This document shows positions 1-64,000 of a DNA stretch of 64,000 nt, piece by piece. This stretch comes from Lineus longissimus (Eukaryota > Nemertea > Pilidiophora > Heteronemertea > Lineidae), in NCBI RefSeq assembly GCF_910592395.1, contig NC_088316.1, positions 2,728,001 to 2,792,000 on the forward strand. Reading direction: 5' to 3'. The first letter of the stretch is position 1. Each line of letters starts with the position of its first letter. Both the position numbers and the translations under genes were made by a program. The notes beneath the pieces were generated by a model. It did not search any database. It saw nothing but the letters and a program-made list of their open reading frames with translations, and had not been told where the DNA came from.

Positions 1-218
1 TTTTTCCACATCCACATCAACTTTGGCACGCCGACACATCTTGGGTTCGCGGCAGAAATTACGTAGTCTCTTGAAGAGCTGCTGGTCGGTGTTGTAGAGG
101 TGGTCGCCTGGAAATATTTCTCGATAGACCAGGCGATTCGGACACAGTGGATAACACCCAAGATAAACACTTTCCAACCTGCGAAATAGTGTGGATGATG
201 AGTATGAATCATGAAAGA

Positions 219-254
<36 letters not shown>

Positions 255-3200
255 AACAATTTATAAAGCGCCTTTTGTAAAACACTTCAAGGCGCTTTAC
301 ATTTAATTTTAAAAAAAATTCAATGCATACAATAATTTTGCTGTAAAACGATAGATAAAACTGAGACTATAAGACATTAGGTAAGACAATTAGAGAGAAG
401 ATGACTATAAAGCATTCTAGAGTGCATTGTCACCGAAAAAGTGCTTCCTAAAAAGATATGTTTTTAAGTGTGACTTAAAAGATTTGATGTTAGCTATGGA
501 TTTTAAAACATCTGGTAATTGGTTCCAAAGTTTTGGCCCCGCCACAGAGAAGCTTAAAGATCCAATCGCCCTGCGAGTGCGGACCTCCCGGCATAGACTT
601 TTATTACTTGATCTGAGAGTGCGGGCCGGAGCATAAGCCGATATATTGGCCAAGCAAATGTACTAGTAGATGCCACAAAGATCTTTTAAACTATCAGAAA
701 AATTTGCAGCCTGCCTCAAGGATGGTGTCATATTTGGAGGTCAAACAAAATTGAAAGCATCCAACAGGGTGTCTTATCTATAAAGAGGATTTTATCCTCC
801 TACATGGGATATTACAAGATTTGTGGATTTTTTCATTCTTTACTACGACGATCCCCACAATAACAAAACAATATAAAAATCTCACGAATTATGAAATGTG
901 ACTTAAAGTGATACTATGATGTGATTTACAACTTTGCGGAAATACGTCCGTTTTTAATTATTGATCACAAATGTAAAGCTCAAATTTTCCAATTTTTGAT
1001 TAGATTTATTATAAAATCGCTGAATGTAAACCACCGCGACCGCGAAAAATGTTCATGTTGTGACGTCATCAACGAAAACGGCATCGAAGCGAGCCATCCG
1101 GGCGGGATTAAACCATCAATTTCAAGAAAATGTGCATTTCGATTCGAAAACCTTACCGATTTATGAGAAAGTGACGTAGTCATTTGTCAAAAACAGCTAA
1201 AACATTATATGGTGAAATTTGACACGAGTTACCCTTTAAGGAGTACTGAGAGGCACTGAATAAAGATTAACTCACATTGCCACACCAAAGAATTCATGAT
1301 TGGCAGTTGAGACAACCACATCTGCAGATCTCAGCACCTTGTAATAGTCGTCTTTACTTTCTACGAACCCCCAGTGCAGGATGTGGCTGGACAACTTCTC
1401 CCTGGCCTCGGTGAATATAGCTGAAATGGAAAAAAAATAAAGCCTGGTAAAGGAGGAGAATAGAATATCAAGGATATCACAGTTTAACACCAAAAGACAC
1501 TCCGACATGTCCAATTATCACAGAAATATAATTTTGCTGCCTCCTCTAGCTGGGGCTGTAAAATTATCACCAAGGCACTCAAATTGGGGGAAAATTCATT
1601 GACCTGAAGGTTGTGACAATTCGAAAAGTAGCTTCGTGCCAGGGACAAACATTGCAATCAATAGTTTGAATATGACAGTGACGATTATGCTACAACCAGG
1701 ATGAATGGGATAAACTCTTGTCTATATTCTAAGCTTTTCTTACAGTTCCACATGCAATACATTGTTTTTTACCTGGTATTTCTAGATAAGTTTCCCCCAA
1801 GACGGACACCTCGAAATCAAGCTCCTCTTCTTTCAGTTTGTAAAGGGTCTCGAAGAAGACACCCGGTCCCTTGTCATGTTCCCTGAAAGAAATTCAAGAG
1901 ATGTTAGAACAATAGAATAAGAATAGTCCATCTCACGGATAAACCTTTGCGCACAACCATCTTGGCATTTCATGGATGAAATTGACAGGATTTTCATTCA
2001 TGATGATATCGATCTGAATCGTAACATGCAATTGACAATAATTTTTCTATCTGAGGTTCGTCTGCTGTAATGTTACTTTATCTCATCTGCTTTAGAGCTG
2101 GCCTTGCAACCAGATTGTGACATTGTCCTCAGAACCAGGTTGTGATATTGTCCTCAGAAACAGGTTGTGACTTTGTCCCTTCAATCCAGACAGCCGACTC
2201 ACTTATTTCACAATCACTAAGATTCACACAGACTCACCATCTATGGGGCCAGACAATATGCAAGGGACTCCCATCATTGCAAGAGAGCACAGATTCAACA
2301 TTCAATGTTACTCCTTCGAATCTGGGGTCTGCACACTCTTTTTGATCAGACAATTGTCCTGTCAATCTATCATCATCATCATGATCAAGAATTTCACTTT
2401 GGTTTTCCTTGCCAGAACATCCAGAGTCTACAATAATGTCTTGAAAACTAAATCCATCTTCAGTCAATTTCACCTTTTCCCTGGTATCATTTTGAGAACT
2501 TGCAGCGTCACTTCCTTGAATTGCAGTAGCATTTGTGTTCAGAAGTTTGGATGACCTTTCCACATCATCCCCGCAGTCCATTTTTTCCACCAGAACATCG
2601 CAATCACCTGACTGTATTTTCTCATCGGATGGGAGATCTTGGCCTGAGGTTTTTGGAGGTAATTTCAAAGGAAAGTATATCACTGTACATTTCGGACTGA
2701 TCATTTCCTTCAGGTTCTTAGCCCTGTAATCTGGTATTAATTTAAAGAATTTTGATATGTTCTCCAGGAAGGAATCGCGGTTGAATTTCGAATTGAAGAT
2801 GACCACATCTGCCACAAGACTGGAATGAAGAAGATTCTGTAAAAGGATTTATTCAGATGGAAATTGAGATTCACCTACATTGAGGCTGTATCAAATAGGT
2901 CAAATCCAATTTGGGAGTGATAAAAACTGTAAAAGAAAAGTTGTGGCATACTATATGATACAAGTTTTGATGGGACAACACTCTCTGAGGCAGTTTGTGA
3001 ACGAAACTGTCCTTGTTGGTGGTTTTTGATGTAATGTTGTCCTCAGATTTGATGTGATGTGGTGAAACAGTCCTCATGTAAAATAAGGTTGTGACATTGT
3101 CCTCACTCAGGTTTTTGACATTAAATGACTCTGTCTCCAATATAACATTGAAATTGTTTAAAGTGAACACAGTTTTCAATCTCTACTGTTGAGATGAGGG

Positions 3201-4305
3201 ATATGATGTATCCAAATATCACAACATCTCCATCATTTCATCCTATGAGGCATGTCATTACGAATCTACCAACTCAGCAATTCACTTACCAAGATAGAAT
3301 CTGGTTGTAACCATACTGGAAGTCCCGATCCTGCTGCTTCCTCACCGGATACACTAACTGGTTCTCATGGAAGTACATCACCTTTTTCAGCTTGGCCAAG
3401 TCTGGCCGCAGAGACACCAGCTCAGCCAAATTCAGGACAGAGCTTGCAAACAAGACCCTGAAAGATACATCAGTATTCATCAAAATCAGAAAGTTGAGAA
3501 CAGCAGAATCTCTTCACTGAATCATGATACACTGCAAAACTAACTGAATAAATGCATCTCAAGCAACTTTACATCTCCTGATTATGTAGAAATGTTGAAA
3601 CTATGTGCATTAACATCATCCTTGAACAACTCAAACTATGGTACAAGTTTCCAAGTCAGTTTAAGCACACATTGATTGAGACTTGAGTTAACCATTTGTG
3701 ACTCGCTTTACCAAAACTAGGCGCTTGCCGCATCTGAACTTGACAGGTTGATACGGACTTGTTGTTCATTTCCCTATTGTAGACCTTTTGTGAAATCTAT
3801 TACAAACTGATTTGGTCACATTTCACAAAAGGTCTACAATAGGGAAATGAACAACAAGTCTGTATCAACCTGTCAAGTTCAGATGCGACAAGCGCCTAGT
3901 TTTGGTAGAGCGGGTCACATTTAGATTTTATCTCCCGTAAGGCATTTAAGGACAGCTTGCACAAGGCAAATGGCAACAAATAGAAATATTCCGCCTCTCC
4001 TGCAAGATTCTCACCTTGGTATATACGGCCTAATCTAACCAGATATTAATCAAGACTCAATCTCCAAAGCAGGGCCTGCAAATGACAGCAAATACAAATA
4101 TTCCATCTCACCTGTAAGATTCTCTCCTTGGTATTGTTTGGGACAGGTACAGACTGGCTGTCCTAGCTCGCCAATGCCACTTCTTGGCCGTCATTGTGAC
4201 AAGTTCCGAGCCCTGAAACTCGGCCGTCAGGAGGTCCATTAGCTGTTTATGGGATCCTCCATAGAAAGGCTCAATCAGCAGAATCTCTGGTTGATTCAAG
4301 GCCAT
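1..4305 (-). CDS. QTMAN: QTMAN (GTDC1) tRNA-queuosine mannosyltransferase, 3' end beyond window
   Basis: Family knowledge: GTDC1/QTMAN is a GT-B glycosyltransferase (GT4-like) that adds mannose to queuosine-34 of tRNA-Asp in the cytoplasm. Six exons read on the minus strand with matching phases: 4305-4112, 3457-3290, 2819-2238, 1882-1773, 1420-1276 and 178-1 (open at the edge). Diagnostic stretches in order: [14 protein letters not shown] at the N-terminus, [39 protein letters not shown], then [13 protein letters not shown] and [12 protein letters not shown], which is the conserved C-terminal GT4 donor-site region, and GCYPLCP. The start ATG at 4305 follows a 5'UTR acceptor about 11 bases upstream, so a non-coding first exon probably lies further right. 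The middle (about 2300-2640) is an acidic, low-complexity linker, as is usual in this family. The last C-terminal residues are outside the window. Confidence 0.9.
219..653 (-). mobile_element. 3' end of a non-LTR retrotransposon (LINE)
   Basis: The minus-strand frame at 653-417 encodes the typical tail of a LINE ORF2, with [14 protein letters not shown] followed by [10 protein letters not shown]. After the stop comes a short 3'UTR with a GCGCCTT...GGCGCTTTATAAAT stem and a tail of (AAT)n at 252-219, which is how many CR1/L2-like elements end. It lies in the last visible intron of QTMAN and is strongly 5'-truncated, so it is a dead copy. Clade assignment is inference. Confidence 0.8.
3697..3919. 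repeat. Long near-perfect hairpin element, copy 1
   Basis: Two arms of about 100 bases, starting TGTGACTCGCT and ending in its complement, are near-exact reverse complements around a loop of about 25 bases. A second copy is at 21852-22074, and diverged relatives are at 20071-20257 and 51297-51490. It sits in intron 1 of QTMAN. No coding capacity; probably a foldback-type non-autonomous DNA element. Confidence 0.85.
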
Positions 4306-5049
4306 GTCTCTCTCTGAAATTGAAAGATGTGATGTGAAATTGATGTCCAATGGACTGGTGTATTTTCAAAGACAAAAGTAAGGAAGACTGTCCTGAATGC
4401 CAAGGTGTGCTCAGGTCATATCCTTATTATCATGGCATCCTGAATATGTTTGCAAATATCCAGATTGCAGCTTTCACAAGCAGCTCATCTTCATACATGT
4501 AGATGTAGAACCACTGCCAGAGACTGTCATCTTTTCCACTTTTGGGCCAGGGAGATCTTTGAGCTCAACAATGAGCTGATCATACTAGCCTACTAAAACT
4601 ATGTAACGTTTTACCAAGGAATCACCAGCCGTCGCCTTTCAGAATTTATAAAGGAACACAAAATAGGAATATTGTGTCATATACCTTTTATTGAAAACAT
4701 GCATGACAAAATTGATATGTACATGTATGTATCACCAAAGTCTGAAAGACAAATTCAGTGCATCTTTACCAACAACAGTTGGTCCTGAGTGATTGGTTAT
4801 GAATTCTTTTTGAGCAAATGCTTCATAAAAGTTTGACGCAACATCTGCGTAGTTCAAGGAATACATATACTGGTACGGTATTGGCCATGACACCAAAAGT
4901 TTGAGAATTTTTCTTTTGATGCTTGATGTGAACTTGCATCTATCTATGCCCTCACATCAGAAAAATGCACCCTTGGTTGTAAAATTGTCTTAAAAACACA
5001 TCTTGCAAGGGTTTTAAAACGCCCCATCAGTTAGAATCATGTTCCTTTT

Positions 5050-5250
5050 GTGCACAGTATACACCTTTCCAGAAATGGGGCGCTGAGTGTCCGAAATAGT
5101 GATGTCATAAGGGGAAACTAGGCCTTATGGTGGAGGGACAAAGGAGATAGTCATGGTTGACCAACACACTTAAATGCCTTTAATGACGGACAAGGGGGAA
5201 AAAATTAGTTCCAATGCAAGCCACCAATTTCGGGAAGCATGTATAGACTA
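5050..5250 (+). repeat. Dispersed repeat, copy 1 of 2
   Basis: Starts near ATACACCTTTCCAGAAATGG and runs through GGGCGCTGAGTGTCCGAAAT and GACAAGGGGGAAAAA to CACCAATTTCGGGAAG. It is almost identical to 17478-17668, which lies in MCMDC2. No inverted ends or coding potential are seen. Confidence 0.8.
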
Positions 5251-5343
5251 TATAGACTGTGATCTGCTAATTCTGTCATGTAATCCATACATGTTTATCT
5301 ATGCCCAGCATAAGATTACAAAAGGAGACAGATGCCATCAATA

Positions 5344-5506
5344 GAGTAGAACCTCTCTAATAAGGACACCCTTGGGACTGAAAAGTACTGTCCTTAATAG
5401 AGAGGTATCCTGATTAGAGAGGTCATATTGAATGGCAATAACCAATTTGGGACCAAAAATAGTACCCTCAATAGAGAGGGTGTCCGCTAAGGGAGATTCT
5501 ACTGTA
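5344..5506. mobile_element. TA-flanked CAGTRGAACCTC element (MITE)
   Basis: Starts AGTAGAACCTC and ends with the complement, ATTCTACTGTA. Internally it repeats the unit TCTCTATTAAGGACA in both orientations, so the whole element can fold. The ends and TA target resemble pogo/Tigger-type Tc1-mariner elements; the assignment is by resemblance only. Confidence 0.8.
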
Positions 5507-5622
5507 GTTCAAATCAAAATCAAATGGGTAAACAGAAAGTTCATCACCTCACTCACAGCAAAAAAATAGATAAGCCAATCACAACTACATATGTACATGT
5601 ACAAGCACAATTTGTAAAATTT

Positions 5623-6867
5623 TCATGACTTTGAATGACCCTCTACTCCAAAAAACAGAGAAAATTTCGAACCGAGACCATGTTCCTCTAAAAAATGAAA
5701 GAAAATTCCTAAATCCATATGATATTCACGTCCCTTCCCTCCACGCGCTTCGAAATTCTTCTCCTCAAAATTTTCAAACTTTCTAAAACCATCCAAAGGC
5801 TTATTGTCAGTCACTTCAAAATCCTCCTTATCCTTCATGGCAATCTTTTTCCAAGTTTGGCGCCGACAGCGATTCCAAAACTCCTCAACTTTTCTGGTGC
5901 AGCCCTCCAGGCATATGACACCTGGTTTCCCCGGCATCGTGAACCCAGTCAGTTTCAAATCAGCCGCCCAATCTAAGAGGTCGCGTCGTTTAAACTTACT
6001 GTAAATGTGATGACTATATATCCACATTCTTGTGAATGATTCTGGTTCGTAACTCGTGACTTTTTCAACAGTTTCACCAGCTAACATTAGATCACAATAA
6101 TGTTCACTATTTTCTTGAATCCATTGTACGATTGAAAACATACAGAGTTCCCCTCGTTCAAGTTCCTGGACATAGCTATAGAGGTCCTCGCTAAATTTCT
6201 TGTGCTGGGTATTTGGCAGTTTCGTCCTGGTGAAAATGTCGGGCAGATCTGCAGGATATTTGTGAGGGAAACGGCAGACGAGTTCAATATCAGTCTGAAA
6301 AGTAAGAATAAATTCAGCAATCAATACAAAGATAAAATCTACGATTGGCTACCATGAAATGGATGAATTAGGATGCCTACAATGACCAATGGCGATGTAC
6401 AGTAGAACCTCTCTATCAAGGACACGCTCGGGACTGACAAGTGCTGTCCTTGATAGAGAGGTGTCCTGATTAGAGAGGTCAAATTGAATCTCCCAACTGG
6501 CAAAGCGAGCATGCAATTATTCACGATTCTGCATTTTAGCAGTCTTCCGTCTGAATTTCGGCATTGTGCGAGTCCCCAGGCCAACTTCTGAAGTATCGCA
6601 TTATTTGATTGGACATTGATAATTCTACCGTACCTTGCAAACATCTTCAGAAAACTTAATCGTAAACCCAATCCGGTGTAAAAGCAATTCATATTTCAGC
6701 TTTCCATCGAGATATTTCTGGATGAAAAGGACAGCATCTCCATCTTCTTCTGGGCAAAATTCGCCAGGATTTGGAAACATGCTCGCCAACATTTCAACCT
6801 CAGATATCTGCAATTCCAGCATCTCTCTAACTTCTGATTCGGTGGCCTCATGTTCTTCAGCATCCAT
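5623..6867 (-). CDS. RWDD2B: RWD domain-containing protein 2 (RWDD2B/RWDD2A-like)
   Basis: Two exons, 6867-6634 and 6294-5623, join in phase 0 to give about 301 aa, close to vertebrate RWDD2A/B. The first exon carries the N-terminal half of an RWD fold (LQISEVEMLASMFPNPGEF, then the strand FTIKFSEDVCK). The second completes it (CRFPHKYPADLPDI) and continues into the C-terminal DUF1115 domain (MWIYSHHIYSKFKRRDLLDW, GFTMPGKPGVICLEG). RWD domains are protein-interaction modules; the cellular role of RWDD2 is poorly known. The annotated start is the first ATG after a 5'UTR acceptor; the in-frame upstream codon is TTG. A half-copy of the TA-flanked MITE lies in its intron. It diverges from the kinesin gene. 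Whether it is the A or B paralog cannot be settled, and many invertebrates have only one. Confidence 0.88.
6398..6488. mobile_element. Half-length TA-flanked MITE in RWDD2 intron
   Basis: Begins TACAGTAGAACCTCTCTAT and contains the first half of the family consensus, through GATTAGAGAGGTCAAATTGAA, where it stops. The second half is missing, as also in the kinesin copy at 11175-11268. Confidence 0.8.
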
Positions 6868-7944
6868 TGTCAAACCTGAATGTCAGAAAACACCTATTAA
6901 TTGTCTTTAGGTATTCAAAATCACCATTTTTGTCAAAATAGCAGACCGAAATTTAGGACTTGCCAACTCGGCCGTCTTGCGCAATGTAATTAGCGGTAAA
7001 AATCATCTGTGCAAATTACAACATGCCGAATGGACAATCCATAATTGATTTGCGCAAGACTGGATAGCAGGTGGGGTAGGTGTAAACTGTGGACGAAAGT
7101 GTGGACGAAAGTGTTCAGTGGTGCCATCTTGGATCAACGAAAGTTGGTCTGAGAGAGGGCCAACTATTTTTGCCTACAACTGAATGATATTGTCATTGTC
7201 ATTCAAATAAAGGTAGTTTTTGTGAAAGAATATTATTTGGACTAGTTAGAAATATCACAGTTTCAACAAATTCTTTGATAATTAGTCCACATTTGGACAC
7301 TAGACCTCGCATTTCCCCATTCACAAAATCAAAGGCCACTTCGAAAACCTTCAAAAAAGGGGCTAAAAGCCCGTCCACTCATTGATCAAAATCACCCATC
7401 AAAATAAAATGTTTTGTTTTTTTCTTTCGCTGACCTATTAAAAAGATTATAGGCCTAATGCATTAATATACTGCAATTTCTTTTAAATATATTGAAAGAC
7501 AAAGAAATGCCAGCCCACCAAACTTAGAGGGCCGCTGTCCACACTTTCGTCCACACTTTCGTCCACAGTTTACACCTACCCTAGCAGGTGCCCGTGACGT
7601 CACGACAGATTGTCAAAATATTTACTTTTTCACCACTTTTTCCTTATTTCTTACAATTTCCAATCGTTTAAAAGTTATACAAATATGGTAAGCTGATATT
7701 TCTGGTACTTCTGCTTTAGAAAAGTAAAGGTTTGCTGTGATGCTCTGTTCGGATTTTCCAGAAATCGAGTTACTTTTCTCGTGAAGTAAAAGTTGTTTAC
7801 ACTGGATACCAAAATGTACACCCTTGGGCTATAATCCGATTGTCGGATTCACCTCTTTAGGATATCTAACTTCGGACATTCATTTTCTGTTTCGGGCCAT
7901 ATTTGTCTAAAAGTTTCTTGGAAACGTGTTCACAATTTGCGATA
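6868..7944. promoter_or_regulatory. Divergent promoter region RWDD2 / kinesin
   Basis: About 1.08 kb separates the two divergent start codons, so both promoters must be here or in noncoding 5' exons within it. No TATA box is obvious. Much of it is taken up by an inverted-repeat element (7074-7581). Confidence 0.5.
7074..7581. mobile_element. Element with about 43-bp inverted ends
   Basis: GGTAGGTGTAAACTGTGGAC at the left and its exact complement at the right enclose about 420 bp. Each end also contains GTGGACGAAAGT twice in tandem. No open frame of note, so it is probably a non-autonomous DNA transposon. Confidence 0.75.
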
Positions 7945-8926
7945 ATGGCCCAAAAAGGCCATCAAAACGATGAAATGATTAAGGTGTCACATGTTCAAGT
8001 AAATTGAATTCAATGTCAAATGCGATCAAACTACATCATTTTCGATCGGGGATTGTACTTCTTGTTATTTCAGCCAAGTGAAACTGTGCCAGTGCGGGTT
8101 ATCACCCGGGTGCGTCCATTTACGGATGTTGAGGAGGGCAAAGGATCCAAGAGAGTTGTCAAAGTCCATGGAGACAAGACTACTGTTGAGCTGGGAGGAA
8201 AGGATCAGACATTTGCATTGGATGGAGGTTATTTTTGGGATGTCAAAAATGTAAGTCATGTTGCTGATACATGTAAATTGTCTTTTCTCACCCAGTCTCA
8301 CTCTCAGTACAGTTTACTATTTAACTACATGCAGCGGTATTTTTCTTACATGTACCATACTGATAGATCTGATGCTGTTCCATTTCTTGATCTTGTTGAT
8401 TATCCCCTGACTTTATTATCTTCAATCCAAGCAATATGCAGAGTTGATTTTTGTTGTTTTGTTTATGACAAATGATATCCTTTCTGACTTAATTTATTCC
8501 CTTTATTTTTAGAATCAGATCTACCGTGAAACATGTGAACCTCTGTTACAGAAGGCCCTGGATGGATACAGTGTGGCTATCATTGCCTTTGGTGCGGTAA
8601 GTGGGTCGAATCATTGTGTTGGAACAATTCGAAATAATGGCGGGCAGGCTTCATTTCAGCAGTGGTTCCATTGCCCAAGTCCACCTAATTTCAAGGTGGG
8701 GAACTTCATTTAGTACATGTATAGTGAGGTTTACCTACTGGTAACAAAAGGTTTCATCTTTTCCCTGAAGAATATTTTGATTGGAGGACTCTCAGCTCTT
8801 GGTACTGATAACTAGTCATGATTATAAAATTCCATTGTTAATTTCAGACTGGATCTGGGAAGAGTTACTTGATGAACGGAACTGAAAACGATCCTGGAGT
8901 TGCGTTATGTGTGAGTTGAATTAATG

Positions 8927-8976
<50 letters not shown>

Positions 8977-11900
8977 TTCATCCTAGATAGCATATGATTC
9001 TGTTTAAGTTTTTATAAGAAGCAGTAAGGCAGTTCTCAAAGTTTGATAGCCTATTAATTTTTAAATGTTGTCCGATTTTTACTTCAAGATGTCTTTTTGG
9101 TTCTTTTGCTTATTGTGTTTCACCCTTGTTTCCTACAGTTTCACAGGAGTTTGTTCAAGCAAATTGAAGAGACACACAACAAGGAGTTCTTTGTCACAGT
9201 TTCTTTCCTGGAGGTGAGTTGAAGTATCATTAAAGGAGTACACCGTTTGTAATTACTTGTGGTCCAGTCAGATAGAAATCCACTAATACACAATGCCGTA
9301 GTGCAGATATTATGCATGCAAATTTGTTGAAACTTGGTAGTTATAGTATTTGTATATCTGTCTACATTAAGGCAATGCTGAAAATTTTGTTCAGTATGTA
9401 TTTATTCAATTGAAAGTTTTCAAATTCAATTACAAATTCATGGAGATAGAATATTGGTTTCAATTTCAGATTCTTGACGAAGATATGACAGATCTTCTAA
9501 ATCCACATAACAATGAGATGAAGATTCGACAGCATCCTGATGTTGGAATGTAAGTATGTCAAGAACTCAATTTGTCTCATCATGTCCATAGAGACGAAAG
9601 CGGTTTCTGTGATAGTGCAGAATTCAGGAAATCCGTGGCTAAAAGTTAGGTAGCAACAACACTTGGAGTGCAAATTTCTTTCAATACTCTGCCCTGGGCT
9701 CATTGATGTCACAGTTACTCAGTGACAATGATCAAGGTGAGGTAAAATTTGATAAAATAAATACATATTTTATAAGAAACCTAAACATTTTCCTGGCTGT
9801 TTCCAACATTAAGGGGAATTGACTTCAGAAGTAAAGTTAGATGCTGGTATTATAAATTTCCACACTGAGCCTTGTAAATCCAGTGTACAGTTACCAATCC
9901 CGACAGCTGACATGTATACTGTTCTTGTTTCTTGATAGATTTGTTGATGGTCTGTCAGAAATGGTGGTCAGAAGCGCCGAGGATATTGCGCGACTTTACG
10001 AGCAGGGGAATCGGGCAAGGAAAATGGGCGCTCCAGATATTCGCGCGCACCAAGCACGATCGCACGGAATCTTCAACATACGCATCGAACAAAAGGATAG
10101 CAATTCGAGTAAAGTTGGTGTGAAGTCAACGGTCAGTCTCATCGATTTGGCCGGCACCGAGACGCTGGATGGGAAAGATGCAAATGCTGGGAAGAGTATG
10201 GCTGCGTTGGTGCGAGTGATTTCTGCGCTGGGTGATCCAAAGAAGAAAGGCGGCCATGTTCCGTACAGGGATTCAAAGATCACAAGGCTGCTACAGGTAA
10301 CAAATTCAAAACTATTGAAGCCTGCAACAAAGGCTATTGCAATAGAATACCTGGTGTTGAAGTTTAAAAGTGTTGTGTTTACGGTCTCTTATCAACTACG
10401 ATATAGGTTCTCATCCAACTTTACACTTTCGTTTATCCTGAAACCTTTCAATGGAACTCAGACGAGCCACTCACTTGGCATTTATGACTGGTACCAACTT
10501 TTACACCTAGGTGGAGTGAGGCTAGTTAGACAAGGAGACCTGTCTGAATGTTTAAAGGGAACTGAAACCGCCAAGCCAGTTCGTATGACCTCGTTTTCAT
10601 TTCCCGCGTGTCGGGTGATCAAAACGAGGCATGAATGAAACATGGTGCCTAGCTGTCAATCATTGAGTGACGTCCCTACTATGGAATTTACTATGAAAAC
10701 TCATGAATGAAAGATCGCATGACTCACGTGATTCTCACATGATACTCAATAATAACAAATTGAACTGCGCATGCTCGAGCACTGGGGGCGGAGCTACAAA
10801 TCTGAACTCGAATAGGAAGTTGGAAGTTTGACTTTCTCGGGCGGTGAAAGTCGAAAAGTTTAATAAATCGCTCGGCGGTTCCAGTTCCCTTTAACTTATC
10901 TTTTGTTTACCGAACAGAGAGATAAAGATTGGTCTGCTGTTTGATATCAAAGTATAAGCGTTTATCAAAAACATGTTTACTTTGGTTTCAGGATGCACTT
11001 GGTGGAAATTGCATCTCCTTGATGTTTGCCAATTTGTCACCTGCAGGTAAGTTTGCTAGGCCCCTTAAAGGCCCACACCGTTCGCTAAAAACATTAATTT
11101 GTAATTGAACTTGATAAGAAGTGATATCTCTGTCCTGTCTGCTATGAGGGTCTCCCATTGGAGAGTGGGCTTGGCAGTAGAGTGGAACCTCTCTATTATG
11201 GACACCCTCGGGACTGAAAAGTGCTGTCCTTAATAGAGAGGTGTCCTGATTAGAGAGGTCAAATTGAAGGGAACCTTCGTCACTTTCCCACTCCAGATAA
11301 CGCGCACCAGGACACACTGACCACCCTACAGTATGCCCAGTTTGCCAAGAATATCAAGAACCAGGGCGTTAAAGTCAACCTGGATGATACGACACAGATG
11401 ATCACACAGCTTAGGGAGGAGATATCGCACCTGAGGACCAAGCTACAGAATGCTACCGAGATGAATAAGGACGATGTCCTGCGGATGGAGGTGAGTGTGT
11501 TTTCTCATCTTCAGGAGAAAAGCCAAGGGTTTCCAATTGAAAAATAACAAATAAAACGTTTGAGCTAAAACAAATTGGAAAGGCACCAGACATGTTCAAA
11601 AAATAGTTGACTGATGAATCCGAAGAAGAACAAACATGATGAAGTATAAAGTTGCCCATTGCCTTAGGAGTCTGGAGTTTGGGAAATCAAATATTTGTTC
11701 CGATATTGCAAAAATTGTCATTTCTTAAAGGGAGACTATAGGCAGGAGCAGAGGGGCTAATTTGGCCATCTCCAGGTGACTAATAATACACAGTAAGGGC
11801 CCTAGGTCATGTCAGACTAAATATATTCCTTGTACAAGCCTCAATCATTTCAACCTACTGTGAGATGTGAGAGACCCCTATTAGCGACTTTGTGTAACTA

Positions 11901-14900
11901 TCTTGCCTGCCTAGCTGCTGCCTATATTGTCCCTTTATGATTTTCTCTGATAGTGAATAGGTAAGATTCGAATCTACATATGTTTTCCAGGACTTGATCC
12001 GCGATCTGAAAATTGCCAAAAACCAAACATGGGAAGAAAAGGAGAGACTTTCAGACAAATACGAAGATGAACGCCGCACCAATCTCGCCAACAAGGGTAT
12101 CCTGGAATGGGTGATGGACACGATGAAGAAAGGCAACAAAGAGCTCCAAGAACGTCTGCTTCTCCTGCAGAAGGAGAAGGACCAGCTGACCTTGACCTAC
12201 AAGGACAAGAGGCGTGTCCTTGACGACCTCAAGGATGAACTTCAGAAGAGGATATCGGATTATTCAGAGCTGGCAAGCAGTGGTGGGTCCTTTTTCTTTT
12301 ATTTGCCTTGATTTAAAAGGAGGATCACCCTGTCCAAAGTTCATTCTGAACTGGCACTTATGATGATTAGTCCAGCTGAAATTTGTCAGATTTGTGGTTG
12401 TTGATCAATACCCGATTGTAACAGGGACCAAATCAGTGTCCTTAATACAAAGAGTGTCAAGCTTACAGAGGTGTCCGCTAAGAGAGGTTCTGTACTGGTA
12501 TCGAGCGCGTCGAAAAGTAACTTCTGACGTGATTTAAAGGGGTACACCGTTTGTAATTACTTGTGGTTCAGTTAATTAGAAATCCACTAATACACAATGC
12601 CAGAGTGCAGTTATTATGAATACAAATTTGTTTAAACTTGATATTCATAGTAATTTGTATATCGGTCTACATAACGGCAATGTTGAAATTTATATTTAGT
12701 GTGTATTTTCGCAATTGGACGCTTTTAAATTCAATTACAAATTCTAAATTTTTAACGGACAGCGTAGGCCTTTAAATCCACCTGTTATTCTTTCATTTCA
12801 GGTAAAGCGTCGGAATCAGAGACCAAACAACGTGTGGCTGCCATTCACGAGCTGAAGGAGAGACTGAAGAGGGAGACAGAGAACATCAAGGACATCAAGT
12901 CCAGGCTGAAAGAAGTGCAGGAGAAACAGCGCCAAGAGAAGGAAGACGCCCATTCACAGAATGTCGTCCTGAAGGGGAATGCTGACCTCCGACAGAGGGT
13001 TGAGGTAAGTTATGTATTCTGTGGAGGTGTTGCTTGGGGAGAGGGAAGAGATTGAGTTAGGTGAACTGGCCAGAGAGTCACTAGACCATTAGACCCAATC
13101 TGTGCCCAACCTGATCATTGGCATGCAAATATGCTAACAGATTCTGATGTTGTGATAATCCTTGAAGAATGATCCCTCAAGGCAATAATCAATAAATTAA
13201 GCTAGAATAAGGAGAAGAAGAGGTCAAGGTGAATTGAAAAGGCATTCAGAAAGGCAGGATTTAAGGAATCTGTCATCCTGTAAACCGCCTTGTCTATTTC
13301 ATAGGAAGAGGAGCGCCGACGACTCGAGTTGGAGAACCAACAGCTGATATCTGAGGAACTCGAGCGGATGAAGATGGAGTCCGAGCATGAGAAAGCTGAG
13401 ATACAGATGAGGGCTGCTGAAGGTCGGGCCTACAGCACCCAGGAGGGTATGGGCCTCGAGCTCGAGTTGGTCGACTTGAAGTCGGAGAGGTCCGTTGTGA
13501 CACTACAGCTACAGACTCTCAAACAGGAGAAGGCAAAGCTTGGGAAAGACCTGGAGGAGGCCTACAATCGTCACAAGGAAGAGCTCGAGATCCAACAACT
13601 TCAGCACTTCCAGGTAAAGTGAAGGACTAATTACATGTTTTTTTCAATGACTTCATGATACAGCCAAAACTCAAGCTTAGGCCCGTAATGCCCTAATTAT
13701 GATGATGATGATGGTGAAGAGGAATGACAACAGGGACAGATCGAGATATATGCATGTAGCCTGAGCAGGGTTAGATTTTGACACCCCGATGTCTATTGCA
13801 TACCCAGTCATCAAGGGACTTCCTGTAGCCCCTTGGTTGTGCACAGGTCGGGATAATAACGTGCCAAGACCAACATGGCCAACACCCATTAAGAGACTAA
13901 ATTATCTTGATTTTCCAACAAGTTAAAGAAACTTTTCAAATAGGAAAGTTTTAAATCAGATTTTCGTTTCTCGCAGACTTTCCGCAATTACCGGGAGATG
14001 TTCGAGGAACAGAAAGCCGCCATTGAGCAGAGGTATCGCAGTCTTCTTGAGGACTCCATCCAGGATGCCGTGTTCCTCTCCACCAGGAATAATGAACTCG
14101 TTCAAGAAAACCAGGAGGCAAAACAAAGTAAGCTCAAATACCCATTATGTGTTCAATATCAGTTCATGTGTTCAATATCAGTTCATGTGATCAATATCAG
14201 TTCATTGTGTTCAATCTCAGTTCATGTGTCCAATCTCAGTTGATGTGTTCAATATCAGTTCACGTGTTCAATATCAGTTCACGTGTTCAATATCAGTTCA
14301 CGTGTTCAATATCAGTTCACGTGTTCAATATCAGTACATTCACATGTTCAATATCAGTTCATGTGTTCAATATCAGTTCAGGTGTTCAATGTCAGTTCAT
14401 GTGTTCAATATCAGTTCATGTGTTCAATATCAGTACGTGTTCAATATCAGTCTTGTTCTAAATCTACCTCTGGTATATATGGCTATAAAATCATATTAGA
14501 GAGTTGAAAGTTCAAATTTTTCCTTGGTATGCCACCTGCAGTTGTTTCATTTGTCTACTTGAATCTCTGGTCTGCAGTGGGACATTTTCTCCAGTTTGAG
14601 AGCTAGTCTTAAGGTGCGCTTGCATCAAGTTCATACTGTCTGGCACAATTTTTCTTCTTCATGTCCATACGAGACAAATTTCCCAGCCTGTCTTTCTTTG
14701 TAATGGCTGGTCTTGATCAGATTGTCCTTGTCCAGTTGCATTAGCAATAACATGTTTATGCATCTGCTCAGATGATGAATACAATGTCGTATGTATATCA
14801 GTAGGTGACAAAATGCACTCCTTTCAAAGCATTGGCATCTCATATGCAACTTAATCAAATCAATACACTTATTATTTCAGAAATAGCTGAGCTGAAGGAT

Positions 14901-14939
14901 CAAGTCTCCGTCCTTGGAGGACAAGCTGCGGAAGACTAA
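7945..14939 (+). CDS. Divergent kinesin-like motor protein
   Basis: Fourteen exons with agreeing phases (7945-7983, 8074-8250, 8513-8596, 8848-8910, 9139-9213, 9470-9549, 9939-10296, 10992-11046, 11297-11490, 11991-12282, 12802-13004, 13305-13613, 13977-14127, 14881-14939) give about 712 aa. Motor domain about 20-333: RVITRVRPF near residue 20, P-loop GATGSGKS at 99-106 (usual GQTGSGKT), switch I RSH at 213-215 without the usual serine pair (QARSH), switch II DLAGTE at 242-247 (usual DLAGSE), then [20 protein letters not shown]. Residues about 345-700 are charged heptad-rich coiled coil ([20 protein letters not shown]). No FHA, PH, tail motor-binding or DNA-binding domain is seen. The ATP site looks functional; the subfamily is not recognised. 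The 13-codon first exon is the least certain part. Confidence 0.88.
8928..8976. repeat. (ATC)n microsatellite
   Basis: An uninterrupted run of ATC triplets in intron 4 of the kinesin gene, just after the splice donor. Confidence 0.95.
9229..9447 (+). repeat. ACACCGTTTGTAATTAC repeat family, copy 1
   Basis: Starts TAAAGGAGTACACCGTTTGTA and ends near GTTTTCAAATTCAATTACAA. Similar copies are at 12536-12775 (same strand, same gene), 49838-50075 (diverged) and 54436-54656 (inverted). Ends are weakly complementary (AAAGG...CTTTA in better copies), which suggests a MITE. Confidence 0.75.
10551..10894 (+). mobile_element. MITE with TTAAAGGGAACTG inverted ends, copy 1
   Basis: Left end TTAAAGGGAACTGAAACCGC, right end GCGGTTCCAGTTCCCTTTAA. 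Internal landmarks include GACTTTCTCGGGCGGTGAAAG and a GC-rich GGGGGCGGAGCTACAAATCT. The second copy, inverted, is at 39731-40072 in AIFM1-A. It lies in kinesin intron 7. TTAA at both outer edges suggests the target site. Confidence 0.85.
11175..11268. mobile_element. Half-length TA-flanked MITE next to kinesin exon 9
   Basis: Carries the first half of the CAGTRGAACCTC family (through GAGAGGTCAAATTGAA). It ends only 28 bases before the exon start at 11297, so the splice branch and pyrimidine tract lie at or beside its edge. Confidence 0.8.
11728..11937. mobile_element. MITE with AAAGGGAGACTATAGGCAG ends, copy 1
   Basis: Left end AAAGGGAGACTATAGGCAG, right end CTGCCTATATTGTCCCTTT; these are imperfect inverted repeats of about 19 bp around 170 bp. 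The second copy, in MCMDC2, is at 22438-22658. Confidence 0.85.
12418..12505. mobile_element. Fragment of the TA-flanked MITE
   Basis: The second half of the family (GGACCAAA...GTGTCCGCTAAGAGAGGTTC) in kinesin intron 10. Confidence 0.7.
12536..12775 (+). repeat. ACACCGTTTGTAATTAC repeat family, copy 2
   Basis: Same order of landmarks as 9229-9447, including GTACACCGTTTGTAATTACT, CTAATACACAATGCC and TTTAAATTCAATTACAAATT. It precedes the acceptor of kinesin exon 11. Confidence 0.75.
14150..14460 (+). repeat. 19-bp minisatellite in kinesin intron 13
   Basis: About 16 units of GTGTTCAATATCAGTTCAT with single-base variants (CATG/CACG/CAGG) and a few units with indels. There are no unique spacers. 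Confidence 0.93.
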
Positions 14940-16358
14940 ACAATCTGGAAATTCATTGAGTTTCATCACAGGCAATCAGCTCGATTGAAGACACTACTTT
15001 GTATATGTATAACAATGGGAATTACTGCGTATATTGGAACTAAGATCCGAATTCAGTCCGTCCTGGTGATATCAGTGTCAATGAAAACGTTATTTCATAG
15101 AATCTAATGTATTGTTCTGTTTTCTGTTGATAGCATTCTGTACATGAATCCTGTGAATAGTTCATTGTTCAAAGTTTGTCTCTTAGCCATATATCGAGGC
15201 AGTACGAAGACTCTTCTTACATAGAATCATGTGATTCCGTCCTGATGTTTAATGTATATGTTGATCTAGTGGTTTACTCTAGTCTCTTCTGTCCAGTTGA
15301 AAAATATTCCAACCAAAATGACTTGATGTAATTTTGGTATAGGTTCTAGTCGGCGAGTTCATCTGATGTGCATAAGACACAAGTGCTGCAGGACAGTGCT
15401 GTTTTCAGGTTGATTTCCAAATCGTTAGGCCAGAGTCCTCTATTAAAACATGTGTACATTACGTGTACATTGTTGTGCATAGGTTTTGGTAAAAAAAAGT
15501 ACTCATTGGACCAATCAATCTGCACAAAATTTTATATGTGTCAAGAAGAACCCTTTGCCAATAGCATAATAAAGTTTTAAAAAATTCCAATACCGATTGC
15601 CTGAGAAAAAAAGATTTCCGTACACCATATCCATCAAAACGTCACTGGCGCATTGATATGGCCCTGTCAAAGTACAAGTTCTAAACTGACCAGTGAGACC
15701 ACATTTTCTTAAATATATTATCAAAAAGCATATTTCTGTGATGGCCTGACTCTGTAGATTAAGAATCAACCACAGATTGAGAATTAATTCCACTTTGGTC
15801 CATCCCAGCCATGTATTTACCACAACTTGACATTTTGATAAGCTCTATGTGACTGTGCCACACTTCCGGTCGTGGATGAATACAGGTCTCTGCCCGTTAG
15901 GATGGTCAAGTCTTGCTTTAAACCCATGTAGAAGTTTTAAGGCTTTTCCTTATTCTGTACAGGTATTATCCCACATATATCTTTAAGTTAATCTTTACCG
16001 ATATATCTTATTGGCTAGTCCCCTGGTCTAATGCCTTTTTTGTCGTCATTTTGACTGTCAATGAATCAAACATTGAAGATGTAATTATTCATGCTGGCTC
16101 ATGGATGCAAAAATGCTTTTGAATCCGATATTTTCTAAGTCATGAAGTCTTTATATTTTTGAAGAAAAAAATATATTTATACAAATTTGTATGATGTTAA
16201 CACTACAATATAATCTATCAAATAAACGTGTAGGTCAGATAAATTTTTTTTTCCGAGTTTTCTCTTTCCTTGTGTTCTGTTGTGGGTAGTTTGCAAAGGC
16301 CAGGAATAATGTGATGTTCCTGACTGTTGACCACCATTGTGACTTCAGACAATGGGTG
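14940..16358. other. Kinesin 3'UTR and dispersed repeat
   Basis: After the stop at 14939 there is no further coding sequence. Candidate AATAAA signals on the plus strand are at 15568-15573 and near 16215. A dispersed repeat occupies about 15488-15880. Confidence 0.5.
15488..15880 (-). repeat. Dispersed repeat with minus-strand coding potential, copy 1
   Basis: About 390 bp closely matches 61765-62160. On the minus strand both copies translate through YLRKCGLTGQFRTC, LTGPYQC, LMDMVYGN and GKGFFLTHI. The shared open frame, with substitutions, suggests a transposon-derived or formerly coding segment; I do not recognise the protein. Confidence 0.7.
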
Positions 16359-16468
16359 ATATGAATAAAGACTAGCAAATGCTTTTATCTAAAACTCCAT
16401 GTACATTTACACTAGCCCTTTCTGTACAAAATTGAAGTAAAAGCATTTGCTAGACTTTATTCATATCG
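16359..16468. terminator. Hairpin with AATAAA on both strands between convergent genes
   Basis: GATATGAATAAAGACTAGCA at 16359 continues to AATGCTTTTA and is mirrored at 16438-16468, with about 40 bases between. Each arm presents AATAAA on its own strand, one facing the end of the kinesin and the other facing MCMDC2. A further minus-strand AATAAA is at 16634-16629. Use as a shared poly(A) region is inference. Confidence 0.55.
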
Positions 16469-17097
16469 GCCAATATCTGATGACAGATGACAATATCTGT
16501 CGACAGAAAGGACTGCCGTCAAAGAGTGAGAGAAAAGAAGAAATTCCTCTTGTGATCCATTAAATTGTGAATGACAGGATGCACAAAGAAAAAAACAAAT
16601 CATATTTTTTTCAGAAACAAGTGTAAAATTTATTTGCTTTTCAAATATAACTAACTGCATTAAGAAATCATATTAATATCACAACTTCTACAGGACTTTG
16701 CAATTTTGAAATGACTAGATAGTACACTATACGAATTGTCTCAATACTATCGCAAATATATAGTACCAGACTGAGTTCTCATGACTTGCACATACTCTCC
16801 TTTAATAGTTTCAGAGCTCAACAACACTCACAAATCTAACATTTGCCAAAGAGACAAGGGACAGAACATCCCATTTTTTCAACTCTCATGTCCTCAGAAT
16901 TGAAAAAATGCTATTTTATCCAGGTAAAACTGCAACTATAAAACTCCTGAATAAAGGCATCTTCATCAGAACACTGTTCTCCAAATGTTGACTGCTCCAT
17001 GGAAAGACCGTAACCACTGAATATCACTGTCTAGGAAGCTGAGAGCACACCAATTAAAAGAAACCAGCTGTCAGGAGGCCAGTATTTCAAATTATCT

Positions 17098-20000
17098 TTA
17101 CTCCTCGTCTCCAGCATGTGTTGTACAGAATCGCAAAATCCTGATGTGAAACTGCTGCATTTTCTTGTCATTCTAAAAAGACAAAGAGAGAGAGGTCAAA
17201 TATAACATCGGCACAATCTCCGACAGTAGGCTCGGTGAAGGATGAAACTAACACTTCTGACAGTCATTTCTGGCTTCTCATGCCAAAAATGCTTACAAAG
17301 ATGAATAGATTAGCACAACTAAAAAACCCATCTCCATTGCCTTTGCTCCCACTCCAGACTTCTTAGAATCTTGACAGATAGTGCACCAAGCAGTCGCTGA
17401 GAAATGGCCCAAGCCTCCAAGTAATAAGAAAAAACTTAAATATCTCAAGCCCTAATGTTCCCTTGCTGAGAACCAGCTCTATACACCTTTCCAGAATGGG
17501 GCGCTGAGTGTCCGAAATGGTGATGTCATAAGGGGAAACTAGGCCTTATGGTGGAGGGACAAAGGAGATAGTCATGGTTGACCAACACGCTTGAATGCCT
17601 TTAATGACGGACAAGGGGGAAAAAGTTAGTTCCAATGCAAGCCACCAATTTCGTGAAGTATGTATAGCCCAAACACTTTGCCCAAATTGATACCTACCTT
17701 TAACCCAATGTACTCATCCAGATCATTGTCTCTGATATGAGGGGTAGGTTGAACACTCAGGGCCGACATTCCCAGCCTAGCCACCACAGACTCCTCATAA
17801 AGGAGAATAGCCATCACGGCATCTCCTTCTAACACATCAGGACGATGGTGGAGTCTTGCATGGGATGCTGCCAGAGAGGTGCTGAAATTACATAGGAGAA
17901 AACTTGTACTCTTCATGTTCTTTGTGCTAAGCCTAGGAGACTTCTTCACTGCTAAAATTAGATAAAAGTGTACTAATGTGTAGCTCTGAATTTTTCCCAG
18001 GTTCTTACTGTGACCAAGCAATTTGCCTGCAGTCCCATCCCAACAACTTTCAGATTACAAACATCAACTTCTGAACACTTTCAGCTGAGGCCCTTACATG
18101 ACTTGGACAGCATTTCTTGGGAAGGTTGAGCCCTGGACACTTGTGGCATACATATTTCTGCTACTGATGTAATATCTGCAGATCAAGTCTTTGGCGGCCT
18201 CGGTGAATTCAACCACTTGCTGGGAGGCAATGTCGATGAACTGTAATAACAGATAAGTTTGTTGTCTCAGTTTTTCTTTGCTAAATAACAGTTTAGGAAG
18301 TGATGATCAATGAAATTCCAAATAAGATTGACTGGTGTGTTTTACGAACCTTCTTAAACTCCTCAAAGTCAATGCCATACTTCTTAGCGGGTTCAGCCCT
18401 GTCTTGACCAGCCACAGCATTCATCAGCATCTGATGTGATATCAGGCTATTGGCGTACTCCTCAACCGCACTGTCTGTCTCGGTGCTGTACACCATGCCG
18501 ATTTTACTGGAGAAAAATATTGGAGTTTTGAGTTGGGAGATAACTCTTCCGAAGACGCAAATAATTTACTTTTCCTACTGATAAATCTGAATCCTTGTTG
18601 AACAATGGAGAACCCAGGATATGTCTGGATGAACCGGCGTGGCTTTCAAGGAACTAAAATTCCTGGCTCTTCACAACAAGTTTATTAAAGGCTCAATATG
18701 AAATAAACTAATGAGGGTCTGACGGATGAGACTATAAGCTGTGGTCCCTCGTATCTGAGTGTCAATGCCAGGGGAGGTAAAAGATCCCACACAGGTGGAC
18801 AGTAGCCTATAGTGGACTCAATTTAGTATCTCGGACAAAAATCCAATTTGGTTACAAATCCAATAGGGTCACTATGCCATGCAGTGATGATACTGATACT
18901 GAAAATATCTCATCAACCTACTCAGCCATCAACCTTGTCGCATTATCCATCTCTGACCAGCCTGGGACATCCATCTGCGCATTTGTCTTCTTCGTTGGTT
19001 CCATGTAGGCCCAGACCTTACACCTGAGTGGGTACGTCAATACCTCCGGGAGCCCACCATTGAACTTTGGCGGAATGGTCACTTGGGCATTTCCACCTTC
19101 CAGTGCTGGAAATGATGTGATGGTAAGGATATCAAAATCTGATTTCGTCATACATAGGCAGTGGCTGTTCGTAAGGAGGGACATGTTGGGTAGTTTTCAC
19201 CTTTATTCAATTTGATCCTCAAGGGAGGCTCTCAGCAGATTGATACAGCAACGAAGACAGAAAAGAGGCCTACCATAAAAAAACTAATGACAATCAATGA
19301 CAAAAGAGCTGAAGACAGAATATGGGTTGTCCTAAGATAGAGCAGCAAGAGCTGCAAGAGACACAAGATCGTGTGCAAGATGATGGAGAGGTGTTATGTC
19401 CTGCTCAACGCAAGTAATATAATGCAGTATCAGCTCTGAGCCAAGATTTCAAACAGCGGAACTCGCAAGTCTGTTGTACACTATGCCCACAGGGTAAGTG
19501 TGGATAGTGCTGTAGTGCTCAATCTGACTCAAAGGACAACATCTGCTGAAGTTCACCCTACCTTGCTGTAATTCCTCCATAGTCTTTTTCTTAAATCGTC
19601 CAACATCACCAAGGTAGCATACTCCACCATTAGCTAACAGCAGAGACCCACCCTCCACAAAATATGATCCAGACGAATGCTTATCTTTCAATGCCTTCCC
19701 CATCAGATGATGACCAGAGGAATGGACTATCGTCCTTTCAGAGAAAGACGCAGCATACATCAGCAACTGATGCAAGACACCAGTGTCTTTCCCGATGACT
19801 AGAGTGTCCATCCTGTAGCTTGGGTTGTCGCATCTACCAATGAGACTGAGCAGGAGTCCTAGTTTCAGGTGAAGATACGTCCCAGGTGGTGAAATTTCTC
19901 CTCCAAACATGTAGGCAAGACTGAGACCGAAACTCCAGGGAGAAGTTCTTCTATCTGAAAATAGTAGAAGTTTTACTGAAACCTCTATAAGAACTGATAA

Positions 20001-23000
20001 AAAAGTACAGTGGAACCTCTCTATTAAGGACAACTTCTCTATTAAGGACACTAATCTTGGTCCCAACTTTTGACCCGTCACAGCAAAACCAGGAACATGT
20101 CGCACAGAAGATGAGCCTAAATGACACCCGGAGATAATGGAAGAGATTGATGTGCTCATATTTCACAAAAGGCAGGCAATAGAGAAATGAACAAACAGTC
20201 CGTCTCAATCTGCCAAGCTAAGAGCGACATGCGCCTGGTTTTGCTGTGACAGGTTACAATTGTTTTTTCCATTCAATTTGATCTCTCTAATCAGGACACC
20301 TCTCTATTAAGGACAGCACTTGTCAGTCCCGAGGGTGTCCTTAATAGAGAGGTTCTACTGTAGTTCTTGCATAATGTGCCAAGAGACAGGAAAAAAGCTG
20401 AGGTATGCGAATAAACTGAAGGTCACTAACAGGGAAGGGCCTTTGGACAGCCAAAGTAGAGGAATAATTGGCAACTAGAGCCTCTTGCAGAGATATGCAA
20501 CATCGGAGAATTTCTAATTGGCTAATAGTAACTAACTCTACCTTCATGGAGCAGTCTCATCCTTTCCGGTAGCCCCGTCTGTCTTTGGCTGATGCGAGTT
20601 GATACGATGTTATTCATCTCCAGCGAGACAGTTATCGTACCATTCAATGTCTCATAAGTTGGTAACCCAATGATGCGATAGTGTTGTCCTATTTCAACAT
20701 CATTAACCAACTCATCTGCAAGTTGAAGGTATGTACATGTAATATCTCAAGAATATATGACATCATGAGTTTGGCCTTCTGCAAGGCAAGGGTGTGAATT
20801 TTTTCCTCAATCATGTAAGACCTTTTACTTGAATGGACATTATAATCACACACCATCCATAGAATCAGTCTCTGTGCAAGTCAGCAAAGTTTAGGAATAT
20901 GTGTTCTTTTTCCATTAAAACTTGGTCACAAAAGACTCATCTGAGCCTATTATTCAAGGCACATTTTTCACAGCCAACAAAAATGGACCTTTGAGAAATT
21001 CTTGTACGGTGGGGAAATGACACTTGATACAATACCTAGAAATAAATCCGAAAACAAACAACTTAACAAGCCACACCAGGATCTAATCACAACTTGTCGC
21101 TGACGGACAAAGCTGTCCTTGATTGTGACATTGTCTCTGATTGTTACATTGTCTCTGATTGTGACTATATCTCTTGCATCTCTCAATCAGCACACCAAGC
21201 CCTCTTATTCATGATTTGGTATCATTTTCACACAAAAGAAACACTCCGTCTTTTGTTTCTTAAAAGTTGTATCATACCTCTGACAAAAACTTTTACTGCT
21301 TGAGATCTCACTCCCGTGGTTAGCACGGACTGGATAGAATGATGGAAGGTACCACTGTCAACCATATCCACAACAATCTTATCTGAAAGTGACATCATAC
21401 AATGAAGGCAAGGTAACTGTCAACCATATTGACAACTACATCTTATCTGAAAAGGAAATCATTCTTCAGGTCCGGTGAATGGTAAGTAGGTGGACCATTA
21501 AGAAATAATAAAGTTAAATTTATAAAGCGCTGTTTCCATTTGAAAATGTTCAAAAGCGCTCAAAATGTTCAAAAGCGAAAATGTTCAAAAGCGACCATTG
21601 GTTGTTATACATGCAGAATTGCAGCTTTATCATGAGATGAGCTCATAAAATCATTCTCAAGGTTTAAAAAAAACAAACCTATTCGAATCAAAAGGTTTTT
21701 TTAAAAGCTAGAATGCTGGGTCTCGTTGGACTTTAGGTCAGTTTCACAATACCCCATATAATTGATTTTCACACTGACCTACACCATTCTGCCATAAAAA
21801 TTTTAATTTGTGACAAGTCATGGTCAAAATAACTAATCTCATTTTCACATTTGTGACTCGCTCTACCAAAACTAGGCGCTTGTCGCATCTGAACTCAACA
21901 GGTTGATACGGACTTGTTGTTCATTTCCCTATTGCAGACCTTTTGTGAAATCTATTACAAACTGATTTGGTCACATTTCACAAAAGGTCTACAATAGGGA
22001 AATGAACAACAAGTCCGTATCAACCTGTCAAGTTCAGATGCGACAAGCGCCTAGTTTTGGTAGAGCGAGTCACATTTGTGAGTGACAACTGCCAGTCCTG
22101 CTAGTCTATAACAGGAAAACCTTACTGCTGCCTACCCCCGAGTTCTCGACATTTCACATCCTCCTCCAACGTCCCATTGCAATACTGACAATGAAACGTT
22201 CTCCTGATGGTCTGAGCCTCCTTAGCCCCCGGGGCATGAAGTCTGATATACATGCTTCCACTGTTGCCAAGACAACTGGTTTCTGGACATCGATATCTTG
22301 CACTTTTCGTATATTTATGGACAACGGTAGCGCCGGTCACGATGCCACTGAACTGGAAATACCGTTTGCCCTCAGTGGGGTGTGGAAAATGCTTGAAGGA
22401 GTTCAATCTGTAGCTGAAACGACAACAAAGATTTTTCTTAAAGGGGGACTATAGGCAGGAGCAGAGGGGCTGATTTGGCCATCTTCAGGTGACTTATATA
22501 CACAGTAAGGGCCCTGGGTCATGTCATATTCAGCACTAAATATATTCCTCGTACAATCGTGAATCATTTCGACGTACTGTGAGATGTCAGAGACCCCTAT
22601 TGGCGACTTTGTGTAACTTTATCTTGCCTGCCTAGCTGCTGCCTATATAGTCCCTTTAACCCACTGGTGCAAGGAACTGTACAGCTACTTCTTTTTACTT
22701 AGCAGACAAGATGGTGCAAGTCATGATAATTTTAGCTCAGAAACAATAACTTGGCAAATTCGGCACCAGAAATCAGGTGGAGATCTTTTAAGTTTCCATC
22801 ACATTTTGTATAGAAAGTGGATGACAAAATTATGAATGACACTTACCATGGCATACCTGGCACGGACAAGAGCCTTAGGATGACGACAATCTGGTTAGAT
22901 TCAATACCAGGCATCAGATTGAGAGAGGTGATAATCGTTGACACCACCTGTAAAAAACAAGAACAAAATCAGACAGGAACATCCCTCACCGAAAAGCAGT

Positions 23001-24139
23001 GTGATGTCAGTCAGGATTCAGTCAGGTTGCAGTGTTACCTTACATTTTTATGGCAGTGTTGAAATCAGTGGAAAGCAGTCATAGGGAGTGTTTTACAGTC
23101 ACGCATTACCAATGGCATACTTTATAGTCAAAGATGTCATGAATTCTCGGAGGAACTATTTTTTGCACAGAGTGGAAGAGAAGAAGTTAAAAGATAGATG
23201 GGAATCAGGGCTCGAGATAACCCCCCGAAAAATGTCTTTTGAAGTATTACACTTGGCCCAGGACCCTTACATTTGAAACTGAGTTAACTTAAAAATATGT
23301 TACAGGACTCCTGAGATAGCTTTGTTTGACTACTGAGTAAGACAGTTCAGCTTGAGCCCTGCTGGGAAGCCTGTTTGGCCTGATCCAAAGAAACAACTTA
23401 CCTCTTGGAAAATATAATGAGCTATCTTAGGGTTATGAAGGACAACATCGCCAAGTTGAACTGTAAGGAAACAAGGAAACATTATATTTATATGTGACTC
23501 TGTCACATTTTCTGTACTGACAACTTAGATCTAGAATTGATAGACCTTAAATTTAAAATTCTTGCTTGCTACATATATAAATAATAATAAGATATATACA
23601 CCAGTAAAACTTACTGTCTGAAATGGAAGTCTGAAACACTGACTGAAGACATTGTATTGAACTCACCATCCAAGTCCATGATGTCCATTGGCTCCAATGG
23701 TATGCTGAAGGAGTAGGTCCCATTATTCTGATGCATTGAAGAAACGAAAATGGAAAGGGAAGAATATAGGCAATTGATATTTTTGCATGATTTTTTAAAA
23801 CATGATTTACATTTCATGAAATCAGATCCAAGACAACTTGGACAGCTCATTTTTTTTTTCTGCTCATTTTTCATTGCTCATTTTTCTGTCATGATACTCA
23901 TTGCAAATGACTTCTATAACAATGTATGAATTGTTACCCATTGATGTTATTATATATCATTAAGTTCTTTACTTTCCATGTTTCACCTCTTCAGGAAATT
24001 ACTAAATGTTTACTACCTTTTGCCTCAAGTCTGGTTGATAAGCGTTACATTTCTCTTTGATGTCTTTAAGTGACCCAGTGTTGTCTAAATACAACAATGC
24101 TGCCGATACTATATCAAGTTTGAAGTAGCATGGTTCCAT
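17098..24139 (-). CDS. MCMDC2: MCMDC2, meiotic MCM-domain protein
   Basis: Thirteen exons, all phases agreeing: 24139-24017, 23727-23667, 23460-23402, 22947-22847, 22413-22136, 21382-21278, 20715-20542, 19954-19562, 19105-18922, 18506-18350, 18240-18098, 17881-17698, 17172-17098. Product about 678 aa, matching the family length (human about 681). N-terminus: AALLYLDNTGSLKDI. OB/zinc region: RYRCPETSC and HCQYCNGTL supply two Cys pairs, followed by RELGDKIVVDMV. AAA+ region: Walker A position reads IGKDTGVLHQLLMY (no GK[ST]), Walker B position GGVCYLGDVGRF (no DE), so ATPase activity is probably lost, as in known MCMDC2. C-terminus has the winged-helix-like SHARLHHRPDVLEGDAVMA. Family role: nuclear, meiotic recombination and homolog repair. 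The ATG exon has a 5'UTR acceptor, so a noncoding first exon lies toward DDIAS. The exon 5 donor (after GGG G, 22136) was chosen by phase and homology. Confidence 0.92.
17478..17668 (+). repeat. Dispersed repeat, copy 2 of 2
   Basis: Near-identical to 5050-5250 (ATACACCTTTCCAGAATGGG through CACCAATTTCGTGAAG). It lies in the last intron of MCMDC2 and ends about 30 bases from the exon at 17698. Confidence 0.8.
18612..18905 (+). mobile_element. 5'-truncated SINE in MCMDC2 intron
   Basis: Shares the body of the tRNA-derived SINE at 58272-58610: GGAGAACCCAGGAT, GATGAACCGGCGTGGCTTTC, GGATGAGACTATAAGC, AAAAGATCCCACACAGGTGG and a final CCAATAGGGT. The tRNA head is missing. The GGATGAGAC...AAAAGATCCCAC block resembles conserved central domains of animal SINEs. 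Confidence 0.75.
20006..20362. mobile_element. TA-flanked MITE split by another element
   Basis: Left part TACAGTGGAACCTCTCTATT to TTGGTCCCAACTTT, right part TTTCCATTCAATTTGATCTC to GGTTCTACTGTA. Between them lies 20071-20257, a different hairpin-type element. In MCMDC2 intron 7. Confidence 0.8.
20071..20257. mobile_element. Hairpin-type element nested in a MITE
   Basis: Ends TGACCCGTCACAGCAAAACC and GGTTTTGCTGTGACAGGTTA are inverted repeats. Internal GAAATGAACAAACAGTCCGT relates it to the hairpin elements at 3697 and 21852. It resembles 51297-51490 most closely. Confidence 0.75.
21852..22074. repeat. Long near-perfect hairpin element, copy 2
   Basis: Same sequence and arm structure as 3697-3919, with only a few differences, between MCMDC2 exons 5 and 6. 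The high similarity of copies suggests recent activity. Confidence 0.85.
22438..22658. mobile_element. MITE with AAAGGG...ACTATAGGCAG ends, copy 2
   Basis: Left AAAGGGGGACTATAGGCAGG, right CTGCCTATATAGTCCCTTTA. Begins about 25 bases upstream (in gene direction) of MCMDC2 exon 5. Matches 11728-11937. Confidence 0.85.
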
Positions 24140-24154
24140 CTCTGCAAATAAATA

Positions 24155-24318
24155 TACAGTAGAACAATGGGACTGACAAGTGCTGTCCTTAATAGAGTTG
24201 TCCTGATTAGAGAGGTTAAATTGAAATTGAATGGAAGCAACCAATTTGGGACCAAAACAAGTATCCTTGAAAAGGAGGTTGTCCTTGATAGAGAGATGTC
24301 CGCTAAGGGAGGTGATAC
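24155..24318. mobile_element. TA-flanked MITE beside the MCMDC2 start exon
   Basis: Starts TACAGTAGAACAATGGGACT with a small internal deletion and ends about GTCCGCTAAGGGAGGTGATA. The left end is about 16 bases from the start codon; the sequence between contains the 3' splice site of the 5'UTR intron. Confidence 0.75.
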
Positions 24319-25012
24319 TTCAAAAAGCAAATAAACTTTTTCATTAGCCGGTCTTTTAGGTTGTCCGGAAATTGATACCCTGTTATCCGACAACCGGAAC
24401 ACGTAGTGCATATTTTTTCATGTATTTCACTTTAACTGTTCTTTCGGTTTTCGACGGACTAAACATAATATAATGTATACTAACGAAGTAAATGGTTCTT
24501 ACTGTATCAACATATTGGCTGTTAATCGGTGTTTTTTTGGTTTCTTGGAAATACGATGTTGTTTGTGACGAGAAAGCAGAAAATAGCAGACGAAATCGGC
24601 CAATTTTAGTTTAAAAACTTCCCGCAAGCGGCGCTTAGTCGGCGGCGATTTCGAAACTCGAAACTCCTAAAAATTTCGAATGAAACTACATTGAGGTGTT
24701 TATGAGTCAATTGAGGTGCTAGCTGTTTGTATAAAGGTATAAAGAACTAGAATACGTCAATATAATGATAACAAAGTTAGCTTTTTGACTGTATTCTGTC
24801 TATATTTGAACTATTAGTTCAATCCGACTATGTAATGTACGTGATGTCTGTACAGTATGTGCGCTATTTTCGGACAAATGATTCATCCAACACCCTATTT
24901 TTACCACAAGGCACAATAGACATCAAGAATTTTCAAAGATGCTTGACACATGTTTTACCATCTCCTCATCTTTTTTCAGGTGCTCCCAGTGATATAGTGT
25001 GAGCTTTTCAAA
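24319..25012. promoter_or_regulatory. Divergent promoter region MCMDC2 / DDIAS
   Basis: Both coding-start exons are preceded by splice acceptors (24142-ward on minus; TTTTTTCAG at about 24979 on plus), so the noncoding first exons and shared promoter should lie between about 24330 and 24960. No TATA box is clear. Confidence 0.5.
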
Positions 25013-28000
25013 ATGAATGATGTACGCAGCCTGATCCTTGCGACTGTGATAGATGTGAATGGGGGACCTATCTCCTATCCGAGTTGTTCATTCTGCCACA
25101 CTAAGGTTCATGAAGACAATAGTTCAAGCTCTGGTGAGAGGAGGTAAGCTTTGTGGTGAGCTCAGACAATGGGGTAATTGCTTTGGGGTGGGAGATCACT
25201 GTCCACCTAGGTTTTATGTTTTGCTCGGCCCGTAATTTAATAGTAAACATATGTTAATGGCCATTGGGAGATGCCGAAATAGGTCAGGATTGAAACAACT
25301 CTACCAAGAACTAAGTTCATGAGCTTGGATTGTTGGTTTCAATGGGAAAATAATGCACATCGGGCAAAATAACAGGTATGAAGAGTGAGTTTTAAGGCAC
25401 TGGATTGCTAAAAATGTTATTTTTACAATCGCAGATTTGTGTGTACCAAGTGCAGAAAGACGATCCCAAACTGTCAGGTCAATCATCGCTTTCGAGTTTC
25501 ACTGCGTATTGCTGAAGGCTGCACGGAGTGTGATGTCACAATCTTCGGCAGCTGCCTGGACAGAGTGCTTGGCGCTGCTGCAGAGAAATTTGTGCAGTAA
25601 GTATTTCAAATGATACTGAGGTTACCTTGCAAAACATGTACATGTAGGTGGATACTTGAGCAATCGGAAAGCGAAGACGGAGACTTTTAAATCCAGTTCC
25701 ATGATCAGGAAATCATGGCTTCAAGTTCAGTTTTTATGAACTGGTGCCCTTGGAGAAGTTCCACAACTGCTATTGTTTTGAAATATCAAAGATTTCTCTG
25801 ACTTGTTTTCCAAAATTCCCTGAAATATTACAGCCATTGTCTCCAATTGAATCCACATGTTTTTTATTTATTTTTTTCTCTCAAAATTTCAGATTCCAAT
25901 ACAACCTGCAGCAGAATGGATTCTCCTCCACCCAAATCCAAGATCTGATTCTTCAAGTCTTCAGCGACCGCCTCATTGGACAGAAGTATTATTTCGGTTT
26001 CCGTATCCCGAAAACAGCCAAAGGCAGAACTCTCGAATACGTCATTGAGACAGCGCCATCGTGTGGTATCGTTGCACACCAAATTGTAACAATCGACGAA
26101 CCGATCCGCAGTGTTTATGCTGATCTCAAGTCAGAGGCAGAAAAGGCGTGGCGACAGTGTCATTCACAACAAACACACAATGGCCCTGATGAAGATCCCG
26201 ATTTAACTGCTTCACAAAGGATTTTAGATAACCGGTCCGCATTTGATTTTTCATCCATGTCAAGTGTGAATTATTCTAATCAACAGCTATCATTAGGTTT
26301 GGCAAGTTTTGAGACGAGCGTTTTGTCTCAAGGAGTTACACCGAGATCGGTAGCCAGAATGTCCAACATGACTTGTAATGCATCTGTGTACAAGAGAAAG
26401 AATGCGACTAGTTTTAATGATGTAAATTTGAATGTTGAAACTCCGCATCACTTTATACCTGCTTTAACTGTGAATTCGGTTGAAAAGGGAAATAAAAACA
26501 AGTCATGTTCTTCCATGTTACACTCAGAAGACCCCAGTCATGCCAGTGAAAGCCTTTTCAGCAAGGACAGTCAATTCTGTTGTGCAAATGAACTGAATGA
26601 AAATGACAAATCAAACACTGACATTCCAAAAAATTGTGATAACTTTAGCGAGATACTTTTCAGCAAGGACAGTCAAGTACCCGTCGTGACCGATGTTTCA
26701 AAATCTGTTGAGACCAGACAAAGTATGAATTTTCTCCTACCTCCAGTTAATTGGAAATATAAGTCAAGGATCCCAGTGCGTGATAACTTGAGTGAAAGTC
26801 TTTTTAGTAAGGAGAGTCACGTGTCCTGTGTAGGTAGTAATATTTCAAAGTCGTCCTATGCCTTACAGAGGCAGTCTAGCTCAGTTGGACGGGTTGGATC
26901 CCGGGGCAGATGGTCACGGCTTTCTGGAGGCCTCTGTGTGTCTCGAGCTTCAACGATGGCTGATATCCCCTCGGAGATTTTTAGCGAAACCTTGTTCAGT
27001 GTTGACAGTCGGGAATCCATAGCAAGCCCTGCTGTCGAGAAGAGGATTCACAGTGCTGAGATTAGAACTTGTGCGTTGAATTCTGATTCAGAGACATGCG
27101 CAAGATCAAAACTGCAGACAGAAAATTTCAGTGAAAGTTTATTTAGTCAGGAAAGTCAGTTTGATAGTTTTGTAGGTTTTGTCGACGTTGATGTATGTCA
27201 AAAAGAACGACACTCTTGTGCGGATGCACATGAACATGTAAGAAACGATAAGGGGCCTTCATGTACACGTACGCCGGTGGTGAGGAGATGCAGTCAGCCC
27301 TTACTCAGTGAAGAAATTCCAGTTCTTGATGTGGCCAGTGCTAATAAACTTCGTGACATTGGTGCAGTGGAAGTTGGGATGGACAATGATTGCATTCCAA
27401 AGGACTGTGTTGTGACTCCAGTATCCAAGGCATGCAGCAGAAAGACTACTAGTACAGAAGGAGCACAGATGCTGGAAGGTGATGAGCACAGTGACAGTTT
27501 TAGTGAGGAAATTCCGATTCAAGGTGGTACCAATGCAAGTAAATGTTGTGCCATTGCAAGAAATGCTAGAGTGGGAAATAAAATTCAAGATAATCAGAAG
27601 GAATGTTCAGCAACTGGTATTGGTAAGGACAGCTTTTTCAGTGAGGAAATTCCAGTTCTTGGTGTTACCAATGCCAGTAGAGATTGTGACAGTGCCATGA
27701 AGGATGGGATTAAAGAAAACTACTTTCAGGAAGATAATGAAGATTGTGCCATCGCGTCGAAATCAAATACAAGTGGTGCAGTCACTTTAGAGAAAAGTAC
27801 CAGTAATCTGAAGTCGATGGCTAATGAATGCAGTGATAATATTTTCAGTGAAGAAATTCCATTTTTGGATGATCTCGACTGTAAAGGTAGAAATTTCAAT
27901 GCTTACTTCAAGAAACCTGTGGTACCAAATTTAACTCTGTGTCTGGCAAAGTCGGCAGTGAATGTGGACTTGAAAGACAAAACCAAACCAAAGGATTTGA

Positions 28001-29961
28001 ATCCTGAAACTTTCTGTATGTGGGATCTCTTGGCTGACTGTAGTGACTATGTCATCATGCCTGAAGACGATGATGAAATAGCTCAGGACAGGCTGAACAG
28101 AATTTCCAACATCGTTCAGGACTTGAATCCTCCGGAATCGGAACGATTGGATGAATTTCTTTGCAAATTTGACAATAGTGACTCCACAGGTATTTGTGTG
28201 AAGGGTGACAATAGTATTGTTCTTGGTGACAATACTCGCCAGCGCAGTACCACTGGTTGTGGTGTTGGTGAGCATGCAAATTTGAACACGCGTATGAATG
28301 GAGGGGTCTGCAAAGCTGCTCCACCTGAGTCAGAAAACATTGATGAATTTTTGGGAAAATGCGATGATATCATGTCGGACTCAGAGATGAGCAGCAGTTC
28401 ATTCGAGGATTCAAAGCTTTTACACGAGGTTTTTGCTCTAGAGAATGACATTGTTGGCGAAGTTATCTCAAAAGATATCGTTGAAATTACTGTGGATTGC
28501 TCATCAGGGTGTAAAAAGGACTTGGCTACTCATTCCAAACATTTGGAAAAAGTAATTGAATCTGAAAAATCTTGCATTACGGATTCTGTCTTTGATTTTT
28601 CGTCTGATCTCTTTACCCCAACTCCGAAATCTTTTCATGTGTTGGGATCTCATTCTCTGGAAAAACATGCTGGAAAATGTGACAATTATGAAGAGATTGG
28701 GCAGTCACATGAAAATGTTCAGGTTGACTCTGGTTTAGGACGTAGTGCTAGCCAACTAAATGATAAATATGATCGAGTGCCAACTGAACAGGGGGTAGGA
28801 TTTATAGATGCGCCAGAAAAAGATGGCATTGCCCCTGTGGTGACAGACTACAATATTCAAATGGAAATAGCTACAAATGATTCACAGCCTTTTGGGGAGT
28901 ATTTGGAGCCAAAAAAGCTGATGATCCAATTTGATGAAGCAAGTCAAGACCTTTGGTCGCAAGATTTGTTGTCAAGTCCAACACAAACTTTAAAAAGTCC
29001 AAGTGTCTTGGGATCGAATGGTGGACAGAGAATTGGAGACAAAATGGGCAAGGGAATGCCTCGATGTCATTTTGGACACACTAATGCTGCACTACCAGTG
29101 GCATTCACGCAGAAGATTGCTGCTTCGAACAATGTAATTGTATGTGGGTTGACAGACAGCGAAAGCCCAGGGATTGTCTTCAAAACCCCACTCAACAACA
29201 TCAGGAAATGCTCCTTTAGAAAATCGAAGCTAGTTCTCAATCAAACCAGCACTCCTCTGTCAATGCGGAACACCTCCACTTCCAGTGATCTAAAAAGCTC
29301 CAATCAAGTGCAGAGGAAGTCTACTGCTACTGGAATTGATAGTGCCCATTGTAAAAACAGAACTCCACTCATGCCAGTCCTGAATTCAACTGAAAATTCC
29401 TTGCTAAAACGACCGAAGTCATCACTGAAGAATCTAAGGACTTTTTTCCCATTGAGAACAAGTTGCAAAGTTCTTAAAATGTCAGATAACAGTAATATAT
29501 CAGTTTTTGATTCTCCAACAATTAAGAGTCTTAGAAAAACTGTCCGATTTGCGGAGAAGTTCCTTCGGAACGATAAGGAAAATTTATCGTGTTTATCAGA
29601 TTCGGTTCTCTTGCTAGCAGCTGGGGAAGAGAATGATAATGGCGGGTCAGGTTGCAGTCCTGTGGGAGAAGGAAGTTTAGTTAGGACTCATTCCAAAAAT
29701 TACAGTCCTCACAAAATGCAAACACCGAATTCTAAGACGAATCAGTTTATGTATCAGAGCCATTCACCGGATCTATTTTCCTCAATGGACAATTCTATGT
29801 TCGAAGCTCATGAGCCACATGGAGAACTTTTCCCGTTTGAAGTGCGTGGGGAGTCCTCGAAGCATCGGAATGGTCATTCACAGAGAAGAGAGAGTTTATT
29901 TGGTGATAAATCTTTGCCTGCTTTGTCCTTTGATGTATCTGGAGACTTATTTTCTGACTAA
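25013..29961 (+). CDS. DDIAS: DDIAS (Noxin), DNA damage-induced apoptosis suppressor
   Basis: Three exons (25013-25143, 25435-25596, 25893-29961; phases agree) give about 1453 aa. Residues 1-170 form an RPA70-C-like OB fold: PSCSFC (C25, C28) and CTKC (C47, C50) make a zinc ribbon, followed by HRFRVSLRIAEG, VTIFGSCLDRVLG and GQKYYFGFRI. This matches the N-terminal domain that defines DDIAS/Noxin. The rest is one 4-kb exon of Ser/Asp/Glu-rich, probably disordered sequence with internal motifs: five copies of SE[ST]LFSxxS (about 26540-27160), four of SEEIP (about 27310-27870), two of PPESExxDEFLxK (28130 and 28320), and a final GDLFSD. The C-terminal tail resembles the ELFS end of vertebrate DDIAS. 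Family role: survival after DNA damage. It is longer than the human protein (about 1000 aa). Diverges from MCMDC2, converges on AIFM1-A. Confidence 0.87.
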
Positions 29962-30732
29962 GTTATTGTCCAGTTAATCATTGTCCAAAACATCCATCCT
30001 GGCCGATTTCAAATTGAGTGCACTTCTCAATTTTTTGTCCAAATCCAATATTTCAACTTCTGATATACATTCTAATAGTAATACATGTAATGTTTGATTC
30101 AATGATGTGCATTGTATGACAGTTTACCAAATTTTAGATATCTTCAAAATCTGTGATAATCAATTACATGTTATCAATGCATGATCTATTGTGATTGTGA
30201 AAATATAAAATCTTTGAATCAGAATTGATTTTGTTGTGTCTAACCAACTTGGACCATTGGTTATCAAATTACCTGTCCTGGATCAAATAGGACTGGCTCA
30301 CCAGATGTATCATGCCACCTATTCATCGACTAGCTTGGCCCAATGCAAATTCCTAGACTTCAGTGATGGGGACACCCAGAAGGTCGTAAAGGAATCTTCC
30401 ATAGCCTAGTTGGTTAGGTGGGGCTATACACTTGGGGAAGGGGTGGTACAATACACTATCGAGAGCTTGTCCACGAACTATATCAAGTCCCATTTCATTT
30501 CTTGGCACCACTGCCAAAGGCAACCAGTGCCTATTCACAGACTAGCTCTACCCAATGTTGAATAGGCCCTAGCTTTGGTAGAATCCTCCAGCAGCTTCAT
30601 AGCCTCGTTTATAGTCAGGCGGGGCTATATACTTAGGGACAATTATTCAGAGCCAGATGTGATAATCATGAATTGACCAGCTGGACACAGACAAGAACAA
30701 CAGGCAAATTTAATAAGAATATTTTATCAAGG
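29962..30732. other. Intergenic 3' region, DDIAS / AIFM1-A
   Basis: No coding sequence seen. DDIAS has no canonical AATAAA before about 30240. At 30330-30620 there is a loose duplication (AGGCGGGGCTATATACTTAGGG and GGTGGGGCTATACACTTGGG). Confidence 0.5.
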
Positions 30733-30738
30733 TTTATT
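30733..30738 (-). terminator. Candidate poly(A) signal of AIFM1-A
   Basis: AATAAA on the minus strand about 1.27 kb after the AIFM1-A stop codon. It is the first canonical signal noted beyond the tandem repeats; usage is inferred. Confidence 0.4.
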
Positions 30739-30949
30739 ATCACAACGTGAGGATTCAGTTATAGCAACTGTAAACAATATCATTTACAACTACGTGTACA
30801 TATTGCTACCATAACATGTGCATTGAAAGACCATGGACTATGTGAATTATTACACATGCAGAACCTGGAGGTAGGGAGGGGGTTCACGCAAGGGTTTGCT
30901 GCTAAAGACATATACCACATTTTGGAAAAAAAACATTTTTCAATCAGCA

Positions 30950-31450
30950 TCTCGTGCAAGGTCACTAAATCTTCGGTAGTTGCTACTAATGATTCTATTA
31001 TGATTGATAGCTATCAAAATTCTCCGAAACAATTCATTCTTCATTAAACAATTGAATTCTCCTCAATACCATCTTGGCATCAAAATATTTCATAATCAGC
31101 AACAGTAAGGTCTCTGACTCTTGGGTCGTTGCTACTAATGTTTCTATTATGATCGATATCTATCAAAATTCTCCAAAAAAACAAATCCTTCTTTAAACAA
31201 TTTTGAATTCTCCTCAATACCATCTTGGCATCAAAACTATTTCATAATCAGCAACAGTAAGGTCTCTGACTCTTGGGTCGTTGCTACTAATGTTTCTATT
31301 TTGATCGATATCTATCAAAATTCTCCAAAAAAACAAATCCTTCGTTAAACAATTTTGAATTCTCCTCAATGCCATCTTGGCATCAAAACTATTTCATAAT
31401 CAGCGACTGCAAAGTCTCAAATTTTTATGTCGTTGCTTCATACCAACGTT
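30950..31450. repeat. Tandem repeat of about 150 bp in AIFM1-A 3'UTR
   Basis: Three to four units with landmarks TTCTCCTCAATACCATCTTG, TTTCATAATCAGCAAC and GGGTCGTTGCTACTAATG. The third unit is diverged. Confidence 0.85.
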
Positions 31451-31839
31451 TGATAAAATTCAAAATCAATCAAAATTATCCAAAATAACTCCTTCTTTCA
31501 TAACAATTCTTGGACTCCTCTTTATCAAATGTCTTCTCAATACACTCAAAACACAAACACCTTGATAAGAGCACTTTCTCTGGTACTTTCATTTCCCAAT
31601 AGAGAGTTATAACTATCTCTCTTTTAGCACATAACGGCCTCAACTGCTACTCTAGACATGCTGTGACCACACAAATTCGTAATCATAGAATCCTAATCTG
31701 CAAACACTTTCACTAACAATCAGACTGAGTAGAAACCTTATAAATTATTTACATGTAGATGTCCAATTCTCGTTCCACAATGGCTATATTGTCCTTGATT
31801 GAAATAAGCCAAACAAAATACTTGAATCAAATGTTTGTA

Positions 31840-32001
31840 TACAGTAGAACCTCTCTATTAAGGACACCCTTGGGACTGACAAGTGCTGTCCTTTATAGAG
31901 AGGTGTCCGGATTAGAGGTCAAATTGAATGGAAACAACCAAATTGGGTCTAGAACTAGTGTCCTTAATAGAGAGGTGTCCACTAAGGGAGGTTCCACTGT
32001 A
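31840..32001. mobile_element. TA-flanked MITE just after the AIFM1-A stop
   Basis: Complete copy, TACAGTAGAACCTCTCTATT to GGAGGTTCCACTGTA. Its edge is 7 bases from the TAG stop at 32011-32009, so the AIFM1-A mRNA would carry the foldable element at the start of its 3'UTR. Confidence 0.85.
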
Positions 32002-32008
32002 GTTGCCT

Positions 32009-35000
32009 CTAGCTGTGGATATCGAATAATTTTGCTACTTCATTTAGATCTTTATGTCTGATGCCATCCTTGATAATCTGAAATGAAATAAAGATAAAGG
32101 AAGTGACTACTTGGCAAGCCCGGCTTACCAAACAGCGACTTTTTTTTGTCCTGAATGGAGAGCCGAACTCATAAATATTAAAGTAAAGTCTCCAGCTCGC
32201 CAAACAGGGTAGATTTTTTACCTGTTTGGCAAGCCCGGCTGGCTTTTTAGTGCTGTTTGGCAAGCGGCTCTCCAAACAGGACAAAAAAAGATGCCTGTTC
32301 GGCGAGCGGCTTGCCAAATAGACCCGGCCAAAGATAAAACGCTACAAATTTGAGAAGCCAAAATAAGCCAAATGTGGACATCTACAACAGGATCTCAATG
32401 AATCAACTGTAGCAGAGAATAGTTTAAGAAGGAAGCTAAGTTCTGCAAGACTGTAGTGGAGAGAGGACACACAGGACAATGGACACATCTGATGATCATA
32501 TACACATATATAGGTTGTAATGACTAGTGTCTTTGATTGAGAGGTTGTCCTGAGTAGAGAGGTGTCCGCTAAGGGAGGTTCCACAGTACAAGTAGGGTAC
32601 AGACTGCCTTCTCACCATTACAAGTAAGTTTGAAAGTAAAGAGTATCTCAAAGCCAAGTATGACTGGCCCTTTCATTGTGAGTGACACGATAATGGAGCT
32701 GACCAGGACTTCACTATGGGAGTGTCTCATTACTTCAGTTCAGAGATCGGAAGCAAAACACTCACATGATAACTCAGAGACATTTTTGATGACTGAGTGA
32801 AAACTACACCATTATGGATAAATATCTGATCATTGAATGTTACCTACCTTTCTAGCTACCCCCATTTTATTAAAGACATTCCATAATACAATTCCGACCA
32901 CCACATCATCCTTCGTATAAAAGACTACTCCCTTCCCATAATTTTCGCTGACCGTCGGTGACGATTTAACAGCGTCCATTGCTTTGGCACCTTTGGTGGA
33001 CACAACCTGAAATCGACATTGGTATACAAATGTAAAGGTCAACTGAAGGACGAATTCCGGTTTGAGGTCTTGCATAACAGTGACCCCCATCGTCACATGG
33101 GTTCCACAAAAATAATAAAATGCACCATTTTCTAAGTTACGCTTTTTCCTTATTTACTCGTCAGAAGAAATTCTCATTTGTCAGAACTAATTCTGTGTTG
33201 ACTGTTATTGGATGGGATCATTTCGGTGAAATAGTTCCTGCTTCGGCTTGAGAAAACAAGCCATATGCCCAGTCCACCATCCCTAGGGGGACAGGGACTG
33301 GAGACCATTCTCACCTCTTCTGTCTCAGATCTAAGGCTTTCTCCTGTCTTCTTCACAACAGCTTCAGGAGTATCTTCTGCTGTGGCTTGAGCAAACACAC
33401 CTACTGTAGGAAGAGTGGCATCAACACGACCTATTGCCTGGTACCCAACACTTGGCCCGAGATCAGACCTAAAGAAAACATGACAAAACGTAAAACATAC
33501 AGTACTAGATAAATCAATCAACAACATCGCCTTGGCATGGCTGATTTAGGTCTTGATTTAGGTCTCAGACCTGATATTACAGTAGAACCTCTCTATCAAG
33601 GACACCCTGACAAATACTGTCCTTAATAGAGAGGTACAGTAGAACCTCTCTGTTGAGGACACCTTCGGGACTGACAAGTGCTGTCCTTAATAGAGAAGTG
33701 TCCTGATTAGAGAGGTCAAATTGAATGGAAACAACCAATTTGGGACTAAAACGAGTGTCCCTAATACAGAGGTTGTCCTTGATAGAGAGGTGTCCGCTAA
33801 GGGAGGTTCCACTGTAATAGAGAGGTGTCCTGATTAGAGAAGTCAAATTGAATGGAAAGCACCAATTTGGGACCAAAACTAGTGTCCCTAATAGAGAGGT
33901 TGGCCTTAATAGAGAGGTGTCCACTAAGGGAGGTTCCACTGTAATTAAAAACGTTTCTATAGCATTCTGTCTTGGGTGTATTTGCGCATAGTGGTTTACA
34001 GTTCAAACCAATTTCGGTTGATTAACTAAACCTCCAGCTAAGGCTTCTGAGGCTTGGCGTCAACAGAGTCTTGTGCAGAATTCCTCAAGGCTTCAGCTCA
34101 CCAAAACATCGACTGATGCCAATAAGGCTTTCCGGCACCGGTCATATTTTCTCCAGCCAAACGACCACTGACGACAGCATGGTCGTGATGTTCAACTCGT
34201 CGTCTGCCCAGCTTGACGTCGTAGAAACACGATGCATCCCCGGCCTGGAAAACAAGGAAACCAAATGTTTAAATTTCACACATGCATATTCTCTATAAAA
34301 TAGATGAGCCACTTTTTGTGATTTTTATCATTGCACAATTAGGTAATTCACAAAAATAATGCAGATATGGCAGAATGATTACTGGTACATTGGATTAAAA
34401 CGTTATTTCATAGTTTTCTATTTCAAGAGAAGCACCCCCCCACCCCACATGAGCTCTCCAAAGACTGGGAAATACAACCTACACATATACAGTGGAACCT
34501 CCTCAAAGCGGATACCTCTTTATTAAGGACAACCTCTCAATTAAGGACACTAGGTTTGGTCCCAAATTGGTTGTTTCCATTCAATATGACCTCTCTAATC
34601 AGGACACCTCTCTATTAAGGACAGCACTTGTCAGTCCCGTGGGTGTTCTTGATAGTGAGGTTCTACTGTATAATCAAATGGCTCAAAGTCAAGACTTTAC
34701 ATGTACTTACCACCCATACATTACTCCTCGCTTCCAATTCGGCATTGACCCTGAATCCACCGTGAACGTCATCGATTTCTAAACCAGAGGCTGTGGCTAA
34801 CTCAACACTGGGTTCCAGTCCAACGGCCAATATCACATGATCAACAAGAAGCTAAAAAAGAGAGCAGACATCAGAATTCACCCAAGCACAATGCCTTGTT
34901 TCCTGGAGATGTTCAGTCAAGTTTCCTTTGAGAAATGGATGAATGCTGAAATGTTGTGAAAGAAAGGACCGAAGAGTACTTCTTCTTCTTCTTCCTGACA

Positions 35001-38000
35001 GACAACAGTGCGTGTGAGATCACATTGTAGGCACATGCATGTATCAACAAACCTTTTCTCCACCCTGAAGACTGAGTTCAACTTGTCCGTTATTAAACGC
35101 AGCCGACTTCAAATTACTGCCTGGTCGAACATCAACGCCCTCTGCTTTAACTTTATTCGTCGTCCATTTACTGAGATATTCGGGAAGCACTTTGCCCATG
35201 TTGCCAGACTCGGGAAAAAGCTGGGTCACCGTCAGATCACTGTTGGGGGCCTTGGCTGCAAGGAAGACAAAGACTTTGACGTACATGGCAGAAATATGGC
35301 CTCTGTGATAACCAAGCTCACCACCCGAGCTGCCAAAGGAATATAAGCCAAACAGCTAACAGTAGCTGCCTCCTAGCGACTTTTCTGTGGGAAGGTCACG
35401 ATCCATATACATGTATGCATGCTTTCGGTGCCGAAACATCTCATTTTTCTAGTTTTGAGAAATGAAGCGGGCTTGAACTGGAAATGCTGTGATGAGGTGG
35501 TCACAATGTCATTGGTGACGTCACACTCGCAGGCACCCCTTACTCATGACGTTGTGGTATTCATGAAATCACACCCCTTGTTGAAACTAGCCTTATTTGA
35601 TGCATGCCTGTTTACATTTGAGACAAGTAAAGTTGTTTACATTACTTGACAAAATCCTCATACGCATGTGACAGGGAGTGCCGCCTGGTATGAGGTGCAG
35701 ATCGTTTTAGCCAGTATGAAATCTACAAGCGCCACCTAAATGGGGCTTGTCTTCATGAGCGGGATGCCGACAGCCCAGTTACGACATACCTCTCTTTCCA
35801 AGAGCACAGGCCAATTCACTTCCCAAGAAACCACCTCCAACAATAGCTATAGATTTGACATCAGCAGCTTTTGTAACGTCATTGAGACGGTGGAAGTCTT
35901 TTATCTGAAACATTGCAAGGTCACGACAAATCTTAAATCTTTCATGTCGTTTATCAACGATATTTTGGAAGATGACATAAGATGTAACTTTTAATCAAGT
36001 GAATTATTGTTGCAAAACACTGGTATGAAAGTGAAAAGATTGCGTCAAACTCTCGACCTTGTTTGGTCAACTGCCACGGCAAAAATGATCTTTCTTAGTG
36101 ACCACATTGCAAGCCCAACATCATCCTGATTTCAAGGTTCATGAAAAAATATCTCAAACTTACATTTCTAAACAGAGTTGTCCTCTTTTGGACTTCTTCT
36201 GTCGCTTTTGCAAAAACGGGTATAGTTTTCGGCTTTCCTCCAGTGGCGATCAGGCACTTGTCGTATTTCACCTCCCAGCCGTTATCAAGGATCGCGGTCT
36301 GAGCACCGATATCCAACTTGACGACCTTGCGGCCAGTCACCACAGCCACTCCGCCATTCTCCTTCATGTTCAACTCCCTCGGATTAATGTAGAAACTTTC
36401 CGGCTCGTATAAGAGACTTCTTTCCTTGCCGTCCCACTGCTGGAACTTCAGATCTGCGACCTTTGACTCCTCAGTGAACCAGAGTTCCTTTGACAGCGGT
36501 GGCCTCATGTATGGGATGGTGGCCTCATCTCCAATGACTAAGATCTTTGCCTTCGCATCCTGTATCATAGTAGCACATAAATTAGTTTTTTTATGAAGGT
36601 ACTTTTTGATAGGATATTTATTGATAGATCATAAGAAAGATAAATTTTAAATAACTTCAAATAGCAATTCATTAGGCAAAGGCCTAATACTGTACAGTCT
36701 TTTATTCAATATTTGTTTACAAAAGCTCTATGCGGCATTGTAGTGTTGAGTAGCAGGCATTTGGCTCATATCCCTGCTGCATGTCTCACCACTTCTTCCA
36801 ATAAGCAGCTGTGATGTTCAATTTTTCCCTCCTTGATGGTTAGGGACATGTCGCTTGCTGTACAATTTCTGTCTTTGTTAACACTTTAGATTTGAAAATA
36901 ATTTACGGAAACTAATTCCTACCTTGCCCTTGATAGCTCTGTAGGCCGCAAATGATGCTGTACCCGCTCCGATCAGGAGATACTGAGCATGGCCTGGGAT
37001 CTCTGGGAGGCTCTCCAGTGGTACTGGGGCCGGAGTAGCACCCTTACCTAAAATAGACAGCGATGACATTTAGCGTAAAAAATCAAAGCATATTTTACAT
37101 TTGGCAGTTTGAGAAATTGATGGAGACATGAAAGATGGTTGTTGTCCGGTAATTTCACCATTCTACCATTTTAGCTGGAATTTATTTCTGGAGGAGACAC
37201 TGGCAATCTGTTTATTTCTTGTCATCTATGTCACCCATGACCCCATTTTTGAGCAGCACTTTGGTAAAATATGAGTACACATAACTCAGAAGTTTTCACT
37301 GTTCCCTGATTGAGAACAAGATGAGCAATGTACAGATGATGTCCCACCACCAGACAAGACGATACAAGCAAATCTGTCTTGACAGAAGCGAAGCGAAGCA
37401 TTTCTAGTTAGTTGTGCATGAATCATGGCCATTGCGAGAAGTGCGTGTTAAAATGGAGCATGTACTGGACAGAACATTGGATTTCATAGCCAGGCCATTC
37501 GGACATTATCTAAAGTCAATTTCTGACTCATGTTGGTAAAATTTGCTGACTTATTTCAGGCAGGTGAAAACTTTAATATTTTTATCAGATTCAAGGACAG
37601 TGTTACAGCAGTTTTGGTTTGTGGTTATCATTTATCACGGAACAGAGATTAGACTCAAGTAAACGACACTGTTCAGGTATGGCAAAGAAGTGGGATGAAG
37701 TAGGACATGAGTCTGAAGTAGGACATGAGTCTGCTTCAATAGCGAAAGCCTGGCAGTTGCGGTTCTGCCATTAGTGAGTTTCAAAGCTCAACTAGAACTT
37801 GCAGTTACAACAGAACAACAACATAAACCTTTAAAATTGAAAAAGGTTCAAAAACACTGCAACACTTCTTAAAACTCTCAATATTTTGATAATAACAAAG
37901 CAAAAACGTCTCAATATTTGAACATTTGGGAACTTTTGAACAGGTTTGTGTGACCTCACCGCTGAATTGCTTACGAGCAATATCAGATGCAGCTGTTCCA

Positions 38001-41000
38001 ATCTCTATGCCTGTGGCAGTCTCCACGGCCGTGCTTGCAGCGGTCTCGACCGCTTTCTTACTAAGGAGTTTGATGGGTTTCCCAAAACCTTAGAGCAGAT
38101 TTAGAGATTGGGAGAAGAAGCAGAAAAGCATTAGAATTGGTAGTATTTTTCATTGACGCTTATGGAGAGGTTTAGAAGGAGGGAGGCATGCAGAATGATA
38201 GATGGTGGAGAGACATAGGACCTTTACCACAGTGAAAAAAGTTTTAGAGAAGATATTAACAATAGCCCCGCTATTGAGAATAACAAAAAGTGTTTCAATT
38301 TTAACCTCACTTGACTTTGATTGGGCAATATCCTTGGCAGCAGCACCCAGCCCCTCAATTGCTGTCTCTACAGCCATAGTACCAGCAGTTTTCCCCGCTT
38401 CTTTTGAAAGTATTGGTGATACAGATATTTCACTTTGTTTGGCCTGAGAAATGTCTCTCGCAGCAGCACCCAGGCCTTCCGTTGCTGTTTCAACGGCAGT
38501 AGTACCAGCAGTTTTCCCAGCATCTTCCGAAAGTATTGGTGCAGACGATATTCCACTTGGTTTAGCCTGACCAATGTCTTTAGCTGCAGCTCCAAGGCCC
38601 TCGACAGCCATTTCAACGGCTGTGGTGCTAGCGGTTCGACCAGCTTCTTCGGATAAGATATGCACGGGTTCTCCTGTGCAGCGCAACACAAAATCAAATG
38701 ACAACATGAGCAAAGAAGAAACAAACACCACTTGGAGAGGAGGGGACAATAGACCGGGATATCAGGGCTTCCGTTAACCCTGGTGACGTCTTTTTACCCT
38801 TCAAAATGAAGAAAGGATCCTCGGTATAAACTGGACACCCCTTTCAAAACCATTGAGGGACCTTTTAAAAATCATGTTCTTCTCTCTAAAATCCAATTAC
38901 GTGGGTTAGTGGAGGCCCTGGGACTTGTGGAGGTGTCACTCAGGTGCAGGGGTTGTGCTGATGACGTTTAATGACGTCAACGCATCTTGAAAGTCAAACC
39001 ATTTTCTCACCAGGATCAACAGTATCAGTGGCAGTAGCACCTAATCCTTCAGTAGCTGCCTCTTTAACTCCTGAGTCACCTGGAAATATGGCCACTGGTT
39101 CTCTTGAGGGTAAGGCAAATAAACACAACGAAAACAACAAATAAAATCTAAAAGCACAAAAATCATGCAGTGCATGCAACACAAGGTGTTTTACTTTCAG
39201 ACAGCGTCATGAAAAGTCTGATTCTATGAACTGTATTAACACTAACAAAGCAAAAAAATTCTGAAAATATTCCAAGCAAACTGATCAAAATGCAAAGGCA
39301 GAATAATTTTGAAGTCATGACTCACCAGGTTTTGCTTTTGATATGTCAGCCGAGGCTGCGCCAATACCCATGTCACTGGCGGTCTCCACTGCTGTGGCCG
39401 CAGCAGTAATCCCGGCGTCTTTCGATAACACTGGGATTGGTTTTCCTGCGAGTCAAATAAAGTTATATAAACACCATACCACAGATACATGACGACTTAC
39501 CGATGGTGTCAGAAATCCTAAAGACTCTTCCCTTCACTGGATAGATGCATCATGCGGATAGATCGGCATGCACAGACAATGCAGAATGAAGCTCTTTCAA
39601 TTTACAACTTACTGATAATTATGAATTTTTACAACTGCTACTATTGTGGCTCTTTATCAAGAGTAGATTCTACCAATGAATAAATGATAAAAATCTTGAC
39701 CCATCACCACTTCCCCTCACAAGAAAAGGTTAAAGGGAACTGGAACTGCTGAGCGATATATTCAACTTTTCGACTTTCACCGCCCGAGAAAGTCAAACTT
39801 CCAACTTCCTATTCGAGTTCAGATTTGTAGCTCCGCCCCCAGTGCCCGAGCATGCGCAGTTCAATTTGTTATTATTGAGAATCATGTGAGAATCACGCGA
39901 GTCATGCGATCTTTCATTCATGAGTTTTCGTAGTAAATTCCATAGTAGTGACGTCACTCAATGATTGACAGCTTGGCGCCATGTTTCATTCATGCCTCGT
40001 TCTGATCACCCGATACACAGGAAATGAAAACGAGGTCATACGAACTGGCTGGGCGGTTTCAGTTCCCTTTAAGTCACCAGGTAAATACAAACACCAATAG
40101 TGAAACTGCAAAAGAATTTGGGCGCAAGAACTTACCTGGTTTGGCTTTTGATACGTCCCCAGACGCCGCACCGAGACCCATGTCACTAGCCGTCTCTACT
40201 GCTGTGGCGGCAGCCGTCTTCCCAGCCTCTTTTGACAACACATGGATGGGTTCTCCAGCTGAAGGTCATGAAAACATCCGATATGATATTATCAAGATTA
40301 TGGACCTGGAGCAACACTACATCTCACAGCACACCAAATTGGCCAGCTGTTTTTTACTTTACTTTTTTTGGTTCTCGCACAAAGCTTGGATTGGAGTGGC
40401 AATAGTCAGGACTAAGGAGTTTCAAAACACAGGTGAGTCAGCACAATCCACTTTTAAGGTCTTATACATACTCTTAAGGTTTTATATTAGAGGCTCCCTT
40501 CATCTAGACTGGTCACCAACCGAGGCTAGAGATCTGTCTCCCCACAATGTTCATACGAACCTACAACTTCTCCAGCCTTCCGTGCAATATCCTTTGCTGC
40601 CGCAGTTATTTCAGAATCGACGGCAAACTCTAGAGCAGTGGCAGCAGCAGTATCACTGGAGGCGGACGGATTGATCGGAGTGGCACCCCCACCTAGAGGT
40701 GGTAGGCCAAGCATTTCCCGAGGAACTTTGATCTTTTTATAATCTGGTACTCCATGGACATAGAAACAATTGTTTCGGTGCATCTGGAACAGTAAGTCAG
40801 GGGTGAAGAATCTGGTCTCAATTCAAACTAGGCCTACACAGATAGTACACACTTGTAAGACATAATTGTGAGAAAATATCAGTATCACCAGCCAGTTTGC
40901 TTGGAAAGAAGAAGGGTGACACTATTCGACAGCATAGGTTTCCTCCAAGGTCTCCGGTTTCCTCCTACTTTTAGAACTAACATTACAATCGCCCAATATT

Positions 41001-43755
41001 GTTTATAGAGCAAATAATGCCCTAAAGTTGATTCTCAGCTTTCAACTCAATTTTTTTACAACAAGCTTACCACATAAACTGTGACGCCCAAGAAGGCAGT
41101 ACTGGCCAGAATCATCATGTTCCACTTGGTGTTCCGCGCTTGGTAGTTCTGCTGCCAGGAGCCTTTGGGAACTGGCAGGTGATTCATGGTGGTGTGGTGC
41201 TCTATGTCAATCTGTTTGTCGGTCTTCCATTCTGCTGGGGTGTAGCCACTCATACATCTTGATGACGCTTGCTGAACTCCTGAAATGATTTAATTTTTGA
41301 AAAAATAATGAATATTGAAAGAAAATGGGTTTAGGTAGGCCTAGAATCGGCGTGGCGATACAATATCATTCAATGTTACATGCATCTGTCACAGTCAGTG
41401 CAAATCAGCATAGACCATAGGCCCCTGGGTATCAGGCTGTTTCGCTGCATTGCCAGTTCGCTACCAGTCGTTTCGCTACATGTGGCGGTCGTTTCGTTAC
41501 ATGGTAGGTCATTTCGCTACATGGGTGGAGTCGTTTCGCTACATGATGGGTACGGTCGTTTCGTTACATGGAGGGCGTTTCGCTACATGGGTGGAGTCGT
41601 TTCGCGACATGGATGTAGGTCATATCGCTACATCGTAGGTCGTTTCGCTATATGGGTGGAGTCATTATTTTTACTCTATTTTACCCTACTATAATTCCCG
41701 GTGGTGACTACAAATTTATTATAGCACAGTTTGCCGGTAAAAAAACTTATACGGTTTGATGGCGCGCAAGGGGTTCTTGTCGTCCTGGCCTGGGTTAGGC
41801 CACATAAAAAAAAGAGTTGGTGATCGTCCCCGCCCGCCCCTACGAAAAACGCCCGGCCCCATTTTTTGTTAAAATCCTAAATGAAACGGCCAGGGGCCAT
41901 TGTGCTCACCGTATAGATATTTGGTGCTTTGTAATTCATCCAGATTAAGACACATTATACATGTATAGTATATAGGTCAAACCAAAGTCGGTATGACATG
42001 TGATGTATCGTTGCTTGGAGTAAGAACCATAAGAATATCATCAAAAACAAGTCAATAATAAACGAGATATTGCACTTTTTACCTATTTTAGTTTTGGCCT
42101 CCTGGTGGCCGAGTTGAGGACCAGATCAGATCGAAATTCGGTGTCCGAGGTTACATGACGTAGGGAGTCATGTGTATCAAATTTCAAGTTCAAAGCTTTA
42201 GTGGTTAAGAAACGTGCCATAGTTACAATCAAACGACAAATTTACGCCATTTGACCTCTGTGACCTTGAAAAGCAGGTCAGATCAAAAACTCATATGATA
42301 TGTGATGTATCCTTGCTAGGAGAACCTACCATAAAAATGTTATTGAAAACGAATCACTAAAAATAAGCAAGATATTGCACTTCTTACTTTTTCCATTATG
42401 GCCCCCTGGTGGCCGAATTAAGAATCAGATCGAGCCAAAATTTGGCATCAGAGGTTATCTGATGTAGGGGGTTATATGCACCAAGTTTCAAGTTCATAGC
42501 TTTACTGGTTAAGAAACGTGCCATAGTTTACACTCTAACGGCCAATTTACGCCATATGACCTCTGTGACCTTGAAAAGTAGGTCAAATTGACAACCCCTA
42601 AGATATGTGATGTATTCTTCCTAAGGGTACCTACCATAAAAATTTTATCGAAAACAAGTCACTTATAAGCGAGATATCACACTTTTTAGATTTCCACTTT
42701 AGGCCCCCTGGTGGCAAAGTTGAGAATCAGATCAAACTGAAATTCAGCACCAGAGGCTATGTGATACAGGGGGTTATATGTACCAAGTTTCAAGTTCATA
42801 GCTTTAGTGGTTAAGAAACGTGCCATAGTTTACACTCTAACGGCCAATTTACGCCATATGACCTCTGTGACCTTGAAAAGTAGGTCAAATTGACAACCCC
42901 TAAGATATGTGATGTATTCTTCCTAAGGGTACCTACCATAAAAATTTTATCGAAAACAAGTCACTTATAAGCGAGATATCACACTTTTTAGATTTCCACT
43001 TTAGGCCCCCTGGTGGCAAAGTTGAGAATCAGATCAAACTGAAATTCAGCACCAGAGGCTATGTGATACAGGGGGTTAAATGTACCAAGTTTCAAGTTCA
43101 TAGCTTTAGTGGTTAAGAAACGTGCCATAGTTTACACTCTAACGGCCAATTTACGCCATATGACCTCTGTGACCTTGAAAAGTAGGTCAAATTGACAACC
43201 CCTAAGATATGTGATGTATTCTTCCTAAGGGTACCTACCATAAAAATTTTATCGAAAACAAGTCACTTATAAGCGAGATATCACACTTTTTAGATTTCCA
43301 CTTTTGGCCCCCTGGTGGCGAAGTTGAGAATCAGATCAAACTGAAATTCAGCACCAGAGGCTATGTGATATAGGGGGTTATATGTACCAAGTTTCAAGTT
43401 CATAGCTTTAGTGGTTAAGAAACGTGCCATAGTTTACACTCTAACGGCCAATTTACGCCATATGACCTCTGTGACCTTGAAAAGTAGGTCAAATTAAAAA
43501 CCCGTATGATATAAGATGTATACTTGCTATGAGTACCTACAACAAAAGTTTCATCGAAAACAAGTCACTAATAAACGAGATATCACACTTTTTAGATATC
43601 CACATTTGGCCCCCTAGTGGCCAAGTAGAGAATCAGATCGGACAGAAATTTAGTGTCACAGGTCATCTGACCTAGGGGGTCATGTGTACAAAGTTTTAAG
43701 TTCATAGGCCTAGCGGTTAAGAAACGTGCCACTGTTTTTGAACTAGGATACGACG

Positions 43756-43817
<62 letters not shown>

Positions 43818-46800
43818 ACGACGGACACTGCGGTATTGTATAGACTCCCCTACGGTGAGCCAAAAAGTTGGTATATTGTTCTATAGGGTCAGAATTGCAC
43901 GATTTATTTCTTTATTTTTATTACTTGCTTAGAAATATCTGTAGGCCATGCACATTTGTCTCTTTTACTTTTTTGAGGGCCCTGAAAAGGGCCGTATATC
44001 AATGCTTTGCTGCACCAAAGGCCTAGCGCCTCCTAAGGATACCGCCCCGGATTTCTCGTGCCAGTCTGTGTTGTCCGTCGTCGTTGAGATGCACACCATC
44101 ACTCTTCGATTGTATCCATGTATCCGCCAATGAATGGTCATATGGACCCTGCTGTACGCCGCCTCAGCACGACGTTTGTTCCGCGAACTTCAAAGAACAG
44201 GGGAACGAATGCTGCCATTCACATCCTCTGGTCCTCTGGAAGTGCTGCGTTTAATCGCGGAACATGGACTCCCAGCCATTTTGTGCCTCTCCTAAAAGTT
44301 GACAACAAGCGAAAAGGAACCTTGGTCCACGACGAACAGCCCAACAAGCGCAAGCGCAAAGTGATGACATCAAGTCCGACTACTGCTGACCCACCGGCAC
44401 CGCCAACGATTGACATCTCCGCCGTCTCTGACCCCACCGCCGACGTCGTCACTAATCCTCTTCGCCAAAGTCCACCACCCATGATAGACGACTCACCTGA
44501 CTCCACTGGCACCGCGGACGTCACTACGCCACGCGAAAATCCACCACCAATGATGGACATGGACGTCTCTACTACACTATGCGAAAGTCCATCGCCACCT
44601 ATGCGGGAGATTTCCGCCGCCGCCTCACCTGACCCCACCGCCAACGTCAGTATGTACCTATTCCGGGACATAACTCCACCATCGCCTACGCATGCCTCCA
44701 CACTGCTCGAAGACGAGACTTTACCACGCGGGGATCAGACATACAATTTTTGACCTGACGTACGAATTCCGGAGATAAATGAATCATCCATTGAGGAACC
44801 TAGTTCAATTTCGCCGGCCGCGGAAGACTTCGAATTGACGTTTCAAATCGTTGACGTCGGGACTAAACGGTCAAGAAACAAATTGATTGACAGCCACGGT
44901 TACACGTACAACGTTATGCGCCGTCGTAATAACAATATTACAACTGATTGGCAATGCACGATCCGGCCGAAGCATAATCCGTGTCGCGCTATGGTGACAC
45001 AGAAGGGGGACCAATTTATTGTCGGGAGAAAAGCGCATAACCATCAAGCACAACCAGGTGCAGCAGTCGTCTCCAAGATAACCGCGTCCATGAAAGAAAA
45101 AGCCGCCGAAAACGTGTACAAGTCAGCATCCGCTATTGTGACTGAAGTCCTTCTTGAGCACGTGAACTCAGGCCCATGTCCTTCGCTACCGAAAATGAGC
45201 TGCTTAACCAGAGCAACTAATCGCTTTCGCCAGAAGAATCGCCCGCAAGATCCCACAGACTTGGAATTTGAGCTCCAAGAGGACCGCGTCGCTGAAAATT
45301 TTTTTAAAGCTGACATCAATGTCCGAGATCGCCGGCATTTCATCTTCGCAACAGATGAACAAATCCACCTCCTGAGTAAAGCAAAGACCTGGTACGCTGA
45401 TGCCACGTTTAAACTTTGCCGGTCGCCCTTCAAACAGCTTTTCTCTATTAACGCCTTCGTCAAGAGTGGGGAAGACACTAAACAGTTGCCCCTCGCGTTT
45501 GCATTGATGTCCGGCCGAAAGAAGCGCAATTATAAAGCAATCTTGCAAAGGTTGAAGGAGATTGTCGGAGAGGTTCGCGTCGATAACATCGTTATTGACT
45601 TTGAAAGTGCCATGTGGGGGGCTTTCCGCCGAGTATTTCCAGGCATCAACATCACAGGATGTCTGTTCCACTGGACCCAAGCAATTTGGCGGAAAGTCCA
45701 AGAACTCGGCTTGCAAACGGCCTACGCGAACGATAGAAATGCCCACGACTACATAAAGAAGTTAATGGCCCTACCATTCCTTCCCGCAGACAGGATACGC
45801 GAGATTTTCGATGTAATGAAAACAAGGGCAACCTCGCAGCCTCTGTCGCAATTGGTGACGTACATCGAGAATACGTGGTTCGATAATCCGAACTGGAATG
45901 AAACTTCTTGGAGCGTGTACATGTCACCCATACGGACGAACAATGACGTCGAGGGGTGGCAAAACGCGATAAACAGACGGGCCGGAGGACGCAGCGGACT
46001 CCCTTTCTACCAGTTGATCAACCTCTTGAATTCAGAAGCGCAAATTGCGCATCTTCAGGTACGGCTGGTTTCTGAGGGTAAGTTGCGCAGAATACAGCGA
46101 AAGAAGTACGTTGCGCTTCAAAGACGTATCTTTAAGGCATGGGACGATTACAGCGACGGGGAGATAACGACAGAACAGTTGTTGAGAGTTTGTTCGCACT
46201 TGAATGGACCAGTAACCTCATAGCCATCCATTCGCGTTGGCTCGCTCAATTACGTACTTATTATTGATTGACAGGGGTCATTCAACCGCACTTCATTCAA
46301 CGCAGATTTGGAGGCCTTTGCAAGGCCTTCGCGTTGGCTCGCTCGTCGTCCGTATCCGTGTTCGTACTTTATTATTGATTGACAGGGGTCATTCAAACGC
46401 ACTCCAACGCAGATTTGGAGGCCTTTGCAAGGCCTTCGCGTTGGCTCGCTCGTCGTCCGTGTTCGTACTTTATTATTGATTGACAGGGGTCATTCTTACG
46501 CATTTCAACGCAGATTGGAGGCCTTTGCAAGGCCTTCGCGTTGGCTCGCTAGTCGTCCGTGTTCGTACTTTATTATTGATTGACAGGGGTCATTCTTACG
46601 CATTTCACCGTCCACCGGGGGGGGGGGGGGGGTTGGGGGGAGCTTCCCCCCAACGCACTGGTAAAAACCTATGTCGACGGAGGGGGGTTTGGGGGTGTCC
46701 CCCCATTGTAACAGCTGTAGTTGTTAGAGCTTGCACTTAATAACATATGCTCGTAGGGGGGTTCGGGGGAGCTCCCCCGACCTAAAGGGGGGCTCACTAA

Positions 46801-47055
46801 GTCCTCGACTTTACATATTAATTAAAACCGCCAGTATTACTTTTGTAAATAAGTGTGGAGGACTTTGAATTGGTAGACATTTGTTACGTTTTTATTTCGT
46901 TACCCTATAACAAACTTTTTTTGGAACGAACAGAACATTTCCGAGTTTTTGTTTCAAACTTTTGTCATGCACCCGCACACTTAGCCCGTTCAAACTGCAT
47001 GCGGCAAAAATCAAATTTGGTTACTACGCCGTGAATAATGATGATGATAATGATA

Positions 47056-47093
<38 letters not shown>

Positions 47094-47715
47094 AATGATG
47101 ATTACCCGAAGACGAATCTGTAATTGTACTATACTCGAGCATTTTTTCCCTAAATTCACAACAGATATTTAGCCCGGAGTTTAGCACAAACTTAGGGAGT
47201 AATAGGGGAATAATGTAGCGAAATGACCTACGATGTAGCGATATGACCTACATCCATGTCGCGAAACGACTCCACCCATGTAGCAAAACGCCCTCCATGT
47301 AACGAAACGACCGTACCCATCATGTAGCGAAACGACTCCACCCATGTAGCGAAATGACCTACCATGTAACGAAACGACCGCCACATGTAGCGAAACGACT
47401 GGTAGCGAACTGGCAATGTAGCGAAACGACAGTAAACCGGCCCCTGAATGCTATGCATAGACCCAGGCCTACAATACATTACATATATGGCCTACTTACA
47501 TGCATGCATTGCAAGTGCATGGATTCTGCAGAGCAGATTTCAGAATTGTTGATAGATTTAAAAAAAATTCTTCATGCAAACTCGTCCGATGTTGTCTCGG
47601 GCTCATACCAACCTTTTTGAGTGCTTTGGAATGTACTTAAAACAGGAGCCCCTCTTAGACAAATTGTTGCTCTTTTGAGAGCCGAATTTAGTGACTTTGT
47701 TGGACACCGGTACAT
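32009..47715 (-). CDS. AIFM1: AIFM1-A, apoptosis-inducing factor with repeat-expanded linker
   Basis: Seventeen exons, all phases agreeing: 47715-47613, 41279-41071, 40783-40561, 40258-40136, 39445-39326, 39100-39011, 38673-38311, 38088-37960, 37047-36923, 36559-36164, 35904-35790, 35255-35053, 34851-34711, 34244-34102, 33468-33315, 33006-32848, 32077-32009. Product about 954 aa (human 613). Residues 1-50: mitochondrial presequence ([20 protein letters not shown], then SSRCMS). One transmembrane segment about 86-104 ([17 protein letters not shown]). Residues about 130-453: Ala-rich 40-aa repeats. Then the AIF core: FAD site [39 protein letters not shown] site [34 protein letters not shown], and C-terminal [14 protein letters not shown] and LNEVAKLF. 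Family role: inner-membrane NADH oxidoreductase that supports CHCHD4 import and respiratory-chain assembly, and acts in cell death once released. Exon 6 (39100) has a weak acceptor. Confidence 0.9.
32110..32335. repeat. Inverted-repeat element in last AIFM1-A intron region
   Basis: GGCAAGCCCGGCTTACCAAA is echoed by GGCAAGCCCGGCTGGC and by complementary GCGGCTTGCCAAATAG; TTTTTTTGTCCTG pairs with CAGGACAAAAAAAG. Foldback element, family unknown. Confidence 0.6.
32515..32588. mobile_element. TA-flanked MITE fragment
   Basis: Second half only, ending GGTGTCCGCTAAGGGAGGTT then CCACAGTA, in the last intron of AIFM1-A. Confidence 0.75.
33578..33943. mobile_element. TA-flanked MITE with a second copy inserted in it
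   Basis: Outer copy 33578-33634 plus 33817-33943; inner complete copy 33635-33816 bounded by TA on both sides (GAGGTACAGTAG and CACTGTAATAG). AIFM1-A intron between 34102 and 33468. Confidence 0.8.
34488..34670. mobile_element. TA-flanked MITE
   Basis: Complete copy from TACAGTGGAACCTCCTCAAA to GAGGTTCTACTGTA, 40 bases from the AIFM1-A exon at 34711. Confidence 0.85.
37960..40783 (-). repeat. Coding repeat array of AIFM1-A linker
   Basis: Exons at 40783-40561, 40258-40136, 39445-39326, 39100-39011, 38673-38311 and 38088-37960 encode about eight degenerate repeats with consensus G[EK]P[IV]xxLSKxAGxTA, then xTAVExA, then GLGAAAxDIxxAKP. Most take one exon of 90-129 nt; the 363-nt exon holds three in a row. 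The first (40783 exon) and the 39100 exon are the most diverged. Low charge and many Ala/Thr/Ser suggest helix or a flexible spacer; structure is not established. Confidence 0.88.
39731..40072 (-). mobile_element. MITE with TTAAAGGGAACTG ends, copy 2 (inverted)
   Basis: Reverse complement of 10551-10894, with ends TTAAAGGGAACTGGAACTGC and GCGGTTTCAGTTCCCTTTAA. Lies in the intron between two linker-repeat exons of AIFM1-A. Confidence 0.85.
41428..41660 (+). repeat. Left terminal inverted repeat of the MULE
   Basis: Made of about nine variants of CGTTTCGCTACATG with short spacers such as GGTGGAGT and GGTACGGT. Mirrors 47211-47438 in the same order. Confidence 0.9.
41960..43740 (+). repeat. Satellite-like array of about 310-bp units
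   Basis: About six units, each with GAAACGTGCCATAGTTTACA, ATGACCTCTGTGACCTTGAA, AGGTCAAATTGACAACCCC, GGCCCCCTGGTGGC and AAGTTTCAAGTTCATAGC. The middle units (42540-43450) are nearly identical and the outer ones diverged, as expected for unequal exchange. Non-coding. Confidence 0.93.
43753..43817. repeat. (CGA)n microsatellite
   Basis: Pure GAC/CGA triplets right after the satellite array, followed by GGACACTGCGGTATTGTATA. The same arrangement ends the array, so it is probably part of its structure. Confidence 0.95.
44118..46223 (+). CDS. FLYWCH/MULE transposase, frame broken by one TGA
   Basis: Intronless frame that is open from 44118 to 46223 except for TGA at 44751-44753. The first 211 codons are Pro/Ser/Thr-rich with a basic patch (NKRKRKV). 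After the stop comes an FLYWCH-type zinc finger ([26 protein letters not shown]; about 44890-45045), then the MULE catalytic domain: first Asp in WYADATFKL, second in [13 protein letters not shown], the CLFHW Cys/His motif, and Glu in [15 protein letters not shown]. Together these are the DDE triad of Mutator-like transposases. It would cut and rejoin DNA at the element's inverted repeats. No ATG opens the downstream part close to the stop, so the copy is inactive unless the TGA is read through or the downstream part starts internally. Confidence 0.85.
46232..46615 (+). repeat. About 96-bp tandem repeat after the transposase
   Basis: Four units with TTATTGATTGACAGGGGTCA, CGCAGATTTGGAGGCCTTTG and CGTTGGCTCGCTCGTCGTCC. 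Inside the MULE; non-coding. Confidence 0.92.
46617..46790. repeat. G-rich patch
   Basis: A run of about 13 G followed by several G4-G6 runs and matching C runs (TCCCCCC, CTCCCCC). Possible G-quadruplex DNA within the MULE. Confidence 0.6.
47037..47102. repeat. (GAT)n microsatellite
   Basis: GAT triplets with three interruptions, just inside the right inverted repeat of the MULE. Confidence 0.95.
47211..47438 (-). repeat. Right terminal inverted repeat of the MULE
   Basis: Reverse complement of the left end (ATGTAGCGAAACGAC units). It is about 5 bp shorter overall, with a few substitutions. Confidence 0.9.
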
Positions 47716-47931
47716 TTTTCCGATTATTTCTTCTGGAAGGTCAATAAGTGAAGTCGAGCTCAATTCAGAATTGGTGGGAAAGGAAATTAGCTTGCACTTG
47801 AAAAAGCTGATGTGCGCGAGATAATATTTGTGGGTTAGTCTTGCTCACTGCGACAGACCACTCTTTCGCTTTTTTCAATTACGACATTCCTGCAGTGCGC
47901 AAAGATTTTGCGAGCAGAAAAATCTTTTAAA
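47716..47931. promoter_or_regulatory. Shared bidirectional AIFM1-A / AIFM1-B promoter
   Basis: Only 216 bp separate the two divergent ATGs, so both 5'UTRs and core promoters must fit here. No TATA box is seen. TGCGCGAG (47812) and CAGTGCGCAAAG (47893) each contain a TGCGC core like that of NRF-1 sites, which are common in promoters of mitochondrial genes; each is a half-site at best. Confidence 0.7.
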
Positions 47932-50900
47932 ATGTTTAGATTTGGTGCAAAAACACTAAATTTATCCCTCAAACAGGGATCGATCCGTTTCCAAAGTTCA
48001 TCATTACTTAAAAACTTCCAAGGAGCAAAGAATGGTGTGTATTGTATGGGCTGTTTTTTCTTTATTTTAGATGCATTTTGGTGTGCAATAGTCCATATCT
48101 TTGCTCAGTCTGACATGATTTTTTTATCATTGAATCACATTGAGTCAATTCATGTACAGAAGAACCTCTCTATTGAGGACACTCTCGGGACTGACAAGTA
48201 CTGTCCTTAATAGAGAGGTGTCCTGATTAGAGAGGTCAAATTGAATGGAAAGAACCAGTTTGAGACCAAAAGTAGTATCCTTAATAGAGATGGTGTCCTT
48301 ACTAGTGACTGTCACTGTGAGTGAGGTGTCCGCTAAGGAGGTTCCACTGATAGTGTGTAGGCCGCATGAATGATGTTAGTCTATGTTTATTTTGTAGTCT
48401 GTCTGTGGTGTTATGACTGCGTTTAATAGTGTGTATCAGTACATGCAGTATAGTGTATTCAGTTGTTGACCCAATTTCAGGGAAATGCCAAGTATTGACT
48501 TAGTCTGGTGTATGAAAGATATCAAATTCTGGCAATATGGCTCTTGTTGTGCTGAGTCACTGGGGAGACTGTCGTTCGTTCATGTGTTGGCCTGCCGACG
48601 CCGACGGTTGAGTCGAGAGATGGGGAGATGTCGTAGAGTGAGGACTGAGCCCGAGTGGGGTTATCTACAATACGACCTTTCAGAACTTTGGTCCAGGATA
48701 TGGCGATGGTAGGCCTAGATGGTTTGTGCCTAACTGACCAATCGGCTAACAGAGCCACCAAATGATGTAAATCATCTGATTTATGCATGAATTACGGTAA
48801 GGCCATCTGCTGGCTCTGTTGTTAGCTGGTTGGTCAGTTATGCGCACACCATACCATTGTCATGACATTGCCGGGATCAAAGTTTTGAAGGTCATATTGT
48901 CGTGTAGGGCTTAGCCTACACAGCCTTCTGCTAATTTGCTGTTTTTAACCCAAGATCAGTACAGTTTTGTTTCAACAGAAGGAGGATGTCACAAAAAAGA
49001 AAAGGAAACCTGTCAGGCTGATGGCTATAAATAATATTTAAAAAGATGGGAAGTCAGCAGGGGTGTGGCCATCACCATGGTAACCACGACGAGTTTAAGA
49101 AACGAGATTGGTGACTGAGTTGTGGGGGAGGGAAAGCCTTGGTATAGCAGTAAGCCCATGTTTCTCTCCTGGGAGTGGGATTATTATGTCGGTCCTTCCT
49201 CCTAGTATAGAAAAGAACCTATCGGAACTAAGCTAGCATTCCTATTTCCAGAGTTTCATGCTGTGAGGTGCCTGAGCAACCAGTCGAATGGAAGGACTGA
49301 TGGGCAGCAGCACTCCTGGAGCCAAGGTCATGAAAGCCGGCAGAAATGGAGCTTGATGCTTGGTGGTTGTGCATTACTTGGTGGCACAGCATTTTTGGCA
49401 GTAAGTAGGGAATCAATAATTTGAATTAAAAGCTCTTCGTCTCAGAATCCATTGTCAGTCTCATGTCATTGTACTTGGATGAAGCTGGATTTTTGGCAGT
49501 AAGAATCTTTTTTTAATATACAGTTGAAAATTTTGAATTAAAAGCTCTCATTCTCTGAATGTAGTTGGTCCTATATCATCTATTATTGATTATTATTTCA
49601 AACAGATGGAGTGAGTCTTGCCATCGTTGAGTCAATATTGTCATCAGGTGTCTGGAAGAATAGGAAGAGTTGCAACATTGTATTTAGTTGTTTCTAACTG
49701 TATGAATACTCTTTGAATACTTGGACATATGACTTTAACGTATTTCAAAAAATTTCAGCTGAAAAAGGATGAAGTCACAGAGGCAACACAAAGTCTCAGA
49801 GAAGGTAACTACCTATAGTTAAAGTAGTCGTATTCAGCTATTTTAAAGGCCTATGATGTTCCTGTTCAGTGTATTTCCTTGTGGCTCAGGTAAAAATGGT
49901 AAATAGAAATAAACATTGCCGTTGTGTAGTTATTATACATGCAAATTTGCTGAAACTTGGCACTTAAATTGGTCTGAGCAACAGCACTGTTGAATTTGAC
50001 ATTCATTCATGTCATTACCTTTTACACATTTGAAAATGTTCAGGTTCAAGTTTCAAATTTTTTAACCATGAATTGACATTATATTTCATTGAATCTGTTG
50101 CGACTTTGTTCATGGCAAGCAGACAATGTATCATCTTCAACATCAGCGTCAGATTTTAGATCCAATGAAAGAATCAAATGTACCCAAGAGATTGTCTGTT
50201 GAGCGTTTCTCTCCTAATAACTAGAGAGAAGCCTGTTCCAGAAGTACATCCCAGTTATCCATATTTGCACTGTTGTTCTTCAACAAGAGAGAAGCCTGTT
50301 CCAGAAGTACATCCCAGTTATCCATATTTACACTGTTGTTCTTCAACAAGAGAGAAGCCTGTTCCAGAAATACATCCCAGTTATCCATATTTACACTGTT
50401 GTTCTTCAACAAGAGAGAAGCCTGTTCCAGAAGTACATCCCAGTTATCCATATTTACACTGTTGTTCTTCAACAAGAGAGAAGCCTGTTCCAGAAGTACA
50501 TCCCAGTTATCCATATTGACACTGTTGTTCTTCAGTTTTTTAATTTCTTCTTTTAGCCTTTACCCAGAGGGCCACCGTCCATGCATCTGCTGTCATCAAA
50601 AGTGGTGAGTTATTAATCTGTATTAAAAAGCATGTACCTTTTATTTCATTTGATGCTGGGCCATAGGATTTTATTTTTAAGGCTTTCTAATGTCCTGTGT
50701 TGTCATCAATTCCCTTGAGCATAAATTTTTAATTTAAGGCTATGCATTTTGTATCATATGCTTTTATCCCAATCTTTTGGTGCCTGGCTCACAGCTTTCT
50801 TAATGTCAGTGGCGGATTTAGGGGCGTTCCCCTCCCCTATCCCTTGGAGAGCAACAATTTTTCAAGGTGCCTCCCCGCAATTGAAGAAACCGATAAAAAC

Positions 50901-53900
50901 TTGTTTTAGCCTTCAGATGCCCTTAGGCCTTAAGTTATAATGGATTTGATGCTTTCCACTATTGTTTCCAAGATGTAACTTCGGTGCTCTGTGGTTGGGG
51001 CTGCTTTTCAAATTTCTGAATCTGCCACTGAATTTCACCGCTGGTTTAAATGCTCCTGCTTATCATAAACAGCGCCTGCATATATTCATTATTCATAGTT
51101 TTCATCATCCTTGCTTCATTCCAGCCCACAGTATGCCCCCTTGCTGATGTATATATAGATGCTTTTGGATGTAAAGGCACACTGCAGATAGAATTAGCTT
51201 ATTCAGTTTCACAATAGCCCAGGTATGCTTCGCTTCATTGTTTTGCAACTACCCACTTGTTCAGTCCATTCTTTATCATTGACATCTTTTAACCAATTGT
51301 GACCTACCAAGGCAAAATGAGTCGCATGTCGTGCAGAAGATGAACCTAAAATGACACCAGGACATAATAGAAGAAATTGGATACTCGGATGTCACAAAAG
51401 GCAGACAACAGTGAAATGAACAACCAGTCCGTCTCAACCTGTCAAGCTCGGAGCGACATGCGACTCATCTTGCCATGGCGGGTCACATTTGGTTGCAATA
51501 TCACCATCAATCACTTGCTGTTGACAACCTGTGTGCTATTGGAAATACTGAAATGTTGGGCAAGACTCATCAAGATGAAACACTCTCAATGCAGTGGACT
51601 GGCCTCATCCCTCCCACTAACATGAAGAAAGATTATAAGACGAATGAACTGCCTTTGGAGTGTTTACAAGATAATGAATTATCATATTTCTGCCGTGTCT
51701 ATCGTGTTCTTTCCTTGCCAAATATGTTATCAATATCATTTATTCATATAATTTGTATTACAGATATCCCCGATTCTGTCAACTATCTTTTGATCGGTGG
51801 CGGCACTGCCAGCTACTCTGCGGCAAAAACTCTGAAGAAGCAATCTCCTAAGGACAAGATACTCATCATCACGGAGGAGAGCAATCTTCCATACTCCAGG
51901 CCTCCGTTATCCAAACAGTTGTGGATGAGTGAAGATGGGGCCAACCTCAAGTTCAAGGGGCGGGATGGGAAACCTGCCAGGTAATAAGGAAAGTTAGAGT
52001 TGAAGAGCTGCATGGCAAATTGTCCTTCTTCACTTCAAGTAAAAACGGTACTGCGCTGAAAACGAGTCTAAAATGGCTGGGAAAATTTGTCAGTACACTA
52101 GAACCTCCCTTAGCGGATACCTCTCTATTAGGAACCACCTCTTTATTAAGGACACTAGTTTTAGTCCCAAATAGGTTGTTTCCATTCAATTTGACCTCTC
52201 TAATCAGGACACCTTTCTATTAAGGACAGCAGTTGTCAATCCCGTGAGACAGAGTTTCCTTATCAGAGAGGTTCTACTGTATTTTGATTCAAATGGCTGG
52301 TTCTTACTTTGTCTGATTCTGAAGCAGTTCGAACTCATTCAAAGTGCAGTGAATGCCAATTTCTAATAAGGAGTCAGTTTATCAGAGAACAGACATTGAA
52401 TGTGTTCCAACTGCTTTATGTTTTCAGGTTCCAGCCAGATGGTGGCGCCTATGGTCAACCCTTAACAACTGAATACAGTAGAACCTCCCTATTGAGGACA
52501 CCCTCGGACTGTAAAGTACTGTCCTTAATAGAGGGGTGTCCTGATTAGAGAGGTCAAATTGAATGGCAGCTAACAATTTGGGACCAAAACTAGTGTCCTT
52601 AATAGAGAGGGTGTCCTTATTAGAGAAGTGTCCGCTAAGGGAGGTTCTACTGTATATGTACTGTTCCAGTACCACTTTGCCACGTGTGACTGGCATGTCT
52701 GCCGTGCCATTGCAGCTAACTCCACAGGTTATTGCCAATCATTCTAATCCCCTTTCTTTCAGTATATTCTATGAGGATCCCAGCTTTTACGTCCCAGCAG
52801 CTGATATGATGAACAGCAAAGAAGTGGGTTACAAATGCAACAGAAGGGTAAGTCACTGTACTCTGAATTTAAAAAGATCCCAACTGTCGTGTTGGTATTG
52901 GGTTGAAAATTTGACTGGAGAGCACTCTGTCACCGAGGTTATATGCTTTCATGTAGCTGTACTAGCAGAAGGATCCCCAGGATTGGACCTGAACCCTATT
53001 GTATGGCAGCCAGCTGTGTTAACCAATATTAAGCTATGACGCTTCTTCTTCTTTTTGCAGGTTGTAAAGCTTGACATTCCTAACCAGAAAGCGGTTCTCG
53101 ATGATGGCCACGAGATCAAGTACGATCGCTGCTTGATTGCAACTGGAGGAAAGCCGAAGAATATCCCGGTCTTCATGAACGCCGACCCGAAAGTCCAGGA
53201 GCGAGTTTCTTTGTTCAGAACTGTAAGTGTCTTGTGAATTAGGCAGCGTTAGGCCTTTGTGCTTGAGATTTTTGACTTCTGACACAACGGCAGAATGCTG
53301 GCTTTGTGAGTGAGAGACCGTAGGTTCAAACTTGGCATTGTTACAAATTGGCGGTGTCGGCAAGCATAGTTTGCGAGGCGATTTTCTCTGCTCATTGAAA
53401 GGATGTTCCTACGTCCAGCGGGAGTGAGTGAGAGGACATGGAACTTCTAGGGACAGGTCTCAAGAATATGAGGGGGAAGGGTGTTGAGATTTAGGCACTG
53501 TTATACCCTTGTGCTTTATAACGTCCTAATCCTGGCATAAAGGTAAAATGCTGGCCTTGTAAGCGCAAAGTCGTAGGTTCGAATTTGGCACGGTTACAAT
53601 AGGTACATTGGAGTATAGAAGAGGCTCAGTAAATGTCGATTTCTCTTCTTCTTCAGTTCAGCTCCTAGTCTGCACTTAGTAATGATTATTTTTGTTCCTT
53701 TTCAGGCCCCAGACTTTCAGGAGCTTGATGCCCTCACGAAAAAAGTCAAGTCTGTTGCAATCATTGGTGGAGGTTTCCTTGGCAGTGAGTTGGCTTGTGC
53801 CATCGCAGCAAGAGAGGGTAAGAATTTCTTCATCTGGGTTCGTTATCTTGTTTGCAAACATTTTGCGACTTAACGTGACTGGATGTGGATGGATTACTTG

Positions 53901-56900
53901 TATGTTATTGGTGACTCAGGGATGGGGTAGATTGAACCAGTCAAATGTAGGACCATCAGACTCACGAGCAACCAGTTGAGATGGTGTCAAATTATCGCAC
54001 TGATGACGACTAAGGGTTGACTATAGTTGCCACCATTTTGGCTAGAACTTGAAATCCTAAATCAACAAGAAGTCCTTTAAAATGAAGTGACTGCCGGTGT
54101 CAGTCTGTTCTTCTGCGTCTCCTGGGTGGCATATGATCATGTTTGACCTTGGCATTGACACTGTCTGTTCCGAATACAATTCATTTTTAAATTTCAGGCA
54201 AATCTGGCATGAAAGTTACTCAGATGTTCCCAGGGACTGGTTGCTTTGGGCGAATCCTTCCAGAATACTTGAGCGATTGGACAACAGACAAAGTACGCGC
54301 CGAGGGTGTTGACGTCAAGCCGGGCACGAACGTGACGTCTGCTTCGTACGCCAACGGTCAGGTGGCGCTGAAGCTGGATAGTGGACAGACGGTACGAATT
54401 GACCTTGAACTGTGCGTGGATACAATCTTAAAGATGTCATTCACTTTTCGAAACTTGTAATTGAATTAGAAATTTTCAAACAGTGTAAATACACACTGAA
54501 TATAAATTTCAACCGTGTCGTTGTGTAGACCAACACAAATACTATAGATACCAAGTTTCGGCAAATTGGCATGCGTAGTAACTGCACTGCTGTGTAACTG
54601 CATTTTTAGTTTCCTGAGCCACCAGTAATTACAAATGGTGTTCCTCTTTAAAGCTGTTCCAGGAAAGTAAGAAATAAGATTGAGAAAACATGGTGGGTGA
54701 AAAAAATGTAAACATAAAAAAGAAAAAAATGTAAAAGGTCAGTTTTGACTCCGCACACCAGCACCTTAGAGGAGACATTGTTTACCCACATTGGCTGATT
54801 CTTCTCTCTTCTTTCACGATTGCAGCTCCTAGTGGACCATGTCGTCGTCTGTGCCGGTTTAAACTTGAATACAGACCTTGCCAAGACATCAGGCTTGGAG
54901 GTTGATGAGGTCCGGGGAGGGTACAAAGCAAATGCAGAACTGGAGGCCAGGACAAATGTTTTCGTTGTAAGTCCAAACCACGAGAATTGTTTTGAATTTT
55001 TTCTTCTTACGAGGGGGATCACCGTGACCTGCCTGGCCAGGAACTGTTTGGTTTGTAAAGTCAAATTTCATAGTGCAGTGGTCTTCAGGTCTTCACTGTG
55101 TGACCTTAACTGTACCTCATTTAGCAGTGAAGATTTCAATTTCATTGATTTAGTTCGCCATTTAGGTAAACTGATCAGATTTGCGATTCAATTTTCATAT
55201 TTTGGTTTCCAGGCTGGCGATGTTGCCTCATATTACGACATCGAACTTGGCAGACGTCGCGTTGAACATCATGATCACGCTACGCTCAGTGGCCGCATAG
55301 CTGCTGAGAACATGATGGGTGCAGCTAAACCTTTTACAGAGCAGTCCATGTTTTGGTGAGTTTAGCTCAATTTTTGTTCAATTTCTTCTCAGTTCATACT
55401 CGATTCATACATAAGAGTGGCCATCTGATCCTCACATTTTCCAAATAGAATATGAGATGAGTTTGCTGTGTGGGTCAGTATTTACAGTGGAACCTCCCTT
55501 CACCTCCACCTCTATTAAGCACAACCTCTCTATTAAGGACACTAGTTTTGGTCCCAAATTGGTAGTTTCAATTTGACCTCTCTAATTAGGACACCTCTCT
55601 ATTAAGGACAGCACTTGTCAGTCCCGAGGGTGTCCTTAATAGAGAGGTTTTACTGTAGTTGAGTAGGCAAGCAAGAAATAAGTAGGAGATTAGATTGAAA
55701 ATGGAAATTCCATTCGTAACTCAATGACATTCTGTCTTTATTCTAGGTCTGGTTTGGGCCGATCTGTTGGCTTCCAAGCTGTCGGCAAGATTGATTCCAA
55801 ACTTGCTACACTTGCTGTCTACACTCCTGCTACTAGCAATCAACCTGTAGTTGTCAAGGAGACTGAAAAAGTTGTGGAAGTAAGTGTTCAGAGGTTTGGC
55901 TGCTCCAAAAATGAAGTCCTCTTTCGTTTTTGGGCAGTGAAAACAAAGTTTGAATCGGTTAACCGTCGTTAGGAAACGAATCATATGAATAGAATCTGTT
56001 AGGAATGTTTTTGCCAACTTAAAGGCCATAAAAATAAAGATGTTTACAGTATAGTGTCCTCTGCGTAGGATCTCCAGTTGCGCGTGTTTATTAATGAGAA
56101 ATATTACTCATACTCGGGTGCAGATCCAAGGGGGGGGCACACCAGACACACCCCCCCATTTCATGAAAAAAAATTGAAATTGACCATGAAATTTTGGAAC
56201 AGACGACGAATTTTGATAAGAAATACAGTACACTGGCACCTTATTCCAGCCAACACTCACCTTTGGCTGATTTTGTCGGCATCAAGAAATTGACGTTACC
56301 GGTGAAATGATCGTGCTTTCAGAGATTCCCATTTGGAGGAGGCAGACGCCGAAGGAAGGGGTTCGGCTGGTTCAACAAGAAGGTCATCCAGAATCCAGAT
56401 GACTTCAAGAAGGGTGTCATTTTCTTCTTGGAGGATGATAAAGTGGTTGGCGTCATCGTGTGGAATATATTCAATAAGTTGGGGGAAGCAAGAAAGGTGA
56501 ACATAATTATTTTTTGCTTCTATGATTCGGGACAGTTTTGCCTGTCTTTATTTGGCATCATCTAAAATTGCAGGTGTAGGCCCATTCAAGGGTGTACTCC
56601 AAAGCCTTAGATCACGATCTGCGATGTTCCTTGAGGTTCCTCGGTTCAAGTGCCAGACTCTTGGTGATCGTTCCTTTGCAGTAGCTGCTCAAAAAAAACT
56701 GTGGGACCAGCTGCCGCAAAAGCTCCGTAACATTGATTCCCTCCAGACTTTCAAGTCCCTCCTAAAGGCCCACCTTTTTGCAGTTGCCTTTGGGGAAAAT
56801 GCGCTCCAGAATACCCACTCGCTGAGTAATTGGAGCGCTCTACAAATGCCGACATTGATTGATTGATTGGTTGATACTTTCAAGACCTGTGTTAAAAATA

Positions 56901-57013
56901 TTTGAACAGGAGGAATAACAAACTGCATGTACCTTCTATTCTTTTAACAGGTTATGCAACAGACCAAGCCAAAGGATATCACTGCCATAGCCAAGCAATT
57001 TGGACTCACTTAG
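47932..57013 (+). CDS. AIFM1: AIFM1-B, apoptosis-inducing factor 1, mitochondrial
   Basis: Fourteen exons, phases agreeing: 47932-48034, 49252-49400, 49759-49804, 50557-50604, 51764-51980, 52763-52847, 53061-53222, 53706-53817, 54198-54391, 54826-54966, 55213-55355, 55747-55879, 56323-56496, 56951-57013. Product about 589 aa, like human AIFM1. Presequence MFRFGAKTLNLSLKQGSIRF, then RCLSNQ; transmembrane segment WSLMLGGCALLGGTAFLAL at about 66-84; FAD site [39 protein letters not shown] site [34 protein letters not shown]-terminal VVGVIVWNIFNKL. Just before that strand is a basic stretch, GRRRKGFGWFNKK, absent from AIFM1-A. Role as for AIFM1-A. The 103-, 141- and 143-nt exons have the same lengths in both paralogs, showing common descent. 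Confidence 0.93.
48155..48352. mobile_element. TA-flanked MITE
   Basis: TACAGAAGAACCTCTCTATT to GGAGGTTCCACTGATA, with an extra GTGACTGTCACTGTGAGTGA insert near the end. In AIFM1-B intron 1. Confidence 0.8.
49838..50075 (+). repeat. ACACCGTTTGTAATTAC repeat family, diverged copy
   Basis: Shares ACATGCAAATTTGCTGAAAC and AATTTGACATTCA order with 9229-9447 but the start is eroded. AIFM1-B intron 3. Confidence 0.5.
50222..50530. repeat. 62-63-bp minisatellite in AIFM1-B intron
   Basis: Five near-identical units (GAGAGAAGCCTGTTCCAGAA, ATCCCAGTTATCCATATTT, CACTGTTGTTCTTCAACA). Because the unit is a multiple of three, frames stay open on both strands; this is not evidence of coding. Confidence 0.93.
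51297..51490. mobile_element. Hairpin-type element, diverged copy
   Basis: TGTGACCTACCAAGGCAAAA at the left pairs with CTTGCCATGGCGGGTCACAT at the right; the interior has GAAATGAACAACCAGTCCGT as in the other copies. AIFM1-B intron 4. Confidence 0.7.
52094..52281. mobile_element. TA-flanked MITE
   Basis: TACACTAGAACCTCCCTTAG to GAGGTTCTACTGTA in AIFM1-B intron 5. Confidence 0.85.
52474..52654. mobile_element. TA-flanked MITE
   Basis: TACAGTAGAACCTCCCTATT to GGGAGGTTCTACTGTA, opposite orientation to the copy at 52094 in the same intron. Confidence 0.85.
54436..54656 (-). repeat. ACACCGTTTGTAATTAC repeat family, inverted copy
   Basis: Reverse complement of the 9229/12536 type: CTTGTAATTGAATTAGAAAT at the left, CCAGTAATTACAAATGGTGT at the right. 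AIFM1-B intron 9. Confidence 0.75.
55483..55656. mobile_element. TA-flanked MITE
   Basis: TACAGTGGAACCTCCCTTCA to GAGAGGTTTTACTGTA in AIFM1-B intron 11. Confidence 0.85.
56540..56880 (+). mobile_element. 3' end of a LINE in the last AIFM1-B intron
   Basis: The frame encodes the ORF2 tail: LGDRSFAVAAQKKLWDQLP then FKSLLKAHLF, followed after the stop by an (ATTG)n tail (ATTGATTGATTGGTTGAT). Different lineage from 219-653, to judge by the tail. Truncated and dead. Confidence 0.8.
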
Positions 57014-57017
57014 AAGT

Positions 57018-58140
57018 CAAGTGCTGAATCAAGACGTCCGTATAGATCAACGGCTTGGTTTGATAGTATTATATGTGTAACCAGCTGTACCGCCGAGTCC
57101 TCTGTCTCCTTGTCATGGACTAGAAAAGTTGACGACACTTCCAATAAAACAAAGCGTCTATGTAGATAATTGGCGTAGTTTGATAGTATTATATGTGTTA
57201 CCAGCTGTACCACCGAGTCCACTGTCTCATTATCATGGACTAGAAAAGTTGACAACACTTCCAATGTGGTAGGCTTTTATTTAGGACAAATAAAAGCAGT
57301 GTTATTGTTTGACCATGTCTTTTTAAGAAGGGACATCAATGCAACTCTTGGTCGGTGCGTTTTCCAGTTTCAAATTCTTCATTGTGTTACTCACCTATTG
57401 CTTAGTTTCATATTTACCAGCTGTACCACCGGGTCCACTGTCTCATTATCATGGACTAGAAAAGTTGACAGCATTTCCAATGTGGTAGGCTTTTATTTAG
57501 GACAAATAGAAGCAATGTCATTGGTTGACCGTGTCATTTTAAGAAGGGACATCAATGCAACTCTTGGTCGGTGCGTTTTCCAGTTTCAAATTCTTCATTG
57601 TGTTACTCACCTATTGCTTAGTTTCATATTTACCAGCTGTACCACCGGGTCCACTGTCTCATTATCATGGACTAGAAAAGTTGACAGCATTTCCAATGTG
57701 GTAGGCTTTTATTTAGGACAAATAGAAGCAATGTCATTGGTTGACTGTGTCTTTTTAAGAAGGGATGTCAATGCAACTCTTGGTCGGTGCGCTTTTCAGA
57801 ATTCTTCACAGTATGCTGTGCATCTACATGTATGTGCTAAAATATTGTGTCTGCTACATGCGAGTTGCTCACCTATTGCTTAGTTTCATAGTTACCAGCT
57901 CTACCACCGGGTCCACTGTCTCATTACGTATCATGGAATAGAAAAGTTGACAACACTTCCAATGCGGTAGGCTCTTATTTAGGACAAATAGAAGCAGTGT
58001 TATTGGTTGACTGTGTCTTTTTAAGAAGGGACGTCAATGCAACTCGTGGTCGGTATGCTTTCCAGTTTAAAATTCTTCACAGTATGCTGTGCATCTACAT
58101 GTATGTGCTAAAATTTTGTGTCTGCTACATATAATATACT
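57018..58140 (+). repeat. Tandem repeats in and after the AIFM1-B 3'UTR
   Basis: First two units of about 110 bp (AGCTGTACCGCCGAGTCC, CATGGACTAGAAAAGTTGAC), then three of about 217-260 bp with ATTTAGGACAAATAGAAGCA and GAAGGGACATCAATGCAACT. The unit at 57413 and the one at 57630 are nearly identical. Confidence 0.9.
57143..57148 (+). terminator. Candidate poly(A) signal of AIFM1-B
   Basis: AATAAA 130 bases after the stop, inside the first tandem unit. Confidence 0.5.
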
Positions 58141-58271
58141 CACATATCTCGTGTTTATCTACTATAAGAAATGCTACCTGTTTGTTCTTACATGCAGTTA
58201 TGGAAAGACGAGTTTCCTCAGCCGGGCTTGAAGTGGCGCCATTTTTTCATTTAAAGTGTCACTAAGGACAT

Positions 58272-58610
58272 GAAGGAGCCTCATAGCCTAGTGGTTAACA
58301 CTGCTAGCTACCACGCAATAGGGCCCGGGTTCGATCCCGGGGAGAACCCAGGATTGTATTTCTGGATGAACCGGCGTGGCTTTCAAGGAACTAAAATTCC
58401 TGGCTCTTCACAACACGTACATTAACGTATGAAATACTCGAGGGTCTGTCGGATGAGACTAAAAGCCGTGGTCCCTTGTACCTGAGTGTCTGAGCCAGGG
58501 CAAGTAAAAGATCCCACATAGGTGGACAGTAGCCAATAGTGGACTCCATACTTCCGGCAAAAATCCAATAGGGTTACGACGCCGGTAATGATATGATGAT
58601 ATCGATAGCA
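58272..58610 (+). mobile_element. tRNA-derived SINE
   Basis: The head has A box TAGCCTAGTGGTTA and B box GGGTTCGATCCC, about 45 bases apart, as in a tRNA gene. It has no matching acceptor stem and continues into a body shared with 18612-18905 (GAACCGGCGTGGCTTTCAAG, GGATGAGACTAAAAGC, AAAAGATCCCACATAGGTGG). The end is a short ATGAT-rich run. Confidence 0.85.
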
Positions 58611-60295
58611 TTTAAAATTTGTTAGCAATACAGATTAGCTGTGAGACACCAGCAAGATGAATCAAAACTGACCAAATTTCGGTGCAGAAATAGTACATCA
58701 TGAAATACATCTGACAAATGAATAGGCTGCAACACGTTGGCTTCTGGGTTTTCACTCGAGCAGGCTCTAGCAGCCCTACTTTACCCTAGAGGCCAATTCG
58801 GTTGAGAATGCCAATTGCCGCAGTAGGCCTACTGTTTAAGTGATTATGTATGTAAAATAGTTTTGAATACACAAGATAAATGTCCATAATTGCATTAATA
58901 TCCTCTGTTGTCAATCTTTGTCTGGAGAATAGATATCTGCCCTTGAATGAAGATCAACCTCCCCTCAAGTTTTGGATGTGCAAATTGACAGCAACTTTTG
59001 TACAGAGATTGAGAGAAACCAGAAAGAGAAAGTGAAAAAACTGCAACTGGCACTCCAATCTCCATTGGAAAAGAAGCAAAAATATAGCCCTCACTCTCAA
59101 GAACAGCATCCAGAAAAGGCAAAGTAGGGCCACACACTAACTGCTGACTATCACAACATGTATCGAAGATGATCTGTGGTCTCGACATTTGGGGCGTAAA
59201 AAGACGGCGAACGAAGCCAAACCAACAAAACAACGAAATCGGGTAAAAATTAGCAGACGATTTATCACATAATAAAAAAGCACCATCTATTGGGAGAGCG
59301 CGAAATTACATTAATTGAAAGAAAGATGGCAGCACCTTACGGTGACTTGTGGACTTAAAGGGTAACTTAACCCAATCTTTGACAACATGCCCAGGCCATC
59401 TGAAGGACGCTGTCACAACCTGGTTATTTCATGACCAAGTAAAGAACCTGCCTCAGTTTTGAGGCTCTTCACCAGACCACATTTTAAGCATGACAAGACT
59501 TCTACTTTCATTCTCAAGCTCGGCAAACGGTCTTATCATCAAATTGCCAGGTTGGGACGAAAAAACGTGCTCCCGAGGACAAAGTCACAACCAGCCACAC
59601 TCTGGTGGCGCCATCTATAAATAAATATGACCTTACAAACTAAAAAATGATATTTGTTTTCTTGGTGATAATTCTTCATTTCGTCCGTTTTGATGATCTC
59701 CAGTAAATATATCACGCTTTTGGGAGTTTCCTTGGTATTTTAGGAAGTAAGTAAAAGTATTTATAGTAGGCTAACAAAGACAGAATTGTTGAATCGAGGA
59801 GAATTTTACCAAGAAAACCCAATCCCTGTTTCTCAATCTCATATCAATACCAGGCTAATTCAATTGCATGCAATGCTTGCTAATGCATTTGCAGGGCCTA
59901 TTGTATCTACAATACATGTTGCATGATGATCGTGATGTACATGTAGGCCTAATAGCACGAATAAATAAAGACTAGTCCTTATGAATTCTTGCTAATAGTA
60001 GCTGCCTGCATGCAGCGGGACTGAAGCATTTAGGTGGTTCATATGCATCCCAGACCCAGGGCCAGGTAGTCTTGGGACGGGTTGGGTAGCGCGGGAAACG
60101 GCCTTGTCCTGCCACCGCCCATTCCGGACGCAAGATTGGATATGAATTGTAGCTACATTGACCAAAGCAATCAACCACCACCAGTCTGGGTGGGAGAATG
60201 CATAATACCATAGATGATAGAACTTAGAAAGAAGTACTGATCCCAACATTGGCAAAATTCCGATTGTGTCCATCTAAGCTGTCACTGTGGAAAAC
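58611..60295. other. Intergenic stretch
   Basis: No gene is convincingly supported. Two minus-strand frames (59233-58895 and 60273-59992) are open but have no recognisable domain or splice partners. The second starts 23 bp from the plus-strand ATG at 60296 and has a hydrophobic stretch WWWLIALVNVATIHI. Confidence 0.4.
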
Positions 60296-63200
60296 ATGGC
60301 AGAGGCCCAAGCCGCCCTTCCCCCACATATGATAAGCTGTGACAAAGAAGAGTTGGATGATTGCAGGCGAGTAAATTACACTTACAGCATGTTTGGTTTC
60401 AATTCAGGTTTTTTGAAGTCAAAGATAGAAATCCTTGACAAGTCCTGTTCATTTTGTCCTACCTTGCTGGAGCACAGACCTGGCATGAAGCTGACATTAC
60501 GATGAGTTCTAAGTCTAAAGGAAAACCAAAGGCTGAGGGTGAGTATAGATGTAAACAAACTACAGTGGAACCTCCCTTAGCGGACACTTCTCTAATAAGG
60601 ACAACCGCTCTATTAAGGACACTAATTTTTGTCCCACATTGGTAGTTTTCATTAAATTTGAGCTCTCAAATAAGGACACCTCTCTATTAAGGACAGCACT
60701 CGTCAGTCCCTAGGGTGTCCTTAATAGAGAGGTTCTACTGTACAGTGGAACCTCCCTTAGTGGACACTTACCTCTACCGCTCTATCAAGGACATCCTCTC
60801 TGTCTCTAAGGCACTAGGTTTGGTGCCAGTTAGGTCCATTCAATTTAACCTCTCTAATCAGGACACCTCTCTATAAGGACAGTGCTTGTTAGTCCTGACG
60901 GTGTCCTTTAAAATAGAGAGGTTCTCTTGTACAGTGTATACCACTAGTTGCATAAAATCAAAAATGACTTTATAATATACATTATGATGATTTTCTGTCT
61001 TTCTTTGGCATGTCATATCATGGGCATCTGTTCGTTATCAGCATTGCATGCATTGATGCTGTCTCCAACTTCTTCATTGGGCGGATGTTTACCACAATTT
61101 CAATTGGCAGCAGACTTGATATTGCGTCCGCTGCTGAAAACTAATTGCAGTGGAGGTTTTTACGCTTTTTAAAATTGGCATTTCACAGTGCGTTCGTGAT
61201 TGAACATATTAAAATGCTCGCAAATATTTAACGGATTATTTATCATTGAAGTCCATAATATAGATAAAATCTGACTTGCAAATGTCTTACTTCAGATGGA
61301 GGAAGACACCCTTGACTTTCTTATTCAGTTTCTTGATGGTACTTGAAATATTCATGACACCCTAGAGTGTAGAATTCATCATAGACTAGGCATGCCAGGA
61401 CCCCACTTGAAATTTTTTTTTTTTTAGATCCTCTGGCTTATCAGTATACTTTGTTTTAACCCTGTGCTGCTAATTGCAATGCAATACCACACACGTATGG
61501 TATTTACCTTGTGCCAAGATTGTATTGGGTTAAATCTGAAAGCATATTGTGTACACTCGTTGCACATGGCTTTGAGTTATTACTGTCTAACACTTATCCA
61601 TACTTCACTACACTTATCCATACTTTGCTTCAGAACATCAATAATTTCTTGTAGTCAAACTGGTGGTGAACTCAACATTTAGTGTGAGTCAAAAGTACAT
61701 GCTTTCCAGTTCCCATATCAACATTTAGGTTGATGGGTGAAATAAATGCAAGGACATTGTTGTTCCTAAATTTTGGTAAAAAGTATACCTAGGACCAATC
61801 AAAATTTTATTATATGTGTCAAGAAGAACCCTTTGCCAATATCATAATACAGTTTCACAACATTCCAATACCGATCGCCTGAGAAATAATGATTTCCGTA
61901 CACCATATCCATCAAATCGTCACTCCCACATTGATATGGCCCTGTCAAAATACAAGTTCTAAACTGACCAGTGAGACCACATTTTCTTAAATATATTATC
62001 AAATTAAGCATGTTTTTGTGAGGGCCTGACTCTGTAGATTGAGAAACAACCACAGATTGAGAATTAATTCCACTGTGATCCATCCCAGCCATGTATTTAC
62101 CACAACTTGACATTTTAATAAGCGCTATGTGACTGTGCCACACCTCTGGTCATGGATGAATACATGTCTCTGCCCATCAACATCATAAATAATTTACCAT
62201 TCAATCAATTCAAAAAGAACACGTGTTTGTTCTAATCTATGTGTGGTAATGATAATGCGGGATCAATAATAATTGTCATCATTACATGCATTAAACTGGT
62301 AGTGGTAAGAGGAAATGCCAGGATAGTTCATTCTAGCAAGCGCTTGCATTACATTACATGCTAGTTATCAATATGCCAAGCTATGTACACGTGTAACGTT
62401 CGATCAGTCCAAGATTGGCGTAAAAATACATTACTCGGAGGATTAATGTGTGGCACGGAATGTTTTTTCACGAGCAATTCCAGTACATCTTGAATTACGA
62501 GGGTCCTTGAAAAACCCATGCATATTTATCACAAATTTATGTTGTTCAATCTGTGGATGTTCCGAGTTGTGTGTGGTGCTTCAGTTCAAGCACAGTGAAA
62601 CTCCCCTTAGCGGACACTTCTCTACTAAAGACACCCTCTCTAGTAAGGACACTGGATAAGGTCCAAATTTTAACTCTGTGATCTGGGCACCTCTCTATAA
62701 GGACAGCATCTGTCGGTCCCGAGGGTGTCCTTAATAGGGAGGTTCCACTGTAATGTTTCCATGCCTCCGCAGGTGTTTTAGTGTTTCAGTGTTTCAGTAT
62801 TGGCTTTGCTTCCCTCATGTTCAAAGTCGGGAGTGTTCCTTGTGGGATCGTCATTCCAATCCAAGCTGTTGCCCTTTATTTATGACAGTTTCGCCGGCAC
62901 GTTGACTGCCCTACATTTATAGCTTTCCCAGCCTACTTGCAAATGAAAGTATATGATCGAGACGGATTTTGCAACACATAACAAAAAGCTACATTGGGAA
63001 GTATTGATTCGATATTTTGGATTTCATATGGCATGTATGGTGTTCTGAGTGCTCGAGACATAGTGTCAAGTTCTCTGCTCTGTGTATCAGATGACAAGTC
63101 TTGAGCAACTCTGTCGATTGATGGATGTGGTCGTGATGCAAACAGAAGATGTGAACAAATGTTTATTCAACGCTTTGTTTGCTGTAGTGTATAGCTGATA

Positions 63201-63442
63201 GCGATACTGGTGCAGTAGTACTCACAAGTCACATTGCCTTTCATTCAGTCATTCATGAGCTTGTGATGTGGGCTCTTCAATGAATCATGCAGTGGTTGTG
63301 CTGCTCACCAGCTGTTCATGTATAAAAGTGCACCGCGAAATTCTTCAGTGGATCCACAACTAAATGAATGCATCAACAAAGAGTGAAATGCCGAAAAAAG
63401 TTAAGAAGGCAAGGTCGAAGGATTCTTCTAAAGGGAATGAAG
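60296..63442 (+). CDS. 5' exons of an unrecognised gene with alternative starts
   Basis: Exon 60296-60370 (ATG in context AACATGGC, 25 codons, MAEAQAALPPHMISCDKEEL) splices in phase 0 to 60478-60538, which reads TWHEADITMSSKSKGKPKAE and ends in phase 1. A second possible first exon at 63364-63442 (MNASTKSEMPKKVKKARSKD, then SSKGNE) also ends in phase 1, downstream of a TATA box. Both would give short Lys/Ser-rich N-termini joined to the same downstream exon outside the window. No family can be named. This rests only on splice signals, phase and start context. Confidence 0.4.
60561..60932. mobile_element. Two adjacent TA-flanked MITEs
   Basis: Copy one 60561-60742, copy two 60741-60932, sharing the TA between GGTTCTACTG and CAGTGGAACC. 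The second is shorter and more diverged. Confidence 0.85.
61765..62160 (-). repeat. Dispersed repeat with minus-strand coding potential, copy 2
   Basis: Matches 15488-15880. The minus frame is open through MAGMDHSGINSQSVVVSQST, YLRKCGLTGQFRTC, LMDMVYGNHYFSG and GKGFFLTHI, with no stop over about 114 codons. Confidence 0.7.
62593..62752. mobile_element. TA-flanked MITE
   Basis: CAGTGAAACTCCCCTTAGCG to GGGAGGTTCCACTGTA; somewhat diverged. Confidence 0.8.
63321..63328 (+). promoter_or_regulatory. TATA box before the 63364 start
   Basis: TATAAAAG stands 43 bases upstream of the ATG at 63364, with an initiator-like TTCAGT about 23 bases on. That would leave a 5'UTR of only about 15-20 bases. Confidence 0.5.
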
Positions 63443-63589
63443 GTAAGACTTTGAGCAGTTCTGAGATGGGTAAATATGAGACGACATAATGTGCACAGCT
63501 AAGATCCCGGAAGGGGAAATAATGTAAGGGGGAGTTCTTCGACCTGAAAGAACATCCCTCCCTCCTGTTGACATTCATGTAGTCTTAAC

Positions 63590-64000
63590 TAATATTCTGA
63601 GTTTGATTGGCACTTTGCAGTTCCGAGTTGAGTACAAAGTCTATGTGGTATATGAACATCAGGTTTTGAGTTGAGTAGACAGTCAGTGTCTGACTGTCTA
63701 CACGGAATGCCTGGGCACACCGATAGAAGTCGAGGACATGGTCTACATGGTCAGAAAAGGTCTGAGATGAGAGTCCAAGTTGTCAAAGATCCAAGACATC
63801 TTGGTTGAATGTATGCAAAGCCTGTGTTCTAATTTACACGAGCTTGCGGTTTTGAGTTGAGGACAGAGTCTGTGATGATGCAGTTGGGTTGAGTACAGAG
63901 GTTGCATAGAGCATAGGGATGTGCATGCAGTTTGACGATTTGAGCAGAGAATCTGAGTTGTCTGAGAGCATAGAGTTGTTTGAGTACAATACAGAGTCTG
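63590..64000 (+). repeat. Degenerate GAGTTGAGTACAGAGTCTG repeats
   Basis: Imperfect, irregularly spaced copies of GAGTTGAGTACAGAGTCT up to the window edge. Non-coding, in the first intron of the 63364 model. Confidence 0.65.

Follow-up and report, generated by a model that had tools for sequence, protein, structure and literature searches.

Structure of the AIFM1 locus

The analysed window, 64,000 nucleotides of the Lineus longissimus genome, contains two AIFM1 genes in head-to-head orientation, with start codons 216 bases apart. AIFM1-A lies on the minus strand (47715-32009) and consists of 17 exons coding for a 947-aa product. All exon borders follow the GT-AG rule (17/17) and a single open frame runs across them. 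The donor of exon 1 is weak (GTTGGT), and the identical join is present in the NCBI proteins. Exons 4-8 are symmetric 1-1 exons, with phase 1 at either end. The interval 37960-40783, singled out in a preliminary description of this DNA, coincides exactly with the region from the start of exon 3 to the end of exon 8. The annotated features are as follows:

47613..47715, minus strand: AIFM1-A exon 1, presequence-like, homologous to AIFM1-B exon 1
41071..41279, minus strand: exon 2, PF16020 (Prag01-like) domain including the membrane span, based on Pfam, own-genome search and identity to a standalone gene
40561..40783, minus strand: exon 3, C-terminal tail of PF16020, followed by a linker and the initial, partial unit of the Ala-rich array
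40136..40258, minus strand: exon 4, repeat unit 1, class 1-1, present in NCBI X1, X2 and X3
39326..39445, minus strand: exon 5, repeat unit 2, class 1-1, present in NCBI X1, X2 and X3
39011..39079, minus strand: exon 6, 23-aa partial unit, cassette, class 1-1, in X2 only of the three NCBI isoforms
38311..38673, minus strand: exon 7, a class 1-1 cassette with three repeat units in tandem, in X1 only of the three NCBI isoforms
37960..38088, minus strand: exon 8, a class 1-1 exon with one repeat unit, absent from NCBI X1, X2 and X3
32009..37047, minus strand: exons 9-17, FAD/NAD oxidoreductase and AIF_C domain, based on Pfam and AIFM1 structures
47932..57015, plus strand: AIFM1-B, 14 exons, 589 aa, short linker

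The N-terminus of AIFM1-A is presequence-like as judged by eye. Exon 1 aligns with exon 1 of AIFM1-B (z 11.2; 0 of 2000 shuffles reach the score) and is unlike the presequence exon of the standalone PF16020 gene described below. No alignment was found between exon 3 of AIFM1-A and exons 3-4 of AIFM1-B (1624/2000 shuffles reach the score), and the first 40 residues of human AIFM1 showed no significant alignment to AIFM1-A exon 1 (188/2000).

The oxidoreductase part and the two paralogues

Both Pyr_redox_2 (155.1 bits) and AIF_C (185.8 bits) were recognised in AIFM1-A over the Pfam cut-offs, and the comparison with AIFM1 structures reached 662 bits (best 9fl7). A genome search with AIF_C recovered AIFM1-A and AIFM1-B only. 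Identity to human AIFM1 is 58.8 % for AIFM1-A (human 121-611) and 43.4 % for AIFM1-B (human 81-610). We also checked 17 positions around the FAD/NADH site and elsewhere against the human sequence, of which four stretches were verified on an AIFM1 structure chain. AIFM1-A keeps 14 of them (differing at human 265, 493 and 571) and AIFM1-B keeps 12, differing also at 196 and 255. Of the two AIFM1 genes recovered, AIFM1-A is the more conserved.

In human AIFM1, the linker between the membrane span and the FAD domain is short. The same holds for AIFM1-B, as the preliminary description had stated. AIFM1-A shares with AIFM1 the FAD/NAD oxidoreductase and AIF_C domains, a presequence and a membrane span, but its span is of the PF16020 type and its linker measures 172-359 residues and carries Ala-rich repeats. 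The human AIFM1 N-terminus gave no PF16020 match. No fused protein outside Lineus was found among the 7996 top-ranking candidates of one protein search and the 163 candidates of another, selected by exact 5-residue words within length limits, and a narrow literature search returned nothing on an AIF/Prag01 fusion or paralogue in nemertea.

The membrane anchor is related to a standalone PF16020 protein

The best hydropathy window within residues 1-450 of AIFM1-A begins at residue 87, inside the PF16020 match (residues 67-113, 43.4 bits, E 2.9e-11). The score varied between 41.3 and 47.7 bits with the stretch submitted (47.7 bits for P0004), always over the curated Pfam cut-off of 27 bits, and the domain is also present in the precomputed annotation of all three NCBI isoforms. 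PF16020, or Prag01, is the deltamethrin resistance protein domain, a name first given in Culex; in the literature found, the family is uncharacterised and is met mainly in work on insecticide resistance. The members encountered in this analysis or in that literature are small proteins of 89-107 aa, whereas AIFM1-A couples the domain to an enzyme.

A standalone PF16020 gene is located on C9 at 17.12 Mb, 14 Mb away, and codes for 107 aa (56.9 bits). Over 87 codons spanning exon 2 and the beginning of exon 3, AIFM1-A is 61-62 % identical to it, with pS 0.85-0.93 and dN about 0.32, and the PF16020 part has therefore been maintained by selection. The two genes have two intron positions in common, one phase-1 and one phase-0, and the VPDYKKIK tail past the membrane span is common to both proteins; the presequence exon and the last few residues of the standalone protein were not found in AIFM1-A. 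The metagenome protein search, by exact 5-residue words within length limits, gave one candidate, whose likeness to exon 2 is closer to AIFM1-A (53/66 positions) than to the standalone protein (36/66).

Other matches of the N-terminus were taken as chance. These are 28 PDB matches with E 0.61 and above, and a gp41-5 match of a three-row profile with E 0.0013 as a whole, composed of two stretches with E about 7 each. No relative was found in viral contigs searched with the N-terminal profile.

As the membrane span belongs to a PF16020 domain with a standalone relative, the predicted AIFM1-A protein is a three-part fusion of a PF16020 anchor, an Ala-rich array and an AIF oxidoreductase. The preliminary description rightly pointed to the long linker as an oddity of this gene and missed the origin of the span, and with it the three-part composition.

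The Ala-rich repeat array

The array is situated between the membrane span and the FAD domain, and covers 304 aa with 22 % Ala. It comprises six full units of about 40 aa, in exons 4 (40 aa), 5 (40 aa), 7 (three of 40-42 aa) and 8 (41 aa), and two partial ones: exon 3 holds a 37-aa stretch without the first part of the unit, and exon 6 a remnant of 23 aa. The count of "about eight" given previously resolves into these six and two. In tblastn, full units match across different exons above chance (E 2.7e-16 to 5.6e-6), while the partial units are weak (E 0.0008 or worse). The positions of the motifs LSKxAGxTA, TAVETA and GLGAAAxDI recur in the full units.

Among the 15 pairs of full units, protein identity is 45-82 % and pS 0.54-0.95, so synonymous divergence is strong; in the six pairs with finite dS, dN/dS is 0.10-0.21. 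Exons 4 and 5 are identical at 78 % of bases, compared with 34-36 % for their flanking introns. These patterns show that the repeats are real and under selection; as originally proposed, they lie in frame within an AIFM1 gene.

A search of the Lineus longissimus genome found the repeats at the AIFM1-A locus alone, and no relative was recovered from the prokaryote genomes searched with the array. No Pfam family reached the cut-off and no solved structural relative was found in the PDB. Matches to SH3_3 and PGDYG were weak and below the Pfam cut-off, and the PDB match to holo-ACP synthase had E 0.84; all were taken as chance. A likeness to LEA proteins was considered; no LEA family appeared among Pfam matches at E up to 10.

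The AlphaFold model of exon 7 consists of repeat helices at a low confidence (pLDDT 44) that does not warrant a fold search, and that of full-length AIFM1-A (pLDDT 31.5) is too low to use. The Ala-rich helices suggested earlier are compatible with the former model. Amphipathic, apolipoprotein-like lipid-binding helices are unsupported, as none of the six units was significant against shuffled sequences at 100 degrees (hydrophobic moment p 0.12-0.88). As raw values, the units have larger moments at 88-116 degrees.

Isoforms and linker length

As annotated, the three NCBI isoforms of Lineus longissimus (X1, X2 and X3) all connect repeat exons with the FAD exons. They contain two to five full units, X3 having two only, and their linkers measure 172, 195 or 293 residues, compared with 359 if all exons were included. 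The maximal array is absent from the isoforms because exon 8 is in none of them and exon 6 in X2 only. The preliminary description overlooked this variation. Since the isoforms differ in repeat exons, linker length may be regulated by splicing; it may also be that AIF simply tolerates it.

Relation of PF16020 to COX7B

PF05392 (COX7B) gave no match at E up to 10 in the AIFM1-A N-terminus, P0004 or the standalone proteins, nor at E up to 1 in full-length AIFM1-A. PF16020 appeared as the second family for human (E 0.015) and mouse (0.14) COX7B and was unlisted for those of pig and bovine (2/4), as well as for all eight other small respiratory subunits. Comparison of COX7B with PF16020 resulted in pairwise z of 0.9-1.3 and hhalign probabilities of 0.1-1.8 % over very thin alignments. 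A narrow literature search found nothing linking COX7B and deltamethrin. With most tests negative, a complex IV (COX7B-like) identity of PF16020 is only suggestive, and a COX7B identity was not accepted because there is no direct match.

An AIFM1 dimer complexed with cytochrome c oxidase was reported from bovine mitochondria (Hevler 2021, as described in PMC8790184). If PF16020 were complex IV-like, that complex would offer a natural docking place, but AIFM1 is bound there without covalent fusion and PF16020 is at most a putative relative of COX7B. According to PMC13226697, in human and mouse cells membrane anchoring decides the association of AIFM1 with respiratory-chain components, and anchored AIFM1 is accompanied mostly by those of complex I. 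We consider it rather unlikely that PF16020 is an invertebrate COX7B-like subunit of complex IV and AIFM1-A its covalent fusion to AIF with a splice-adjustable tether.

Interpretation and alternative explanations

Our preferred explanation, to which we assign a probability of roughly 0.55, is a natural fusion in which PF16020 serves as the anchor and settles where its standalone relative is located, holding the FAD/NAD head at a splice-set distance. Most of a Prag01-like protein, lacking only the presequence and the final few residues, stands in for the anchor of AIF, with the array of symmetric 1-1 exons linking it to the oxidoreductase. After cleavage of the presequence, the PF16020 module would enter the inner membrane with its tail facing the intermembrane space and would occupy the place of the standalone protein. 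The head would then be kept near that place, at a distance given by the number of repeat exons spliced in. Most likely, we infer, PF16020 decides where AIF is located and the array sets its reach. The fusion, the repeats and the selection acting on them are established by sequence, and the isoforms by annotation.

Single-span anchors are readily exchanged, and the PF16020 part could be a mere membrane anchor followed by a tolerated spacer of irrelevant length. The variable array of the annotated isoforms and the short linker of AIFM1-B agree with this, but retention of the VPDYKKIK tail past the span and the low dN/dS of the repeat units, in the 6/15 computable pairs, argue against it, and we find it rather improbable. 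The recurrent motif positions in the full units would suit an array whose main role in the intermembrane space is binding or self-association rather than spacing. This is unlikely given that X3 has just two full units and that the array lacks a Pfam family at cut-off, a solved relative and a known partner.

A separate gene comprising exons 2-8, or a join created by faulty assembly or annotation, is very improbable. A standalone PF16020 gene does exist elsewhere in the genome, and the fusion is known here from genome and annotation. However, the open frame and phases agree over 17 exons, no stop interrupts exon 3 between the PF16020 tail and the repeats, all three isoforms are concordant, the genome search places the array at this locus only and the metagenome protein is closer to exon 2 of AIFM1-A than to the standalone protein. 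We therefore rejected this explanation. The concern of the preliminary description that the repeat exons might never join the FAD exons, or form their own gene, is answered, as far as annotation goes, by the three isoforms. The natural fusion remains the explanation that we prefer.

Significance

Proteins united by gene fusion are often functional partners, and the apparent fusion of AIF with most of a small mitochondrial-looking membrane protein hints that the two may belong together. AIFM1-A ties AIF, a protein whose role at the inner membrane is still under study, to the uncharacterised PF16020 family, and the complex membership of the PF16020 protein would be a direct test of the location of AIF. 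The annotated isoforms provide natural tethers of several lengths, apparently produced by splicing, which may tell how far AIF must reach. If the complex IV identity were true, the partnership of AIFM1 with cytochrome c oxidase reported from the bovine complex would be fixed in one chain in the worm.

Gene model and repeat array of AIFM1-A

AIFM1-A, rebuilt from the raw minus strand, consists of 17 exons running from 47715 to 32009, with GT-AG borders and matching phases at all of them, and encodes a protein of 947 residues.

Features of the AIFM1-A protein and of intron 1 of its gene
Residues 468-799: Pyr_redox_2 domain (Pfam)
Residues 803-929: AIF_C domain (Pfam)
41439-47427: transposon of ~6 kb in intron 1, with 215-nt inverted ends that are 98 % complementary
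44754-46223, plus strand: MULE/FLYWCH transposase frame within this transposon
42026-43731: tandem satellite, 302-base unit in 5.6 copies, inside this transposon

Residues 462-946 matched solved AIFM1 structures (best 9fl7, 662 bits), and this match together with the two domains identifies the gene as an AIFM1. The transposon ends as called showed no target-site duplication of 6-13 bases. Elsewhere in the window, 25705-29961 (plus strand) is one open frame of 1418 residues with repeated short motifs, by eye about five of the SESLFSKDSQ type and about four of the FSEEIPVL type.

The preliminary description had reported about eight repeats of ~40 aa between the membrane span and the FAD domain. 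The gene model and the comparison of units bear out their position and size, but only six are full units of 40-42 residues (one each in exons 4, 5 and 8 and three in exon 7), the other two being partial: exon 3 holds one, and exon 6 a remnant of 23 residues. The array occupies residues 143-446 (304 residues, 22 % Ala). Pairwise comparison of the full units (15 pairs) gave 45-82 % protein identity and pS 0.54-0.95; dN/dS was 0.10-0.21 in the six pairs with finite dS, and synonymous sites were saturated in the other nine. Base identity between exons 4 and 5 is 78 %, against 34-36 % for their flanking introns. The diverged synonymous sites, the low dN/dS and the likeness of exons but not introns mark the array as old coding sequence under selection. 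Searching the 391-Mb genome with the exon 7 protein (E up to 10) gave at least four places, all within AIFM1-A (exons 7, 4, 5 and 8). The single usable structural model of the array predicts three helices of 28-32 residues each, at a low pLDDT of 44.

Every one of exons 4-8 is phase 1 at both ends, so the frame is kept whichever subset is spliced. Protein searches recovered three NCBI proteins of Lineus longissimus, X1 (881 aa), X2 (783 aa) and X3 (760 aa), identical to our model over residues 1-259 and again from exon 9 on, except for the junction residue of X1. That the repeat exons are joined to the FAD exons is thus upheld by three annotated isoforms. In the NCBI annotation all share exons 1-5, to which X1 adds exon 7, X2 exon 6 and X3 neither; exon 8 is in none of the three. 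The linker from membrane span to FAD domain accordingly measures 293, 195 and 172 residues in X1, X2 and X3, and is computed at 359 with every exon included.

Origin of the anchor

The preliminary description was right about real repeats in an AIFM1 but missed the identity of the membrane-span region. Residues 67-113 are a PF16020 (Prag01 or 'deltamethrin resistance') domain in Pfam (43.4 bits, cut-off 27), also precomputed for X1, X2 and X3. A PF16020 search of the Lineus genome scored six candidates and, with an E limit of 0.001, gave two places, exon 2 of AIFM1-A and C9:17.12 Mb, 14 Mb away. The latter is a standalone gene. Its short first exon resembles a presequence, the next one closes with the membrane span, and the last exon comes in two alternative forms, each ending in a 12-residue sequence (not shown); the predicted proteins have 107 residues. 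The candidate last exons (7384-7455 and 8054-8125 of L003, the stretch bearing this gene) are identical at 50 of 72 bases, with nearly the same protein ends, a minor example of terminal exon duplication.

AIFM1-A and the standalone gene share introns at two places, with equal phases, and are 61-62 % identical across 87 codons (pS 0.85-0.93). A 16-residue tail (not shown) is common to both proteins and is followed in AIFM1-A by the repeats. Their first exons are dissimilar, and exon 1 of AIFM1-A resembles that of its paralogue AIFM1-B. These shared features and the AIFM1-B-like exon 1 show at the sequence level that AIFM1-A is a fusion, in which the greater part of a PF16020 protein is joined to the array and the oxidoreductase; the presequence and last residues of the standalone protein are absent from it.

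The function of Prag01 is called unknown or open in two papers. COX7B is a single-span subunit of complex IV, and a kinship with PF16020 was tested. For human COX7B, PF16020 was the second-best of 24736 families (E 0.015, under the curated cut-off), and mouse COX7B gave E 0.14; it was not among the families listed for pig and bovine COX7B (two of four list it), nor for any of eight other small respiratory subunits. Neither AIFM1-A nor the standalone protein matched PF05392, pairwise alignments of COX7B with PF16020 reached z 0.9-1.3, and hhalign gave 0.1-1.8 % probability on very thin alignments. The AIFM1 interactome as presented in PMC13226697 also favours complex I over complex IV. For these reasons we retain the kinship, and with it a complex IV link of PF16020, as a less likely possibility and do not adopt it as the explanation.

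Age of the fusion and the second AIFM1

The metagenome protein P0004 (93 aa) matches exon 2 of AIFM1-A at 80 % over 75 % of the query. Of 66 positions, it shares 53 with AIFM1-A and 36 with the standalone protein. Known from that exon alone, it may represent exon 2 of such a fused gene in another nemertean. Exon 2 of AIFM1-B has no PF16020 match in Pfam; it aligns with exon 2 of AIFM1-A (z 8.4, score reached by 0 of 2000 shuffles) but its alignment to the standalone protein is marginal (81 of 2000). Between the N-terminus of human AIFM1 and exon 2 of AIFM1-A there is no alignment above chance (1525 of 2000). The simplest reading would be that the fusion predates the duplication into AIFM1-A and AIFM1-B and that AIFM1-B later decayed.

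An AIF_C search of the Lineus genome found these two genes only. Identity to human AIFM1 is 58.8 % for AIFM1-A and 43.4 % for AIFM1-B, over slightly different spans. Conservation is thus higher in the fused copy, which keeps 14 of 17 AIFM1 positions examined, AIFM1-B keeping 12. At 51764-51980 AIFM1-B, less conserved overall, has Arg at the site of human W196, and for both reasons its function may have changed. The two genes lie head to head (47715-47932), with start codons 216 bases apart, which suggests a shared promoter and an origin by inverted duplication.

Possible role of the fused protein

In mammalian cells AIFM1 is reported to co-precipitate with certain components of complexes I, III and IV, mainly of complex I, when it is anchored in the membrane but not once released; OMA1 releases it by cleaving just behind the span (PMC13226697). 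A model exists of an AIFM1 dimer bound to bovine complex IV (PMC8790184). Our narrow literature search found no earlier description of an AIFM1 such as AIFM1-A, in which the anchor has been exchanged for a recognisable one and a repeat tether added, its length varying among annotated isoforms. Conservation of both the PF16020 tail and the repeats argues that each still functions in some way. If the PF16020 module occupies its native seat, the fusion would hold AIF permanently at that place, with a reach set by how the array is spliced.
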